From contig JAJEAO010000089.1 in the NCBI GenBank assembly GCA_022822745.1, positions 1 to 61,774 on the forward strand: a stretch of 61,774 bases of DNA, read 5' to 3'. The notes beneath the pieces are model-generated. The model was not told where the DNA came from. It saw only the letters and a list, made by a program, of their open reading frames with translations, and ran no database searches. Positions 1-61,774 of this stretch are shown here, in pieces. The DNA comes from Acidobacteriota bacterium (GTDB taxonomy: Bacteria > Acidobacteriota > Vicinamibacteria > Marinacidobacterales > Marinacidobacteraceae). Numbering within the stretch: position 1 is the stretch's first letter; each line of letters starts with the position of its first letter. A program made the translations under genes and the position numbers.

Positions 1-12
1 GGGGGGAGAATC

Positions 13-1068
13 TCAGTTGCCGATGTAGCGGGACACCAGGGTGCGCGCCTCCGCGGGGTCGCCGCTTCCATGGACGATGGCGCGGCCGTCGGGAAACACG
101 ACCAGGCGCCGTCCCTCGGCCTCGAATTGCACCAGGAAGGAGGATCGTCGCAGCGAGGCGGCGACATCCGGCAGCGCCGCGAGCCGCTCGACGAGTTCTT
201 CCAGGAACGCCGCGCGACGCTCCGTCCCGATTCCCGGCCGCACCTGGACGGCGTTCCGGCCGCAGAGCGTGATCGCCGCCGGCCCCGCGTCTCCCCGCAG
301 GAAGACGAAGTCGCGCTGCCCGCACGCCGGGCAGTCCGGGTCGGGCCCGCCGACTTCCATGCGGTAGGAGGTCCGCTCCCACACATCGAGATGCCAGATC
401 CCCGTCGCCACGACATCCTCGCCCGCGCCGGCGAGGAACTTCAGCGCCTCCGCCACCGAGTAGGCGGCCACCGCCGCCACCGCCGGGGCGATCACTCCGG
501 CGGTGTCGCAGGTCGGGGAGGAGCCCGGGGGCGGAACATCGGGGATGACGCAGCGGAGACAGCCGGTCCGCCCCGGGACGATCGTGAACGTCATCCCGTA
601 GCTGCCCACGCAGGCGGCGTAGATCCACGGAATCCCCCGCCAGACGGCCGCGTCGTTCAGGAGGTAGCGCGTCTCGAAGTTGTCCGTGGCGTCGAGGATC
701 AGGTCCACGCCGTCCGTCACTTCCTTCACGTTCCCGGCATGGAGGTCGAGCGCGAGCGGCTCCAGCGTCACCTCCCGGTTCACCGCCGCGAGCCGCCGGC
801 GCGCGCTCTCCGCCTTGGGCGCGCTCTCCTCCGCGTCCGCCTCGGCGTAGAGCGTCTGCCGCTGCAGGTTCGAGAGCTCCACGGTGTCCCGATCCACGAA
901 CCGGACCGTCCCCACCCCCGCCCGCACGAGCATGTCGAGCGACACCGACCCGAGAGCGCCCGCCCCCACGACGAGGACGCGCGCCTCGCCCAGTCGAATC
1001 TGCCCCGCTTCGCCGATCCCGGCGAAAAGCGTCTGCCGCGAGTAGCGGCCGTCCGGCCCGGACTCCAT
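13..1068 (-). CDS. ThiF/MoeB/HesA-family E1-like adenylyltransferase
   Basis: 351 aa. An E1-like enzyme that should adenylate the C-terminal glycine of a small sulfur-carrier protein (ThiS or MoaD type) for thiamine, molybdopterin or cysteine synthesis. Visible are the nucleotide-binding loop VVGAGALGS (about residues 32-40), the R-Q pair in LQRQTLY, the DATDNFETRYLLND segment, and two zinc CxxC pairs (CLRC near 170 and CPAC near 245). No rhodanese domain follows; the last 90 residues are a small uncharacterised C-terminal domain. Start is the ATG at 1068. No ThiS/MoaD partner is visible, so the pathway cannot be assigned. Confidence 0.88.
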   Translation of the reverse strand: MESGPDGRYSRQTLFAGIGEAGQIRLGEARVLVVGAGALGSVSLDMLVRAGVGTVRFVDRDTVELSNLQRQTLYAEADAEESAPKAESARRRLAAVNREVTLEPLALDLHAGNVKEVTDGVDLILDATDNFETRYLLNDAAVWRGIPWIYAACVGSYGMTFTIVPGRTGCLRCVIPDVPPPGSSPTCDTAGVIAPAVAAVAAYSVAEALKFLAGAGEDVVATGIWHLDVWERTSYRMEVGGPDPDCPACGQRDFVFLRGDAGPAAITLCGRNAVQVRPGIGTERRAAFLEELVERLAALPDVAASLRRSSFLVQFEAEGRRLVVFPDGRAIVHGSGDPAEARTLVSRYIGN

Positions 1069-1135
1069 CCCGGGCGGAGTTTAGGGTTCCCGACCGCCTC
1101 CGCGTCGAAGCCGCCGCAACGACGCGTCCATCATG

Positions 1136-1157
1136 GACATGGCCACTTCGCCATGTC
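1136..1157. promoter_or_regulatory. Perfect 8-bp inverted repeat, candidate TA operator
   Basis: GACATGGC and GCCATGTC are separated by 6 bases and lie directly upstream of a -10-like hexamer and the antitoxin start. Phd/YefM-type antitoxins commonly bind palindromes at their own promoter and repress it. The position fits autoregulation, but this is inferred from placement only. Confidence 0.5.
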
Positions 1158-1163
1158 TAGAAT
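1158..1163 (+). promoter_or_regulatory. -10 element TAGAAT, leaderless start for the antitoxin
   Basis: TAGAAT is one mismatch from TATAAT and sits exactly 6 bases before the ATG at 1170, so transcription would begin at or next to the start codon. No Shine-Dalgarno sequence precedes that ATG. The same TANNNT-N6-ATG layout recurs at 7900 and 31998. Confidence 0.5.
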
Positions 1164-1169
1164 CGCCTC

Positions 1170-1400
1170 ATGACGGAAATCGCAGCCGGAGAGTTTCGCA
1201 ATACATGCCTCAGGCTTCTCGATCAGGTGGCCCGAACGCGCACGCCCATCGTGATCACCAAGCGGGGCCGACCGATCGCGCAGCTCGCCCCGATCGTCGC
1301 CTCCCGCAGGAATCGCAGCCTCCGGGGCAGCGTCCTTCGCGAAACCGGTGATCCGTACGGTACCGGTGCGCGCTGGAGCGCGGATGCCGATCGTCGTTGA
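1170..1400 (+). CDS. Phd/YefM-family antitoxin
   Basis: 76 aa. The N-terminus MTEIAAGEFRNTCLRLLDQV followed by ITKRGRPIAQLAPI is the compact Phd/YefM fold: a DNA-binding N-terminal half, with a C-terminal tail that wraps the toxin. It would neutralise the PIN-domain toxin encoded by the next gene, whose start lies 17 bases inside this one, and probably represses the shared promoter through the palindrome at 1136-1157. The ATG at 1170 is chosen because the family begins here and a -10 hexamer lies 6 bases upstream. Confidence 0.85.
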   Translation: MTEIAAGEFRNTCLRLLDQVARTRTPIVITKRGRPIAQLAPIVASRRNRSLRGSVLRETGDPYGTGARWSADADRR

Positions 1401-1783
1401 CACCCACGCCTGGATCTGGTGGGTGACCGAGGACGAGCGTCTGTCCGGGGCGGCTCGGCGCGCGATCCAGGCGAGCCTGTCCGAAGGGACGCTGTGGCTG
1501 TCCGCGATCTCCATCCGGGAAGCTGCGAAGAAGGTGGAAAAGGGGCAGCTCATGCTCGACCGGGCGCTGGACGACTGGCTCGACCTGGCCCTTGAGCCCG
1601 CCGGGCTGCGGGTGGCGCCGCTCACGAGGTCCGTTCTGGTCGAAAGCTGATCGGTTGCCCGCGTCCGTCGGGACCGATCCAGCCGATCAGATCATCGCCG
1701 CAACCGCGAGAGAGGAGGGCGCCGTTCTCGTCACCCGGGACGGCAAGCTGCGGGACTCACCCCATCTGCGAACGCTCTGGTAG
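1384..1783 (+). pseudogene. VapC-type PIN-domain toxin, frame broken near 1645
   Basis: PIN ribonuclease toxin split over two frames. The first part starts MPIVVDTHAWIWW (first acidic residue D) and includes AISIREAAKKVEKGQL (conserved E); it hits TGA at 1648-1650. The rest continues one frame over as DRLPASVGTDPADQIIAATA and VLVTRD (last conserved D), ending at 1783. Removing one A from the AAA at about 1643-1645 restores VEADRLP, the usual family sequence. All catalytic acidic residues survive, so this is either a very recent inactivation or a one-base sequencing error. It overlaps the antitoxin by 17 bases. Confidence 0.8.
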
Positions 1784-1813
1784 CGGGTAGCATTCGAGAC
1801 CGCCTCGCCCACC

Positions 1814-3682
1814 TTGTCAAGGATCTTCGCCCCCGGCTCGCGCGCCGCCGCTGGCCTCCTCGCCCTCGTTCTGGCGACGGCTTTCCCCGGACGGCCCGCC
1901 GCCCAGGAGATCCTGCCGGTCTCGGAAGTCCGCGCCGGGATGGTCGGCGAAGGCCGCACCGTCTTTCACGGCGAGGAGATCGAGAGCTTCGAGGTCGAGA
2001 TCCTCGGCGTGCTCGACGGGGCGATGGCGGGACGCAGCATCGTGCTCGCCAATCTCTCCGGCGGCCCGCTGGCCCACACCGGCGTGATGCAGGGAATGAG
2101 CGGGAGCCCGGTGTACGTGGACGGGCGTCTCCTCGGCGCGGTCGCCTACGCCTTTCCGTTCGCGAAGGACGCGATCTGCGGCATCACCCCGTTCGAGGAG
2201 ATGGTGCGTTTCACCGAGGAGCCGCTGACCGGCGCCGGCTCGGGCGCTTCCGCCGGCGGCCTCGGCCCCGTCCTCCGTTTCTACGAGCGCGGAGCGCCCT
2301 CCCTTGATCCCGGTCCGGTGGACCTCCCCTTCCCGGAGCCGGGGGCAGACGCCTTCACCCAGGCGGCCTCCCGGCTCGCCCCCATCCTGACCCCCGTCGC
2401 GGCGAGCGGCATGACCGCGCAGGCGCACCGGATCCTCGCTCCGCTGTTCCGCCAGCTCGGCATGGAGCTCTCGGTCGGCGGCCTCTCCTTCCCCGCGAGC
2501 AGCGCCACCGGTTTCCAGACCGGCGCCGAGACCCCGCCGTCCCTCCAGCCGGGGAGTCCGGTCGGAGCGACCCTGATCGGGGGCGACCTGCTCCTCATGG
2601 CGACGGGCACCGTGACCCATGTGGACGAGATCACCGGCGAGGTGTTCGCCTTCGGCCACCCGTTCACCGGCCTCGGCACGATGTCCATCCCGATGCAGGC
2701 GTCGCGCGTGGAGGCCTCCATCGCATCGCTCAACACCTCGTTCAAGATGGCGAGCGCGGGCCCGACGATCGGCGTCTGGCGACAGGATCGCGACGCCGGG
2801 ATCCGAGGCCGACTCGGGAGCCGCGCCCGCACGATCCCGCTCGAGGTCCAGGTCATCGGAAGCCGCGGCGGCCGGCGGAGCTACCGGCTGGAACTCGTGG
2901 ACCACGAACTGTTCACGCCGCTGCTCGCGTTCTCGGGCCTGATCTCGATCCTGTCGCAGGAGGAGCGGCCAGCGGGGGCGCAGACGCTCGAGCTGAGCGC
3001 TCGGATCGCCGTCGCCGAGGGTCGGACCCTCGCGGTGGAGGATGTCTTCGCCTCGGGCGCCGGGGGCATGACGCTCGCGGCGGCCGGGCTCGTCGCCGCC
3101 CCGGTGCAGCTCCTCCTGTCGAACCCGGTGGAGCGCATCCCCGTCCGCGGCATCGAGGTCGAGGTCACGGCCAGCGAACGCGCGCGCACCGCGACCGTGA
3201 CCCGCGCCTGGCTCGACTCGTCCCGGGTCCGTCCCGGCGAGGATGCGACGCTCCGGATCGCCGTCCGCGACTACCGCGGCGGCGAGCGCGTCCGGCAGAT
3301 CGCGGTCCCGATCCCGGCGAACGCGGCCGGGCAGCGCCTCCAGATCCTCGTCACCGACGCCCTCGGCGCATCCGCGCAGGATGCCCGACTGGGGGCGAAC
3401 ACGACCCCGACGCACGTGGGCCAGATCTTCCGCGCCATCGGCCGGCGGCGGCGCGCGAGCCGTCTCTACGTCCGCCTCATCGGAAACGCGCGCTCCGCCG
3501 CGGTCGTGGCGGGCGAATACCTCCCGGCGCTCCCTCCCAGCGTCCGATCCGTGATCGCGCGCGATTCGTCGGGCGGCGTCGCCCGGTCGCTCGCGGGCTC
3601 GGTCCTGTGGGACGGGCATCTCGACCTGGACGCCACCGTGTCCGGAACGCAGCGACTGAACCTTCGAGTGGAGGAGCGATGA
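1814..3682 (+). CDS. Secreted SpoIVB-type (S55) peptidase-domain protein
   Basis: 622 aa. A TTG start at 1814 gives a classic signal peptide (AAAGLLALVLATAFPGRPAAQ). The N-terminal 200 residues match the S55 peptidase domain: GEGRTVFHGEEIESF, then the serine motif GMSGSPVYVDG at about residues 94-104. Family members process or regulate envelope proteins; in Bacillus, SpoIVB signals across the forespore membrane. The remaining 400 residues look like extracytoplasmic beta-rich domains. Here it acts in the periplasm or outside and has nothing to do with sporulation. The stop overlaps the next start as ATGA, so the two are translationally coupled. Confidence 0.82.
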   Translation: MSRIFAPGSRAAAGLLALVLATAFPGRPAAQEILPVSEVRAGMVGEGRTVFHGEEIESFEVEILGVLDGAMAGRSIVLANLSGGPLAHTGVMQGMSGSPVYVDGRLLGAVAYAFPFAKDAICGITPFEEMVRFTEEPLTGAGSGASAGGLGPVLRFYERGAPSLDPGPVDLPFPEPGADAFTQAASRLAPILTPVAASGMTAQAHRILAPLFRQLGMELSVGGLSFPASSATGFQTGAETPPSLQPGSPVGATLIGGDLLLMATGTVTHVDEITGEVFAFGHPFTGLGTMSIPMQASRVEASIASLNTSFKMASAGPTIGVWRQDRDAGIRGRLGSRARTIPLEVQVIGSRGGRRSYRLELVDHELFTPLLAFSGLISILSQEERPAGAQTLELSARIAVAEGRTLAVEDVFASGAGGMTLAAAGLVAAPVQLLLSNPVERIPVRGIEVEVTASERARTATVTRAWLDSSRVRPGEDATLRIAVRDYRGGERVRQIAVPIPANAAGQRLQILVTDALGASAQDARLGANTTPTHVGQIFRAIGRRRRASRLYVRLIGNARSAAVVAGEYLPALPPSVRSVIARDSSGGVARSLAGSVLWDGHLDLDATVSGTQRLNLRVEER

Positions 3683-5898
3683 AGCCCCCAACGCGGCGCG
3701 CGCCACGGGTCGCGAAGGCCGCGCTCCTCCCGGCGCTGCTGCTTCTCGCGCTCTCGGCTGCCGTCGCCGGAGGCCGCAGCTTCTTCCGGTTCGAGACCGC
3801 GTCGGATTTCCTTCGCGGCGAGAGCGACGGCGTCAGCATCGGCCCCGACGGGCAGGTGCGGCTTTCCCCGATCCTCACGACGCTCCACGACCCCGGTCGC
3901 CCGTTCGTCTGGGCGCTCGCGGCCGGCGGCTCGGGCGCGGTCGTCGCCGGGAGCGGCGCCCCCGGCGCGCTCACCCGGATCGGCGCCGGAGAGCCGGAGT
4001 CCCTCGCCGAGACCGGAGACGCCGGAGTTCACGCCGTCGCCCTCGGCGCCGACGGAACGATCTACTACGCCAGCTCGCCCGGCGGCGTGGTCCACGCCAT
4101 CACCCCCGGGGGCGAGCGCCGCATCCTCGGCGACACCGGGGCCCGCTACGTGTGGGCCCTCGCCGCCGAGCCGGGCGGCCGCGTCCTCGCGGCGACCGGC
4201 ATGCCGGCGTCCGTCGTGCGCCTCCAGCCCTCCGGCGCCCCCGAGACCCTGTTCACTTCCGGCGACGAGAACATCACGGCGCTCCACCGCTCCGACGACG
4301 GGATGATCCACGTGGGAACTTCCCCGTCGGGCATCGTGTTCCGCCTCCCTCCGGACGGAGACGCGATGGCGCTCCACGACAGCGAACAGCCGGAAATCCG
4401 CGCCCTCGCGGTGAACTCCGCGGGCGAGGTCTTTGCGGCCGCGGTCGCCGAGTCGGGCTCGCCCGCCCCGTCGGCCGCGCCCGGGATCCCGACCCCCGGC
4501 GCCGCGCCGGGCGGCCCGCCGCCGACGGCCAGCGTCTCCACGTCCACCGCGTTCCGGGCCGTCGCAGCCACGGCGACCGGCGCCCGCGCGAACCGGGGGA
4601 CATCGGGGGCCTCCGCGAAGAACGCGCTCTACCGGATCTCCCCGAACGGCGCCGCGGAGGCCATCTGGGAGTCGGATGCGGACCGCCCCCTCGCGCTCGC
4701 CCTGCTGCGCGACGAGCGGCTCCTGCTCGGGACCGGCGACCGCGGCCGCATCCTGCGGATCCACCGCGACGGCGAGGCGACGCTTCTGCTGCGCGCCGAT
4801 TCGGAGCAGATCACCGCCGCGGTCCGGAGCGGCAACGCCGTCCTCCTCGGCGCCTCGAACCCCGGCCGGATCCTCCGGCTGACCGACTCGCCGCGCACCG
4901 AGGGCCGCTACATCTCGTCCGCGCTCGACGCCGGCGGCGCGGCCGCCTTCGGACGGATCGGCTGGGAGGCGCGGATCCCCCCCGGGGCAGCGCTCGCCGT
5001 GGAGACCCGCAGCGGCAACACCGCGGAGCCCGACGACACCTGGAGCGACTGGCGCGCCGCCGAAGCGGGCGCGGCCGCCCCGAGCCCGTCGGCCCGCTTC
5101 CTCCAGTGGCGCGCCGTCCTCCGCTCCGATGGCGGATCCTCCCCCGAGCTGACCTCGCTCGAAGCCGCCTACCTCCCCGCGAACCTGGCGCCCCGCGTCA
5201 CCGGGATCACGCTCCACCCGCCCGGGCTCGCGTTCGAGGAGATGATCTCGACGCAGACTCCGCAGCTCCAGGGCATGGAGCACCTTCCCGAGACCACGGA
5301 AGCGGCTCGGAACGGTCCGTCGCGAGGAGCCCTCCCGGTCGGGAGCGGCCGGCAGCTCTACCGGCACGGCGTGCGCACCGCGACCTTCCAGGCGAGCGAC
5401 CCGAACGGGGACCGCCTGCGTTACCGGGTCTCCTGGCGGGAGCGGGGCGACGTGGCGTGGCAGATCCTCCGCGACGGGCTCCGCAGCCCCATCGTCGCGT
5501 GGGACACCCGGGCCATGCCCGACGGCCGCTACGAGCTGCAGGTGGAAGCGCGCGACACGCCGGACAACCCGCCGGAGAGCGCTCTCGCCGGAGATCGGGT
5601 CAGTCGTCCGTTCACTGTGGACAACACCCCGCCGCTGGTCTCCGATGTCGCGGTCACGAGCGACGGACAGGTGCGCTTCACCGCCGAGGACGCCGGGACA
5701 CCGATTCGCCGGGCGACGATCACGCTGGAAGGCGGCGAGCCGATCGTCGTTCTCCCCACCGACGGGATCAGCGACTCCCGGACGGAGACCTTCGACGCCG
5801 CGATCGCGAACTTCCCGGCCGCAGCGGCCGCCGTCGTGATCACGGTGGAGGACGACCAGGGCAACCGGACCAGCCGCGAGGCCCCCATCTCCCGCTGA
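3679..5898 (+). CDS. Secreted beta-propeller protein
   Basis: 739 aa from the ATG at 3679. A signal peptide (ALLPALLLLALSAAVAGG) is followed by about ten short repeats of the SLAETGDAGVHAVALGADGTIYYAS kind, typical of WD/NHL-like propeller blades, to about residue 430. A Pro/Ala/Ser/Thr linker interrupts the propeller at about residues 255-310, and Ig/FN3-like beta domains close the protein (THPEDRLRYRVSW-type strands, TVDNTPPLVSDV). No enzyme motif is visible. Coupled start with the S55 peptidase suggests the two proteins function together at the cell surface. Confidence 0.7.
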   Translation: MKPPTRRAPRVAKAALLPALLLLALSAAVAGGRSFFRFETASDFLRGESDGVSIGPDGQVRLSPILTTLHDPGRPFVWALAAGGSGAVVAGSGAPGALTRIGAGEPESLAETGDAGVHAVALGADGTIYYASSPGGVVHAITPGGERRILGDTGARYVWALAAEPGGRVLAATGMPASVVRLQPSGAPETLFTSGDENITALHRSDDGMIHVGTSPSGIVFRLPPDGDAMALHDSEQPEIRALAVNSAGEVFAAAVAESGSPAPSAAPGIPTPGAAPGGPPPTASVSTSTAFRAVAATATGARANRGTSGASAKNALYRISPNGAAEAIWESDADRPLALALLRDERLLLGTGDRGRILRIHRDGEATLLLRADSEQITAAVRSGNAVLLGASNPGRILRLTDSPRTEGRYISSALDAGGAAAFGRIGWEARIPPGAALAVETRSGNTAEPDDTWSDWRAAEAGAAAPSPSARFLQWRAVLRSDGGSSPELTSLEAAYLPANLAPRVTGITLHPPGLAFEEMISTQTPQLQGMEHLPETTEAARNGPSRGALPVGSGRQLYRHGVRTATFQASDPNGDRLRYRVSWRERGDVAWQILRDGLRSPIVAWDTRAMPDGRYELQVEARDTPDNPPESALAGDRVSRPFTVDNTPPLVSDVAVTSDGQVRFTAEDAGTPIRRATITLEGGEPIVVLPTDGISDSRTETFDAAIANFPAAAAAVVITVEDDQGNRTSREAPISR

Positions 5899-5946
5899 CC
5901 TCGATCGGTCGCCGGGGAGTCGTCCCACCGAGTTCCTGCCGAGTGG

Positions 5947-6714
5947 ATGCCGAGGCTCATGGCCGGTGACTCGAGCCGCCGGGTCGCCCTCTTCACGCGC
6001 CTCCCTGCGCCGGGGCGAACCAAGACCCGGCTCGTCCCGCCGCTCACCCCCGGCGAAGCAGCATCTCTCCAGCGGGCGATGACCGAGGATCTGCTCGAAC
6101 GCCTCGCCCGCGATCTTGCCCCCACCACCGACCTCGAACTCCGCGTCGCCGGATCGGCGGAACGGCCGCCACCACCACCGCTCGCAGCCCCCCCGGAGTG
6201 GCGGACGGTCCCGCAGGGAGGCGGCGACCTCGGCGCCCGTCTCCGCCGCACGGTCCACACCGCGTTCGGCGATGGCCTCGGGAGCGTGGTCCTCATCGGC
6301 GCCGACGCCCCGCTCCTCCCGACCGGGCTCATCGAGTCGGCGTTCACCGCCCTCGACGCCGCCGACGCCGTCCTCGCTCCTTCCGAGGACGGTGGCTACG
6401 TGCTCCTCGCCCTCGCCACCGATCGGGGCGCCGCCCGTTTCGACCTGCTCTTCGAAGCCAAGCCCTGGGGCACGCCGGCCATCGCGACCGCCACCCGGAC
6501 CGCTGCGAGGGACGCGGGCCTCACGCTTCACCCCCTGCCCTCCCACTGGGATGTGGACCGACCGAGGGACCTGGACCGCCTGGCAGCGGAAAGCGCGGCG
6601 CTCCCCCCCACCCGGCGTCCACCTCGCACCGCAGCGTTCCTCGAGGCGCTCACCCGCCGACGGCGGAGCGCACCGCTCCACGGCCCGAAAGGCGCGGAAC
6701 TCCTTTCCCCATGA
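5947..6714 (+). CDS. DUF2064/TIGR04282-type glycosyltransferase-like protein
   Basis: 255 aa. The pattern VALFTRLPAPGRTKTRL, then LIGADAPLLPTGLI, EDGGYVLLAL and KPWGTPA is that of the nucleotidyl/glycosyl-transferase-A fold family DUF2064 (related to CofC), whose substrate is rarely known; some members sit in arsenosugar clusters. Starts at 5947 and 5959 are both possible; the second has GAGG three bases upstream. The C-terminal 30 residues are Arg/Pro rich and unconserved. The stop overlaps the next start by ATGA. Confidence 0.82.
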   Translation: MPRLMAGDSSRRVALFTRLPAPGRTKTRLVPPLTPGEAASLQRAMTEDLLERLARDLAPTTDLELRVAGSAERPPPPPLAAPPEWRTVPQGGGDLGARLRRTVHTAFGDGLGSVVLIGADAPLLPTGLIESAFTALDAADAVLAPSEDGGYVLLALATDRGAARFDLLFEAKPWGTPAIATATRTAARDAGLTLHPLPSHWDVDRPRDLDRLAAESAALPPTRRPPRTAAFLEALTRRRRSAPLHGPKGAELLSP

Positions 6715-7748
6715 CGGACACCGACGGCTCCCTGCTCGCTCACCTGGCGGGGAGGCTCACCAGCCGCACCGAAACCCTCGCGACGGAGGCACTCGGGCAC
6801 ATCCTCTCGCGGTCCGAGCCGGCCCGGAGGGCGGTCGCAGAGCTCCTTGGGAGCACCGGCGCCGAAGTCCGGCCCTTCGGCAAAATCCAGACCGAAGTCC
6901 CCTATCGCAACCGGACGATGCGGCCCGACCTGGTCGGCTACGACGCCGAGGAGGTCGAGTCGGTCATCTGGGAGGTGAAGTTCTGGGCTCGGCTCGGGGA
7001 CCAGGCGGCGCCTACGTCCGGCTGCTCCCGAAGGAGAGGCCCGCGACGCTCCTCATCGTCGGCCCCGAATTGCGGCGCGAGTCGCTGTGGGCCGAGATCG
7101 GGCGACAACTGGAGCTGGACGACGGGACGCCTCCAGAAGGGCGCAGCGGCGTGCGCACCGCCCCGATCCCGAAGCATCCGGCCCACCGGGTCGCGCTCAC
7201 GAGCTGGCGGGTGCTGCTCAAGACGATCGCGAGCAAGGCCGAGGACGCACGCGAGGACGTGAGGCAGCTCGAGGCGCTCTGCGACCGGCAGGACAGCGAG
7301 GCGTTCCTGCCCATCCGCCCCGACGAGCTCGCACCCGAAATCGGCAGGCGACTCCGTGATCTGCGCCACCTCATTCACGACCTGACCCGACGCGGACAAA
7401 CCGAGGGATTCCTGGACACCTCCGGGGTGAAGGTGACGCCGAGGCCCCACGGCTACGGCAGGTACCTGCGGATCGGGCGGAAGGAGAGGGGTCGGGCAGG
7501 CATCTGGCTCGGCGTCCACACGGACTTCTGGGCCGACCACGGAGAAACCCCTCTGTGGGTGGTCTTCAACTGGAACCCGCGACCCGATCTCCTGACGGCG
7601 CAGCAGGTTCGGGAGCGAACCCGCCTGATGCGCCCGGGCACCAACGGCATCCCCATCCACCTCCCCACCGGCGCCGAGTACAACGAGGTCCTTCGACAAC
7701 GTCGTCCAGCAGCTCCGCACGATCGCCGAACTCATCGCGATCGACTGA
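6711..7748 (+). pseudogene. PD-(D/E)XK nuclease-like protein with two compensating frameshifts
   Basis: The N-terminal part (MTDTDGSLLAHLAGRLTSRT, NLATEAL-like helix) ends in RPDLVGYDAEEVESVIWEVK, whose D...E-x-K spacing fits the PD-(D/E)XK nuclease core. The frame is lost at about 6995-7010; the next frame carries AYVRLLPKERPATLLIVGP onward through a long conserved body. At about 7690 the original frame returns (FDNVVQQLRTIAELIAID) and stops at 7746-7748. One missing base followed by one extra base would explain both. Intact relatives accompany anti-phage genes (recalled, not checked). This gene forms the left edge of the defence island. Recent decay or two sequencing errors are both possible. 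Confidence 0.65.
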
Positions 7749-7899
7749 TGGACGCCAAAGCTCCTGTAGTGGACAATGCGCGTGACTTGAGGACCGATTT
7801 GACGCGAGGTTCGGACCCGAGGTCCGAGATTCCGACCGTACATGACATTATTTGTCCCATCGGGTGCGAACTTTCCCCGATCGAGGCCCGAATTCTTGG

Positions 7900-7905
7900 T
7901 ACCAT
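7900..7905 (+). promoter_or_regulatory. -10 element TACCAT, leaderless start
   Basis: TACCAT lies exactly 6 bases before the ATG at 7912 in a 163-base gap that is AT-richer than its surroundings and has no Shine-Dalgarno sequence. It has the same geometry as the hexamers at 1158 and 31998. No convincing -35 box is visible. Confidence 0.4.
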
Positions 7906-7911
7906 CGGACC

Positions 7912-8763
7912 ATGCTCACCAAGCGCTGCGCGGACCGGCTCGACCAGGCTCTCGTGCGGGTGGCCCAGCAGGAATTCGATCGGCTCTCTCGAGGCCACTC
8001 ACAACCCGAGCTCCGGAAGCGCGTCTCGGAGGGGCTCGGCTCACTCGGGGGCTTGGCCTTTGGAACGCCCGCGGACTACGACGACCCGTGGGTGGCGCTG
8101 CTCTATCTCACCTGGTACTTCCCTAGGCAGGTCCGCCTCGCCGCCGACATCTCGGCCTCAATGTTCGACTCTCGTCGTGACGGCTCGCAGCCGCTCTGGA
8201 TCCTGGACTACGGATGCGGCACACTCGCCACGCTCTTCGGTTTGAGCCTCGCACGGGACCGGCGCGCCGATCGCCCCCCGATCGGGGTCCTCGCGATCGA
8301 CCCCAGTGAGCAGATGCGCCGCCTGGGTCTGGTGGTTTGGCGCACCTCCCCGGAACTCGTGGACAACCGTATTCTTTGCGCTCCGAGGAAGGAGGACTTC
8401 ATGAAGAGGCTCTGGAGTCAGCCGACCTACTCCACCGAGACCTGGTTCATCGCGATGCACGCGATCTACGAAGAGAATCAGGAGCGCCTCTCTTCGATCG
8501 TGGATGAGTTCCAGCAGAAGTACTCTCCGACCGAGATGGTTCTCACCTGCAACTCACAGCATGAGAAGCGCGCCCGCAAGGCTCTTCCCGGCGCAACAAG
8601 CCTCTCGATGCGCGATCGACGCGTCCACGTGCTCCCACGTATCACAAAGTGGCGGAAGGATCTTGGGGACCAGCTCAAAGCCACTCCGCGCGACTACCTG
8701 GAGAGGACGGTGGACACGGCCGTCCGATCCCCGGTGATCCTGCGGCGGCGAGGCGCGAAGTGA
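7912..8763 (+). CDS. Class I SAM-dependent methyltransferase-like protein
   Basis: 283 aa from the ATG at 7912. The motif WILDYGCGTLATLFGLSLA at about residues 94-112 is motif I of the Rossmann methyltransferase fold, and VLAIDPSEQMRRLGL is the acidic end of strand 2. The arrangement recalls Rsm22-like proteins, though no zinc cysteines are seen. An upstream ATG at 7852 is in frame, but 7912 has the -10 hexamer at the right distance. The stop shares one base with the radical-SAM start (TGATG), so both are made together. Substrate unknown. Confidence 0.65.
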   Translation: MLTKRCADRLDQALVRVAQQEFDRLSRGHSQPELRKRVSEGLGSLGGLAFGTPADYDDPWVALLYLTWYFPRQVRLAADISASMFDSRRDGSQPLWILDYGCGTLATLFGLSLARDRRADRPPIGVLAIDPSEQMRRLGLVVWRTSPELVDNRILCAPRKEDFMKRLWSQPTYSTETWFIAMHAIYEENQERLSSIVDEFQQKYSPTEMVLTCNSQHEKRARKALPGATSLSMRDRRVHVLPRITKWRKDLGDQLKATPRDYLERTVDTAVRSPVILRRRGAK

Positions 8764-9668
8764 TGCGGCCCCCGGGACTCTTCGGCCCCGTCGCCGAAGG
8801 CGAGCCCCCACGCCCGCGCCGCATGGGACAAGCGAGCGTCGAGTACACCTCCCCGCGCAGCATCCTCACGCGGGCCACCGGATTCATGGATCAGTACGAC
8901 TTCACTCTGAATCCCTACTCGGGGTGTTCCTTCGGGTGCACCTACTGCTACGCGGCGTTCTTCTCTCGAAGCCGAGAGAAACAGCAGAACTGGGGGCGAT
9001 GGATCATCGCCAAGGAAAATGCGAGACGCCTGATGGAGAAGCGTCGGCCTGGGAGCCTGGACCGACGTCTCATCTACATGAGCAGCGTCACGGATCCGTA
9101 CCAGCCCATCGAGCGAGAACTGGAGCTGACGCGCGGTGTACTCGAAGTCATGGCTGAGCGGCATCAGCCGCGCCTGGTGGTTCAGACGCGCAGTCCGGAT
9201 GTCGTGCGGGACGCGGATCTGTACCGAGAGATCACCGCCCGTGGAGGCCGGGTGCAGGTGAACATCACGATCACGACGGATGACGAGTCCATCCGCAAGA
9301 CCTTCGAGCCCTACTGCCCATCGAACGCCCGACGACTCGAAGCGGCCCGGCAGCTCATGAACGAGGGTATTTCGCTCTGCGTCACGATGACGCCTCTACT
9401 CCTTGTCCGCGACGCCGAGGCATTCGTGCAGAGATTGCTCGACACTGGCGTCGAACAGTTCATAGTCCAGCCATTCCACTTCAAGCGGGGTCGCTTCGTG
9501 GCCGGGACTCGCGACTCCGCCTTGCGTCTCATGGCGGAGGCCCTCGGGGCGACGCGATCCGATCTGGGTGTCGCGTATCTCGAGCACTACGGCGCCGTAC
9601 GCGAGGTGCTCCGAAGGGAACTGCCTTCGCTCGGAGAGGGGAAAGACGGGTTCGCGCCACCCTTCTGA
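8763..9668 (+). CDS. SPL-family radical SAM protein
   Basis: 301 aa. The [4Fe-4S] cysteines are in NPYSGCSFGCTYCYA (CxxxCxxC, about residues 54-62); SSVTDPYQPIE and VQVNITITTDDESIRKTFEP are typical of the spore-photoproduct-lyase-like (SplB) radical SAM group. True SplB repairs thymine dimers; most relatives have unknown roles. The coupled start with the methyltransferase suggests that the pair modifies one substrate, possibly nucleic acid given the neighbouring phosphorothioation genes. Confidence 0.85.
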   Translation: MRPPGLFGPVAEGEPPRPRRMGQASVEYTSPRSILTRATGFMDQYDFTLNPYSGCSFGCTYCYAAFFSRSREKQQNWGRWIIAKENARRLMEKRRPGSLDRRLIYMSSVTDPYQPIERELELTRGVLEVMAERHQPRLVVQTRSPDVVRDADLYREITARGGRVQVNITITTDDESIRKTFEPYCPSNARRLEAARQLMNEGISLCVTMTPLLLVRDAEAFVQRLLDTGVEQFIVQPFHFKRGRFVAGTRDSALRLMAEALGATRSDLGVAYLEHYGAVREVLRRELPSLGEGKDGFAPPF

Positions 9669-9797
9669 CGGATTACCGTGCCCAGATGAGTTTGCGGGGC
9701 TGCCCCCGTGCCGCGGCCGCTGAACCAGCCGTGACGGGGGATGTCCCACAGCGCGACTGGGACCGCCCCGAAGTGTGGTAAGTACTCCCCGACTCCG

Positions 9798-10792
9798 ATG
9801 CGCGCCCGAGCCGCCCTGACCCCGACCGCGAAGCTCCGCTTCTCGGGGCATCAGACCTTCCCCCTCCGCCACGGCTGGCTCACCAAGGCGGCGCTGGGCA
9901 TCGGGGAGGATCGGGAGCTGTTCCGACGGAAGGACGCGCTCGTCCGGCTGGGCGTGGGCAAGAACATGGTCGCCTCCATCCGCCACTGGTCGCAGGCGAC
10001 CGGCGTGTTGGAGATCTCCCGGGGGCCGGCCCGCCTCACCGGGCTCGGTACGCACCTGTTCGGGCAAAAAACCCTCCCCCCCCCCCCCCCCCCCCCCCCA
10101 CCACCAGTCCTGATCGGGTAACTGCCGAGGCCGCCCGCGCCGCATCGCGGGGCGCGGACCCCTATCTCGAGGATCCGCGCTCCCTCTGGCTCCTCCACTG
10201 GCGGCTGACCGGGCGGCAGACGCCTGCTTCGACATGGCACCTCGTCTTCACCTGCTTCCCGGGCGGGACGTTCACGCGGGAGGAGCTGACCGGGTGGCTC
10301 TCCCGCACGATCGCCGGACGGACGCTCCGCCGGGTCTCGGACGCCTCGCTGCGACGCGATGTGGACGTGTTCCTGCGGACCTACCTGCCGCCGCAGCCCC
10401 ATCCACGCCGCCCGGTCGAGGACACCTTCGACTGCCCTCTCGCGGAGCTCGGCCTCCTCCGGCCGCTCGGAGGCGGCAGCTTCGCGCTGCCCCGCGGGCC
10501 CCGCCCGAGCCTCCCCGCCGAGGTTCTCGCGTTCGCGGTGCACGAGTTCTGGCAGGACCTGTGGAGCCCTGGCGAATCCGGACAGGACACGCTCACGCTC
10601 GAGCGCCTCCTCTATGACGCTGGGAGTCCGGGAGCTGCCTTCCGGATGGATGACCGGGGGCTGGTCGCCGCGCTGGAAGCGCTGCCGCGGAAGTACGGCC
10701 TGGAATACGACGAGACGGCCGGGCTCCGACAGGTCCGCCGTCGCCGCGGCTTCCGTCGCCCCGTCGAGCTGCTGGGAGAACCACTCCAGTGA
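9798..10792 (+). CDS. sspB: SspB-like DUF4007 phosphorothioation nickase, frame broken at a poly-C tract
   Basis: The N-terminal part has the DUF4007 signature: LRFSGHQTFPLRHGWL, then KDALVRLGVGKNMVASIRHW. After LFGQKTL the frame enters 24 consecutive C residues (10076-10099). In the +2 frame downstream the domain resumes: ADPYLEDPRSLWLLHWRL, then FTREELTGW and a C-terminal region ending at 10792. SspB is the ssDNA-nicking component of SspABCD, which replaces a backbone oxygen with sulfur. With 23 or 26 C residues the two parts would join through a poly-proline linker; with 24 as given, translation stops at 10119-10121. The linker insertion between LFG and DPYLEDP is about 30 residues longer than family members I recall. 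The stop overlaps the sspC GTG. Confidence 0.82.
10076..10099 (+). repeat. 24-bp poly-C homopolymer inside sspB
   Basis: A single uninterrupted run of C residues, preceded by AAAAAACCCT and followed by ACCACCAG. It sits where the two halves of the DUF4007 reading frame change frame. Tracts this long are prone to slipped-strand mispairing in vivo, and also to length miscalls. Poly-G read tails from two-colour sequencers can produce the same picture on the other strand. Confidence 0.9.
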
Positions 10793-13700
10793 CGCCGCCC
10801 ACGGCAGGCCTCTTCGCCGGGACCCGACTGGACCGGGCGGTTCGCATCCCGTCGCACTTCCACCGCTCGATCCACCTGGTGGACGACTGGAGCCGCGGCG
10901 GCGGACCGGAGAGTTATCTCGTCACCGGAGCGATCCGCGAGATCGCCGCGACGCTGCTCGACGAGCTGGGGCGCGCGCACGGCACCCGCGCGTGGACGCT
11001 CACCGGCCCCTACGGAGCGGGCAAGTCGGCGTTCCTGCTGTTCCTCGCGGATCTGCTCTCGAGCCCGACGCCACGCCACCCGGAAGCGACGCGCCTGCGC
11101 GAGGAACGACTCCCGAACGGCCCGCTCCTCGAGCCTGTCCTCCTGCAGGCCGGGCCGGCCCCCCTGATTCCCCGGATCGCCGAGGCGCTCGTGGACGCCA
11201 AGACCCGCTGTTCCGGGAAGCCGCATGTCGGACCCGCGAACCCCACGGGCGAGGAGTGCTGCACGCTGCTCGACGAGGCCGCGGAGGCGAGTCGCGGTGG
11301 GCTCCTCGTCGTCGTGGACGAGCTCGGCAAGTACCTCGAACACGCGGCCGCGACTCCGGGTGAGGACATCTTCTTCCTCCAGCAGCTCGCGGAGGCGGCG
11401 GCGCGCAGCCGGAAACCGGTCGTGTTCGTGGGGGCGCTCCACGCCGGGTTCAGCGATTACCTGGGCCACCAGCGCCTCGGCTCCACGGAACGGGCCGAGT
11501 GGCAGAAGGTCCAGGGGCGCTTCCGCGACCTTCCGTTCGCACTGCCCACGGATCAGGCGCTCGATCTCCTGGGCCAGGCAGTCGAGGTCACCGACCCGGA
11601 GTTGCGCATGCGCCTCGCCCGTCAGATCGGCGAGGGAGCGGACCGACTTGTCGGCCTCGGCGCCCCGGCGACCAGGGAGGCGCTCGAGCAGTGCGCGCCG
11701 CTCCACCCGGTGACCGCGCTGCTTCTGTGGCCGCTGTTCCGAAGCAAGGCGGCGCAGAACGAGCGGTCCCTGTTCGCCTTCCTCACCAGCCACGAGCCGT
11801 GGGGATTCCGGGAGTTCCTGGCGCGCGAGCGGGTGATGGACGACGAACAGGTCGCGCTCTACCGGGTGGATCAGCTCCACGACTACCTCTCCACCGCGCT
11901 CGGGGCCGCCACATTCACCGGGACGGACGCCCGCCGCTGGGCCCTGATCGCCTCGGCGCTGGAGCGCATTCCGGCCGATGCCCCGCCGCTCGCCCGGCGC
12001 ATCGTGAAGACCGTCGGCCTGATGTCGCTCTACGGCGAGGGGGTGGGGCTGCGGGCCAGCCGCGAGGGGATCGAGACCGCCTGCGACGACTGCAGCCGGA
12101 AGGAGGTCGCCGCCGCGATCAAGGTGCTCACCGCGCGATCCATCCTGCTCTGGCGCCGCCACCGGGACGCCTACGGCCTGTGGGAGGGGTCCGACATCGC
12201 CCTCGACGAGGCGTTCGAGCAGTTCGCCTCGGAGCGACTCGACGAGCCTCTCCACGAGCGCCTCCGTCGCGTCAGCGAGCCGCGCGCCCTTGTCGCCCGC
12301 CGCCACAGCGCCGAGAGCGGAACGCTGCGGCACTTCGAAGTCCGCCTCGCCTCCCCCGAGACCGCGGCGAAGGAAGCGGCGAGGCCGTCCGGGAACGCGC
12401 GCGAACCCGAGCCCGACGGGATCGTGCTGTTCCTGCTGTCGGAAGACGGGGCCCCGCCCGCAGCCGCCGAGACGATCACCGCCGCGCAGGGAGGCCGACC
12501 CGTCATCGCCGCCATCCCGCAGGTGGGCGAAGCCCTCTCCGCCGCCGTCGCCGAACTCGACGCCTGGCGGCGGGTCCGGGATGCGGTGCCGGCGCTCCAG
12601 GGCGACCCGGCGGCGCTGCGGGAGGTCCGCGCCCAGGAGCACGCGGCCCGCGAGAGGCTGGAGGCTGCCGCGGGGCCGGCGCTGGGGCTGCTCGGGCACA
12701 TCCTCCATCCGTCGCTCTCCCGGTGGTTCGCGGAGGGCGAGCCGAAGGAAATCGGCACATCTCGGGAGCTTCAGAAGCTGCTCTCCGACGCGATGGACGC
12801 GGCCTACGACCAGGCCCCCACGCTTCGCAACGAGCTCCTGAACCGCCGCAAGCTCTCCTCCGCCGCGGCCGCCGGGCGACGCAACCTGATCGCGGCGATC
12901 ACCGACGGCCCGCGGCGGCGACTCGGAATCGAGGGCTTCCCACCCGCCTACAGCATGTTCGCCTCGCTGGTGGAGGCCGGGGGCTTCCTCCGGGAGCGGG
13001 ACGGCGAGTGGTCCTTCACCGCGCCGACGGAGCCTTCGTGGAAGCCGGCGTGGAAGGCGATCCGGGACTTCGTCGCTGGCGCCACCGACGCTCCGCGTCC
13101 CGTAACCGATCTGCGGGCGAGACTCGCCGACCCGCCCATCGGGCTTCGCGACGGACCGTTTCCGGTGCTGCTCGCGCTGTACCTCGCGACCGAAGGCGCC
13201 GCCGTCGCGCTCTACGAGGAGGATGTCTTCGTCCCCGACGCGGGAATCGAAGCGCTCGAACGGCTGCTCCGTCGCCCCGAAACCTTCGCGATGCGCTCGT
13301 TCCGCCTCCCGGGCGAGCAGCGCCGGATCGTGGAAGCAGCGGCGGCCGCCCTCGGGATCCGGACCGGGGAAGAGCCCGGCGCCCTTCTCGTGCAGGTCAC
13401 CCGGCGCCTCGTGGGCGCGGTCGCCCGACTTCCCCGGTACAGCCGCAACACCCGAGGCGTCAGCTCGAAGGCGCAGCGGGTCCGCGCCGAACTCCTCACC
13501 GCGCGGGATCCGTGGGATCTGGTGCTCCGGGATCTCCCGGAGGCTCTGGCAGTCGAACTCGCCGCACCGGGCGCCGCGGCTCGCTACGCCAGGCGCCTGG
13601 CCGAGGCAGTGAACGAGTGCCGGAACGCGTTCCCCGGTCTCCTCCAACGAATCGCCGACGCGCTCGCGGAGGCGCTCCGGGTCTCCGAACTTCGAGAAGC

Positions 13701-14151
13701 GGAGCGGCTGCGCGAGCTGATCGAGCGCGCCCGCGAACTCGAGCCGCACGTGGCCGACGACGCGCTTCGCCGCCTGCTTCGGGCCATCCTGCGGGCCGAG
13801 AACGCGGCCGGGGACTGGCGCGCCGTGGTGGCGCTCCCGCTCGGTGGCGGTCTTCCCGCCGACCGCTGGAACGACGAGCAGGCCGAGGGCGTGGTGGCGC
13901 GGCTTCGGCTGTTCGGTCTCGACGCCGACCGGATCACGGAACTCCTCGCGCACTCCCGGTCCCGACGGAACCCGACCCTTCTCGCCTCGGGAGTCCGGCG
14001 ACTGAAGTCCGGCTCGACGGAAGATCTGGTCAAGCACCTCGACCTGGCACTCGACCCGTCGGGCTTCTCCCAGGAGACCTTGAAGGCGGCGTTCGCGACG
14101 CTCCTCGAGCGGCGGGAGCGCGATGCCGTGGAGGGGGCTCCCCCGGCATGA
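10789..14151 (+). CDS. sspC: SspC-like ATPase of the phosphorothioation complex
   Basis: 1120 aa from a GTG that overlaps the sspB stop (GTGA). Walker A is TGPYGAGKSAF at about residues 72-82; Walker B is GGLLVVVDELGKYLEHA near 170. The order DUF4007-large ATPase-PAPS reductase is the sspBCD arrangement, in which the ATPase supports nicking and sulfur insertion. The rest is helical with an Ala/Arg-rich C-terminus and no other recognised domain. A related ATPase fold occurs in BrxC/PglY of BREX systems, but the neighbours decide for SspC. It overlaps sspD by ATGA. Confidence 0.8.
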   Translation: MTPPTAGLFAGTRLDRAVRIPSHFHRSIHLVDDWSRGGGPESYLVTGAIREIAATLLDELGRAHGTRAWTLTGPYGAGKSAFLLFLADLLSSPTPRHPEATRLREERLPNGPLLEPVLLQAGPAPLIPRIAEALVDAKTRCSGKPHVGPANPTGEECCTLLDEAAEASRGGLLVVVDELGKYLEHAAATPGEDIFFLQQLAEAAARSRKPVVFVGALHAGFSDYLGHQRLGSTERAEWQKVQGRFRDLPFALPTDQALDLLGQAVEVTDPELRMRLARQIGEGADRLVGLGAPATREALEQCAPLHPVTALLLWPLFRSKAAQNERSLFAFLTSHEPWGFREFLARERVMDDEQVALYRVDQLHDYLSTALGAATFTGTDARRWALIASALERIPADAPPLARRIVKTVGLMSLYGEGVGLRASREGIETACDDCSRKEVAAAIKVLTARSILLWRRHRDAYGLWEGSDIALDEAFEQFASERLDEPLHERLRRVSEPRALVARRHSAESGTLRHFEVRLASPETAAKEAARPSGNAREPEPDGIVLFLLSEDGAPPAAAETITAAQGGRPVIAAIPQVGEALSAAVAELDAWRRVRDAVPALQGDPAALREVRAQEHAARERLEAAAGPALGLLGHILHPSLSRWFAEGEPKEIGTSRELQKLLSDAMDAAYDQAPTLRNELLNRRKLSSAAAAGRRNLIAAITDGPRRRLGIEGFPPAYSMFASLVEAGGFLRERDGEWSFTAPTEPSWKPAWKAIRDFVAGATDAPRPVTDLRARLADPPIGLRDGPFPVLLALYLATEGAAVALYEEDVFVPDAGIEALERLLRRPETFAMRSFRLPGEQRRIVEAAAAALGIRTGEEPGALLVQVTRRLVGAVARLPRYSRNTRGVSSKAQRVRAELLTARDPWDLVLRDLPEALAVELAAPGAAARYARRLAEAVNECRNAFPGLLQRIADALAEALRVSELREAERLRELIERARELEPHVADDALRRLLRAILRAENAAGDWRAVVALPLGGGLPADRWNDEQAEGVVARLRLFGLDADRITELLAHSRSRRNPTLLASGVRRLKSGSTEDLVKHLDLALDPSGFSQETLKAAFATLLERRERDAVEGAPPA

Positions 14152-14972
14152 GTTCGCTCTTCGCAGGCAGCACGGAGCCCCGGCACGTCGTGACCCTGTC
14201 CGGCGGCAAGGACTCCACTGCGCTCGCCCTCTACCTCCGCGAGCGCAACCCGGACGTTGCCTACGAATACGTGTTCTGCGACACGCACAAGGAGCTGCCG
14301 GAGACCTACGAGTACCTCGACCGGATCGAGGCGCGGCTCGACCGCCCCATCACCCGGCTCGCCTCGAAACACGGGGAACGCGGATTCGACCACTACCTGA
14401 AGCTCTACGGCGGATTTCTCCCCTCCCCCAGCGCTCGCTGGTGCACCCGGCAGCTCAAGATCGAGCCGTTCGAGCGCCACGTCGGGGACGACCCGACCCT
14501 GCTCTACGTGGGCATCCGCGCCGACGAGAACCGTGGCGGCTACATCTCGACGAAGCCCAACATCCGCGCCGTTTTCCCGTTTCGCGAAGATGGCCTCGGT
14601 CGCACGGATGTCATGCGCATCCTCGAGCAGAGCGGCGTCGGACTCCCGAACTACTACCAGTGGCGCTCGCGTTCCGGCTGCTACTTCTGTTTCTTCCAGC
14701 GCCGCGGCGAGTGGGTGCGCCTCCGGGAGAACCATCCCGATCTCTACAAGAAGGCCAAGGCCTACGAGAAGGAAGACCAGGGCTACACCTGGGTCCAGAA
14801 CGAGAGCCTCACCCAGATCGAGGATCCGGACCGCAAGGCCGCCATCCTCGACCACGAAGCGAAGGATCGCGCCCGCCGCGCCGCCCGCCGCCGGCCCGAC
14901 CGCCTGACCCAGGCCTTCGGCTTCGAAGCGCCGGACGATGAGGACGACGGATGCCTCATCTGTCACAAGTGA
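14148..14972 (+). CDS. sspD: SspD/DndC-like PAPS-reductase-family ATP pyrophosphatase
   Basis: 274 aa. The PP-loop is VVTLSGGKDSTALAL at about residues 14-28. Cysteine pairs lie in SGCYFCFFQRRGEW (near 177-182) and at the C-terminus (CLIC), and could hold an iron-sulfur cluster as in DndC. The enzyme is expected to activate the DNA backbone with ATP and accept sulfur from the cysteine desulfurase. At 274 aa it is nearer SspD than the roughly 500-aa DndC. Overlaps both neighbours by a few bases within a tight operon. Confidence 0.88.
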   Translation: MSSLFAGSTEPRHVVTLSGGKDSTALALYLRERNPDVAYEYVFCDTHKELPETYEYLDRIEARLDRPITRLASKHGERGFDHYLKLYGGFLPSPSARWCTRQLKIEPFERHVGDDPTLLYVGIRADENRGGYISTKPNIRAVFPFREDGLGRTDVMRILEQSGVGLPNYYQWRSRSGCYFCFFQRRGEWVRLRENHPDLYKKAKAYEKEDQGYTWVQNESLTQIEDPDRKAAILDHEAKDRARRAARRRPDRLTQAFGFEAPDDEDDGCLICHK

Positions 14973-16294
14973 TGCCTGCCGCCACCCTGCCGGCGCGCCG
15001 GACTCGTTCGGCCCTCGGAGACCCCGCCCCGCTGCTCGCGGGCGCCGCGCCGGCGCGCCGGGCCAGCTCTCCGGGCGGGGGCCCCGCCCGGCGCACGCGG
15101 GCGACGGAACCCGTTTCCGCTTCACCCGAGGCGACCCACCGGCTCTACCTGGACCATCAGGCCTCCACGCCGATGACGGCAGCGGCTCTTGCAATCCTGC
15201 TCGAAGTCAGCGAGCGCGACTACGCCAACCCGTCGAGCACGCACCGGTCGGGAAAGCGCGCCGCCGCCCGCATCGAGACCGCCCGCGAGCAACTCGCGGA
15301 CGCGACAGGCGCGCTCCCGGAAGAGATCGTCTTCACCGGCGGCGCCACCGAAGCCAACAACCTCGCCATCCTCGGCGCGGCTCTCCACGCCACCGAGCGC
15401 GGACGCGACCCGAAGCGCCGCCGGATCATCACACTTCCCATCGAACACCCCTCCGTCCTCGCCCCGGCGCGGCATCTGGCCGAGCGGGGTTTCCGGCTCG
15501 ACATCGCCCCGGTCCAGGGAAACGGGCGAATCCGGCTCGACGCCCTCGACGACCTGCTCGGAGAGGACGTCCTGCTGCTCTCGATCCAGACCGCGAACAA
15601 CGAGATCGGAACGATCCAGCCCGTCGCCGAGGCGGCCGCCCTTGCCCGAGAGCACGGGGCTCTCGTCCACACCGACGCCGCCCAGGCGCTCGGCAGGACG
15701 CCGCTCGATGTGGAGGCGATGGATGTGGACTTCGCCTCGCTGAGCGCCCACAAGTGCGGCGGCCCCAAGGGCGTCGGGGCGCTCTTCGTGCGAGAGGGAC
15801 CGAACCGCGCGCCCATCCTTCCGATCACCTACGGGGGCGGGCACGAGCGCGGCCTCCGTCCCGGCACCCAGAACACTCCCGGCATCGCGTCGTTCGGCAT
15901 CGCCGCCACCGAAGCCGTCGAGCGCCTCCGCACGGACGCGCCGCGCCTCGCCGCCCTCCGCGACGAACTCGAGGCCGAGATCCTCTCCCGCATCCCCGAC
16001 GCCCGCATCAACGGCGCCCAGGACCACCGCGTCCCGAACGCCACCTCGATCACTTTCCCCGGCGTGGATGCGGACGCGCTCATCGCCCGCCTTCCCGACC
16101 TCGACCTCTCCGCGGCCTCCGCCTGCCACGCCGGAACCCCCGAGCCGTCCCATGTCCTCCGCGCCATCGGCCTGACGACCGAAGACGCCTACTCCACCCT
16201 CCGCCTGTCTCTCGGCCCGTACGCGGCCGCCCACACGATACCGCGCATCGCCCTGCGCATAGCCGACCAGGCACCCCCGCTTCGAGCGCCCTAG
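14972..16294 (+). CDS. sspA: SspA/NifS-type cysteine desulfurase with an odd N-terminal extension
   Basis: 440 aa. A PLP-dependent enzyme that takes sulfur from cysteine and hands it to SspD. Motifs: LYLDHQASTP at the domain start, FTGGATEANN, the PLP lysine in SAHKCGGPKG near 258, and the catalytic-cysteine loop SAASACHAG near 385. The ATG at 14972 shares one base with the sspD stop; an ATG at 14951 is also in frame. About 55 residues precede the normal NifS start, encoded by GC-rich palindromic DNA with no ATG, GTG or TTG nearer the domain. The extension looks like intergenic repeat DNA captured into the gene. Confidence 0.9.
   Translation: MPAATLPARRTRSALGDPAPLLAGAAPARRASSPGGGPARRTRATEPVSASPEATHRLYLDHQASTPMTAAALAILLEVSERDYANPSSTHRSGKRAAARIETAREQLADATGALPEEIVFTGGATEANNLAILGAALHATERGRDPKRRRIITLPIEHPSVLAPARHLAERGFRLDIAPVQGNGRIRLDALDDLLGEDVLLLSIQTANNEIGTIQPVAEAAALAREHGALVHTDAAQALGRTPLDVEAMDVDFASLSAHKCGGPKGVGALFVREGPNRAPILPITYGGGHERGLRPGTQNTPGIASFGIAATEAVERLRTDAPRLAALRDELEAEILSRIPDARINGAQDHRVPNATSITFPGVDADALIARLPDLDLSAASACHAGTPEPSHVLRAIGLTTEDAYSTLRLSLGPYAAAHTIPRIALRIADQAPPLRAP
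14985..15091. repeat. REP-like palindromic DNA in the 5' end of sspA
   Basis: It contains CCCTGCCGGCGCGCCGG (14985-15001), which is identical over 17 bases to part of the 95-bp tandem repeat at the end of the window. A second GCCGGCGCGCCGG copy lies near 15049. A perfect 10-bp palindrome, CCGGGCGGGG with CCCCGCCCGG around one base, spans 15071-15091. The region is translated as the sspA N-terminal extension. Confidence 0.6.
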
Positions 16295-16322
16295 TCATCG
16301 CCCCACACGCCACGACTCCACC

Positions 16323-18239
16323 ATGCCTCGCCGACGACGAACCGCATACACCCACCAGCTCGACGGCCATTTCGGTCGATTCGGAATGGCCGCAGGCGTC
16401 CAGCCCTTCTATCTCCTGAGCGCCATGCGGCCCGTTCAACTGACGGAACGCGTGTCCCTCATCAGTGAAATCCCTGGCTCCGAGCGATGGCCGATCCGGG
16501 AGCTGTTCCAGAGAGATGTGGATAGCGACCGCGTCAGCACGGCGCTCTTGCCCTATCTCCGCAACACCGGCAACGTCAAGTTCTTCAGTCCGCTGGTACT
16601 GACGCTTCTTCCGGTCTCCGCGGACTCGAAGCAGGTGCAGCAGCTCATGCCGCGGCTGAAGCGAACCGATAGCGACGAAGAGGGAACGCCGTGGCGCGCT
16701 CTGGAGCGTCCGAATCACTATCGGATCGCGTGGAACCGGGATCGACACGATGAGGCGTGCTTGCAGTGGAACTCCAGCCGCGTCCGCCTGGTTGCAATTG
16801 ACGGCCAGCACCGACTCGCCGCACTCAAGCAACGAACTGACGATCGCGGCGCTGACGGATACAAGGCGTTCCTCCGCTGGCGAATCCCCGTCGTCGTTGT
16901 CTCCTACCAGGCCGACACGACCGGTGACCTGCCGACAGTACTGAACGTCGTGCGGAGCACTTTCGTCAACATCAACACGACTGCCAAGCCCGTAAGTCGG
17001 TCACGATCCATCCTCCTGTCTGACGGCAGCGTCAATGCCATCTGCACACAGGAGCTCCTCCAGCGCTCTCACGACGCGGACAACCGCGACGACAGCTCTC
17101 GATCAACCCGTCTTCCGCTCCTGTTCTTCGATTGGCGGGGAGAGGAGAAAGGAGGGAAGCCTGTACCATCCCAAGTCGCAGTCACTGGAGTGGATGAGGT
17201 CCATGACTGGTTCGAACGCTACATCCTTGGCGAAGATCTGAGTGAGCAGCAGGAGGACGCGCTTCAGAGGATCCTGACCGACGAACTCAGAGCCGCCTTC
17301 AGGGATCGGAGAAAGACGAGCAAGGATGACCACCACAACGTGCTGACTCACCTGGAGTCCAATGCGCTTCGGGACCGGATTCACCAGGAGCATTTCCTCG
17401 ATGCCGTGGCCCACGTTCTCGAGGGCTTCACTCCCTTCAACAAATACACTACGGACGTGCGATCCCTCGAGCGCGATCTACGGAACGATCCGGCCGGCAA
17501 CTTGGCCCGCCACGCGTTCGACCTTCTGCGCTATGGCACACCAGCTCCTCTGCACATTGCCAGAGATGTTGAGGAGCAGAAGGTGCGTCTCGAGGCGACA
17601 CTTCTGGAGCTTCGGACGTTCCCGCGGCCGCTGAGCCACGATGTCGGAAAGCGAGGCATCGTGTGGGCGTTCGGAGAGCTCCGTCGTGCTCTGGGCCGCC
17701 CCCCGTGGCGGACCTTCGCTCGCTGGTTCACCAAGGCGCTGAACCGCGCCTACACGGCCGGAGCCCTGGATCTACAGGACGATGAGAGTCGGCGGCGCCT
17801 GACGCACATTGTGGTGAACGAACGCGGCACGATCATCAACTATCGACTGCGCGACTCCGAGTCTGCTTTCGGTGCCTACGTAGCTCTCATGGTCGGCGCC
17901 TTCGGTGGACTCGATCGGGCGGCGGATCTGGCCGTCAAGAACGGCGCACTCGTCGCGGTGCCGGAGATGAAGCCCCTCAAGGAGAAGGACGGCATCACGC
18001 CGAAGATTCTCGAAGGATGGCGGGCGAAACAGAAGATGTGGCTCAAGAAGATTCGACAGACACTCGCCCGCGGTTACCGGAAGGAGATCTTTCCCGACCT
18101 CAAGAAGCGGTTCCCCCAAGGCGGAACCCTTCTGAACGAGGCGGCCACGAAGCAGGCCGGGCGGCTCGCCAAGAAGCATGTGGCTGAGCTCGAAGACCAT
18201 CTCGCAGCAGTGGCCACGGCCCCGAGCCCGGTCATCTGA
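16323..18239 (+). CDS. DGQHR-domain (DndB-like) protein
   Basis: 638 aa. The signature LVAIDGQHRLAALKQ lies at about residues 156-170, followed by VNINTTAKPVSRSRSILLSD, the usual DndB/DGQHR sequence. DndB is the DNA-binding regulator of Dnd phosphorothioation; DGQHR proteins also occur in other DNA-modification islands. This one is much longer than DndB (about 380 aa), with an extra C-terminal half rich in Lys/Arg. It lies 28 bases after sspA and leads the second operon segment. It may regulate the cassette or sense modified DNA. Confidence 0.78.
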   Translation: MPRRRRTAYTHQLDGHFGRFGMAAGVQPFYLLSAMRPVQLTERVSLISEIPGSERWPIRELFQRDVDSDRVSTALLPYLRNTGNVKFFSPLVLTLLPVSADSKQVQQLMPRLKRTDSDEEGTPWRALERPNHYRIAWNRDRHDEACLQWNSSRVRLVAIDGQHRLAALKQRTDDRGADGYKAFLRWRIPVVVVSYQADTTGDLPTVLNVVRSTFVNINTTAKPVSRSRSILLSDGSVNAICTQELLQRSHDADNRDDSSRSTRLPLLFFDWRGEEKGGKPVPSQVAVTGVDEVHDWFERYILGEDLSEQQEDALQRILTDELRAAFRDRRKTSKDDHHNVLTHLESNALRDRIHQEHFLDAVAHVLEGFTPFNKYTTDVRSLERDLRNDPAGNLARHAFDLLRYGTPAPLHIARDVEEQKVRLEATLLELRTFPRPLSHDVGKRGIVWAFGELRRALGRPPWRTFARWFTKALNRAYTAGALDLQDDESRRRLTHIVVNERGTIINYRLRDSESAFGAYVALMVGAFGGLDRAADLAVKNGALVAVPEMKPLKEKDGITPKILEGWRAKQKMWLKKIRQTLARGYRKEIFPDLKKRFPQGGTLLNEAATKQAGRLAKKHVAELEDHLAAVATAPSPVI

Positions 18240-18250
18240 GGATTCGGGCG

Positions 18251-20467
18251 GTGTCGACGTTGCGAGCATCGGGCCTCCGAGGCGGCTTCTATCGCCTGCC
18301 GGACGATCCCGTCGCCACAGACGTACTTATCCCGGCGTTCGGAGCGGCCACATCGGTGCGCGGCGCCTTCGGGTGGTTCTCCTCCGGGTGGGTCGGAGCT
18401 CTGGCCCCCGGCCTCGCGGACTATCTGAATCGGGAGGAGGCCACGCCGATCGAGTTCACGGTCGCCCCTGCTCTATTCGCGAAGGACCGGGAGGCCATTG
18501 GGAGAGTGACCTCCTTGACCGACGACGACGCCGCCAGGCTCGTGGCGGAGGTCTTCGTGAACGGCAGAGCGCAGGCCGACGGCATCGCTCGTCACGCCCT
18601 CGACTGCATGGCGTGGCTGATCCGCGAGGGCCGCCTCAGGCTGCGGATTGCCGTCCCAACTCCCGACTCGAACTATCACCCGAAGATGTGGCTCTTCGAC
18701 GACACCCACCATCAGGTTCTGGCTCGGGGGTCCGGCAACGCAACGCTGCGAGGTGTCGCGACCGGCGTCGAGCACCTCGATGTGGATGTGTCCTGGTCTC
18801 GGGAAGGGGCAGCGAAGGTCCGAAAGGGCGTCGGGTTCCTGGACGACTGGTCCCACGGCCGCAGCCATGGGATCGCCCGTGTCATCGCCTTACCGGAGGC
18901 GCTTGCCGAGCAGATCATCGAGACCGTCCCCGACCGGAAGCCCACCCCGGCCGATTACGCCGTTCTCGAGCAGCGAGCAAGACGGAGGCGCTCCCGTCGG
19001 CGATTCGCCCCCCTGCCCCGGCTCCGCATCCCGCCGGGACTCAACTGGGAGGAAGGCCGCTACGCCCATCAGGGAGAGGCGGTAGCCGCATGGGAAGGCG
19101 GTGACCAGCCGGAGCGCGGCACGATCTCGATGGCGACCGGCGCCGGGAAGACCATCACCGCCCTGATCTGCGCGACTCGGGCCCAGGATCGCCTCGGCGG
19201 CTCCCCCTTCCTTGTCGTCGTCTCGGCTCCCTCCAAGCCACTCATCACTCAGTGGCGGCGCGAAGTGAAGAAATTCGGCGTCCGCGCCATCGCTCCCAGC
19301 CTCGAGCGATCCATGGCCGCGGGCATGACGCGCGCTCTGCACTCGGTCGCCCGCGGCGGAACCACGGTCCTGATCACGACCAACGCCTCCCTGTGCAAGC
19401 CGTCCTTCCAGTCCACCGTCGAGCACATCCTCGCTCGCAATGGCCGACGTGTCCCGTCCATGTTCATCGGCGACGAGGCCCACACCCTGGGCGCCGCGGG
19501 GTTCATCTCGAATCCGCCAGACTTCTTCGAGAGGCGAATGGCGCTCTCAGCCACTCCCGTGCGGCAGTACGACCCGGACGGCACCGAGGCGGTCTTCGAC
19601 TACTTCGGTCCTCCGGTCTTCGAATTCGGGCTCGACCAGGCGATCGGTTTCTGTCTCGTTCCTTACAATTACCACGTTCACGCAACGACACTGACGGGCG
19701 AGGAGCTTGACTCCTTCCTGGAGCTGACCGCGCGCATCAAGAGGCTGACGGCCTTCGCGGACGACGACCCGAACGCTCAAGAGCGACTCACGCGCCTTCT
19801 GATCAAGCGTCGGCGGCTCGTCGAGACGGCCGAAGGCAAGCTCGAATTGCTGCGGGAGGTTCTGGAGCGCCGAGGGCCACGAGAGATTCACCATGCCCTC
19901 ATCTACGCCACGGCGAAGGATCCGGATCAGTTCGAGGCCATCGGCGCGTTGCTCGGCGAACTGGGCATCCGATGGGCCCCGGTCACCCAGGCAGAAACGC
20001 CCAGGGCCAGGAAGCTCCAGCAGACCTTCGATCGGTTCCGGCAGGGCGCCCTCCAGGTTCTCCTGGCGAAGAAGGTGCTCGACGAGGGGGTGGACATCCC
20101 TCACATCCGGGAAGCCTTCATCGTGGCCTCCTCCCAGGTCGAACGTGAGTGGATCCAGCGCCGCGGCCGCGTCCTCCGGCGCCACCCGGGCAAGTCCCAC
20201 GCGACCATCCACGACTTCCTCTCACTGCCCCCACCGGGTCCGGACACTTCCGAGCCAGACGTGCTGAAGCTCGTGGGTGTCGAGCTGCATCGGGCGTACC
20301 ACTTCGCGGCTCATGCCAGAAACGCAGCCGGAGATCAGGGGGCCCTCCAGGAGATGAAGAGCCTCTCCGCAGCCTACTTCGCGGGTTCGGAGCACATCAC
20401 GCCGGCGCTCAGCTTTCTCCGCCCGCGATACATCTCCATCTCGACACCGGAGGGATCCCTGCAGTGA
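18251..20467 (+). CDS. PLD-like nuclease fused to an SF2 helicase
   Basis: 738 aa from a GTG start preceded by GAGG. The N-terminal 230 residues hold one PLD motif: NYHPKMWLFDD with GSGNAT (HxK-x4-D, near 141). The helicase follows: Walker A SMATGAGKT near 293, GDEAH near 406, SATPVR near 432, and motif VI QRRGRVLRRH near 635. A PLD domain with a translocase is a typical restriction effector. Next to sspBCDA it is the best candidate for cleaving DNA that lacks phosphorothioate. It may correspond to a component of an SspFGH-type module, which I cannot confirm without alignment. Confidence 0.8.
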   Translation: MSTLRASGLRGGFYRLPDDPVATDVLIPAFGAATSVRGAFGWFSSGWVGALAPGLADYLNREEATPIEFTVAPALFAKDREAIGRVTSLTDDDAARLVAEVFVNGRAQADGIARHALDCMAWLIREGRLRLRIAVPTPDSNYHPKMWLFDDTHHQVLARGSGNATLRGVATGVEHLDVDVSWSREGAAKVRKGVGFLDDWSHGRSHGIARVIALPEALAEQIIETVPDRKPTPADYAVLEQRARRRRSRRRFAPLPRLRIPPGLNWEEGRYAHQGEAVAAWEGGDQPERGTISMATGAGKTITALICATRAQDRLGGSPFLVVVSAPSKPLITQWRREVKKFGVRAIAPSLERSMAAGMTRALHSVARGGTTVLITTNASLCKPSFQSTVEHILARNGRRVPSMFIGDEAHTLGAAGFISNPPDFFERRMALSATPVRQYDPDGTEAVFDYFGPPVFEFGLDQAIGFCLVPYNYHVHATTLTGEELDSFLELTARIKRLTAFADDDPNAQERLTRLLIKRRRLVETAEGKLELLREVLERRGPREIHHALIYATAKDPDQFEAIGALLGELGIRWAPVTQAETPRARKLQQTFDRFRQGALQVLLAKKVLDEGVDIPHIREAFIVASSQVEREWIQRRGRVLRRHPGKSHATIHDFLSLPPPGPDTSEPDVLKLVGVELHRAYHFAAHARNAAGDQGALQEMKSLSAAYFAGSEHITPALSFLRPRYISISTPEGSLQ

Positions 20468-20676
20468 AGAACTTCGAACGGATTGCCGAGGAAATCCGCC
20501 GCCTCGCTCGCGAGCACGCTCCAGCATCGGGACGTCCCGCCAAGGAACTGGAGCTCCTGGCCCTTCAGATCGTGAACGAGACGGACCGGCGGAGGACGGA
20601 ACGACGAGGGGGCCGTCGCTCGCAGCACATCAAGCCGATGATCCGCGATGCCGCCCTGGACGGAACGCGCCGCTGA
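20464..20676 (+). CDS. Small DNA-modification-system-associated protein
   Basis: 70 aa from a GTG overlapping the helicase stop (GTGA). It is a charged, helical protein (KELELLALQIVNETDRRR, then RSQHIKPMIRDA). It resembles a family of roughly 70-aa proteins annotated beside DNA-modification operons, with no known activity; this recall is not verified. The overlap with the helicase gene and the 9-base gap to the ATPase gene suggest it joins these two in one complex. Confidence 0.6.
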   Translation: MKNFERIAEEIRRLAREHAPASGRPAKELELLALQIVNETDRRRTERRGGRRSQHIKPMIRDAALDGTRR

Positions 20677-20685
20677 CGAGACGCC

Positions 20686-22881
20686 ATGCTCATTCTCCAA
20701 CGACTCAGGGTCAGGAACTTCGTCTGCTTCGACGATCTCGTCATCGAGCCGTCCACGGATCAGGAACGACGACTCACGGTGGTGCGGGCCGAGAACGGCT
20801 CCGGCAAGACGACCCTGCTGCGCGCCATCCTCTGGGGCCTTTATGGGGACGAGGCGCTGCCCAGGCAGCAGGGACGCCCGTTTCGCCTTCACCCGGTGGA
20901 CTGGACGCCGGATTCCGGACCGGTCGAGACGCGCGTGGAGGTGGAGTTCAAGACCGAGATCTCGACTGGGGACCGGTCCAAGTCCAGCCGCGAGATTCGT
21001 GGCTTCCTGACTCGCTCGGCGGTGACGAGCGCCGGCCGATCGCAGGAGTCCGACGGCGCAGACTTCCGTCGCCTTCCGTCGAAACTCACCCTCATGCGGG
21101 CCCATCCCATCACGGGGGCCTGGGGGGAATGGGGCGGCCTCCCCGAGCAGCAGGTACTCGAGAACCTCCTCCCATTCGATCTGCGCAGCTTCTTCGTCGT
21201 CGATGCCGAAGAGGCGACCGACTTCGTCGGCGGGGTCGAAGCGAAGGATCTGAGTCGAGCCCAGGTCGTGGACAAGACCACGGGCGCCGTCCAGGCTCTT
21301 CTCGGTCTCGATGCGTTCCGCGCCGCCCAGACCCACCTCGAGAAGCTCGAACAGACGTTTCGGCGCGAGGCCAGCCGAGCCTGCGACAGCGACGAACTCG
21401 CCCGGCGCCAGGCCGAGGTGGATCAACTTGAGAAGGAAGCGCGGGCCGTCAGCACCACCCTCACCGAGGCGCACGCGACCCTCGACGATCTCCGATCACG
21501 CCGAGCCCAAGCCAACGCCGAACTGCGGAGCCTTCTGACCGGCTCTGGCGACCGTGACCAGCTCCGCCGCCTGAAGGCTCGCCTGGACCAGGAGTACACC
21601 GAGTCGCGTCGTGCCTGGAAGAACACGCTGAGCTCTCTCTCGGATGTGATGGCCTCGCGAGAGATTCTCGGTGCGCTCGGGGCAGAGACCCTCGAGCAGG
21701 TGTTCCACTTGCTCCGCCCGCTCCACGACGACGGTCTAATCCCGATGAGACACGTGCCGTTCGTCCGACGGCTCCTGGACGAAAGGGAGTGCGTCTGCGG
21801 CGAGCCCCTGGACGACGGCACACCTCGCCGCGATGTCGTCCTTCGGATCGTCGAAGACTCCACCGCCTCCCAGCGCGCCGACCATCTGGGTCATGTCTTC
21901 GACTTCAGCCGTACACTCGCACAGTCCACCGTCCAACGCTGGGAAGACACAGCTCGCGACGTGGTCGAGCGAAAGACGGATCTGGAGCAGCGTCTCGAAG
22001 ACATTGTCGGCGAACAGGACGAACTCCAACGAAAACTCGACCGACTCGACGACGAGCGAATCGACGTGTGTCAGAACGCGCTTCGCGCGATCAACACGCA
22101 GATCGGTAACACGGAGCGATCTGTGGGAACCATGGAAGGCAAGAAGAGAAACAAGGAGCAGCGACTCCACGCCATGAGAAAGAGGCTCGACGCCGATACG
22201 AGGCGGTCACGTGGCGCTCGTGAAGGCAGGCAGTGCCAGGAGCTGACGGCAACGCTTCGCGCCATCCTCAAAGGAGCGTATGACCGCATCCTGCGCGAAC
22301 AGGTTCACGAGCTCTCCTCCAGCATGCGGACGCTATTTCGGGAGATGGCGCTGAACGTCCGTGACGACACCGCGCGAGGGGCTGACGAGGGCAAGGCCAG
22401 ATTGGCGATGATCGCCGAGGTTGGCGTCCGGGCAACCCGGCACCGCGATCAGAGCTTCGAGATCTACGCTACGGACGCCCGCGGCCACTTCATGCCTCCC
22501 ACCGAGATCAACGGTGCTTCACGGCGGGTGCTTGCTCTCTCTTTCATCTTGGCGATCTGTGAAGTGAGTGGGGTGCGGAGTTTCTTCGTCGCCGACTCGT
22601 TGCTGAACTTCATGTCCGGGCACGTACGCACGAACGCTCTCCGCGCGACCACACAGCACTGTCCCCAACCCATTCTGCTCCTCACGCCAGCCGACCTCGC
22701 TGCGGAGCACGAACGGCGGCTGGTTCGAGAGTACGCCGGAAGGTGCTACACGCTGACAGGTCAGTGGCAACACGGTTCCGAGCGGGGCGATGTCGTGAAC
22801 CTGACCGACCCTCGACATATCTCTCTCCTCTGTCGCTGTGGACCAGAGTCGTACTGCCCCACCTGTGAGCGACATGCGTGA
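20686..22881 (+). CDS. SMC/DndD-like AAA ATPase
   Basis: 731 aa. Walker A is AENGSGKTTLLRA near 35-46, in the standard MLILQRLRVRNFVCFDDL opening of the SMC/Rad50/DndD family. Long coiled coils (about 215-290 and 430-540) flank a central segment with a cysteine pair (ECVCGEPL near 365) that could form a zinc hook. The signature region is NGASRRVLALSFILAI and Walker B is SFFVADSLL, where Ser follows the Asp instead of the usual Glu. The last residues carry more cysteines (CRCGPESYCPTC). Probably the DNA-tethering ATPase of the restriction module. Confidence 0.82.
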   Translation: MLILQRLRVRNFVCFDDLVIEPSTDQERRLTVVRAENGSGKTTLLRAILWGLYGDEALPRQQGRPFRLHPVDWTPDSGPVETRVEVEFKTEISTGDRSKSSREIRGFLTRSAVTSAGRSQESDGADFRRLPSKLTLMRAHPITGAWGEWGGLPEQQVLENLLPFDLRSFFVVDAEEATDFVGGVEAKDLSRAQVVDKTTGAVQALLGLDAFRAAQTHLEKLEQTFRREASRACDSDELARRQAEVDQLEKEARAVSTTLTEAHATLDDLRSRRAQANAELRSLLTGSGDRDQLRRLKARLDQEYTESRRAWKNTLSSLSDVMASREILGALGAETLEQVFHLLRPLHDDGLIPMRHVPFVRRLLDERECVCGEPLDDGTPRRDVVLRIVEDSTASQRADHLGHVFDFSRTLAQSTVQRWEDTARDVVERKTDLEQRLEDIVGEQDELQRKLDRLDDERIDVCQNALRAINTQIGNTERSVGTMEGKKRNKEQRLHAMRKRLDADTRRSRGAREGRQCQELTATLRAILKGAYDRILREQVHELSSSMRTLFREMALNVRDDTARGADEGKARLAMIAEVGVRATRHRDQSFEIYATDARGHFMPPTEINGASRRVLALSFILAICEVSGVRSFFVADSLLNFMSGHVRTNALRATTQHCPQPILLLTPADLAAEHERRLVREYAGRCYTLTGQWQHGSERGDVVNLTDPRHISLLCRCGPESYCPTCERHA

Positions 22882-22932
22882 CGATGATGGGACCGAGGTC
22901 GGTGACGCCTGACGGCCAGGAGAGCACTTCAG

Positions 22933-23508
22933 ATGACGAACTACTTCAGGAACCTTCTGTGGGGCAAGGCTTACACGCTCTACATACCCAAGGACGACAA
23001 AGACCGCGCCGAGCGGTGCGTTCAGATGCACTCCGGTGGCGGGACGAATCCAGAAGAGCGCCCGTTCAAGCGCCAACTCGACCTCTGGGCCATGTGTGTT
23101 GCAGTCGCAGCGGCGCGCGATCTGGAGCCCCGGAGGGGCCCTATCAGCCGTTGGGGGCGCAAGTTCGTGGACACGAGGAGCGTACCGGTCGATGAGCACA
23201 TCGCGGGACTGCTCTGCGTCCTGGCCGTGTCTCGGTATGGGGTCGATTCGAGCGACGCTCTCGATCCCGGGAAGATCGTCGAGCTCGGGAACCGGCTCGC
23301 TGGCGCAGGCTGCCCGATTCTCCTGGATCGAGTGTTCGACGCGAAACGGAACGTGTATCCCATGACCAATCTGATCGACTTCGCCACGGAGCTCTCCGGC
23401 AGCGCGCGCCAGACCATGAAAGAATCATCCGGGGCCGAGGAGCCGGCGATCCCGACGGGGCCGCACCGCGCGGATGTCGATGGAGCGCTAGTGGCTGCCG
23501 CACCCTGA
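22933..23508 (+). CDS. Unrecognised 191-aa protein of the phosphorothioation island
   Basis: I do not recognise the family. AGGAGA lies 9 bases before the ATG. The first 150 residues are compact (WGKAYTLYIPKDDKDRAERC, RQLDLWAMCVAVAAARD, DEHIAGLLCVLAV), and the last 40 residues are low complexity. Its place after the DndD-like gene is where dndE sits in Dnd operons, but the DndE sequence pattern is absent. It may be a small DNA-binding or adaptor subunit; that is a guess from position. Confidence 0.55.
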   Translation: MTNYFRNLLWGKAYTLYIPKDDKDRAERCVQMHSGGGTNPEERPFKRQLDLWAMCVAVAAARDLEPRRGPISRWGRKFVDTRSVPVDEHIAGLLCVLAVSRYGVDSSDALDPGKIVELGNRLAGAGCPILLDRVFDAKRNVYPMTNLIDFATELSGSARQTMKESSGAEEPAIPTGPHRADVDGALVAAAP

Positions 23509-23589
23509 CTCAGCCCTTCGGAGCGGTGCGGCTGGAACCACGTGCGAGGAAGCAGAGGGGCTGGCACCCTGATCGAGGCCCTCTGAGGC

Positions 23590-26016
23590 GTGAATCGAAG
23601 CGATACGGCACTGTCATCGGCGGTCGCCGCGCGACACTTCCTCACCGTCGCGCCTGCGCTGGTGGATCTTGCGGCCCGGCGGGAGGTCGGCGCCGAGAGA
23701 TTGGTGTGGCCTGCCGGGCTGGATGGAGGGTTTGCGTCCTCGCTGTCCGTGAATGTCCGGACGGCCAACGCGCTTGGCTGGGCCCTTGATCGGGGACTCG
23801 CGCATGGTGGTCGGGCGGTCACGGCAGCAGAACTCCTGGGACAGCGAAACTTCGGACCGGCGAGCCTTAGACAGCTCGTGATCGGCTTGGGCGGGGCCTT
23901 GGCGTCAATCGTGTCTTCGAGGGGCGTTCGGTCGGGAGATGACGCTTCGCGGGTCACAGAGTCAGAGGTGCCGCTTCCCCCCGCACCAGACGAAGCGATG
24001 GGTCACCTGGTCGCACTGACGCCGGCCATACTGGCGCTGGCAGACCGGGGTTGGATCAAGATGAGTACGGTGGTCTGGCCCGCGGGCCTGGACATCCGAC
24101 TGATCACGGAGCTCAGGGGAGCGGACGCCGCCTCAGCTCGCGTGTTGGAGGCGATCGAGGGCCAACCCACGGCAGGTGGAGTCACGGCGAGCGACATCCT
24201 CGCCGTTCATGGGTTCCACCGACAGCGATCGAGGCGGTTCGTCGTGGATCTGGCGCAGTACCTGATCGCTGCTGCCTCCGCCGAAGGGGTTGGCCCCGAT
24301 CCGGGTGAGGACCGGGCGAAGTCCGCGGCAGCTCCGCGGCAGACTCCTTCGGCCCAAGTGTCCTCGACGCCGCCCGCGTCCCCCGCGACGGAAAGGGAAC
24401 TGAGCCACAACAAAGAGACGGTTCCGAGCCCATCGAGTCGTCCCGTCGCGCCTGCCGACGACGATTCTGTCACCGCATGGGAGCGCGCGAAGAAGGTGCT
24501 CCAGCCGCTCCTCGCCATGGCGGTCCAGTTCGAGCGCGTGAGCACTCTCCGCGATGTGCTCGATCCCGAGTTGCGGAAACTGGCGTCGGCTCTAGACCAG
24601 AGCGAGGAGCTGGACTCGATCCAGGTGAGGGACTTGTTGGGGGCAGAGCCCTCCCCAGCCGCGCGCATCGCTTCCGACGTCAAGACATTCCTGCGGGAAC
24701 TCACCCCCGCCGAGATGCAGGTCGTCGAGCTCCGACTCCTGCGCGAGGACTTGACGCTGGACGCCGTCGGACGCCGGCTCGCTGTGACACGCGAGCGGGT
24801 CCGGCAGCTCCAGGTTCGGCTGGAACGCCGCCTCGACTCGGCCCCCGGCACTGTGGCGAGGGAGGTCGCCGCGGTGTTGCGACCCACCCTCGGACCTGTG
24901 TGTACGCCGGAAGAAGTGGAGGCCGCCCTGACGCCGTTGCTCACGACGCTGGATGGGAGGGCGAAGCGTCTGGCTCGATACGTTCTCCTCCCGAGTCTGG
25001 ACTACCCGCTCGTCCATGGCTTGTACATGGACACGAAGGGGCGGCGCATCTTCGACTCGCTGAGGGTGAAGATCCGTGATTTGGCGGACGACGCCGGCCT
25101 CATCTCCAAGTCCGAGATCTGGCCCCATGTCCCACCCGAGCTCAAGCGAGTGTGGCCCCGACTTCGGGATGCCTATGGCTTCGCCTTGATCGGGCGTCAC
25201 TGGGCGCTTCGAGTCACGCAGAGGGCCAAGGTGAAGGCTGCGCTCCTCGCGATCGGCGAACCGGCTCCAGCCAGTGACGTTGCGGAGCGAGCCGAGGTCA
25301 CCAAACGGCAGGCAGCAACGGTCCTGGCGAACCTCCCCAGCGTGGTCAAGGCCGACAGGACGCGCTGGGGCATTCGAGACTGGGTTGCCGAGCCCTACGA
25401 AGGCATCGCCGAGCAGATCGTCAAAAGGATCAAAGACGGCGGTGGTTGGGCCGACAAGGAAACCCTCGAGCGGGAACTCCCCGAGAAGTTCGGCGTCACG
25501 GCCGGGAGCGTCCGGCAGTACCTGAGAACCGATCGGTTCACGGTTCGGAGCGGTCGGGTCACGCTGACGGACGCGAACACGCTCCACCTCCGGCCACTCG
25601 ACGCTGTCGTCGCCCGGGATCGAACCGGAGCCCCGTACTGGGAGTTCCAGGTGGAGGGCCGCTACCTCGAGGGCTACAGCGTGACGGGGCTCCCAGCCGA
25701 GCTCGCGCACCATCTGGAGTGCCCACCGGATTCCGGCATTCGCGTACCGCTCACGAGCCCTCCCGGAGTGAAACCGCTGTCCATCCGGTGGCCCTTGGCA
25801 TCCACGACGGGACTCTCGCTCGGCTACGTGAAGGAACCGCTCCATGAGCTTGGCGCGAAACCCGGAGACCGCGCGCGAGTCGTTTTCCGAGGGGGCGGAG
25901 CGGCCGAAATGACTCTGATGAAGAACGCCCGGCGCGACCCGCAGCCGGAGAGCCGCCCAGCGGAGAGTGCCGAAGACATCCTCGAGGCGATGCGGCGGCG
26001 CCGCCAGGCGTGGTAG
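23590..26016 (+). CDS. Protein with alpha-CTD-like repeats, a sigma-region-4-like helix-turn-helix and winged helices
   Basis: 808 aa from a GTG preceded by GAGG. Two N-terminal repeats each carry VWPAGLD (near residues 38 and 160) and a helix-hairpin-helix-like stretch (VTAAELLGQRNFGPASLRQL, VTASDILAVHGF) that resembles the RNA-polymerase alpha C-terminal domain. After a Pro/Ser linker comes a sigma-70 region 4-like segment: LTPAEMQVVELRLL, then LAVTRERVRQLQVRLERRL (about 375-420). The C-terminal half holds repeated winged-helix units (PASDVAERAEVTKRQAATVL). No sigma region 2 is seen, so it is not a normal sigma factor. Likely a DNA-binding regulator or sensor of the island. Confidence 0.65.
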   Translation: MNRSDTALSSAVAARHFLTVAPALVDLAARREVGAERLVWPAGLDGGFASSLSVNVRTANALGWALDRGLAHGGRAVTAAELLGQRNFGPASLRQLVIGLGGALASIVSSRGVRSGDDASRVTESEVPLPPAPDEAMGHLVALTPAILALADRGWIKMSTVVWPAGLDIRLITELRGADAASARVLEAIEGQPTAGGVTASDILAVHGFHRQRSRRFVVDLAQYLIAAASAEGVGPDPGEDRAKSAAAPRQTPSAQVSSTPPASPATERELSHNKETVPSPSSRPVAPADDDSVTAWERAKKVLQPLLAMAVQFERVSTLRDVLDPELRKLASALDQSEELDSIQVRDLLGAEPSPAARIASDVKTFLRELTPAEMQVVELRLLREDLTLDAVGRRLAVTRERVRQLQVRLERRLDSAPGTVAREVAAVLRPTLGPVCTPEEVEAALTPLLTTLDGRAKRLARYVLLPSLDYPLVHGLYMDTKGRRIFDSLRVKIRDLADDAGLISKSEIWPHVPPELKRVWPRLRDAYGFALIGRHWALRVTQRAKVKAALLAIGEPAPASDVAERAEVTKRQAATVLANLPSVVKADRTRWGIRDWVAEPYEGIAEQIVKRIKDGGGWADKETLERELPEKFGVTAGSVRQYLRTDRFTVRSGRVTLTDANTLHLRPLDAVVARDRTGAPYWEFQVEGRYLEGYSVTGLPAELAHHLECPPDSGIRVPLTSPPGVKPLSIRWPLASTTGLSLGYVKEPLHELGAKPGDRARVVFRGGGAAEMTLMKNARRDPQPESRPAESAEDILEAMRRRRQAW

Positions 26017-26159
26017 AGGCAGGTCGTCATCCCGATTCGCGCCGAGAACGCACTTCCCGGAACGCACATCCATGACGGGTGAGAACGGACCACGGACGGC
26101 TCTTGCCCTTGAGCGGAGGGCGCCAGAATCGGCATGGCGCACACTGCCCCGCGAGGATC

Positions 26160-27302
26160 ATGGCTGCCATGGGATCTGACTCGCCCCGGCCCCACCCTCT
26201 TGGGCCGTTTCGTCCCGGATTCGGAGGTGAGCCACCGTATCTTGCAGGCCGGGAGGTCGAACAGGAGCTTCTTCGCGGCTATCTGGACATGCTGTCGGAG
26301 CGGGAAGCGCCGAGTACCGCGGTGATCCTGGTTGGACCGCGGGGGAACGGGAAGACGGTCCTGCTCGGCTGGCTCGAGCAGGAAGCCGAGCGCAACCACG
26401 GCATCGAAGCCGTCACTCTCGAGCCGTCCGCTATGCCGACCGTCGCACGGCTCGCCGAACTTCTGCTCCCCCGACCGTGGTGGCAGCGCCTCCTCGCTGG
26501 AGGGATCGGATTGGGAGGGGTGTCCGGAAGAGTGGACGAGGGGCACCGGCCGGCGATCGGGGAAGGGCTCATATCTCTGGCAAGCCGATCGCCGCTCCTC
26601 CTGCTCGTGGACGAGGCCCACACGCTCGATCTCGAGGTCGGTCGCGCCCTGCTGAATGCCGTCCAGCGGGTCTCGGCCAAGGGCCCGTGTCTCCTGGTGC
26701 TGGCGGGGACCCCTCGCATCGAATCCCGCCTGAACGAGATGGGGGCGTCCTTCTGGGGTCGCGCGGAAGAAATGCGAATCGGTCGCTTGGAGCCGGACGC
26801 GACCGCCGAAGCGTTTCGCCGGCCCTTCGAGGCCGACGGGCTCCCGACCGAGACTCCGGCTCTGGCCGCGCTGGTGCGCTGGTCGCAAGGTTATCCCTAC
26901 TTCATCCAGCTCCTCGGGCGCGCGGTCTGGCGGCGGGTCAGGGAGTCCGAGGGCGGCCGTCGCGTCACTGTCGAGGTCGTCAAGGCCGCCATGCCCGAGT
27001 TCGAGCACAGGAAGCGGCAGTACTACGCCCAGCGAGTCGAGGAACTGACCCGGCAGGAACTCCTCGCCGCCGCGAACGCCGTGGCAGCAGCGTTCGACGG
27101 CGCTCCCGTGCTCACCCGACCAGCGCTCGACGCCGCTCTCGACCGGGGGCTCTCGGGCCCGGCCGATCTCTCGCGGCGGGTCGCAGCGCTCGATGGTCTC
27201 GCCCAGCTCGGCTTCGTATGGCGCGTCGAAGGACGACTGGACTGGGAGCCGGGCATCCCCAGCCTGATGGACTACGTCCGGGAGTTCGCGCCGGTCCCGT
27301 AG
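26160..27302 (+). CDS. AAA ATPase (AAA_16-like)
   Basis: 380 aa from the ATG at 26160, which has GAGG four bases upstream. Walker A is VILVGPRGNGKTVLL near 51-65; Walker B is LLLLVDEAHTLD near 150; LVLAGTPRIESRL is a sensor-1-like segment. A C-terminal helical and winged-helix domain follows. This STAND/ORC-like architecture is common in toxin or defence partners and in transposition ATPases. It lies between the multi-HTH protein and the GHKL-helicase, all co-directional, so it may be their regulatory or loading ATPase. Confidence 0.72.
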   Translation: MAAMGSDSPRPHPLGPFRPGFGGEPPYLAGREVEQELLRGYLDMLSEREAPSTAVILVGPRGNGKTVLLGWLEQEAERNHGIEAVTLEPSAMPTVARLAELLLPRPWWQRLLAGGIGLGGVSGRVDEGHRPAIGEGLISLASRSPLLLLVDEAHTLDLEVGRALLNAVQRVSAKGPCLLVLAGTPRIESRLNEMGASFWGRAEEMRIGRLEPDATAEAFRRPFEADGLPTETPALAALVRWSQGYPYFIQLLGRAVWRRVRESEGGRRVTVEVVKAAMPEFEHRKRQYYAQRVEELTRQELLAAANAVAAAFDGAPVLTRPALDAALDRGLSGPADLSRRVAALDGLAQLGFVWRVEGRLDWEPGIPSLMDYVREFAPVP

Positions 27303-27447
27303 CCGCGCGAGCAACGCGCTCGGTCGCGACTCGGGAACTCTCAGCCTTTACCCTTGCGGGGTTCCTGATGTCGCGTCCGTCGGACCCCTCTCCCGCGCGC
27401 CTCATCCGCGTACGGGAGCCGGGCGCGAGCACTGGAGGAGGACATTC

Positions 27448-30400
27448 ATGACCGCCCGGTGGGAGGGGCGGGGCGGACCCCTGGGGCGGCACATCGCCAG
27501 ACAGCGCAGGCGAACTCTGGCCGCATACAGCAAACAGCCCCGCCTCGTCCTCGAACATGCCAACACCGAGACCGACACGACAACCGGCGGCTACGCGCAT
27601 CGCCAGATCTACGAGCTGATCCAGAACAGCGCTGATGCGCTGGCGCCACCGGATGGCGCTGCGGTATCCGGGGCCGAGACATCACCTTCCGAGGGACGGA
27701 TTCTGGTCCGGCTGACGGATGACGCGCTCTACTGCGCCGACAACGGAGCGCCCATCGGTACCGAGGGCGTCGATGCCCTTCTCTTCGCCCGGCTGTCACC
27801 GAAGCGGGGGACGAACCAGATCGGGACATTCGGGCTGGGATTCAAGTCGGTTCTCCGCGTCACCGATTCCCCCGCCTTCTTCAGCCGGTCCGGCTCGTTT
27901 CGGTTCGACCGCGACTGGGCGCGCGAGCGGATCCGCCGGGCCGCCCCCGGCGCACAGCGCTACCCGGTGCTCCGGCTCGCCGAGGGCGTCGGGCCGATCT
28001 CGCATCAGAGGAGGGATCCGGTCCTGCGCGAGATCATGCGCTGGGCCACGAACATCGTTCGGTTACGGCTCAAGTCAGGTGTCGCGGAAGGACTCTTCGA
28101 ACAGCTCCTGGGCTTTCCGCGGGAGTTCCTCCTCTTCGTGGACCACGTGCACACGCTGGAACTCGAAGCCCCTCCGGACCTCACCCGACGGTTGACCCTC
28201 GAATCCGAAGGAGAGATCCACACGCTGACGGAGGCCGAGGCTGCGACCCGCTGGCTGCGCTTTCGCAGTTCCCACGAATTGTCAGCTCGCGCGTGGGCCG
28301 ACCGGCGAGCGGATGATGACCGGACACAGGTCACTGTGACGTGGGCGGCCCCTCTGGACCGGTGGAGTCAGCCCGGCCGCTTCTGGGCCTACTTCCCCAC
28401 GGCGACCGCCAGCCTGGTCCAGGGCATCCTGAACGCTCCCTGGAAGACGAACGAGGAGCGCCAGAACCTCCTCGACGGCGCCTACAACGACGATCTGATC
28501 CGGGGGGCTGCCCAGCTCGTCGCGCGGTCCTGTCGCCGTCTGAGTTCCGCCGACGACCCGGCTCGGCATCTGGATGTGCTGCCCCGGCGCCACGAGCCGG
28601 GCGACTCTCCGCACGCCGACCGGCTCCGGATCTCCCTGTTCCGGGCGCTCCACGGACGGGCGATCCTGCCCAACCAGTCGGGGCGCCTGCGGCGGCGTGA
28701 ACGTCTCGGCTATCCGCCCCTGGACTTCGCAAACCGGGTGCGCCCCTACCGGGCAGCGCTCGAGCGCTGGGGCGCGACACCGGGGCGCCCCGTCACCTGG
28801 CTCCATCACAGCGCCCTGAAGGGGAATCGCGCCTCGGTGGTGGACCGGCTGTTTCACCCGGACGGGAACCCGCCGGGGCGCCAACGGGCCGCGCCGTGGT
28901 GCTTCGTCGGAGCGTGGCTGGAGGCCCTTGTCTCGAAGCGTCCTCCCCGCGAGGCGCCCGAGGCCTCGGTCCACGCGCTGTTGACGTTTGCGGCGCTTCC
29001 GGCGGGCCGGACTGCCGACGCGGCGCGACACGGAAGGATCCTCCTCACCGCGGCGCACCGGTTCTCGCGCCTGGATCCGGAGGAGCTGTTCCTGCCGCAT
29101 CCTGATGGTGGGCGCCCGGAACACATCGCGGACGAGGCGCTCGTCCATCCGGATGTAGCCAGCGACGCTGACGCGCTGAAGACGCTGCGGGCTCTCGGCT
29201 TCCGTCCACCATCGGCAGACGCGAGCTTTCGCAGGATCGCTGGAGAGCTGTTCGGCTCGCGCCCCCAACCCTCCGCTCGGTTTCTCGGCAACTTCTGGAG
29301 CATCGCGGGGCATGTGGAAGCGCAGACCGCCGAACGTGTCCTGCGGGAAGCCTGTGCGGCGGGACACATCTCGAACAACGCCGAACCGGTGTCGCTCTCG
29401 AGCGGCATTCGGGTGCGGACGATCGCGGGTCCGTGGCGCCCCCTCCATTCCGTTCTGCTCCCGGGATCCGTCGTCTCTGGTCATGGCGCGAAAGACCACT
29501 TGCGGTCTCCGGCAGCCACGATCGACACGCGGTTTCACGTGCGGCACCTGCCGCTGCTCGAGCGAATCGGCGCCACTTCGGCGCCGCAGGCATCGGTCGA
29601 GGTGGCCGCCGAGCCATGGCACATCGCGTTCCGAAATCACTGCCGTCAGGAGTTTCGGGAGCGCATTCGCCAGAACCCGCGGGAGGACTACATCAACTTC
29701 ACGCGGTCGTGTGGTCCGGGACCCGTAGAAGTTCTCGCCCGACTGTCGCGGGCGAGCGCCGCTCGCTACACCGACCGACTCCTCGCCCTGGACGGCATCT
29801 ACGAGCCGTGGGAGATGCGGCATAGCGCGCCGAAGTACGCCCCGCAAGAGTTCCCATCTCCCTATCTGAAGATCCTGCGAATGCACGGAAGGATCCGAAC
29901 CGCGACCGGGGAGATCGTCCGCTTCAGGGATGCTCTGGGGCGAGAACCGAAGAATCGCGAGGCGCTGCGCTTCCTGCTCACGCATCGGAATGCGAGTCGG
30001 ATTCGAGCTGCGTTCGATCTTCATCGGCCCATCCCGGAGACACACGACCAGAGCGATCCGATCCCGATCACGGACATCTGGCCGGGCATCCGGCGATACC
30101 TGGATGAGGGCGAGAGGCGCTTCCAGGTCGTGTACTGCGGCCGCATCCTGTTGCTCGGAGCCGAGGTCGAGGTGGCCTGTCGGCGGCCGTTTCTCTACGT
30201 GTCCCGAGACATCGGCGACGAGGAACGCGAACTCCATCTGATCAGCCGGGAGGGAGAGCTGGGGCTATCCGCAACACAGATCCGAATCGTCATCGGATAC
30301 CGACGGAGAAAGGAAATCGAGGAGGCCCGGAAAGCAGTTCGCCAGCGCCGGAGCGATTCCCGACGCCTGTTGGAGGCGGTTGGAGCAAATGAGCTCCGAC

Positions 30401-31935
30401 AGCACCTGCCTCCATCGCTTCTCGACTACCTGGAGCAGACCCGAGGAGGACTCAGCGGCATCCAGATCGCGCAGGCGGCGATCGCAACATGGCACACGGA
30501 TGTCCTCAGGAGACACCGCTCGGCGCTCCGAAGATTCGACCCGCCAACCCGCTGGGCAGGCTCCGCCCGAGCCGTGGAGTTCGTGAAGTCGCTGGGTTTC
30601 CCGGAGACCTGGGCCGGGCAGAGAACGCGGAGAAGCGACCCGTTCGTCGAAGTCGAGGGGCGCGTGCGACTGCCTCCGCTGCACGACTATCAGGAGACGA
30701 TCGCAGGCAGGATCCGGCAGATGCTCCGAGGGGAAGGCGGCCCGGATGCGCGCCGCGGCATGGTCAGCCTCCCCACCGGGTCGGGGAAGACGAGAGTGGC
30801 CGTTCAGGCGATCGTCGAGGCCATGCGGGATGACGGTTTCTCCGGAGGCGTCCTGTGGGTGGCGGACCGGGGTGAGCTCTGCGAGCAGGCCGTGGAATCG
30901 TGGCGACAGGTCTGGTCCGCGATCGGTCCTCGCGGGGCGACACTCCGCATCTCGCGTATGTGGCAGGGCCAGGCAGCACCGCGGCCGCTCACCGAACTGC
31001 ACGTCGTCGTCGCCACGATCCAGACGCTCCACGCCAAGACAAGAGATCACCAGAAGGAGTACCGGTTCCTGGCAGATTTCTCGCTCGTGGTGTTCGACGA
31101 AGCGCACCGTTCCATCGCCCGCACATACACCGCGGCACTCGGAGAAATCGGGTTGACCCGGTACAAGCGGCGGAACGAACCCTTCCTCATCGGACTGACG
31201 GCGACGCCCTACCGCGGGCACGACGCGGCGGAGACCGCGCGCCTCGTCGCACGGTACGGGCGCAATCGGCTCGATGCCGGAGCCTTTCCGACCGACGATC
31301 CCCAGGAGGTCATCCAGACGCTCCAGAGGAAGCAGATCCTTGCCGAGGTCCATCACGAGACCATCGAAGGCGTCACTCTCACGCCGGCAACGGTCGGTCG
31401 TGAGCGATGGGAGTCCATCTCCGACGCGCTGGAACGCGGGCGCAAGCTGCCATGGCTTCCGTCCCGTGTGGAACGCGAGGTGGGCAGCAGCTACCAGCGC
31501 ACCAGGAATATCCTCCGGGCCTGCGCCCGACCGGTCAGGCGAAAGTGGCCGACGATCATCTTCGCTACCTCCGTGGAGCACGCGTGCACGCTGGCGGCGC
31601 TCCTCTCCCGACGTGGGGTCCGGGCTCGGGCCGTCAGCGGCGACACGAGTGCCGAGGCGCGGCGACGGATCGTCGAGGATTTCCGTGCGGGGAAGCTCCG
31701 AGTTCTCGTGAACTACGGCATCTTCCGGGAGGGGTTCGACGCCCCCGGCACCCGCGTCATTATCGTCGCGCGACCCGTGTACAGCCCGAACCTCTACTTC
31801 CAGATGATCGGTCGAGGGCTCCGTGGACCGAAGAACGGCGGCAACGAGCGCTGCCTTGTCATCAACGTCCGCGACAACATCGAGAACTACGATCGGGCGC
31901 TTGCGTTCTCCGAGCTGGACTGGCTCTGGTCCTGA
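27448..31935 (+). CDS. GHKL (sacsin/Hsp90-like) ATPase fused to an SF2 helicase
   Basis: 1495 aa with a strong Shine-Dalgarno (GGAGGAGG, 27434-27441). The N-terminal 300 residues are a GHKL ATPase: HRQIYELIQNSADAL (N box), YCADNGAPI (G1), IGTFGLGFKSVLRVTD (G2). A middle of about 700 residues has no recognised domain. The C-terminus is an SF2 helicase: SLPTGSGKTRVAVQA near 1107, VVFDEAHRS near 1214, GLTATPYRG near 1249 and QMIGRGLRGPKNGG near 1450. No nuclease motif is visible. GHKL-helicase fusions occur in defence islands; this is probably the main engine of the last three-gene unit. Confidence 0.82.
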   Translation: MTARWEGRGGPLGRHIARQRRRTLAAYSKQPRLVLEHANTETDTTTGGYAHRQIYELIQNSADALAPPDGAAVSGAETSPSEGRILVRLTDDALYCADNGAPIGTEGVDALLFARLSPKRGTNQIGTFGLGFKSVLRVTDSPAFFSRSGSFRFDRDWARERIRRAAPGAQRYPVLRLAEGVGPISHQRRDPVLREIMRWATNIVRLRLKSGVAEGLFEQLLGFPREFLLFVDHVHTLELEAPPDLTRRLTLESEGEIHTLTEAEAATRWLRFRSSHELSARAWADRRADDDRTQVTVTWAAPLDRWSQPGRFWAYFPTATASLVQGILNAPWKTNEERQNLLDGAYNDDLIRGAAQLVARSCRRLSSADDPARHLDVLPRRHEPGDSPHADRLRISLFRALHGRAILPNQSGRLRRRERLGYPPLDFANRVRPYRAALERWGATPGRPVTWLHHSALKGNRASVVDRLFHPDGNPPGRQRAAPWCFVGAWLEALVSKRPPREAPEASVHALLTFAALPAGRTADAARHGRILLTAAHRFSRLDPEELFLPHPDGGRPEHIADEALVHPDVASDADALKTLRALGFRPPSADASFRRIAGELFGSRPQPSARFLGNFWSIAGHVEAQTAERVLREACAAGHISNNAEPVSLSSGIRVRTIAGPWRPLHSVLLPGSVVSGHGAKDHLRSPAATIDTRFHVRHLPLLERIGATSAPQASVEVAAEPWHIAFRNHCRQEFRERIRQNPREDYINFTRSCGPGPVEVLARLSRASAARYTDRLLALDGIYEPWEMRHSAPKYAPQEFPSPYLKILRMHGRIRTATGEIVRFRDALGREPKNREALRFLLTHRNASRIRAAFDLHRPIPETHDQSDPIPITDIWPGIRRYLDEGERRFQVVYCGRILLLGAEVEVACRRPFLYVSRDIGDEERELHLISREGELGLSATQIRIVIGYRRRKEIEEARKAVRQRRSDSRRLLEAVGANELRQHLPPSLLDYLEQTRGGLSGIQIAQAAIATWHTDVLRRHRSALRRFDPPTRWAGSARAVEFVKSLGFPETWAGQRTRRSDPFVEVEGRVRLPPLHDYQETIAGRIRQMLRGEGGPDARRGMVSLPTGSGKTRVAVQAIVEAMRDDGFSGGVLWVADRGELCEQAVESWRQVWSAIGPRGATLRISRMWQGQAAPRPLTELHVVVATIQTLHAKTRDHQKEYRFLADFSLVVFDEAHRSIARTYTAALGEIGLTRYKRRNEPFLIGLTATPYRGHDAAETARLVARYGRNRLDAGAFPTDDPQEVIQTLQRKQILAEVHHETIEGVTLTPATVGRERWESISDALERGRKLPWLPSRVEREVGSSYQRTRNILRACARPVRRKWPTIIFATSVEHACTLAALLSRRGVRARAVSGDTSAEARRRIVEDFRAGKLRVLVNYGIFREGFDAPGTRVIIVARPVYSPNLYFQMIGRGLRGPKNGGNERCLVINVRDNIENYDRALAFSELDWLWS

Positions 31936-31997
31936 CTCCCGAAGCGCCTCCCGGCGGCCACACATCCTTGTCCCGCTTGCGGGCCCGGGAACGGGGC

Positions 31998-32003
31998 TAC
32001 GAT
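31998..32003 (+). promoter_or_regulatory. -10 element TACGAT, leaderless start
   Basis: TACGAT is followed by exactly 6 bases and then the ATG at 32010 of the Cache lipoprotein. A TTGCGG stands 15 bases upstream (31977-31982) as a possible -35 box, inside a CCCGCTTGCGGG near-palindrome. Confidence 0.4.
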
Positions 32004-32009
32004 GGCCCC

Positions 32010-32723
32010 ATGATGCTCAATGCAGATCGGCCGCATCGCATCGTCAGGCGGATCATCACGGGGATTGTGCTGGCGCTCATCGCTCTGGGCGTGGCCGGGT
32101 GTGAGGACGATGCCACGATGCCGGCAACCGCGCCTGCCCCGGCTCCCGCGCCTGCCCCGGAACCGGAACCGGTGGCGCCGGCGATCCGGGCTCAGGATGT
32201 CGTGGACCGGGACTCGCTGAAGGCCTTCGTGGAGGCGGCCATCGAAGCCGTCCCTTCCGAGCTGACGGATCCGCTGGACGCCTACGTCTTCTTCGACACG
32301 ACGTTCCGGCCGGAGGGCGCTTGGCGATACGGAGCGGTCTATCTGTTCGTGGCCACGCCGGACGGCTTCGCGTTCTTCCACGCCACTCGCCCCGAGCTGG
32401 AAGGGGAGGATCTCTCCGACCTCGAGGACGCCAACGGCGTGCGGATCACGCAGGAGTACCTCGAGAAGGCCGCCGCCGGGGGCGGATTCGTGGAATTCCT
32501 GTGGGACGACATCACGATCGAGGGCGACGAGGAGGTCGGCTCACCCAAGGTGGCGTATGTGGCTCCGCTGGTGCTGGCGGGCGCGGAACTGATCATCGGG
32601 TCCGGATTTCATCCTCCCGTGACATCGGCCGAGGTCCGAAGCCGCAGAACGCCGCGTTCCTTCGGGGGGCGGGCGGCGGATGTCCTCGCCCCGGCCAGCG
32701 CCGATTCGGCGGCGAGGCGATGA
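32010..32723 (+). CDS. Cache-domain lipoprotein
   Basis: 237 aa. The lipobox LGVAGC follows a basic, hydrophobic leader (RRIITGIVLALIALGVAGC), so the protein is lipid-anchored. An Ala-Pro/Glu-Pro linker follows. The body (FVEFLWDDITIEGDEEVGSP, KVAYVAPLVLAGAELIIGSG) is the single Cache (dCache_2-like) small-molecule-sensing fold usually seen in chemoreceptors and sensor kinases. Here it has no signalling domain of its own. The stop overlaps the start of the next gene (ATGA), which encodes a membrane coiled-coil protein. Confidence 0.75.
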   Translation: MMLNADRPHRIVRRIITGIVLALIALGVAGCEDDATMPATAPAPAPAPAPEPEPVAPAIRAQDVVDRDSLKAFVEAAIEAVPSELTDPLDAYVFFDTTFRPEGAWRYGAVYLFVATPDGFAFFHATRPELEGEDLSDLEDANGVRITQEYLEKAAAGGGFVEFLWDDITIEGDEEVGSPKVAYVAPLVLAGAELIIGSGFHPPVTSAEVRSRRTPRSFGGRAADVLAPASADSAARR

Positions 32724-33130
32724 CCCTCGGATCGGGCCTCGACATCAAGCCGGCCACGCCACCGGGCGGCTCGCCGCGGCGTCGGCCGAACGGTCATCCG
32801 ACTGCGAGGGGCGACCTCTTTCGGGCGCTCGTGGACGCCGGAGCCGAGGCCATGGTCGCCTATACTGCGGAGAGAGGCACTGAAGCCATGGTCCTGGACA
32901 TCGTCGTCGCGCAGATCCAGCCGGTTCTCGTGGAGGTTCAGCGCCTCCGCTCGGACACGAACGCCCGGTTCGATGCCATGGACTCCCGGATGGACAAGCT
33001 CGCCGAGGACGGCGCCAAGCGCGACCGTCAGTTGGAGGCGCTCATGGCCCAGATGCGGCTGCTCCTCGCCGGATTCGGTGTCCTCGTCACCGTCCTGATC
33101 GTCGGCTTCGGTTTCCTGCTCGCCAACTGA
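32720..33130 (+). CDS. Coiled-coil protein with a C-terminal membrane anchor
   Basis: 136 aa from the ATG at 32720; a shorter 80-aa form could start at 32889 (MVLDIVVAQIQPVLVEVQRL). A heptad-like stretch (LRSDTNARFDAMDSRMDKLA) leads into one C-terminal transmembrane helix (LLLAGFGVLVTVLIVGFGFL). The first 55 residues look unconserved, which favours the shorter start, but the ATGA overlap with the Cache gene favours 32720. Function unknown; it might relay the Cache lipoprotein signal. Confidence 0.55.
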   Translation: MTLGSGLDIKPATPPGGSPRRRPNGHPTARGDLFRALVDAGAEAMVAYTAERGTEAMVLDIVVAQIQPVLVEVQRLRSDTNARFDAMDSRMDKLAEDGAKRDRQLEALMAQMRLLLAGFGVLVTVLIVGFGFLLAN

Positions 33131-33209
33131 CGCGCCGCGCTCGCCGGACGGCCGCCTCGGCGCACGCCGGGCGAGCGACGGGACTCTCTTGCGGTGGAGA
33201 CGCCGTCCG

Positions 33210-33554
33210 TCAGTTCCCTCGACGGTCGCAGCCAGGACCGCCACCCGCGATGAGGACCGCGTAGCAGCGTTCGATCTCGGCGTGGAAGGGGGCCGGAAGC
33301 CTCGCCCAGTCGCGGGCTTCTACGAAGAACGGAATCGTCGAATCGCGAAAGGCCTCCCGGGCCCGGCGAAGCGACGCTGGATCCAGCGGGCGGAGACCCG
33401 GGCTCCGGAGCGTAAGGTCGAGGTCGTTTCCGGCGTGGCTTCTGCCGTTGACGCGACTGCCGTACGCCCACACCTCGACGCCAGGGAAGTGTTCGGTCAG
33501 GATCTGGACGATCTTCGCCCGGTGGCGGGGCAGGAGCGCGATCGGCTCATCCAT
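33210..33554 (-). CDS. MNT-type minimal nucleotidyltransferase
   Basis: 114 aa. The motif WAYGSRVNGRSHAGNDLDL has the G-S-x9-D-x-D pattern of minimal nucleotidyltransferases. In HEPN/MNT modules this protein acts as the antitoxin by adenylylating or AMPylating the HEPN RNase. It follows the HEPN gene with an 8-base overlap. The gene sits just right of the defence island, on the opposite strand. Confidence 0.83.
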   Translation of the reverse strand: MDEPIALLPRHRAKIVQILTEHFPGVEVWAYGSRVNGRSHAGNDLDLTLRSPGLRPLDPASLRRAREAFRDSTIPFFVEARDWARLPAPFHAEIERCYAVLIAGGGPGCDRRGN

Positions 33555-34002
33555 TCCGGCTTTCCACCGCGCTGCGCAGGGCTCGGGCGTCCTCGGCGAA
33601 CCGCGGGAGGATGCTGAGGATCGTGTCGGGGTACTTCTCCCGGTAATCGTGAGCCGAGTCGTTCCGAAGATCGCGGTACTTCAGCCACCGCTCGCAGACA
33701 TCACCCTCGATCAGCGTGAAGAGCGCGGCCACGCGGAACACATCCTTGAACACCAGCTCGTCCACCTCGCGGTTCGAGGCGAACCAGTCCCGGAGTCGCA
33801 TCCGCAACAGCTTGCCCGAAATCTCGAGGATCAGCTCGAACTGCCTGACCGCCGCCGAGCGATAGATCCGGCAGGCCATGTCGCCCGGATGATGGTCGGC
33901 GAGGCCGCGCAGCGCCGCCTCGAGCTCCTCGATGCACCCGTCGAGATGCGACGCCGACAGCCGCACCCGTCCGGTGGGTGGTTCGGGGCGGAGTGAGGTC
34001 AC
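33547..34002 (-). CDS. HEPN-family nucleotidyltransferase-substrate-binding protein (toxin)
   Basis: 151 aa from the GTG at 34002; longer in-frame starts exist but give a poorly conserved N-terminus. RAAVRQFELILEISG-like helices, MRLRDWFASN and VFRVAALFTLIE match the HI0074/TIGR01987 group. The RNase-type motif R-x4-H is present as RNDSAHDY near 120. Partner of the MNT gene just downstream. A palindrome lies 5 bases before the start and could be the autoregulatory site. Confidence 0.78.
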   Translation of the reverse strand: MTSLRPEPPTGRVRLSASHLDGCIEELEAALRGLADHHPGDMACRIYRSAAVRQFELILEISGKLLRMRLRDWFASNREVDELVFKDVFRVAALFTLIEGDVCERWLKYRDLRNDSAHDYREKYPDTILSILPRFAEDARALRSAVESRNG

Positions 34003-34007
34003 GCCGG

Positions 34008-34024
34008 GACGAATCCGATTCGTC
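34008..34024. promoter_or_regulatory. Perfect 8-bp-arm palindrome upstream of the HEPN/MNT pair
   Basis: GACGAATC-C-GATTCGTC, 17 bases, stands immediately before the HEPN GTG. Short perfect palindromes at this position in toxin-antitoxin operons are usually operators. It also lies in the 37-base gap to the stop of the BNR gene. Confidence 0.5.
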
Positions 34025-34039
34025 GCGGCAGGGGGCGCA

Positions 34040-37036
34040 TCAGTTGCCCTCCACGAGTCGGGCCGCCTCGCGGAGGCGGTTGCGCAGGGTTTCGAAGCGG
34101 CGCTGGTGGACCGGCGTCGGGGGATGAAGCGTCCCCTGGCGAACCCGGTCGCCGGTGAACTCACCGTAGAGGCGGGCCATGAGACTCAGAGCGGACGGAT
34201 TCCGGAAGCCGCCTCCTCCGCGCAGCTCGCGCAGCGCGTCCCGCTGGTCGTCGTCGAGGCTCCCGGTCGAAGTGACAGCCACCGCCACCGCGCAGGCGCT
34301 CCGGATCTCGGCGTGGATCCCGGTCAGGAACACGGTGCGCTCGGCGTACTGCGCCTCCGTGACTCCGGTGTTCGGAGCCAGGCGCACTTCGAGCGGGACG
34401 GCAGCCCCCTCGCCCGCCCCCGCGCCCGCAAGACGCACCTCGTACTCCCCGGCCGCGACCCGCGGCGGCGGGATGGCGCAGATGCCCTCGGCGTCGGGGC
34501 TGCCTCCCCGGGACGCGGTGGGCCGCAGATCCCACACGATGCGCTGGAAGCCGGGCCGGGCGACGACCTCCGGACGCGCCAGGACCTCGCCGTCATCGTC
34601 CCGGATCTCCAGCCCGGGGGCTTCGTCCGCACCCTCCGGGACGAACACGGTCAGGAGCGCGCCGGCGGGAGGGTTCTCGCCGGCGTAGCGGGCCTGCGCC
34701 TCGTAGCTTTCGTCCTTCCACGGGAGAAAGATGCGGGCGGGGCGGGGCGCGAACAGCTCCGGCGCATCCGTCTCCGGATCGTGAAGCGCGAGGGGTTCGG
34801 CGTCATCGAGGATGTAGATGGAGCGGCCGTGGGTGCCGAAGACGATGTCCCGCTCCCGCGGGTGGATCTCGATGTCGTCCACCGGTACGTGCGGCAGGCC
34901 GCCTCCGACGCGCACCCAGTTCGCGCCCCGATCGAAGCTGAAGAACGCGCCCACTTCGGTGCCGGCGATGAGGAAGTCCTCGCCCGCGGGATGCTCCACG
35001 ATGTCGTTGACCCACCCGCGGGGAAGGCGGTCCCCGATCGCCCGGAACGAGGCGCCGCGGTCCTCCGACACGAACAGCAGCGGGCTGAAATCACCGAGCT
35101 GGTGGCGGTCCACCGCCACGTACACCCGGTCGGCGGCGTGGGCTGACGGGGTGACGCGCGAGATCGTCGCCCGCAACGCATCCACCGGCAGGGCGGCTTC
35201 GACGAACTCCCAGCTCTCGCCTCCATCGTCCGACACCGCCAGGCGTCCGTCATCCGCGCCCACGTAGAGGAGGCCGGGCGCGAGGGGCGACTCGGCGAGC
35301 GTCGTGATCGTCCCCCAGGCGCCCACGCCGTCGTTCATCGAGAGCATTCCCTCGGCGGGCATGACGCCGAGGATCGCGAGCTCGCTGCGGTCCTCCTGGC
35401 GGGTGAGGTCGGCCGTCGCGCGCCAGTCGCCGCCGAGATCATCCGAGATGAACAGGCGGTTGCCGCCGAAGAACACCCGGCCCTCGGTGTGGGGCGAGGC
35501 CGCAATCGGCGACAGCCAGTGGAACCGGTAGCGGTTCTCCCCCTCCTCGGGAGCGGGGCGGATCGGCGTCCGGTTGCCGGTGGCGGTGTCGTATCGGACG
35601 ATGCCGCCATTCTGGGAGGAGACGATCGCCACGCCGGGCTCGCTCCCGACCGCCTCCTGGTCGAGACCGTCGCCGAAGTTCGTCTGCTTCCAGTCGGCGT
35701 TCAGGATCCCGGCCTGTCGGTAGGTGGCCGAAGGACCAACCCACGAATGCGTGTCCTGCGCGCCCCCGTAGATGTTGTAGGGGATCTCGTCGTCGAGCGA
35801 GATGGCGTAGTACTGGGTGAGCGGGATGTTGTTGATCTTGCGCCAGGTGACGCCGCGGTCCCACGACTCGTACACGCCGCCGTCGTTGCCGAGCAGGAGG
35901 TGGTCGCCGAGCGCCGGGTCGATCCACAGCGCGTGATGGTCGCCGTGGACCCCGATGTCGTAGGTCGGAGTCATGTGGCGGTTCACCTCGAAGGTGACGC
36001 CGCCGTCGTCGGACACGTAGAACGGCGCGCCGAGCACGTACACCCGGCGGCTGTCGGTCGGGTCCACCTCGACGTGCGAGTAGTACATCGGGCGCGGATT
36101 CAGGTCGGAGATCCGCGTCCAGCTCGCGCCCCGATTCGCGGAACGGTAGAGGCCCGACTCGGTGGCGTGCTCGACGAGCGCGAACACGGTGAGGGGGTCG
36201 GACTCGGCGATCTCCAGGCCGATCCGTCCGATGGGCCCTTCCGGGAGGCCCTGCTCCAGGCGCTCCCAGCTCTCGCCGCCGTCCTCGCTGCGGTAGATGC
36301 CCGACTCGGGGCCGCCCCCGTTGAAACCCCACGGCTGACGGCGACGGGTGTAGGCGCCGGCGTAGAGGATGGCGGGGTTCCGCGGATCCATCTCGAGATC
36401 CACGACCCCGGTGTCGGGCGAGATCGCGAGGACCGCTTCCCAGGTCTCGCCACCGTCCTCGGTGCGGAACACGCCGCGCTGCCCGCCGCTCCGCCACAAC
36501 GGTCCCAGAGCAGCGACGAAGGCTCGACGGGGCCGTTCCGGGTCCACGACGATCCGGCCGATGTGCTCGCTCTCGGGAAGCCCGGCGAAACGGAACGAGT
36601 CGCCTCCGTCGAAGGAGACCCAGACCCCGTTCCCGAAGGCCGAGCTCTGCCGGTTCGTCGGCTCTCCCGTGCCGACCCAGACCGTGGCCGGATCCGAGGG
36701 CGCGAGAGCGATCGCGCCGACCGACGTCGTGCCGTAGTCGTCGAAGATCGCATCCCAGGTCGCACCGTTGTTCCGGGTGCGGAACACGCCCCCGGAGGCG
36801 GTGGCCGCGTAGTACTGGTGGGGCTTTCCGGGAACGACGGCGAGCTCGGTGACCCGCCCCGCCATGACCGCCGGTCCGATGGATCGCAGCGGCAGGTCGT
36901 CGAGGACTGGCAGCGGCGCGGCGGCGGACGGCTGGCCGAACCCCGCCGCGGGCGCGGCGAGGATCCAGGCAACGGTCATCCAGGCGACTGCTGTCAGGAC
37001 GGGCAGAACCCGGGGAGGTCGAATCGTCGGAGGCAT
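34040..37036 (-). CDS. Secreted BNR/sortilin (VPS10)-like repeat protein
   Basis: 998 aa with a signal peptide (VLTAVAWMTVAWILAAPAAGFGQ, cut after about residue 35). Repeated Asp-box units such as SGGVFRTRNNGATWDAI, FRTEDGGETWEAV, YRSEDGGESWERL and VSDDGGESWEFV form a large propeller, as in the VPS10/BNR-repeat family. The C-terminal 250 residues carry an Ig-like domain (QRIVWDLRPTA) and a helical tail. Relatives are abundant in Acidobacteriota, Gemmatimonadota and SAR202 (recalled) and are thought to bind or hydrolyse peptides or glycans. A GATAAT lies 6 bases before the ATG, overlapping the stop of the upstream gene. Confidence 0.83.
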   Translation of the reverse strand: MPPTIRPPRVLPVLTAVAWMTVAWILAAPAAGFGQPSAAAPLPVLDDLPLRSIGPAVMAGRVTELAVVPGKPHQYYAATASGGVFRTRNNGATWDAIFDDYGTTSVGAIALAPSDPATVWVGTGEPTNRQSSAFGNGVWVSFDGGDSFRFAGLPESEHIGRIVVDPERPRRAFVAALGPLWRSGGQRGVFRTEDGGETWEAVLAISPDTGVVDLEMDPRNPAILYAGAYTRRRQPWGFNGGGPESGIYRSEDGGESWERLEQGLPEGPIGRIGLEIAESDPLTVFALVEHATESGLYRSANRGASWTRISDLNPRPMYYSHVEVDPTDSRRVYVLGAPFYVSDDGGVTFEVNRHMTPTYDIGVHGDHHALWIDPALGDHLLLGNDGGVYESWDRGVTWRKINNIPLTQYYAISLDDEIPYNIYGGAQDTHSWVGPSATYRQAGILNADWKQTNFGDGLDQEAVGSEPGVAIVSSQNGGIVRYDTATGNRTPIRPAPEEGENRYRFHWLSPIAASPHTEGRVFFGGNRLFISDDLGGDWRATADLTRQEDRSELAILGVMPAEGMLSMNDGVGAWGTITTLAESPLAPGLLYVGADDGRLAVSDDGGESWEFVEAALPVDALRATISRVTPSAHAADRVYVAVDRHQLGDFSPLLFVSEDRGASFRAIGDRLPRGWVNDIVEHPAGEDFLIAGTEVGAFFSFDRGANWVRVGGGLPHVPVDDIEIHPRERDIVFGTHGRSIYILDDAEPLALHDPETDAPELFAPRPARIFLPWKDESYEAQARYAGENPPAGALLTVFVPEGADEAPGLEIRDDDGEVLARPEVVARPGFQRIVWDLRPTASRGGSPDAEGICAIPPPRVAAGEYEVRLAGAGAGEGAAVPLEVRLAPNTGVTEAQYAERTVFLTGIHAEIRSACAVAVAVTSTGSLDDDQRDALRELRGGGGFRNPSALSLMARLYGEFTGDRVRQGTLHPPTPVHQRRFETLRNRLREAARLVEGN

Positions 37037-37043
37037 CTGCCGA

Positions 37044-38042
37044 TTATCCGATGCCGACGCGGCGGAGCACCCGGGCGAGCCCCTGCCGGGTGATTCCGAG
37101 CTCCCGAGCGGCGCGGGACCGGTTCCCGGCGGCGCGCTCCAGGGCGCTCAGCACCAGGAGCCGCTCGAAGGCGCGTCGGGCGACCGCGAGCCGACGAAGC
37201 GCGAGGAGACGGGACAGCGGATCGTCATCCCGGAGATCCGGCGACCCGCCATCCGGCGACGCGACGACGCCGTCGAACGCCTCCGAACCGAGGCGCGCAG
37301 CGCCGGGGCGCCGGACGAGGGCGGCGGCGAGGGCCGATTCGAGTTCCCGCACGTTCCCCGGCCAGTCGTGGCCGGAGAGCCGCTCGATCGCCGTCGGTTC
37401 GAGCTCCGGCGCCGGGAGCCGGTGGCGCGCGGCGAGACGCGCGAGGAGGGCGCGGGCGAGCGTCGGCAGCTCGCCGACACGCTCCCGCAGCGGCGGAATC
37501 CGCAACCGGACCACCTGGAGCCGGTAGAGAAGATCCGTCCGGAACGCGCAGGCGGCGGCGAGTTCGGCGAGGGGTCGCTGCGCGGCGGCGAGCAGCCGGA
37601 AGTCCGAGCGGCGCGTCTTCGTCTCCCCCACGCGGCGGAACTCGCGCTCCTGGATCGCGCGCAGCAGGAGGGACTGCCCGCGCGGAGACAGATCGGCGAC
37701 CTCGTCCAGAAAGAGCGTCCCTCCGGAGGCGGCCTCCACCAGGCCCGCCCGCTCGCGATGCGCGCCAGTGAAGGCGCCGCGGGCGTGGCCGAAGAGTTCC
37801 GACTCCAGGAGCGGATCCGGGATCGCGGCGCAGTTCACTGCGACGAGCGGACCGGTCCTCCGCGGGCTGCGGTCGTGGAGAAAGCGGGCCAGCAGCTCCT
37901 TGCCGGAGCCAGTCTCCCCCTCGATGAGGACGGGGACATCGAATCGGGCCACCCGCTCCGCGTCGGCGAGCAGGGCGCGGGTCGCGGCGGAAGCGACGAT
38001 GAACCGGGCGCCGGAGGCGGACTCGAACGGCGGAGGCTTCAC
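37044..38042 (-). CDS. Sigma-54-dependent activator without a sensor domain
   Basis: 332 aa from a GTG. The AAA+ domain starts almost at once: Walker [15 protein letters not shown] near 41, the sigma-54 loop [10 protein letters not shown], Walker [13 protein letters not shown], and the [10 protein letters not shown] arginine segment. A Fis-type helix-turn-helix ends the protein ([20 protein letters not shown]). No receiver, GAF or PAS domain precedes it, so activity must be controlled by expression or a partner, as in PspF. Its start codon lies inside a 32-bp tandem repeat. It precedes the BNR gene by 7 bases on the same strand. Confidence 0.9.
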
Positions 38043-38150
38043 TGCCGGGCGGGCTCGGACGCCGGGGGCCTCAACGCCGGGCAGCCTCGGACGGCGGGGG
38101 CCTCACTGTCGGGCGAACTCCGACGCCGGAGGCTTCACTGCCGGGCGGCC
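38029..38150. repeat. 32-bp tandem repeat, about 3.8 imperfect copies
   Basis: Units begin at 38029, 38061, 38093 and 38125, each with the core GG(A/G)GGC(T/C)TCA(A/C) followed by (C/T)GCCGGGC. The array fills the gap between pheT and the sigma-54 activator, and the activator GTG start lies in the first unit. Minus-strand GTGAAGCC-like sequence recurs in the fourth unit. No spacer sequences are present, so it is not a CRISPR array. Confidence 0.85.
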
Positions 38151-38187
38151 CCCCGGCGGGACTCCCCGCCGCGCTGCGGGTCCGGGC

Positions 38188-40650
38188 TCATGGACGCGCC
38201 GGGCGGGCCCCCGGCGCGCCGCGCACGACCGCCCCGAAGCGACGCTTCACCCGCTTCAGGATCGTGCGCCGGACCTTGACCAGGTCCTTCTCGGCGAGCG
38301 TGCGGTTCGGCGCCTGGTAGCGGACGGCGACGCCCAGCGAGCGGGCGCCCTCGCGCTCGAGCGGGTAGTCGTCGAAGATGCGGGCTTCCACGACGAGCGG
38401 GTGGCTCGACACTTCGCCGGCGAGATCGGCGGCCAGGACTCCGGGCCCGACGACGAAGGCGAAGTCCTCCGACGCCGAGGGATGGCGGGGGAGCGGAGCG
38501 GCGGCGACCGGAGCGCCCGCGTCGGGGGCGAGCCCCAGGACCCGCGACAGATCCAGCTCCCAGACGCAGGTTTCCACGCCGACGCCGAAGAAACCGGCGG
38601 TATCCGGGTGCGCCTGCCCGAGGAACCCGATCGTCTGCCGCGCGATGTCCACCGCCGCCGTGCGGCCCGGCAGCATCCCGAACCGCTCGATCGGCCGGAA
38701 CCGGGCTTCGAGCCGCAGCCCGTCGAGCACGCGCTCCAGCGTCGCCTTCAGGTCGAAGAAGTCGAGCGATTCCGTCGTGGGACTCCCGAAGCGGTCTGGA
38801 CGCACCCCCGCCATGAGCGCGACGGCGCGCTCCTCCTCGGCCGGTCGTCCGTCCCGGTCGTCCGCAAGCGGCCGGTACACCCGGCCCACCTCGAAGAGCC
38901 GGACCGAGCGGGCGCCGCGGTCCAGGTTCAGGGCGGCGGCGCGGAAGAGGCCCGGGAGGATCGAGGTGCGCAGCGTGTCGCGGGCTCGTCCCAGCGGGTT
39001 CTCGACCCGGAGAGGCGGAGGGGAGGCGAGCGACTCCGGCGGAAGGACCGCGGCGAGATCCTCCGCTGAGACCAGCGAATAGGTCTGCACCTCGAACAGC
39101 CCGGCGTCGGCCCCGAGGTCGCGCACCCGCTCGCGCAGCTCGCGGGCGGGAAGACGGGGATGCCGCGGCACCGCGCCCTCGATGGGGGCCGCCGGCAGGT
39201 CGTCGTAGCCGGTGATCCTCGCGACCTCCTCCACCAGATCGTCCGGCGCCCGGACATCGCGCCGCCAGTAGGGCACGTTGACGCACACGGCGCCGTCCGG
39301 CCGGGATGCATCGGACCCGCTCACCGACTCGACGCCGAATCCCAGCCGACGCAGCGAATCCTCCACGGCCGCCGGGGGCACCTCCATCCCGAGCACCTGG
39401 GGAATGCGCGACCGGCGCAGACGCACGTGCACCGGCCCCTCGGGCTCCGGCCAGTAGTCGAGGAGTCCTTCGGCCACCCGTCCGCCCGCGAGTTCCGCGA
39501 GCAGGCGACAGACCCGGGCCGAGGCCAGCGGCGCAAGCTGGGGCGGCAGTCCCCACGCGAACCGCCGGGCCGCGTCCGAGAAGAGGTCGAACGCCCGGGC
39601 GGTGCGGCGCACGCTCGTCGGCTGGAAGTTCGCGACCTCCAGCAGGATGTTCCGGGTCTCGTCGGTGACTTCCGTCTCGATCCCCCCCATGACGCCGGCG
39701 AGCGCGATCGGACCCGATGGATCGGCGATGACGAGCCGGTCCGGGTCGAGTTTCCGTTCCCGGCCGTCGAGCGTGGTCAGCGACTCCCCGGGCTCGGCGC
39801 GCCGGACCAGGATCCGGCGGTCCCGCACCCGATCGGCGTCGAACGCGTGGACGGGTTGCCCGAGCTCCAGCATCACGTAGTTCGTGATGTCCACGAGGTT
39901 GCTGATCGGTCGCATCCCGGCGGCGGCGAGACGCTCCTGCATCCACGCGGGGGACGGGCCGATCCGGACATCCTCGATGAGCGCGAGCGTGAACCGGTGG
40001 CAGAGATCGGGCGCCGCCACCTCGATCCCGGCGCGACCGGCGATTTCCGGCCCGGTCGCGGCGACGCCGGTCTCGGGCAGCCTGAGCCGGGCTCCGGTGA
40101 GAGCCGCCACTTCGCGCGCCACTCCCACGATCGAGAGCGCGTCGGCGCGGTTCGGGGTCAGGTCGAAGACGAGCACCCGGTCGCCGAGGACGTCGGCGAG
40201 CGGCGTTCCGGCGGCGGGAGCATCCTCCAGCACCAGGATCCCGGCGTGCTCGCCCGAGAGTCCGAGTTCGGCCTCGGAGCAGACCATGCCGCCCGAAACG
40301 ACGCCCCGGATCCGGGACTTCTTCAGTCTGCGCGGCTTCCCGGTGCGCGGATCGGTGAGGACGGCCCCCACTCCGGCGAAGGCGATGTCCTGCCCCGCCG
40401 CCACGTTGGGGGCGCCGCAGACGACGGTCTGCGCTCCGTCGCCCCGGTCCACGGTGACCAGCCGCAGCCGATCGGCGCCGGGATGGGGCCGCACTTCGAG
40501 GACGCGCCCGACGACGACGCCCTTCCACTCGCCTCCCACCCGCTCGATGTCCGTGACTTCGAGCCCGGCGAGCGTGAGTCGGTGGGCGAGCGCCGGGATG
40601 TCCTCCGGCAGGGGGACGAGCGACTCGAGCCAGCTCAGCGGGACGCGCAC
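38188..40650 (-). CDS. pheT: Phenylalanyl-tRNA synthetase beta subunit
   Basis: 820 aa, full length. N-terminal MRVPLSWLESLVPLPED leads into the EMAP/tRNA-binding domain (VGRVLEVRPHPGADRLRL, VVCGAPNVAAGQ), then B3/B4 (LEVANFQPTSVRRTARA), B5, the inactive synthetase core and the C-terminal anticodon-recognition FDX-ACB domain (RHPSASEDFAFVV, SLGVAVRYQAPNRTL). Together with PheS it forms the alpha2-beta2 enzyme that charges tRNA-Phe. It lies 12 bases downstream of pheS in the same operon. Confidence 0.97.
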   Translation of the reverse strand: MRVPLSWLESLVPLPEDIPALAHRLTLAGLEVTDIERVGGEWKGVVVGRVLEVRPHPGADRLRLVTVDRGDGAQTVVCGAPNVAAGQDIAFAGVGAVLTDPRTGKPRRLKKSRIRGVVSGGMVCSEAELGLSGEHAGILVLEDAPAAGTPLADVLGDRVLVFDLTPNRADALSIVGVAREVAALTGARLRLPETGVAATGPEIAGRAGIEVAAPDLCHRFTLALIEDVRIGPSPAWMQERLAAAGMRPISNLVDITNYVMLELGQPVHAFDADRVRDRRILVRRAEPGESLTTLDGRERKLDPDRLVIADPSGPIALAGVMGGIETEVTDETRNILLEVANFQPTSVRRTARAFDLFSDAARRFAWGLPPQLAPLASARVCRLLAELAGGRVAEGLLDYWPEPEGPVHVRLRRSRIPQVLGMEVPPAAVEDSLRRLGFGVESVSGSDASRPDGAVCVNVPYWRRDVRAPDDLVEEVARITGYDDLPAAPIEGAVPRHPRLPARELRERVRDLGADAGLFEVQTYSLVSAEDLAAVLPPESLASPPPLRVENPLGRARDTLRTSILPGLFRAAALNLDRGARSVRLFEVGRVYRPLADDRDGRPAEEERAVALMAGVRPDRFGSPTTESLDFFDLKATLERVLDGLRLEARFRPIERFGMLPGRTAAVDIARQTIGFLGQAHPDTAGFFGVGVETCVWELDLSRVLGLAPDAGAPVAAAPLPRHPSASEDFAFVVGPGVLAADLAGEVSSHPLVVEARIFDDYPLEREGARSLGVAVRYQAPNRTLAEKDLVKVRRTILKRVKRRFGAVVRGAPGARPARP

Positions 40651-40662
40651 GACGGGGCCGGG

Positions 40663-41712
40663 TCAGAACTGACGCAGGAAGCGGAGGTCGTTCTCGTAGA
40701 AGCGGCGGATGTCGCGGATGCCGTGACGGAGCATGGCGATCCGCTCGACGCCGAGACCGGCGGCGAAACCGGTGTACGCCTCGGGGTCGTAGCCCATCCG
40801 GGCGAGGATCTCGGGGTGGACCATGCCCGCGCCCAGGATCTCGATCCAGCCGCCGGGACTGCTCACCGAGACCTCGACGCCCGGCTCGACGAAGGGAAAG
40901 TAGTCGCATCGAAAGCGGATCTCGCGATCCTCCCCGAACAGGCGCCGCGCGAACTCGTAGAGCGTCCCCTTCAGGTGCGCCAGCGTGAGCCCGCGGTCCA
41001 CGGCGAGAACCTCGGTCTGGGTGATCATCCACTCGTGGGTGGCGTCCGTGGCCTCGTTCCGGTAGGTCCGGCCAGGGGCGATGAGCCGGATCGGCGGGTC
41101 GTTCGCTTCCATGAACCGGATCTGGTTCGGCGAAGTGTGGGTCCGCAGCAGGAGCGGCCGGGACCGCCGCGCGTCTGCGCCCTCCGGAGGGGCCAGCCAG
41201 AACGTGTCCATGGCGTCGCGGGCCGGGTGATCCGCCGGGATGCGCAGCGCCTCGAAGTTGTAGTAGTCGAGTTCCACTTCCGGTCCCTCGATGACGTGGA
41301 ACCCCATGGCGGCGAACGCCGCGACGACGGCGCGCTCCGTGAGCGTGATGGGATGGAGCCCGCCGCGAGGGAGCGGCCGGCCGGGAAGGCTCACGTCGAG
41401 CGCGCCGAGGCGCCGGGTGGCCTGTTCGCGGAGCTCCGCGAGTCGGTTGCGGCAGCCCTCGGTGAGTTCCTTCTTCGCCTGGTTCAGGGCCCGGCCAGCG
41501 GCGGCGCGCTCGGAAGCGGGGAGCCGGCCGAGGCCGCGAAGCGCGAGGGCGAGCTGCGACCGCCGACCCAGCCAGCGGACGCGCCAGGCTTCGACATCCG
41601 GTTCGCGGTCGAGCGTCGCGAGCTCCTCGAGGGCGGAGGAGGACTCCGCCGCGACGCGAAGCGGTTCGGCTGGAGTCTGGGAGGGCGTCACGACGGGCTC
41701 GAGCGGATCCAC
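40663..41712 (-). CDS. pheS: Phenylalanyl-tRNA synthetase alpha subunit
   Basis: 349 aa. The catalytic class II core is visible: motif 2 GRTYRNEATDATHEWMITQ and motif 3 GLGVERIAMLRHG, with FRCDYFPFVEPGVEVSV between them. The N-terminal coiled coil that grips tRNA is present (LNQAKKELTEGCRNRLAEL). First gene of the pheST pair, with 78 bases separating it from the heme A synthase gene upstream on the same strand. Confidence 0.97.
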   Translation of the reverse strand: MDPLEPVVTPSQTPAEPLRVAAESSSALEELATLDREPDVEAWRVRWLGRRSQLALALRGLGRLPASERAAAGRALNQAKKELTEGCRNRLAELREQATRRLGALDVSLPGRPLPRGGLHPITLTERAVVAAFAAMGFHVIEGPEVELDYYNFEALRIPADHPARDAMDTFWLAPPEGADARRSRPLLLRTHTSPNQIRFMEANDPPIRLIAPGRTYRNEATDATHEWMITQTEVLAVDRGLTLAHLKGTLYEFARRLFGEDREIRFRCDYFPFVEPGVEVSVSSPGGWIEILGAGMVHPEILARMGYDPEAYTGFAAGLGVERIAMLRHGIRDIRRFYENDLRFLRQF

Positions 41713-41790
41713 GACCGGGAGGTCGGCCCCCGGGTTCGCGCGCCGCGCGTGCCGTTTCGAGGGTTCGCCGCCGGGTCTCGCGCTCGATTC

Positions 41791-42723
41791 TCACCGGCGC
41801 GGCCGCGCCCCCGTATCGTAGCCGAGCGGACCGAGGGACGCGCAGGTGAGGATCAGTGCGATCCAGGTCGCCTGGGCCGCCGCGAGGTGGACGAGCTGAA
41901 CCCAGCCCGGCGCGCCGAGCGCGACATTGACGGCGCCGATCGCGACCGAGCCCGCGACCAGGCCGACGGTGGCCCGCGCCCAGCGGTTTCGGCGGAGCTC
42001 GGGGCGGAGAAGCAGGCACAGCAGGACGGCCGCGAGGATCGCGACGGCCGGGTGGAGCGCCCGCAGCCGCACGAGGAAGTGGTTGCCGGCGGAGACTCCG
42101 TCGAGAACCCGGGCGACCAGGCGGCCGCCGTCGGACACCGCCTGCGGGAACAGGGTGTCGCCGAGCGCCGTGACCGCTCCCGTCATCGCCGTGACCACGA
42201 AGAGCGCGAGACCGGCCGCGAAGGCGGCGCGCCGTCGCGGCAGGAATCCGAACGACATCGGGCGGCTCGATCGCCACGCGGTCAGGGCGGCGAAAGCGGT
42301 CAGGGCGAGGGTGTTCCCGAGGTGGAGCGCGATCACGACGGCTCGCGCCGCCGAGTCGTTGTCGCCGGTCAGCTCGCCGAGCACGAGGCCGGCGCCGATG
42401 GCGCCCTCGAGAACGATGAAGAGCAGCGTCAGGCCGGCGGCGGTCGTGACCGGGCCCCGGCCGTGGAGCCGCCAGGACCAGCCGACGAGCAGGACGCCGA
42501 AGACGCCGCAGAGCGCGCTGGTCACCCGGTGGGTGAACTCGATCCGCGTCGAGGTCGCCGGATCCGACGGGAGGAGCTCCCCGTGACAGGAGGGCCAGTT
42601 CGCGCCGCAGCCGTCTCCGGAGTGGCTGATCCGCACCCACGCCCCGAACAGGATCACCGCGAGGAGATAGCCGACGAAGAGCCATGCAACCGGCGAAAGG
42701 AAGGACCGTTGCGGAGCCGTCAC
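41791..42723 (-). CDS. ctaA: COX15/CtaA-family heme A synthase
   Basis: 310 aa, integral membrane, eight predicted helices. Conserved features are FGAWVRISHSGDGCGANWPSCHG, HRVTSALCGVFGVLLV, ALHLGNTLALTAFA and HPAVAILAAVLL, which supply heme-ligand histidines; GDGCGANWPSC supplies the periplasmic cysteine pair. It converts heme O to heme A for an aa3-type cytochrome oxidase, so the organism probably respires oxygen. No other cytochrome oxidase gene is in view. Confidence 0.92.
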   Translation of the reverse strand: MTAPQRSFLSPVAWLFVGYLLAVILFGAWVRISHSGDGCGANWPSCHGELLPSDPATSTRIEFTHRVTSALCGVFGVLLVGWSWRLHGRGPVTTAAGLTLLFIVLEGAIGAGLVLGELTGDNDSAARAVVIALHLGNTLALTAFAALTAWRSSRPMSFGFLPRRRAAFAAGLALFVVTAMTGAVTALGDTLFPQAVSDGGRLVARVLDGVSAGNHFLVRLRALHPAVAILAAVLLCLLLRPELRRNRWARATVGLVAGSVAIGAVNVALGAPGWVQLVHLAAAQATWIALILTCASLGPLGYDTGARPRR

Positions 42724-42736
42724 GGGCGCATCCTAC

Positions 42737-42851
42737 GGTGACTCGGGCGGCGACTCGGCGGCGGTCTGGCGGCGACTCGGGCGGCGACTCGGCGGTGGTC
42801 TGGCGGTGACTCGGGCGGCGACTCGGCGGTGGTCTGGCGGCGACTCGGCGG
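42737..42851. repeat. 34-bp tandem repeat, 3.4 copies
   Basis: Units start at 42737, 42771 and 42805, with a partial fourth at 42839. Consensus elements are GG(T/C)GACTCGGGCGGCGACTC and GGCGG(T/C)GGTCTGGC. Copies differ by only one or two bases. The array separates the ctaA start from the promoter of the small membrane-protein gene. Confidence 0.9.
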
Positions 42852-42853
42852 CA

Positions 42854-42883
42854 TTGACTCCGCCCGCCGAAACGTGGTACAAC
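42854..42883 (+). promoter_or_regulatory. Sigma-70-type promoter TTGACT-N18-TACAAC
   Basis: The -35 box TTGACT (42854-42859) and the -10 box TACAAC (42878-42883) are 18 bases apart. They would start a transcript near 42890 with a leader of about 95 bases ahead of the gene at 42984. Confidence 0.6.
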
Positions 42884-42950
42884 GGGCGGTGGATGGATTG
42901 CGTCGGCTTCGGATTCCCGTTCCCGTGGGGTTCGGGATCGGCGCCTCACA

Positions 42951-42968
42951 ACGGCATCTCGATGCCGT
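42951..42968 (+). promoter_or_regulatory. Stem-loop in the 5' leader of the small membrane-protein gene
   Basis: ACGGCAT-CTCG-ATGCCGT forms a perfect 7-bp stem with a four-base loop. It ends 4 bases before the Shine-Dalgarno sequence AAGGAGA, so it could protect the mRNA or limit ribosome access. Confidence 0.5.
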
Positions 42969-42983
42969 AGAAAAGGAGACGAA

Positions 42984-43301
42984 ATGCAGAGGATTCTTGT
43001 GGGCCTGGTGCTCCTCCTCGCTCTGGCCGAGGGATTCGCCGCCGGGATGATCCCGATGGCGGGCCTCCTGCTCGTCCTCGCCGGCCTCGTGTACGGCTAC
43101 ACGAACGTGGACTGCGAGAGCCCGTCCGAGTACGTGCTGGTCGCCGTCGGGGCGCATGTCGCCGCGATGTCGGACGCCATGAACATGATCCCCGCCCTCG
43201 GCATGCAGCTCGACAGCATCGTCGGCAGCATCGCAACCGCGCTGGCGGCTGGCGTGGTGACGGTCGTGGTCATGCGGGCGGTGAACCGCCTCAAGGGCTG
43301 A
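42984..43301 (+). CDS. Small membrane protein, unknown function
   Basis: 105 aa preceded by AAAAGGAGA, one of the best Shine-Dalgarno sequences in the window. Three hydrophobic segments are visible (ILVGLVLLLALAEGFAAG, MAGLLLVLAGLVYGY, SIATALAAGVVTVVVM), with an acidic linker. I do not recognise the family. A good promoter, a leader hairpin and a strong ribosome-binding site suggest high expression. Confidence 0.7.
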   Translation: MQRILVGLVLLLALAEGFAAGMIPMAGLLLVLAGLVYGYTNVDCESPSEYVLVAVGAHVAAMSDAMNMIPALGMQLDSIVGSIATALAAGVVTVVVMRAVNRLKG

Positions 43302-43506
43302 CGCCCACTGCCGGGCCGGCGGTTTCCGGACGGCCGGTCCGAACCCCCGGAGTCGGGCCACCGGTTCCCCGCGTGGTCCACTCCGGAAACCCGACCGGGC
43401 GGCGTTCGCTTCGCGCGGCCCGTCGCCCGGTCCACGCCTCGCCGATGCCCGTTGTTCCGGCGTGGCGTCGATGCTGGACGTTGCGCTATACTCACCTTCC
43501 CTTGGA

Positions 43507-43584
<78 letters not shown>

Positions 43585-43680
43585 GGGTCTTTTTTGTGCC
43601 CGCCGGGCGATCGGCGCCCACATATCCAGACTGGACCCGCGTGGCGACGCAGCGATCGCGAATCCTCCGCCTGCGGCGGT

Positions 43681-43753
43681 CCGGATGCCCGGAACTCCCG
43701 ACCAGCGCCAGCGCCTGAAAGCTGAGTTCCGAATGCCGGGTTCCGAATGCCGG
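43681..43753. repeat. 14-bp direct repeat with an inverted copy
   Basis: GTTCCGAATGCCGG occurs twice in tandem at 43726-43739 and 43740-43753. The first copy can pair with CGGAACTC at 43690-43697 to form an 8-bp stem. It fills the gap between tRNA-fMet and the potassium-channel gene. Confidence 0.7.
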
Positions 43754-43809
43754 CGCCTGAGTGAAGGGCAGGCGCGGACCGTGACCGTCGTCGATCTCCG
43801 ACGCGAGGG

Positions 43810-44883
43810 ATGACGCGCCTCGCGTGGCTCCGGGGACGGCTTCGACCCCGGCGCCCCCGCCACCCGCTCGGAGTGGAGCGGCTGGTCCTGTCGCTCGTCC
43901 GGCCCTCGCTGCTCCTCGCCGCGCTCGTGATCGCGGGGGGCGCCGCGGGCTACATGCTCCTCGAGGACTGGACGCTGCGGGAAGCGCTCTACATGACGGT
44001 GATCACGCTGTCCACCGTCGGGTTCGGCGAGGTGCGACCCCTGAGCGAGGGGGGCAAGCTGTTCACCGTCGCTCTCATCGTCGGCGGCGTCGCGACTCTC
44101 AGCTTCGCCCTGGTCGGCATCGGGGAGAGACTCCGGGACGCCCCCAGACGACGCCTGGAACGGAGGATTCGTCGCATGAAGGACCACATCATCGTCTGCG
44201 GCTTCGGGCGGATCGCCGAGACGCTCGTCCCCGGACTGATCCGGCACGGGTACCACGTCACCGTGATCGAGGAGGACGGCGACATCGCCGAGGCCGCAAT
44301 CCGCGACGGGATCCCGGTGCTTCGCGGAGACGCCACCAGCGAGGAGATCCTCGAGCGCGCCGGCGTCCGACGCGCGTCGGTCGTGGCCGCGCTCCTTCCC
44401 AACGACGGCGACAACCTCTCGATCGCGATGACCGCGACGGGACTCCACCCGGAGATCCGGGTCGTGGCGCGATCCGAAGAGGAGCGATCCGTGGCGAACC
44501 TCCAGCGAGCGGGCGCCCAGCCGCAGGACGTGGTCTCGCCCCACCGGACCGCCGGGGAAGTCCTGCTCTGGATGCTGAGTCACGAGGGCGCGGCCCGGAT
44601 CGCCCCCAGGATCCAGGATGTGGCGCGGGGCCACTTCGAGACCGGCGCCCTGACCATCGCGCGGGACTCCCCGCTGGCCGGGAAGACGCTGGCCGACGCC
44701 GTGATCGGGGGACGCGCCAACGTCCTGGTCATGGCGGTGACAGCGGATTCGGGCGACGTGACGGTGGCGCCCCGCGGCGCGCGCCGGCTCGGCGCCGGAG
44801 ACCGGCTCACGCTGGTGGGACGCACCGGAGACCTCCGGAGACTCGGCGCCCGGGTGGACGGGCCCGCGCCGGGGAACGCATGA
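43810..44883 (+). CDS. Potassium channel with TrkA-N and TrkA-C (RCK) domains
   Basis: 357 aa. Two membrane helices flank the pore, with selectivity filter ITLSTVGFGE near 65-75. A Rossmann RCK domain follows (HIIVCGFGRIAETLV near 122, then VTVIEED), and a TrkA-C ligand-binding domain ends the protein (LAGKTLADAVIG, RLGAGDRLTLVG). Ligand-gated K+ efflux or uptake channel of the MthK type. GAGGG precedes the ATG. The stop overlaps the next start (ATGA). Confidence 0.9.
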   Translation: MTRLAWLRGRLRPRRPRHPLGVERLVLSLVRPSLLLAALVIAGGAAGYMLLEDWTLREALYMTVITLSTVGFGEVRPLSEGGKLFTVALIVGGVATLSFALVGIGERLRDAPRRRLERRIRRMKDHIIVCGFGRIAETLVPGLIRHGYHVTVIEEDGDIAEAAIRDGIPVLRGDATSEEILERAGVRRASVVAALLPNDGDNLSIAMTATGLHPEIRVVARSEEERSVANLQRAGAQPQDVVSPHRTAGEVLLWMLSHEGAARIAPRIQDVARGHFETGALTIARDSPLAGKTLADAVIGGRANVLVMAVTADSGDVTVAPRGARRLGAGDRLTLVGRTGDLRRLGARVDGPAPGNA

Positions 44884-45278
44884 CCGGAGCGACCGGGAGA
44901 CCGCGCTACCGCGGCGCCTTTCTCTGGGGCGGCGTCTATCTCGCGCTGTTCCTGGTCGTCGCCGGGTCCCGGCTGATCCTCATGGGAATCGGCGGAGGAT
45001 GGCCCCCGCCCGCCGCCTTCGGCAACCTGCTCGTCATGTACTGCGCCGGATGCGCGTTCGCGGTCCCTCTCGTCTGGACCCGGCGGCGCCTCGCGCGGGA
45101 AACGGAGCGACCACCGCGCTGGCCCGTCGTCGCCTGGCTGGCGGCGACTCCGGTGTCGGCGCTCGGCGCGGTCGTCGGCGGACTCTTCGGCCCCGTCGGG
45201 GTTCTTCTCTACGGAGGAATCCCCCTCCTCCTCACCCTCGGAGGCGGTCTCGCGCTGAGCGCGCTCCGCCGCCGGTGA
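44880..45278 (+). CDS. Small membrane protein coupled to the potassium channel
   Basis: 132 aa with about four hydrophobic helices (FLWGGVYLALFLVVAGSRLI, FGNLLVMYCAGCAFAVPLVW, WPVVAWLAATPVSALGAVVG, VLLYGGIPLLLTLGGGLALS). No family recognised. The ATGA overlap suggests co-expression with the channel gene. Confidence 0.6.
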   Translation: MTGATGRPRYRGAFLWGGVYLALFLVVAGSRLILMGIGGGWPPPAAFGNLLVMYCAGCAFAVPLVWTRRRLARETERPPRWPVVAWLAATPVSALGAVVGGLFGPVGVLLYGGIPLLLTLGGGLALSALRRR

Positions 45279-45330
45279 CGAAAGCCGCAGCGAACCCGCC
45301 GGACCCCGCCGTTCCGTTCCCGCCACCGGG

Positions 45331-45402
45331 AGCCGGCGAGTGGATTTGAACCACCGACCTGCTGATTACGAATCAGCTGCTCTGCCCCTGAGCTACACCG
45401 GC
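45331..45402 (-). tRNA. tRNA-Thr (CGT)
   Basis: 72 nt without encoded CCA. The acceptor stem GCCGGTG pairs with CGCCGGC; the D arm is GCTC/GAGC; the anticodon arm is GCTGA-TTCGTAA-TCAGC, giving anticodon CGT (codon ACG); the T loop is TTCAAAT. Discriminator base U. Confidence 0.95.
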
Positions 45403-45484
45403 TTGCCCGTCACGGCCGCCAGCGGACCGCTGGCGACGGCGGCGCATTGTAACCGCGGCCCGACGGCGAATTCGGCGGCCCGAC

Positions 45485-46303
45485 TCAGTCGCGCTCCCCG
45501 AAGCGGAACAGGATGCCGAGGGTGAGCGCGGAGATCGTGGCCCCGTCGGTCCCCCCTTCGACGAGCTCGAGCGGGCCTTCGGGGCCTCCGTAACGAACGA
45601 ACCGGTAGTCGAAGGCGATCGCCGCCGGGAACAGGGGGAACGGCACCTTGATCCCGGCCCCGAACACGAGGGCCCCGGTGCGGAACGGCGCGTCGCCCTC
45701 GACTTCACTCTCCCTCCAGCCGTAGCCGACGCTCAGATAGGGCGTCACCGCCGCGAGCGCCACCTGGGCCACCGCGGCGGCGGTGAACTCGTTGCTCTTC
45801 TGGACCAGGCCCTCGTCGAACAGGACGAGTCCGGCATCCTCGTCCTCGATCCGGATGTCGAACATCGTCGTCGTGCGGGTGTAGCCCGCCTCGAGACCGA
45901 GATAGGGGCTCACGAAGACCGCGCCGCGGGCGCCGTAGTGCTCCCCGAACCCCACATCGTCGGCCTCGGCGGAGACGGTCTGGAAGATGTTGCGGGAGAA
46001 ACCGAGATCCTGATTCACCCGCTGGCTCCCGATCAGCGCCGCCGCCTCGGCCCGGGCCCACTCGCCTCCGGGGGCGAAGACCGGCGCCATGCCGGCCTGG
46101 GCCTGCGGCGTCGCGGCGGCCCCCCACCGATCCGTCGCCACCGGCGCGTAGCCGCCGCCGGCGGCGCGGGCCGCGTCCAGGAGCCCGACGATCGGCTTCC
46201 GGCTCGCCCCGGCGGCGGGCGCGGCGGACGCGGACGCGGGGAAGAGCGGCAGAGCCGCGCACCCGAGCGCCACGACGGCGGACCCCAGCCGCCGCGGGAT
46301 CAC
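45485..46303 (-). CDS. Outer-membrane beta-barrel-like protein
   Basis: 272 aa from the GTG at 46303, with GAGG about 8 bases upstream. A signal peptide (LGSAVVALGCAALPLFPASASA) is followed by amphipathic strand repeats (GAVFVSPYLGLEAGYTRTTT, VTPYLSVGYGWRES, AIAFDYRFVRYGG) and a terminal ILFRFGERD strand. This is the pattern of small 8-10-strand outer-membrane barrels. Third gene of a three-gene secreted operon; its GTG overlaps the metalloprotease stop. Confidence 0.7.
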   Translation of the reverse strand: MIPRRLGSAVVALGCAALPLFPASASAAPAAGASRKPIVGLLDAARAAGGGYAPVATDRWGAAATPQAQAGMAPVFAPGGEWARAEAAALIGSQRVNQDLGFSRNIFQTVSAEADDVGFGEHYGARGAVFVSPYLGLEAGYTRTTTMFDIRIEDEDAGLVLFDEGLVQKSNEFTAAAVAQVALAAVTPYLSVGYGWRESEVEGDAPFRTGALVFGAGIKVPFPLFPAAIAFDYRFVRYGGPEGPLELVEGGTDGATISALTLGILFRFGERD

Positions 46304-47310
46304 GGAAGGACCTCGATCTCCACTTCGGTGGCTTCGTCCCGCCGGACAACCACGAACCGCGGCAGGATCGTCACCTGGAAATCCCGGTCCACGACCGCGT
46401 GGCTGAAGAAATAGGCGCCCGCCGGATGGGTCTCGGGGATCGGATTCGCCCGCACCACGTAGCGGCCCGGAACCAGGCCGCCGAGCTCGAACCGACCCGC
46501 TGCATCGGCCCACGCCCCCACGGTGTGCCCCGCGTGGGGCTCGAAGGCCGTCACGTGGGCGTGGGAGACGCCGACCCCGTCGCGGCGGACGATGCCCGAG
46601 ATGGCGCCGGTCTCGCGCGCGGGCCCGGGGTAGAGCACCGAAATGCCGGCGATGTCATCGTCGGTCAGCGTGCGTCCGAGACTGCTCATGGAGCCGAACG
46701 AATACGGCCACATGATGGCGGATCCGGCGAGCAGCCCGTCCCCGGCGTCGCGACCCACGTTGGAGTGGCCCAGCCCGAGGAAGTGCCCGACCTCGTGGAC
46801 CATCAGCGAGCGATAGTCCCAGCCGCCCCGCTCGGGTGTGTCGGTCCAGTTGAACGCCGGGTTCACCAGGATGTCCGACTCGGCGATATGCCCGGTGCCG
46901 ACGAAGTTCAGCCAGCTCGTCACGGAGAGCGTCGCCTCCGAGAGCCCGAGCTCCCGCAGGTGCTCGCGCGTCGAGAACCCGACCGTGTTCGTGCGGTCGA
47001 AGAAATCGAACGGCCGCTGGTTCGTGAGCCCCTGGTAGCTCAGCGTGAGGTCGGCCTGGGCGATCTGATCCCAGGTGTTCATGGCGGCCCGCGTCTCGGT
47101 CACGACATCCTCGACGGTCATCCAGTTGTCGTCCCGATTCGCCACCCAGTACGGCACGGCGTCGAGCTGCGGCGGCCACCGGAACGTGGCGCCGCCCACG
47201 AGCTGGTAGCCGGACGCCGCGGGCGGGCCTCCGAGCGGGAGAGCGAAAGCGCAGATGACCGCCGCCACCAGCGGACGCATCGCTCGCGTGCGGAATGGCT
47301 CGCTCTTCAT
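46300..47310 (-). CDS. Secreted matrixin-type zinc metalloprotease
   Basis: 336 aa from the ATG at 47310. A signal peptide precedes a catalytic domain with the zinc site MVHEVGHFLGLGHS (HExxHxxGxxH) and a following Met in SAIMWPYSFG, the Met-turn of metzincins. DDIAGISVLYPGP ends the domain. The C-terminal 110 residues form a carboxypeptidase-regulatory-like beta domain (AWADAAGRFELGGLVPGRYV). It probably degrades extracellular or periplasmic proteins. The start shares one base with the upstream stop (TGATG). Confidence 0.88.
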   Translation of the reverse strand: MKSEPFRTRAMRPLVAAVICAFALPLGGPPAASGYQLVGGATFRWPPQLDAVPYWVANRDDNWMTVEDVVTETRAAMNTWDQIAQADLTLSYQGLTNQRPFDFFDRTNTVGFSTREHLRELGLSEATLSVTSWLNFVGTGHIAESDILVNPAFNWTDTPERGGWDYRSLMVHEVGHFLGLGHSNVGRDAGDGLLAGSAIMWPYSFGSMSSLGRTLTDDDIAGISVLYPGPARETGAISGIVRRDGVGVSHAHVTAFEPHAGHTVGAWADAAGRFELGGLVPGRYVVRANPIPETHPAGAYFFSHAVVDRDFQVTILPRFVVVRRDEATEVEIEVLP

Positions 47311-47906
47311 CACTGCGCCGCGAGCGCCGAGCGGACGACGGCCTCGACTTCGTCGAGAGTGGCGGGCGGGGCCGGCGCCGGATGGAGCGGAGCGGAGGCG
47401 CCGGACGCGACCAGGTTGAGCCCGGCCAGCGAGCGGGAGAGCTTCCGACGCCCGGTCGCGGCGTCCCGCTCCAGCCGGAACTTGCCCTGCCCCAGCCCGA
47501 ACACGGTCGGAATGCGCCCGGCCCCGCCGTCCGTGAAGACCAGCACCTCCTCGCCGACCTCGAAGGAGGGCGCGCCGGCGACGAGGAGTCGATAGCCCTC
47601 GGCCTCTCCTCCGAGGACCCGGAGCGTCACCACCGGGCCGCTGCGCCCCCCCTTGAACCACTCGTCCACCTCGATGGTGACGAAGGTGTGGATGCTCGTG
47701 CGTCGCGCGCTGAGCTGGCTGCGCACGCCGACGACCCGACCCGTCAGGATCTGATCGGCGCGCTGGGCCATCTCTCCCAGCGGCACGAACTCGACGGTCG
47801 AGGCCGTCGCTCCGCCGGGCGCAAGAAGGCTCAGAACCAGCGCCGTCGCGGCCGGAAGGAGGATCGGGCGACCGGAGATGCCGGGGGCGGGCGCCGGATG
47901 CGACAT
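47310..47906 (-). CDS. Secreted protein preceding the matrixin gene
   Basis: 198 aa with a signal peptide (LLPAATALVLSLLAPGGATA). The mature part is beta-rich (LGEMAQRADQILTGRVVGVR, THTFVTIEVDEWFKG, EEVLVFTDGG), followed by a Pro/Ala linker and a short helix. I recall similar proteins next to matrixins in Acidobacteriota, where they may act as inhibitors or chaperones, but this is not established. First gene of the three-gene operon, divergent from rsgA. Confidence 0.68.
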   Translation of the reverse strand: MSHPAPAPGISGRPILLPAATALVLSLLAPGGATASTVEFVPLGEMAQRADQILTGRVVGVRSQLSARRTSIHTFVTIEVDEWFKGGRSGPVVTLRVLGGEAEGYRLLVAGAPSFEVGEEVLVFTDGGAGRIPTVFGLGQGKFRLERDAATGRRKLSRSLAGLNLVASGASAPLHPAPAPPATLDEVEAVVRSALAAQ

Positions 47907-47959
47907 GGGAACCTGAGGGAAAATTAGCAGAGCCCGGACGCTCCCGGACGGGGGATAGC

Positions 47960-48919
47960 ATGGAGGCCGTGGGCCGAACGAGGGACTCCGGCGCCGTGGT
48001 CCGGGTCACCCGCCGCGATGTCACAGCGCGCATCCGGGGCCGACGACGGCGGTGCGCCGTGGGCGGGCGGCTCTTCGGTCCGCGAGGCAGGCCCCGCGCC
48101 GGAATCGTGGTCGTCGGCGACGAAGTCCGGATCGAGTCCGTGGGCCGGCGCCGCCGCGTGGTCGAGGTGCTGCCGCGGCGGAACGCGCTGCGACGGGTCA
48201 TGGGGCCGCCGGACCGCCGGGAGCTGCGGGTCGTGGCGGCGAATCTGGACCGTTTCTTCGTGGTCTCGGCGTTCCGGGAGCCCCCCTGGCGAACCGGATT
48301 CGTGGACCGCGCGCTGGTCGTGGCGCACGACGCCGGCGTGACCCCCGCGCTCGTGTTCAACAAGCTGGACCTCGCCGAGCCGGAGGATCTCGACCGCCTG
48401 GACGACGACCTCCGCCGCTACCGGGCCCTCGCCCTCGATGTCCATCGCACCAGCGCCCGGACCGGCGCCGGCGTCGGCGCATTCCGGGAGGCGGTCGCCG
48501 CCGGACGATCCGTCCTCTTCGGGCACTCCGGCGTCGGGAAGACCGAACTGCTCTCGGCGCTCGGGATCCCGGGGCGGCGAAGCGGGTCTCTGGATCGCCG
48601 CGGGCGCGGCCGTCACACGACGACGAGCGCGGAAATCGTCGAGCTGCCCGGCGGAGGGGAGATCGTGGACACCCCCGGCGTCCGGGCGCTGGGCATCGAC
48701 GGCCTGACCCGGGAACAGGTGCGGGCGGCCTATCCCGACCTCGCGCCGTTCGCCGCGGACTGCCGGTTCGCCGGGTGCGCCCACGACGCCGAGCCCGACT
48801 GCGGGGTCAAGGCGGCGGTCGCCGCCGGGAAGGTCCACCCGCTGCGACTCGACAGCCTCCTCCACCTCGGCGCCGAGGCCGGGCGCCACGGCTGGGAGGG
48901 GTTCTCCGACCCCGCGTGA
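47960..48919 (+). CDS. rsgA: Ribosome small-subunit-dependent GTPase A
   Basis: 319 aa. A circularly permuted GTPase: G4 NKLDLA comes before G1 GHSGVGKTELL (near 193), then the switch TTTSAE and G3 DTPGVR. The zinc domain carries CRFAGCAHDAEPDC. An N-terminal OB-fold precedes it (AVVRVTRRDVTARIRG). It assists late maturation of the 30S subunit. The G1 ends in KTE where most homologues have KSS. It is divergent from the matrixin operon across 53 bases. Confidence 0.93.
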   Translation: MEAVGRTRDSGAVVRVTRRDVTARIRGRRRRCAVGGRLFGPRGRPRAGIVVVGDEVRIESVGRRRRVVEVLPRRNALRRVMGPPDRRELRVVAANLDRFFVVSAFREPPWRTGFVDRALVVAHDAGVTPALVFNKLDLAEPEDLDRLDDDLRRYRALALDVHRTSARTGAGVGAFREAVAAGRSVLFGHSGVGKTELLSALGIPGRRSGSLDRRGRGRHTTTSAEIVELPGGGEIVDTPGVRALGIDGLTREQVRAAYPDLAPFAADCRFAGCAHDAEPDCGVKAAVAAGKVHPLRLDSLLHLGAEAGRHGWEGFSDPA

Positions 48920-48968
48920 CTCCGCCGGCGGCGGGTCGGAGCAAGGATCCAGCTCCCTGTCCGGGGCG

Positions 48969-50699
48969 TCACGCCGCGGACGACCCCGCACCGACGTCCG
49001 TCGGTGCGGGGCGCAGATGCGCCGGGCCCGAACCCGGGCGCCGCATCGGAATGAGGCGGGCCACCGCGGCGAGCAGCGCGCCGAGCCCCTCCCCGGAGCG
49101 GGCCGAAACCTGGAGAGTCTCGGCTCCGGCGAGCCGGCGGGGGAGAGAGGCGCGGGCGGCGGCATCGAGTCGGTCCACCTTGTTCAGCAGCACGACGCGG
49201 GGGATCTCGTGGAACCCCAGCTCGCGGAGCAGCGTCTCGACGGCCCCGGATCGCGCGCGGAGCCGACGATCGCTCGCATCCACGACCTGAAGGAGCAGGG
49301 ACGCCGCCGAGATTTCCTCGAGGGTCGCCCGGAAGGCCTCGATCAGGTCCGGCGGGAGGTCGTGGATGAACCCCACGGTGTCGGCGAGCAGAACCTCGCG
49401 CTCCACCGGCACCCGCAGCCGACGGTTCGCCGGATCGAGAGTCTCGAACATCCGGTTCCCGGCTGGCACATCGCTGCGCGTGAGCCGGTTCAGCAGCGTG
49501 GACTTGCCCGCATTCGTGTAGCCCACCAGGGAAACGACCGGGAGCCCGCGCGCATCCCGACGCCGCCGCCGCAACTGCCGATGCGACGCGACCCGAACCA
49601 GCTCGCGCTGCAACCGCCCGATGCGCTGACGCGCCCGGCGCCGATCCACCTCCAGGCGGGTCTCCCCCGGCCCCCGTCCCCCGATGCCCCCGGCGAGCCG
49701 GGACAGCGACGTGTCCCGCTGGACCAGCCGCGGCAGGCGGTATCGGAGCTGGGCCAGTTCGACCTGGATCTTTCCCTCCCGGCTGGTGGCCCGCCGGGCG
49801 AACACATCGAGGATCAACTGGCTGCGGTCCAGCACCTTGAGATCCGTGGCGCGCGACAGGTTGCGCGCCTGCGACGGACTCAGATCCCGGGAGAACAGGA
49901 TCACGTCGGCGCCCCGATCCAGCGCCCGGATGACGAGCGCCTCCAGCTTGCCCTTTCCGACCAGAGTGCGGGGATCGAGGCGCGCCCGACGCTGGAGCAC
50001 GGAGTCCACGACCACGAGTCCCGCGTCTCGCGCCAGCTCTCCCAGCTCGCGGACGGCGTCCTCGAGCCGGACATCGCCGTCGCTGCGGTCGGCCGCTCCC
50101 ACCAGGATCGCCCTTCCGGCAAAGCCGCGTCCCGGCGGCCGTCGCGGCGCGCGCCGGGCGAACTCCCGCTCGAGATCGGCGATGAGCGCCGCGCAATCCA
50201 GCTCGAGGCCCCACGGCGGCGCCGGGTCGAGGAGCTGCCACGGCGCCTCCTCTTCCCGCCGGCCGCGCCCGTTCGGTCCGGGCGGACGGAGGTGGGCGGC
50301 GTGGACGAGGCCCGGCAGCCCGTCCTCGCGGACCGAGAGCGCGGCCATGAGGTCCAGCCGCAGCAGCGCCAGGTCCGCGAGATCGTCCCGGGTGAGCGGC
50401 TTGTCATCGAGATGGGTGTGGACGCAGCGCAGCCCCCGCAGCCGCACTCCGGCGGCGCGCTGGCGCTTCAGATCCGGCAGCTCGATCCGGTGCGCATCCC
50501 CCACGCCGACCCAGGTGACCGCTCCCTTCCGGTTCACCAGCACCCCGACCTGGCGCCGGATCCTCCTCGAGACTCCGGCGAGCTGACGGGCGAACTCGCG
50601 CGTGACCAGCGCCGCGGGCGGCAGCCGCCGCTGACCCAGTTTCTCGAGAACCCTCCGGTCCCGGGCCTTCAGGCCCGTCGTGTTGCCGGAGACCCGCAA
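48969..50699 (-). CDS. hflX: GTPase HflX with a long N-terminal extension
   Basis: 576 aa. The HflX domain is clear: ALDRGADVILFSRDLSPSQA, GGIGGRGPGETRLEVDRRR, then the GTPase G1 GYTNAGKSTLLN near 393, ADTVGFIHDLP and VVLLNKVDRL. The first 190 residues are an extra domain seen in a subset of HflX proteins (VLEKLGQRRLPPAALVTREF, LRCVHTHLDDKPLTRDDLAD). HflX splits stalled ribosomes after stress. It lies 28 bases after the TPR gene on the same strand. Confidence 0.94.
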   Translation of the reverse strand: MRVSGNTTGLKARDRRVLEKLGQRRLPPAALVTREFARQLAGVSRRIRRQVGVLVNRKGAVTWVGVGDAHRIELPDLKRQRAAGVRLRGLRCVHTHLDDKPLTRDDLADLALLRLDLMAALSVREDGLPGLVHAAHLRPPGPNGRGRREEEAPWQLLDPAPPWGLELDCAALIADLEREFARRAPRRPPGRGFAGRAILVGAADRSDGDVRLEDAVRELGELARDAGLVVVDSVLQRRARLDPRTLVGKGKLEALVIRALDRGADVILFSRDLSPSQARNLSRATDLKVLDRSQLILDVFARRATSREGKIQVELAQLRYRLPRLVQRDTSLSRLAGGIGGRGPGETRLEVDRRRARQRIGRLQRELVRVASHRQLRRRRRDARGLPVVSLVGYTNAGKSTLLNRLTRSDVPAGNRMFETLDPANRRLRVPVEREVLLADTVGFIHDLPPDLIEAFRATLEEISAASLLLQVVDASDRRLRARSGAVETLLRELGFHEIPRVVLLNKVDRLDAAARASLPRRLAGAETLQVSARSGEGLGALLAAVARLIPMRRPGSGPAHLRPAPTDVGAGSSAA

Positions 50700-50727
50700 C
50701 CGCGCGCCTGGACGACCGGGAGACCGG

Positions 50728-51972
50728 TCAGCGGGACGGGCCGGACGCCCCGGATCGGTCCCGCGCCGAACGGGCGTCCCGGAGCTGGTCCAGCTTCGCC
50801 CGCGCGGCGATGTAGTTCGGGTCGATGGCGATGGCCCGCTCGTAGGCGTCCATCGCGCCTTCCTCGTCCCCCATCTTCATCAGGGTCTCGCCGAGGAAGA
50901 AGCGGGCGTCCGCCATCTTCCGGTCCCTCGACATCGCCTTGCGGAAGTAGTCCGCCGCCCGGCGGAACTCCTTCTGGTGGTAGTGCAGCACGCCCAGGTG
51001 GTACTGGACATAGGCGTTCGAGCCGTCGAACTCGGCCGCCGTCTGGAACTCGCGGATCGCCTGTCCGGTGTCTCCCATGGAGTAGTAGGCGCTCGCCAGA
51101 TTCGCCCGCGCCTCGGTGAACCTGGGTTCGAGTTCGAGCGCGAGGCGGTACTGCTCGATCGCTTCGTCCACCCGGCCCCGGCGCTTGTAGGCAACTCCGA
51201 GGTTGTTCCGGGCCCGGTTGAAGTTGGGGCGGATCGAGAGCGCCAGGTCGTACATCTCGAGTTCCCGCGCCAGGGGATCGAATCCGCCCTGGTCGGCGAG
51301 CGCCTCGGCGAAATAGCCGTAGAGAAAGCCCTGGTTGTTGTAGAAGTTCGCGATGGCCTCGAAGTCGTCAATGATCCGCTGACCGGCGTACTCCCGCTCC
51401 GGGGTCGCGGTGAAGTCCACGACGATGAGGTCCGGACCGTCCTTGACGCCGCCGGTGATGTGGCCGCTGTTCACGATGACCTCGGCCTCGCGCGAAACCG
51501 CCTCGATCGTGGTGACGTCCACATAAACGGCTTCCACTCCCACGGCCCGCGACATCCCCACGAACAGGTTCGTGTAGGCGAGGCAGTTCCCCCGCCCTTC
51601 GCGGAAGACCGCCTTGGCCGTCTTGTTCGAGAGCCAGTCGTAGGAGATCGAACCGCCGGTGTGAGCCCGGATGGCGCGGATGATCGCCAGCATCTTCTCC
51701 CGGTCGGAGCGAAGGTTCTCCGTGACCCGGAACGCCAGCTCGCGGATCTCGTCGTCGATCTCGAACGGAATCTCGACGCGGGCGAGCACCTCGGGGGTGA
51801 TCCGGTGGTTCAGATCGGCCCGGATCTCGTCCACCGTCCAGGTCCGCTTGGGCGCCGTCCCGCAAGCGGCTCCGACGAACGCCGCGAGGCCGACGGTCGC
51901 CGCGAACGCGCGCACCCAGCGTCGTCGGACGGAAACCGGGCGGATCCCCGGCTGGCATCCTGCCGGGAACAT
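50728..51972 (-). CDS. Transglutaminase-like and TPR-repeat exported protein
   Basis: 414 aa. A signal or lipoprotein-like leader (AATVGLAAFVGAACG) precedes a transglutaminase-like core with Cys in GRGNCLAYTNLF, His in NSGHITGG and Asp in LIVVDFTAT. Five to six TPR units follow from about residue 225 (ARNNLGVAYKRRGRVDEAIE, ARANLASAYYSMGDTGQAIR, VQYHLGVLHYHQKEF). TPRs make it a likely scaffold in the envelope. The ATG at 51972 is used; a GTG four codons upstream is possible. Divergent from the GWxTD gene. Confidence 0.8.
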   Translation of the reverse strand: MFPAGCQPGIRPVSVRRRWVRAFAATVGLAAFVGAACGTAPKRTWTVDEIRADLNHRITPEVLARVEIPFEIDDEIRELAFRVTENLRSDREKMLAIIRAIRAHTGGSISYDWLSNKTAKAVFREGRGNCLAYTNLFVGMSRAVGVEAVYVDVTTIEAVSREAEVIVNSGHITGGVKDGPDLIVVDFTATPEREYAGQRIIDDFEAIANFYNNQGFLYGYFAEALADQGGFDPLARELEMYDLALSIRPNFNRARNNLGVAYKRRGRVDEAIEQYRLALELEPRFTEARANLASAYYSMGDTGQAIREFQTAAEFDGSNAYVQYHLGVLHYHQKEFRRAADYFRKAMSRDRKMADARFFLGETLMKMGDEEGAMDAYERAIAIDPNYIAARAKLDQLRDARSARDRSGASGPSR

Positions 51973-52008
51973 GGAAAAAGACACGAGGAACGAGTTTAGC
52001 GCGCCCCC

Positions 52009-52027
52009 GCAACCGATTTGCGGTTGC
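52009..52027. promoter_or_regulatory. 7-bp inverted repeat overlapping the divergent promoter
   Basis: GCAACCG-ATTTG-CGGTTGC is a perfect inverted repeat in the 144-base gap between the TPR and GWxTD genes. Its right arm covers the -35 box TTGCGA of the GWxTD promoter, where a repressor would block initiation. Confidence 0.45.
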
Positions 52028-52052
52028 GACGGCCCCACCGGAAGCGTATTCT
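52024..52052 (+). promoter_or_regulatory. Sigma-70-type promoter TTGCGA-N17-TATTCT
   Basis: The -35 box is TTGCGA (52024-52029) and the -10 box is TATTCT (52047-52052), with an ideal 17-base spacer. Predicted start near 52060, leaving a leader of about 57 bases for the GWxTD gene. Confidence 0.55.
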
Positions 52053-52116
52053 TGGCGGCTACCAGTTCGCAAATTCGGGCCGCCGTCGTCTTGCGGCCAC
52101 TCTCGCCGGAGACGTC

Positions 52117-53682
52117 ATGATCAAGATCCCGAGGCACCTCCCTCCCCCGCTCATCGCCGCGACGCTGGTCCTCGGACTCGCGGCCCCGGCTCTCGCACAG
52201 GACGACCTCAGCCGCGGCGACCGGCGCTGGATGGAAGAGGTCAGCGTCATCATGACGGAGCAGGAGCGCCAGCTCTTCCAGGAGATCGATCGCGACGATC
52301 GCGACCTGTTCCAGGAGCTCTTCTGGGCGCGGCGGGATCCGACCCCGACGAACCGGACGAACGAAGCGAAGGACGGCTTCGAGAACTGGCGGGAGCAGGC
52401 CGATGACCAGTTCGGCCGGCGCGGCCAGCGGGGCTCGCAGACGGATATGGCGCTCGTGATGCTCCTGCTCGGCCCCCCGGACAACCGCGAGCAGACCGGC
52501 GGACGCGGCGGCGGCCCTGGCGGCGCGCGCCCGCCCGCAGGCGCGACCGGGAGCAACCCGGTGGCCGAGGGCGGCGGCGGTCCCGGCGCCGGCATGGGCG
52601 GCGGCGGAGGCGGCGGCTTCGGCGGCCCCGGTGGCGGCGGCATGAAGTTCACCTACGTGCCCAACCCGGACCGCGGCCTCCCCGACGGGCTCGAGCTCGA
52701 GTTCCGGTCCACGAACCTGGGGATGCGCCTCGTCCGCAACGAGGAGATCGAGACCGCCCTGGAGCGCGCTCGCCAGCGCCAGATCGCGTGGCCGAGCATC
52801 AACTACGCCCGCGACGAGGAAGGCAGGCTCCGCGAGCTCGAGGATCTCTTCGATCCGAACAGCCCGGCCAAGCAGATCCTGAACGCCCTCCGCGACGGCG
52901 GCCCGATCAGCGAAGCGATTTCGATGGATCCCGAGTTCTCCTTCTTCCGCTCGAACACGAACGACACCTACGTGGCGTCGGTGATCTCGATTGCGGACGC
53001 CTCCGGGCTCTCGGACCGGATGCAGGTCTTCTACAGCGTCGAGGACATGCTCGGCACGGTGATCGGACAGGCCGAGGAGGAAGTGGATCTGGCGAGGACA
53101 GACGGCGGCGGCGCGGTGATCGAACTCCCGATGCAGATGCCCTCGGGGCCCTACACGGTGCGGATCGGGGTGCGGGATCCCCGGAGCGAGGCCTACGGGA
53201 CGATGAACATCGACCTGGAGTCGCCCGACTTCAACGCGGACACGCTCACGGTGTCCACGCTGGCGCGCTTCAGCGACGGCAGCCGGATCGAGGACTTCAC
53301 CCCGGTGCCCGGACGGGCGCTGCTCGTGGGCGGGTTCCACTTCATCCCCCGCATCTCTTCGGTGTACGAGCCGGGTTCCGCATTCCGCGTCGTGTTCAAC
53401 GCCTACGGATACCAGGCGAACGGCGACCAGGCGAACCTCTCCTGGCAGATCACCTTCAAGAAGGACGGGACGCAGTACCTCCGCTACAACCCGACCGCCT
53501 TCCAGCTCGCGTCCGCGGAGCTCTCGATCGCGATCGTGGACGTGCCCCTGGCGCGCCTCTTCGCCGACGGCAGGCAGGAGCCGTTCGAGGCGGGGAACTA
53601 CACCGCCGAGATCACGATCCGCGACGGGCTGGGCGAGCAGTCGGTGACCGAGGTCGTCGAGTTCCAGGTCTCCGGCTCCTGA
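52117..53682 (+). CDS. GWxTD-domain secreted protein
   Basis: 521 aa with a signal peptide (LIAATLVLGLAAPALAQ). The mature N-terminus has the GWxTD signature: WMEEVSVIMTEQERQLFQEI, LFWARRDPTPTNRTNEAKDG, then EQADDQFGRRG and VMLLLGPPD. A Gly/Pro-rich stretch (about residues 130-185) splits that domain. The rest is beta-rich with paired extracellular-type repeats. The family is common in Acidobacteriota and FCB-group bacteria (recalled); its function is unknown. Confidence 0.85.
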   Translation: MIKIPRHLPPPLIAATLVLGLAAPALAQDDLSRGDRRWMEEVSVIMTEQERQLFQEIDRDDRDLFQELFWARRDPTPTNRTNEAKDGFENWREQADDQFGRRGQRGSQTDMALVMLLLGPPDNREQTGGRGGGPGGARPPAGATGSNPVAEGGGGPGAGMGGGGGGGFGGPGGGGMKFTYVPNPDRGLPDGLELEFRSTNLGMRLVRNEEIETALERARQRQIAWPSINYARDEEGRLRELEDLFDPNSPAKQILNALRDGGPISEAISMDPEFSFFRSNTNDTYVASVISIADASGLSDRMQVFYSVEDMLGTVIGQAEEEVDLARTDGGGAVIELPMQMPSGPYTVRIGVRDPRSEAYGTMNIDLESPDFNADTLTVSTLARFSDGSRIEDFTPVPGRALLVGGFHFIPRISSVYEPGSAFRVVFNAYGYQANGDQANLSWQITFKKDGTQYLRYNPTAFQLASAELSIAIVDVPLARLFADGRQEPFEAGNYTAEITIRDGLGEQSVTEVVEFQVSGS

Positions 53683-53728
53683 GCCCGACCGACCCCGCGG
53701 ATCGGCGCCCGACCGAGTCTTCCGACCC

Positions 53729-54976
53729 ATGACCGCGCCGCTGCGATCCACTGTCTCCGGCCGGCTCAGGAAGGCCGGGCTCATCGTCGTCGGCATCGTC
53801 GTCGGCGGCGTGGCGGCCGCTCTGCTCGCCGGACTCGCCTCGTTCCCGTCGGTTCGGCTGCCCACTCCGGCGTCCGCGCTGCAGCGGGACGTCTATCAGG
53901 CGCTCGAGGTCTTCCACGGCGCCCTGATGCTGGTGCGCGAGCAGTATCTCGAGCCGGTCGAAGCCGAAACGCTCATGGATGGCGCCATCCGCGGCATCTT
54001 CGACGCACTCGACGACGACAGCACGTATCTCAGCGCCGAGGAGACCGAGCGCTATCGCCGACGGGCCGAGTTCCCGGCCTCGATCGGGATCGGCCTCGAG
54101 AAGCGGTACTACATCCATGTGGACGATGTGCTGCCCGGATCGCCGGCGGAGGCGGCCGGACTGGAGGAAGGGGCGGCGCTCGTCTCGATCGCGGGGCGCA
54201 ACACGCGCGATCTCCGGATCCCGGCCGCCAGGCTCCTGCTGGCGGGCGCGCCCGGGAGCTCGGTGGAGCTCGGCGTCCGGAACGAAGCCGACGCCGATTC
54301 GACGAGTGTGGTCGTGGAACGCGCCGTCCTCCCGCCGCCCCCCGTGGAGAGCGGACTCGACGGAAGCGTCGCGACCGCGCGCATCCGGCGCTTCCACGCC
54401 GGCGCCGCCGACGAGCTGGGAGCGGCGCTCGCGGATCTCCGGGCGGCGGGGGCGGGGAGCCTCGTGCTGGATCTTCGCGGTAGCCGCGGATGGGGCGTGG
54501 ACTGCGGCGCGGGAGTCGAAGCGGCGGGGCGGTTCACTTCCGGCGTCGGGAGCATTCTGGCGCGGCGCGGGCCCGGCGGGCGGGAGGAGGAGACTCCGGC
54601 GGAGATTCCGTCCGCCGAGGCGGATCCGGTCTGGGACGGACCGCTCCTGGTCCTGATCGCCGAGGACACCGTGTGCCCCGGCGAGGTGCTCGCCGCGGCG
54701 CTCTCCGAGCGACCCGACACCGAGATCCTCGGCCGCCGCACCGCCGGACGGACGGGCGTTGCCGAGCTCGTCGAACTGCCCGCGGGCGACGCCCTGCTGC
54801 TCACCACCGCGCATTACCAGACGCCGGACGGCGAGGACATCCTCGGCGTCGGGGTGCCTCCCACGCGCAGCGTGAGCGAGCTCGAGGAAGAGCTCGGGAT
54901 CGCGGTCTCGGATCTGGACGAGGAGGATCCGTGGATGGATCTCGCGGTCCGGTACCTCCGGCGCCCGCCGGGCTAG
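53729..54976 (+). CDS. S41 (C-terminal processing) peptidase homologue with altered active site
   Basis: 415 aa with one N-terminal membrane helix (LIVVGIVVGGVAAALLAGLA). The S41 order is kept: LEVFHGALMLVREQYLEPVE, a PDZ domain (YYIHVDDVLPGSPAEAAGLEEG), and the protease core (LVLDLRGSRGWGVD). But the nucleophile segment reads EDTVCPGEVLAAAL where peptidases have S-A-S-E, and the Lys segment reads TAGRTGVAEL instead of TFGKG. Both catalytic residues appear replaced, so it may be a pseudo-peptidase or use Cys. It precedes mltG on the same strand. Confidence 0.78.
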   Translation: MTAPLRSTVSGRLRKAGLIVVGIVVGGVAAALLAGLASFPSVRLPTPASALQRDVYQALEVFHGALMLVREQYLEPVEAETLMDGAIRGIFDALDDDSTYLSAEETERYRRRAEFPASIGIGLEKRYYIHVDDVLPGSPAEAAGLEEGAALVSIAGRNTRDLRIPAARLLLAGAPGSSVELGVRNEADADSTSVVVERAVLPPPPVESGLDGSVATARIRRFHAGAADELGAALADLRAAGAGSLVLDLRGSRGWGVDCGAGVEAAGRFTSGVGSILARRGPGGREEETPAEIPSAEADPVWDGPLLVLIAEDTVCPGEVLAAALSERPDTEILGRRTAGRTGVAELVELPAGDALLLTTAHYQTPDGEDILGVGVPPTRSVSELEEELGIAVSDLDEEDPWMDLAVRYLRRPPG

Positions 54977-55062
54977 CAGGGCCGGTCCACCGCCAGCGTT
55001 TTCGGCGAAGGGGTCTGCGGATCCGGCCCCGGGGCGCCGTCTCGCCGGGGCGGTGGCTGTCC

Positions 55063-56091
55063 GTGGTCGTCGGCGCCGCGATCGTCGCCGCCGCCTTCGG
55101 CTGGCTGGGACGCTTCGCCGAGTACGAGCGCAGCCTGAACTCGCCCTTCGCCGCCCACGACGGCGCGGTCGCCTTCCGCGTCGGACCCGGATCCACGGTG
55201 GACTCCCTCGCCGAGCGGCTCGAAGTGGCCGGGATCATCCGGGACGCCGCCGCCTTCGCGTGGGGCGTCGAGGACCGGGCCCTCGACCGCCGGCTTCAGG
55301 CCGGTCTCTATCGCTTCGACGAGCCGCTCACCGGCTTCGAGGTCATGGAACGGATCGCCGCCGGCCAGGTGGCGACGGTGAGCCTCACGATTCCGGAGGG
55401 CCTCGACCTCGCGGCCACCGCGGCGGCGGTGGAGCGCCAGGGCTTCGGGGACGCCGCCGTCCTGGAGGCTCTGTTCCGCGACGAGACCTCCACCCGTCGC
55501 CTGATCGGCGATCTCGACCCGGAAGCGACGGATCTGGAGGGCTACCTGTTCCCGAGCACGTACCGGCTCTCGCCGGAGGTGAAGCCGGCCGAGGTAGCGG
55601 GCGTCCTGGTGGGGCAGTTCCGGAGGCTGTGGAACGCGGAGCGACAGGCCCTCGGCGAGGCGCGCAGCCGGTCGCTGCGCGAGCTGGCCACGCTCGCGTC
55701 CATCGTGGAAAAGGAGACGGGGAGCGCGCCCGAGCGTCCCCGGATCGCGTCGGTGTTCTGGAACCGGCTGCGCCTCGGGATGCCGCTCCAGTCCGACCCC
55801 ACCATTCTCTACGCGATGCGCCGGAACGGCTACCGCGGGAACAACATCCGCCGCGACGACCTCCGGATGGAGTCCCCGTGGAACACCTACCAGGTCCGGG
55901 GAATCCCTCCGGGGCCGATCTCGTCCTTCGGCCTCGCCGCGTTCGATGCCGTGCTCCAGCCGGAGGAGACCGACTTCCTCTACTTCGTCTCCCGCAACGA
56001 CGGGACTCACGAGTTCAGCCGTTCGCTCGGCGAGCACAACCGCGCCGTCCGCCGCTGGCAGGTCGAGTACTTCCGCAACCGCCGCCGCTGA
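55063..56091 (+). CDS. mltG: Endolytic peptidoglycan transglycosylase MltG
   Basis: 342 aa from the GTG at 55063. A membrane helix begins almost at once, a LysM-like region follows (FRVGPGSTVDSLAERLEVAG), and the YceG domain shows DLEGYLFPSTYRL, LATLASIVEKETG (catalytic Glu near 213) and LQSDPTILYAM. MltG cuts nascent glycan strands at the inner membrane. The in-frame sequence upstream to about 54979 is Arg-rich (FRRRGLRIRPRG) and would suit the cytoplasmic side, so a start at CTG 55015 or another non-ATG codon is possible. Confidence 0.9.
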   Translation: MVVGAAIVAAAFGWLGRFAEYERSLNSPFAAHDGAVAFRVGPGSTVDSLAERLEVAGIIRDAAAFAWGVEDRALDRRLQAGLYRFDEPLTGFEVMERIAAGQVATVSLTIPEGLDLAATAAAVERQGFGDAAVLEALFRDETSTRRLIGDLDPEATDLEGYLFPSTYRLSPEVKPAEVAGVLVGQFRRLWNAERQALGEARSRSLRELATLASIVEKETGSAPERPRIASVFWNRLRLGMPLQSDPTILYAMRRNGYRGNNIRRDDLRMESPWNTYQVRGIPPGPISSFGLAAFDAVLQPEETDFLYFVSRNDGTHEFSRSLGEHNRAVRRWQVEYFRNRRR

Positions 56092-56121
56092 GCGCATCCG
56101 ACGCGGCGGCGCGCGCTGGCT

Positions 56122-57039
56122 TCAGGGCAGCGGATGCCGAGGTCGGGATCCTGAATTCGGTTGACGGGATCCTTGCTCCGGTGTCGGCGGCGGGACCGCG
56201 TGACCGCCTTCGTGGAGAGTCGGGCCCGCGAAAGCGAGACGGCGAAGCATGACCTCGATCGCCGCCGGATTGTCGTCCACCAGGACGACCCGGCGTCCGG
56301 CGCGAATCGCCGCCTCACCGGTGGTGCCGCTCCCCGCGAAGAAGTCGAGCACGCGGTCGCCCGGATTCGAGTGCACCTCCACGATGCGACGGAGGATCGC
56401 AAGCGGCTTCTGGGTCGGATAGCCCGTCTTCTCCTTCCCGGTCGGACTCACGATGGTGTTCCACCAGACATCGGTCGGAGTCTTGCCGCGCGCCGCCTTC
56501 TCCGCGCCCACGAGGGCGGGGGCCATGTAGGGGATTCGGTCGATCGCGTCGTATCGGTAGGTATAGCGCTTCGGGTCCGCCGCATACCAGAGGATGTTGT
56601 CGTGCTTCGGAGACCACCGGCGCTTCGACCGCCCGCCGTAGTCGTAGGACCAGATGATCTCGTTGAGAAAGGACTCCCGGCCGAAGATGCAATCCAGGAG
56701 CACCCGACAGTAGTGGACTTCGCGCGGATCGAGATGCAGGAAGAAACTCCCGGTCGGAGCCAGCAGCCGGCGCGCCTCCCGGAGCCTGGGTTCGATGAAC
56801 TCGAGAAAGTCATCGAACCCGTCGGAGAAAGCCGCAGTCCCCAGTTTCACGGTGCGATAGCGATGCCCGCCGAACCCGGTCCGGTCGCCGTTCCGGTCGC
56901 GGACCACGCGGATCCTCGTTCTCGACTGTTCCCGACCGGTGTTGAATGGCGGATCAATGTAGATCAGATCGAACGAACCGTCCTCGAATCGCGAGAGAAC
57001 CTCCAGGTTGTCTCCCCGGTGGATCTCCAGATCGGCCAC
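56122..57039 (-). CDS. Beta-class DNA methyltransferase (N6-adenine/N4-cytosine), orphan
   Basis: 305 aa from the GTG at 57039. Motif [12 protein letters not shown] comes first and motif [15 protein letters not shown] last, the beta order. The target-recognition region ([26 protein letters not shown]) lies between them. [17 protein letters not shown] is the usual SAM-pocket segment. The last 30 residues are Pro/Ser rich. No restriction endonuclease is nearby, so it is probably an orphan, CcrM-like regulator or protector. Confidence 0.9.
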
Positions 57040-57067
57040 GCGCCTTCGGCTCCTGCCGCTCGCCCCT

Positions 57068-58240
57068 TCAGCGGGTGAGGAGGGCGGCGACGCCCATGCC
57101 GCCCGAAACGCACAGGGTGGCGATGCCGCGGCGGACATCGCGCCGCTCCATCTCGTGGAGCAGAGTCACCACGATCCGCGCGCCGGTCGCGCCGATCGGG
57201 TGACCGAGCGCGATGGCGCCGCCGTTCACGTTGAGCCGGTCCGGATCGAGCTCCAGATCATGGACGCAGGCGAGCACCTGCGGAGCGAACGCCTCGTTCA
57301 GCTCGACGAGGGCGATCTCGTCGAGAGACCGCCCGGTGCGGCCGAGAAGGCTTCGCACCGCCGGGACCGGGCCGATTCCCATGATCCGGGGATCCACGCC
57401 GGCGGTTGCGGCGCCCTCGAGGCGCGCCATCGGCTCGACGCCGTGCTCGCGGGCGGCGTCTTCCGAGAGGACCACGACCGCGGCCGCTCCATCGGTGATT
57501 CCCGATGCGTTGCCCGCGTGGACCACGCCGTCCCGGCGGAACACCGGCTTGAGGCGGCGGAGCGACTCCGGCGTCACGCCGCGACGGGGGTTCTCGTCGC
57601 GAGCGACGACGGTCTCCCCCTTCCGGCCGCGAACCCGCACCGGCGCGGTCTCGGACTCGAAGCGGCCCTCGTCCGCGGCCGCCTCCGCCCGGTTCTGGCT
57701 GCGCGCCGCGTAACGGTCGGACGCCTCCCGCGAGATCGAGTAGCGGTCGGCGAGCGTCTCGGCGGTCTCCCCCATGAGCTGATCCGCGAGCGGGCAGTGG
57801 AATCCGTCGCGGAACATCCCGTCCTCGACCCGTCCGTCTCCCAGCCGCGCCCCCCACCGGATGTCGCGGAGCAGGTACGGCGTGTTGCTCATGCTCTCCA
57901 CGCCCCCGGCGAGCACGACCCGGGCTTCCCCCAGCCGGATCGCGGCGGCGGCGTCCAGGATCGCCCGAAGGCCCGAGGCGCAGGCCTGGTTCACCGTGCG
58001 CGCCGGAACCTCGTCGGCGAGACCCGCCCGCCGTCCGATCTGCCGCGCCGGATTCGGACCGATCCCCGCCTGGCGGGCGTTGCCGAAGATGACCTCGTCC
58101 ACGGCGTCGCGCGGGACGCCGGCCGCCTCGAGCGCCGCCCCCGCCGCCGCCGCGCCCAGCTCCGGCGCCGTCAGCGGCGCCAGCGCTCCGCCGAACCGGC
58201 CGATCGGCGTGCGCCGGGCGCCGGCGAGGACAACCTCCAC
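57068..58240 (-). CDS. Thiolase (acetyl-CoA or 3-ketoacyl-CoA acyltransferase)
   Basis: 390 aa from the GTG at 58240. Active-site Cys in [10 protein letters not shown] near 90, His in [12 protein letters not shown] near 348 and Cys in [10 protein letters not shown] near 378 are all present. [14 protein letters not shown] is the usual partner segment. Placed after boxC and boxB, it most likely performs the last thiolysis in the benzoyl-CoA pathway (3-oxoadipyl-CoA to succinyl-CoA and acetyl-CoA). General acetyl-CoA acetyltransferase activity is equally possible from sequence alone. Confidence 0.9.
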
Positions 58241-58302
58241 GGCCGCGCTACCCGTCTGTCTCGAGCTCAGGCCCGAGATCGGGCCCGATCTCAGGCCCGG
58301 GC

Positions 58303-59709
58303 TCAGGCGCGGCGGACATACTCGAAGCCGAAGGGCCGCCCGTGAACGCCGCGACGGGGTTCGGCGATCCAGTTCGCGATCTTCCCGGGCTCGGTGACCG
58401 GAACCATGAGGCTGCGGACGTACTTCCGGTCGTCGTCGGTGGGCAGCCACCGGTCGCGGCGAGCCGCCCACTCGGATTCGGAGATCAGGTTGCCGTCCGG
58501 ATCGAACCGGCCTCCGGCATAGATGCCGATCCGTCGGTGGAACCGGCGGCTCGGCAAGGTGAGCCGGTCCGGCAGGCCGCGGGACTCGAGGATCCGGTTC
58601 CAGCGCTTCAGGCCGCGCCGGCAATCGGCGATGTAGTCGTCGCGGAGCGCTTCGTTCATCGCGTTCCGGAGCGGAACCTCGCGGCGAACCAACCCCTCCC
58701 CTTCCGGCGCATCGAGCACGCGGACCCCGTCGAGCGCAGCATGATCGTCCCGGCGCTTCTCCCGCGCCCGCCCCTTGAGACCGGAAGCGAAGTAGTGCGC
58801 CGCGTTCGAGGAAATCTCGCTGCCGAAGAGATCCAGCGACGCGGTGAACCAGAAGTTGATGTGCCGCTGGATCAGGGCGAGATCGAAGAGCCCGGCGGCG
58901 CGGGGATCCTGATCGCTCTCCGCCATGTGAACCGCGGTCCGCTCGATGATGCGGCCCACGCCGGTCTCGCCCACCGACATGTGGAACGCCTCTTCGGTGA
59001 GCATGAACCGCGTCGTGCGCGACAGTGGATCGAAAGCGCTCTCGGCGAGTGCGAGCAACTGGTACTTCCCGTCCCGGTCGGTGAACATGGTGAACAGGTA
59101 GAAGTTCAGCCAGTCGTCAATCGGTTCGTTGAACGCCTGGAGGATCCGGGGGCGGTCCTCGTCCCCGCTGTGACGGGCGAGAAGCGCCTCGGCCTCCTCC
59201 CGACCGTCGCGACCGAACCAGGAGTGGAGCAGATAGACCATCGCCCACAGGTGGCGACCCTCCTCCACGTTGACCTGGAACAGGTTGCGCAGGTCGTAGA
59301 GGCTCGGAGCGGTCTTGCCCAGCATCCGCTGCTGCTCCACGCTCGCCGGCTCGGTGTCGCCCTGGGTCACGATGAGACGGCGCAGGTCGGCCCGGAACTC
59401 GCCGGGGACCTGCTGCCAGACCGGCTGGCCGAGGAAGTCGCCGAAGCCGATCCGGCGATCCTCTTCGGCCGGCGCGAGGAAGATGCCCCACCGGTAGTCG
59501 GGCATCCGCACGTAGTCGAAGTGCGACCACCCGGAGGGCTCCACCGAGACCGCGGTCCGGAGGAAGACGTCGTCGCCCTGGAAGCCTTCCGGTCCCATTT
59601 CGTTCCACCAGCGCAGGAACCCCGGCTGCCACCGCAGCAGCGCCCGCTGGAGTCTGCGGTCCCCGGAGAGACCCACGTTGTTCGGGATGCGGGCGTCGAG
59701 ATCGGACAT
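58303..59709 (-). CDS. boxB: Benzoyl-CoA 2,3-epoxidase subunit BoxB
   Basis: 468 aa. The diiron-binding pairs are visible as VEEGRHLWAM (E/H near 150-153) and LTEEAFHMSVGE (near 240). FLRTAVSVEPSGWSHFDYVR and MPDYRWGIFLAP are typical of BoxB. It epoxidises the ring of benzoyl-CoA with O2 and electrons from BoxA, which is not in the window. It follows boxC by 8 bases on the same strand. Confidence 0.95.
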   Translation of the reverse strand: MSDLDARIPNNVGLSGDRRLQRALLRWQPGFLRWWNEMGPEGFQGDDVFLRTAVSVEPSGWSHFDYVRMPDYRWGIFLAPAEEDRRIGFGDFLGQPVWQQVPGEFRADLRRLIVTQGDTEPASVEQQRMLGKTAPSLYDLRNLFQVNVEEGRHLWAMVYLLHSWFGRDGREEAEALLARHSGDEDRPRILQAFNEPIDDWLNFYLFTMFTDRDGKYQLLALAESAFDPLSRTTRFMLTEEAFHMSVGETGVGRIIERTAVHMAESDQDPRAAGLFDLALIQRHINFWFTASLDLFGSEISSNAAHYFASGLKGRAREKRRDDHAALDGVRVLDAPEGEGLVRREVPLRNAMNEALRDDYIADCRRGLKRWNRILESRGLPDRLTLPSRRFHRRIGIYAGGRFDPDGNLISESEWAARRDRWLPTDDDRKYVRSLMVPVTEPGKIANWIAEPRRGVHGRPFGFEYVRRA

Positions 59710-59717
59710 TCGAATGA

Positions 59718-61397
59718 TCAGGTGCGTTCCCAATCGAACGCCGGACGGCGCGGCTTCCCGTAGAGCGCCAGCGCTCCGCGCTCGCCCATCGCGTTCGGCC
59801 GCTGGAAGATCCAGTTCTGCCAGGCCGACAGGCGCCCGAAGATGCGGGTCTCCATGGTCTCGGGCCCGGCGAAGCGGAGCGACGCCTCCATGCCGGTCAG
59901 GGCGTCGGGAGAGAAGCGGGCGCGCTCCTCGATCGCCAGGCGGAGCTCGTCGTCCCAGTCCAGGTCGTCGGGAGCGAAGGTCGCGAGGCCGGCGGCGAGA
60001 GCTTCGGCGGCCGGCAACACTCCTCCCGGGGCTCCCCCCCGGCGCAGCGCTTCCACTCGCTGCGGCTCGCCGACGAAGCGGGTCTCGAGCCGGGACAGGC
60101 CGTTGCCCATCGGGTAGGCGCCGAAGTTGAGCGCGGTCAGTTCGACTCCGGCCGGGCTGTCGAGATCGTCGCAGAGGAAGGAGCGGTCGCTGGCGAGGAG
60201 CAGTTCGGCGAGGGTGCCGGTGAACCGCTCCCCGGATTCTCCGACGGCGAAGAAGCTGCGCGCCGTCTGGTCGAGCCTTCGCAGCGCTCGCGCCATCCGG
60301 AAACGGGACTCGCGCGCCAGCCACGCCGAATCGAGCGATCGCAGGCGATCGTCGGCTTCCCGCACCGCATCCGGGTCTCCGGCGCACCGAAGCAGGATCA
60401 CGCCGGTCTCGGCTTCGTTGAAGCGCAGCCGGCAGAGGGCGTCGTCAAGTTCCCGGGCGAGCCGCAGGTGCCACAACGATCCACCGGCGGCGCGAAGCGC
60501 CTCCGCCGTCGCCGGGAAGGGCTCGTCGGGAGCGCGAACCGTCAGCTCCGCCGAGCGTTCGCCCCGGTCGAAGGCCACTTCCACGTGCCGGTAGCGGAGT
60601 CGGTCCTCCGATTCCTCCGGCCCGAGCGGATCCAGCTCGATGCCGGACTCCGGCGCCGGGACCGGCGAGGATTCGGCGAGCGCTTCCGCGCGCTCCCGAA
60701 CCCGCCCCTCGAAGCGGCTGCGGGGCGCAAGCCCGTCCACGAGACCCCAGTCGAGGGCGCGCTGGCCGCGGATTCCCTCGGCCCGGGTCGAGAACACGTC
60801 GGCCCGGTCCCGCCGCACCTGGCGCTTGTCCACCAGGCGGGTCAGGCCGCCAGTTCCCGGGAGAACCCCCAGCAGGGGCACCTCGGGCAGCGAGACCGAC
60901 GAGCTGCCGTCGTCCACGAGCAGGATCTCGTCGGCCGCGAGCGCGAGCTCGTAGCCGCCGCCGGCGCAGGTCCCGGCCAGGGCGGCAAGCGTGCGCTGCC
61001 CGCTGAGGGAGCTCGCATCCTCGATGGCGAGGCGGGTCTCGTTCGTGAACTTGCAGAAGTTCACCTTGAAACCGTGCGAAGAGGAGGCCAGCATGTAGAT
61101 ATTCGCGCCCGAGCAGAAGACGCGGTCCATCGCGCTTCGGATCACGGTGCAGCGGACTTCGGGGTGCTCGAAGCGAAGCCGCTCCACCGCGTCGGCGAGC
61201 TCGATGTCCACCCCGAGGTCGTAGCTGTTCAGCTTCAGCGCGTAGCCCGGGCGCAGGCCGCCACTCTCGTCCACGGCGAGCGTCAGGGAGGCGAGACGAC
61301 CCTCCGTCGCCAGCTCCCAGTGCCGGTAACGCGACGGATGGGTCTCGAACCGGATCGGGGCGGGCGCGGGGGAATCCATCGGGGAACGGCGGGACAT
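59718..61397 (-). CDS. boxC: 2,3-epoxybenzoyl-CoA dihydrolase BoxC
   Basis: 559 aa from the ATG at 61397; an ATG at 61379 is also possible. N-terminal crotonase fold with the oxyanion segments VFCSGANIYML and GTCAGGGYELALAADEILL; a second region (YRHVEVAFDRGERSAELTV) starts near 285. The end QNWIFQRPNAMGERGALALY is the BoxC signature. It hydrolyses and opens the epoxide ring to 3,4-dehydroadipyl-CoA semialdehyde and formate. First gene of boxC-boxB-thiolase, with a 95-bp repeat array upstream. Confidence 0.95.
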   Translation of the reverse strand: MSRRSPMDSPAPAPIRFETHPSRYRHWELATEGRLASLTLAVDESGGLRPGYALKLNSYDLGVDIELADAVERLRFEHPEVRCTVIRSAMDRVFCSGANIYMLASSSHGFKVNFCKFTNETRLAIEDASSLSGQRTLAALAGTCAGGGYELALAADEILLVDDGSSSVSLPEVPLLGVLPGTGGLTRLVDKRQVRRDRADVFSTRAEGIRGQRALDWGLVDGLAPRSRFEGRVRERAEALAESSPVPAPESGIELDPLGPEESEDRLRYRHVEVAFDRGERSAELTVRAPDEPFPATAEALRAAGGSLWHLRLARELDDALCRLRFNEAETGVILLRCAGDPDAVREADDRLRSLDSAWLARESRFRMARALRRLDQTARSFFAVGESGERFTGTLAELLLASDRSFLCDDLDSPAGVELTALNFGAYPMGNGLSRLETRFVGEPQRVEALRRGGAPGGVLPAAEALAAGLATFAPDDLDWDDELRLAIEERARFSPDALTGMEASLRFAGPETMETRIFGRLSAWQNWIFQRPNAMGERGALALYGKPRRPAFDWERT

Positions 61398-61404
61398 TAT
61401 CGCG

Positions 61405-61740
61405 GGGCCGGCGCACCGGGCTCCCGCCCGGCAAGGGGAATGCGAAGCCCGCCGGGTGCGGCGCCACTCGGAAGGATCCCGCTCCATGACGCCGGCGCCT
61501 TGCCGGCGCGCCGGGCTCCCGCCCGGCGCCAGGAGCGCGAAGCCCGCCGGGTGCGGCGCCACGCGGAAGGATCCCGCTCCATGACGCCGGCGCCCTGCCG
61601 GCGCGCCGGGCTCCCGCCCGGCACGGGGAGCGCGTAGCCCGCCGGGTGCGGCGCCACGCGGAAGGATCCCGCTCCATGACGCCGGCGCCCTGCCGGCGCG
61701 CCGGGCTCCCGCCCGGCAAGGGGAGCGCGAAGCCTGCCGT
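61405..61740. repeat. 95-bp tandem repeat, about 3.5 copies
   Basis: Exact period 95: the marker GCTCCATGAC recurs at 61481, 61576 and 61671, and the stem GCCGGGCTCCCGCCCGGC at 61510, 61605 and 61700, with a variant at 61415. Each unit can form a strong hairpin (GCCGGGC/GCCCGGC). Copies differ by a few bases. It fills the 377-base non-coding stretch from the boxC start to the end of the window; I see no gene in it. Confidence 0.95.
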
Positions 61741-61774
61741 GAGTGGTGGCGATGGAGCAGGGCGGCATCTATCG

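Follow-up and report, generated by a model that had tools for sequence, protein, structure and literature searches.

The locus raises two questions: which restriction partner accompanies an Ssp-type phosphorothioation writer in an Acidobacteriota bacterium, and how this writer could work when its first gene, sspB, is divided between two reading frames. The stretch of DNA that we analysed (the window) is a contig of 61,774 nucleotides. It encodes nine genes on the forward strand in the order sspB, sspC, sspD, sspA, a gene for a DGQHR protein, pbeA, pbeB, pbeC and pbeD (Table 1), and this confirms the co-directional series of SspBCDA, DGQHR protein, PLD-helicase, 70-aa protein, SMC-like ATPase and last gene described in a first-pass annotation; PADLOC names SspB (N half), SspC, SspD, SspA, PbeA and PbeC. 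Neighbouring genes overlap by 4 to 22 bases or are separated by 9 to 51 bases, figures that depend on the start codons that we chose for sspD and pbeB. A promoter scan found none, and terminators were at chance level. Judged by its sequence, the sspBCDA-DGQHR-pbeABCD cassette is real.

Table 1. Features of the cassette and its downstream neighbours, with positions in the window
Feature	Position	Strand	Basis or remark
sspB (DUF4007 nickase, Ssp writer)	9798..10792	+	split in two frames by C tract
C24 homopolymer, linker between sspB halves	10076..10099	+	proposed phase-variation tract
sspC (ATPase)	10789..14151	+	PADLOC SspC 8.1e-244
sspD (PP-loop sulfurtransferase)	14148..14972	+	PADLOC SspD 3.4e-109
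sspA (cysteine desulfurase)	14951..16294	+	PADLOC SspA 7.5e-126, DndA 1.7e-122
DGQHR protein, 638 aa, distant DndB kin, Ssp-linked family	16323..18239	+	TIGR03187 9e-8, PF14072 0.0012, both below cut-off
pbeA (HKD/PLD nuclease domain + SF2 helicase)	18251..20467	+	PADLOC PbeA 8.5e-160
pbeB-like small protein, 70 aa	20464..20676	+	place and size
pbeC (CxC-hook ABC ATPase, C-terminal CxCx5CxxC finger)	20686..22881	+	PADLOC PbeC 1.3e-40
pbeD, 191 aa	22933..23508	+	place, size, distant homology
sigma-70 region 4 / HTH protein, possible accessory	23590..26016	+	PF04545 1e-9
AAA ATPase, possible accessory	26079..27302	+	PF13401 4e-8; 27% over 285 aa to plasmid ATPase, E 4e-12
TmtA-like gene	27448-31935		neighbour downstream

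Homologues of all four of SspA, SspB, SspC and SspD are present together (by PADLOC, which recognised sspB by its N half), and DndC, DndD or DndE was never the best match among the ten proteins scanned; the writer is Ssp. The N half of sspB matches SspB (PADLOC E 1.2e-26; PF13182 1.6e-24), the C half corresponds to protein P0128, which carries a PF13182 annotation, and a profile of SspB relatives matches the solved SspB structure 6JUF (E 7.8e-61). The chosen sspB start is consistent with one intact relative, P0126; a second intact relative is P0127. The identity of sspB assigned in the first-pass annotation stands, but the C24 run splits the gene. In the SspABCD cases studied, phosphorothioate (PT) is placed on a single strand at 5'-CpsCA-3'. 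The SspE and SspFGH partners of such writers, on which Xiong et al. 2020 is reportedly a further source, were not found: there was no SspE, SspF, SspG or SspH among the PADLOC matches listed for the ten proteins (for the PbeC gene, the best 25 of 99), in agreement with the earlier remark that no SspE-type gene is visible. SspF and SspG are within reach of the PADLOC library, which recognised both in locus L042. An SspFGH-like module downstream was rejected on these grounds, and with it the suggestion that the module is a variant of SspFGH.

The gene after sspA is a distant relative of dndB. It falls under the cut-off of TIGR03187 and reaches 18.4 bits against PF14072 (DndB), for which the curated score is 29.1; BLAST gives 30% identity over 92 aa to DndB-like neighbours of L029 and L045. 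Its proposed resemblance to DndB therefore holds as distant kinship, but we ruled out a plain DndB because the Pfam cut-off is not reached. The gene goes with Ssp: sspBCD adjoins it in four of the five loci found by a scan for the DGQHR gene alone, and the fifth, L032, shows only sspA. We left weak matches (26-28% identity) in L037, L041, L057 and L058 out of this 600-aa family, and a scan of viral sequences for DGQHR found none. Searches of PDB sequences with the DGQHR protein and PbeD gave nothing significant, and the best PDB match to the DGQHR fold model (pLDDT 82.5) has a meaningless E of 0.85.

The remaining genes are assigned to PbeABCD, which has been published together with Dnd (PMC6459918, PMC10853773). 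PbeA, which also matches TIGR04095 (1.7e-102, but below its cut-off), fuses an HKD domain, with the motif HPKMWLFD at residue 143, to an SF2 helicase. The SMC-like gene had been taken to recall DndD, which is indeed its best NCBIfam model, at 94 bits against a cut-off of 246. We ruled this out because the PADLOC PbeC model scores far higher (1.3e-40 vs 1.7e-24 for DndD) and because the protein has the apical CxC hook (CVC at 369); it also has a finger, CRCGPESYCPTC, at 716. The 70-aa gene lies between pbeA and pbeC and is assigned as pbeB by place and size, with no sequence match. By place, size and distant homology, the previously unrecognised last gene is assigned as pbeD. It has 28% identity (E 2e-9) to PbeD of the Sphingomonadaceae plasmid CP099618.1, whose PbeA is without a strict HKD motif, and its profile matches that of Dnd-linked PbeD with E 1.1e-4, from small alignments. 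PbeD has been called a DndE cognate (PMC10853773); hhalign, again with small alignments, detected no kinship between PbeD and DndE, and with a poor fold model (pLDDT 56) DndE (4LRV) appears at rank 10 with E 3.5, which is noise.

The first-pass view of an Ssp writer coupled to restriction-type genes that partly resemble Dnd is right. The partner is not an undescribed one: of the five genes that follow the writer, four are assigned to the published PbeABCD. One-to-one agreement with a described system had been named as a result that would speak against novelty, and it largely holds for those four genes, but we found no earlier report of Ssp paired with Pbe in a literature search of partial coverage. 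Downstream of pbeD lie two possible accessory genes. In two Dnd-Pbe plasmids, pbeA is preceded by a gene whose product carries the annotation sigma factor-like HTH, with which the sigma-70/HTH protein shares no full-length homology; distant relatives of the AAA ATPase come after pbeD in L064 and L122.

The combination of Ssp with Pbe is recurrent. In a survey of the kind that the first-pass annotation had proposed, both were present together at 5 of the 42 Ssp loci taken from genomes (the window included) and at 4 of 27 IMG/VR loci, the latter being two near-identical pairs (L099 and L119 were checked by PADLOC). Helicases with weak PbeA scores, in L065 (7e-27) and L066 (7e-25), were not counted. 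Plasmid CP099618.1 of Sphingomonadaceae OTU29MARTA1, from a pure culture, carries a complete eight-gene sspABCD-pbeABCD operon. Five changes are needed to explain the presence of Pbe on the SspD tree. Seven of eight Ssp-linked PbeA fall in one clade with support of 100/99, in trees from which L098 (a near-copy of L099) and L120 (a near-copy of L119) were left out. The PbeA of L119 has no firm place, and the program warned of long branches meeting, so we lowered the proposal that all Ssp-linked PbeA form one clade. A C-terminal CxCx5CxxC finger is present in all six full-length Ssp-linked PbeC and in none of seven other full-length PbeC; the incomplete PbeC of L126 was left out of this count.

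The C24 run sets the two halves of sspB in different frames. The N-half frame ends at a stop at 10119-10121 and the C-half frame continues to 10792, so that sspB is absent as a single open reading frame from this assembly, a draft of 120 contigs in which a run of this length is unreliable. Mononucleotide shuffles of sspB, tract included, produced a run of at least 13 in 53 of 20,000 cases, and C24 is far beyond this. By dN/dS, which is 0.16-0.33 for the sspB halves and 0.21-0.30 for sspC, both halves are under purifying selection, and no further decay was seen in either.

The remark 'when sspB is in frame' in the first-pass annotation was apt, as the frame is split by a tract that recurs in relatives. 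The same linker carries C28 in L045, C13 in L046, and C28, C19, C11 and C25 in L051, which has a 10-N assembly gap inside its tracts. A C or G run of at least 13 occurs in 4 of 63 SspB loci, all within one five-member clade whose fifth member, L029, is without a tract; no run of at least 9 was found in the other 59 loci, and 148 genomes from the class to which genome G351 belongs yielded no new members of the clade. None of the three ungapped copies (the window, L045 and L046) is in frame, an outcome compatible with chance (8/27) but also with a silent gene or slippage during expression. Among 120 listed SspB relatives (120 of 440), six have an in-frame poly-Pro linker and four have the run with no N half in frame; the N-half pattern overlooks some intact SspB, and a class of 27 with neither N half nor run was not counted. 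Both states of a tract-bearing open reading frame, by which a phase-variable locus is recognised, thus occur among relatives, with the length differences seen between species rather than within one strain and the in-frame states known as proteins rather than DNA. Tract and Pbe share a locus only in the window: no Pbe is in view in L045, L046 (which ends at a contig end) or L051, and no other Ssp-Pbe locus has a tract or a 600-aa DGQHR gene.

Poly-C tracts also occur in other genes. The sole other internal run of C12 or longer in this genome lies, in frame, in a DNA methyltransferase gene, whose homologue in G351 has C19 near the same place, with its frames split. We scored 16 tract sites in these genomes; at four of them both flanks score clearly as coding and differ in frame (score limit 0.6, chosen after the scores were known), and all four are methyltransferases. 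PADLOC classifies three tract-bearing methyltransferases of these genomes as type III. The genomes of the relatives G177 and G448 contain further tracts.

We propose, with a probability of roughly two in three, that the locus encodes a phase-variable Ssp phosphorothioate phage defence, here with PbeABCD, switched by the C24 tract in sspB. SspBCDA is predicted to place single-strand phosphorothioate marks on host DNA, by which PbeABCD would distinguish this DNA from that of phages, whose replication it would block. Replication slippage in C24, in the first gene, would likely turn the system on and off. In published Ssp systems SspB nicks DNA and nicking is required for marks, and in published PbeABCD systems defence requires PT in host DNA; an out-of-frame sspB would hence leave the DNA without marks and Pbe idle, so that the OFF state would be affordable for the cell. 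The sspC start overlaps the stop codon of sspB by 4 bases (GTGA), and for this reason the premature stop 670 bases before the sspC start could also uncouple translation of the remaining genes. The weakest step is the DGQHR protein, predicted to be a DndB-like regulator of marking.

Potentially there is no heritable switch, and slippage of RNA polymerase or the ribosome within the C run gives a fixed share of full-length SspB at any tract length. This would account for selection on both halves while every ungapped copy is out of frame, but tract lengths differ among relatives (13, 24 and 28) and in-frame forms exist. The tracts in methyltransferases of the same genomes also argue against it, as three of these are type III, a known phase-variable class; phase-variable Type I and III systems relying on homopolymer slippage are described in the available part of PMC12707154. 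We regard expression slippage as unlikely. A broken sspB or a misassembled tract length, leaving a normal Ssp writer and its Pbe partner but no switch, seems to us more doubtful still: assembly of long C runs is difficult, the genome is a draft and the tracts of L051 contain N's, yet three further genomes have runs in this linker, poly-Pro linkers occur in other database proteins, and neither the 59 run-free SspB loci nor the otherwise undecayed halves suggest such an error.

Adjacency of Ssp and Pbe could also reflect the clustering of defence genes that do not work together. The TmtA-like gene downstream makes the locus a defence island, and close SspD relatives can be without Pbe at the locus (L038 vs L039, L040 vs L037). 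Against this, pbeA directly follows sspD in L122 (a 4-base overlap), L034 (28 bases) and L064 (33 bases) and lies within about 230 bases of it in L098 and L099, and one PbeA clade and the PbeC finger are met only with Ssp. Mere clustering is, in our judgement, the least probable of these alternatives.

The phase-variable Ssp-Pbe system can be compared with known ones. On its restriction side, DndCDEA-PbeABCD of Haloterrigena jeotgali A29 has the four pbe genes that are assigned here, arranged in the same order, with pbeB of 66 aa and pbeD of 152 aa (available text of PMC6459918) against 70 and 191 aa here. Its writer is DndCDE rather than SspBCDA with a poly-C tract in sspB, the window PbeA lies in a clade apart from the four dnd-linked PbeA compared, and the window PbeC has the extra C-terminal finger. 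By homology the single-strand PT writer is that of SspABCD-SspE and SspABCD-SspFGH, as far as the accessible part of PMC8092258 describes them; the partner in the window is instead Pbe with the DGQHR protein. BREX type 4 shares SspB/C/D-like writer genes (from the portion of PMC12839542 available), but here the PADLOC scores favour SspC by far over BrxC and SspD over BrxP, and neither PglZ nor BrxL is among the PADLOC matches listed for the ten proteins. In Pgl of Streptomyces coelicolor, a homopolymer within a gene for DNA modification (the G-tract of pglX) switches phage defence; there, methylation, an 8-G tract and reported switching (PMC4365076, in its available part) stand against phosphorothioation and inferred switching here. 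The phasevarions of type III methyltransferases also carry the tract within a DNA-modification gene, whereas the sspB tract would switch a backbone sulfur mark together with its restriction partner. On a broader reading, to which we give even odds, one slipping sspB tract would switch the whole operon, sulfur marking and PbeABCD arm alike, as part of a set of DNA-modification genes with poly-C tracts, made up of sspB and methyltransferases and retained in several families of the phylum; phosphorothioation would be bet-hedged like phasevarion methylation, and the Ssp-linked Pbe lineage, which has the additional finger in PbeC, would be a separate type of reader tuned to single-strand marks.

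The Ssp writer and PbeABCD are themselves already published; the elements that seem new are their combination and the sspB tract. In the text available from PMC8092258, 2,211 of 2,678 sspBCD loci are without a known restriction partner, and in that from PMC6459918, a nearby dnd writer is missing for 320 of 553 pbeAC pairs; of these 320, 155 have a methyltransferase. The Ssp-Pbe pairing could account for part of both, and it is testable at once because a pure-culture plasmid carries the eight-gene operon. Partial PT marking within strains has been published, and its cause may be other than tract switching. If the slippery sspB tract is a true switch, it would be the first known phase-variable phosphorothioation, of which our literature search found no earlier case, and would give one reason for PT marks differing between cells.

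Nine neighbouring genes of the window, which is contig C10 of a draft genome (92% complete, 3.54 Mb in 120 contigs), overlap by 4 bases (sspB/sspC, sspC/sspD, pbeA/pbeB) or 22 bases (sspD/sspA) or are separated by gaps of 9 to 51 bases, and therefore probably share one transcript. PADLOC named SspB, SspC, SspD, SspA, PbeA and PbeC among their products. The module downstream of the Ssp phosphorothioate (PT) writer and the DGQHR gene is PbeABCD, a set of four genes that Xiong et al. (PMC6459918) describe alongside DndCDEA in archaea as its partner; pbeB is 66 aa and pbeD 152 aa there. By the definitions of Rakesh et al. (PMC10853773), PbeA combines an HKD nuclease with an SF2 helicase, PbeB is small and evolves fast, PbeC is an ABC ATPase of the CxC kind, and PbeD is the cognate of DndE. 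The window PbeA has the motif HPKMWLFD at residue 143, and its PbeC has CVC at residue 369. The 191-aa protein shares 28% identity with a plasmid PbeD (E 2e-9), and profile comparison relates it to Dnd-linked PbeD (E 1.1e-4), with no match to DndE. Sequence matches to the 70-aa protein were sought and none found; it is PbeB on size and place only.

The pairing of Ssp with Pbe is recurrent. PbeA and SspD occur at one locus in 5 of 42 Ssp loci (the window, L034, L037, L039, which continues in L074, and L064), a lower bound, as contig ends cut several loci; the window is the seed of this count, and PbeA first led to L034. The 42 comprise the window, five loci that a scan of GTDB for the DGQHR family picked up (one of which, L032, has sspA only) and 36 from genomes. 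By survey, Pbe is found in 3/15 SspD genomes of the phylum sample and 2/5 of the window's own order (window counted in both), and in 1/11 of a second phylum. SspD was detected in 65 plasmid records and PbeA in 11; among the matches listed (60 of the 65 SspD records), both occur in one, CP099618.1 of Sphingomonadaceae bacterium OTU29MARTA1. This plasmid has the unbroken order cysteine desulfurase, DUF4007, sspC, sspD, pbeA (723 aa), pbeB (74), pbeC (693) and pbeD (148). PbeA also adjoins SspD in 4 of 27 SspB loci of IMG/VR, representing two near-identical pairs, and PADLOC confirmed one member of each.

Ssp and Pbe are handled as separate partners in the relevant passages of PMC6459918, PMC10853773, PMC8092258, PMC8053081, PMC9239217, PMC12707154 and PMC7464106. 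The last is a joint survey of ssp, dnd and pbe among human strains; the passages there count strains with writer genes and pbeA-D, writer type not stated. Ssp with Pbe as a joint system was not found in these passages of openly licensed papers, although a prior sighting is possible.

Mapped on the SspD tree (39 rows), Pbe requires five changes, one per locus, and near relatives differ: L039 has Pbe and L038 lacks it; likewise L037 has it and L040 lacks it. In the PbeA tree, which carries long-branch warnings, seven of eight Ssp-linked proteins form one clade (100/99), separate from eight others that lie beside dnd genes (L072, L124, L126, L127), beside a methyltransferase (L073, L125, L128) or, in L123, beside no visible writer. 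A C-x-C-x5-C-x2-C finger ends 6/6 full-length PbeC proteins of the Ssp-linked clade and 0/7 from other loci (L124 and L127 being close kin). We infer from these sequences that the clade may have adapted, as a branch of Pbe, to marks on a single strand; common descent by itself would equally yield the shared finger. The tree does not settle the position of the eighth Ssp-linked PbeA, from the IMG/VR locus L119. There, and in L120, SspBCD is followed by a PbeA that PADLOC assigns to a different group (PDLC02706, in the test of L119), which may mean that the pairing arose a second time.

A sigma-70 region 4/HTH protein of 808 aa is encoded immediately after pbeD in the window, and on two Dnd-Pbe plasmids (L124, L127) a protein of ~1020 aa annotated as sigma factor-like HTH precedes pbeA; no full-length homology was found between them. 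Three Ssp-Pbe loci have, after pbeD, an AAA ATPase gene, the three being distantly related members of one family; in the window the sigma-like gene intervenes. They possibly encode an extra component. The window region is a defence island, since it also encodes a TmtA-like protein.

Features of the window and of compared loci
Feature	Locus	Position	Remarks
Ssp-DGQHR-Pbe genes	window	9798-23508	nine genes, + strand
C24 run	window	10076-10099	between sspB N half (SGHQTFPLRHGWL...) and C half (DPYLEDPRSLWLLHW...); halves in different frames
Sigma-like gene	window	23590-26016	
AAA ATPase gene	window	26079-27302	
AAA ATPase gene	L064	13693-14970	
AAA ATPase gene	L122 (CP099618.1)	14403-15497	
TmtA-like gene	window	27448-31935	1495 aa; sacsin-like N part, C-terminal helicase; PADLOC 6.8e-48, N part
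DNA methylase gene	window	56122-57138	N6_N4_Mtase, 8e-47; adjoins thiolase gene
DndB-like and SNF2 helicase genes	L029	11849-14891	
DndB-like and SNF2 helicase genes	L045	2392-5494	
C12 run, N6/N4 DNA methylase	L090	G000:C11:5540-5551	in frame; scores as coding in one frame
Poly-C/G tract, methyltransferase	L075	G351:C4	frames split
Poly-C/G tract, methyltransferase	L081	G351:C11	frames split
Poly-C/G tract, methyltransferase	L082	G401:C55	frames split
Poly-C/G tract, methyltransferase	L083	G401:C63	frames split

The DGQHR gene accompanies Ssp rather than Pbe. A scan by its family alone found sspBCD just upstream in 4/5 loci, with sspA only in L032, and the gene follows sspA also in the window, L045 (two copies), L046 and L051, the last three found through SspD. 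It is not required for the Ssp-Pbe pair, because none of the further Ssp-Pbe loci that were tested (L034, L037, L064, L074, L098, L099, L119, L122) has the 600-aa gene, L037 having only a partial match (27%). The protein matches TIGR03187 and DndB with scores under the model and Pfam cut-offs, respectively. Its fold model is good (pLDDT 82.5), and comparison with PDB folds matched nothing; that it regulates marking as DndB does is guesswork based on its family. Two loci, L029 and L045, have SspBCDA-DGQHR followed not by Pbe but by genes for a DndB-like protein and an SNF2 helicase, possibly a further set of partners for Ssp. Downstream of DGQHR, L031 and L046 show weak matches to GIY-YIG.

The sspB linker that holds the homopolymer in the window has C28 in L045, C13 in L046, and runs of 28, 19, 11 and 25 with a 10-N gap in L051. 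Runs of at least 13 occur in 4 of 63 SspB loci (window, 34 from genomes, 27 viral, 1 plasmid), the next longest being 8. All four fall in one five-member clade (100/98), whose fifth member, L029, has no tract (hypergeometric chance 8e-6, though the rows share ancestry and two changes suffice on the tree). Among the 120 of 440 SspB protein matches listed, six relatives have an in-frame linker run of 4 to 8 prolines, and four have a run (three proline, one glycine) without an in-frame N half. Neither sspB half looks decayed, as dN/dS of both among L045, L046 and L051 (0.16-0.33; N half just 52-78 codons) resembles that of sspC (0.21-0.30). Among tract-bearing loci only the window also has Pbe: none was found in L045 and L051 over the stretch examined, and L046 runs into the end of its contig.

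PT requires SspB nicking, and PbeABCD protects only hosts whose DNA carries PT (PMC9239217). The sspC start overlaps the sspB stop, and an out-of-frame tract ends translation 670 bases ahead of sspC. With the tract in frame, the cell would mark its own DNA and Pbe would block unmarked phage DNA; out of frame, there would be no marking, Pbe would be idle and self-damage would be avoided. That cost would be serious with partners of the DndFGH or SspFGH type, because these harm unmarked cells (PMC8092258). The argument applies to the window, other tract loci having different genes after sspBCDA-DGQHR. Such a switch is described for Pgl, a methylation-based defence, at 1e-2 to 1e-4 (PMC4365076). 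In the relevant passages of PMC6459556, PMC9239176, PMC9239217, PMC12602166, PMC12707154 and PMC12839542, all openly licensed, phase variation of ssp or dnd genes was looked for and not found.

Only three C12+ runs occur in the window's own genome: in sspB, at a contig edge (C45) and in the L090 methylase. A homologue of the latter in G351 (58% and 45% for two parts) has C19 at a similar position, and there the frames are split. Twenty tract sites were examined, leaving out G448:C75 and G177:C6, C13, C19 and C40. Four of the 16 scorable sites (L075, L081, L082, L083) are coding on both sides in different frames at a score of at least 0.6, a limit chosen after scoring; L088 is also split, with a lower score. 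Each of the four matches a DNA methyltransferase: two are the same type III gene in different genomes (72-74% alike), another is a further type III gene, and the N part of L082 more weakly matches a type II enzyme. With L090, 5 of the 20 sites were annotated, and these tract-bearing genes look as if they form a phase-variable group of modification genes in the phylum.
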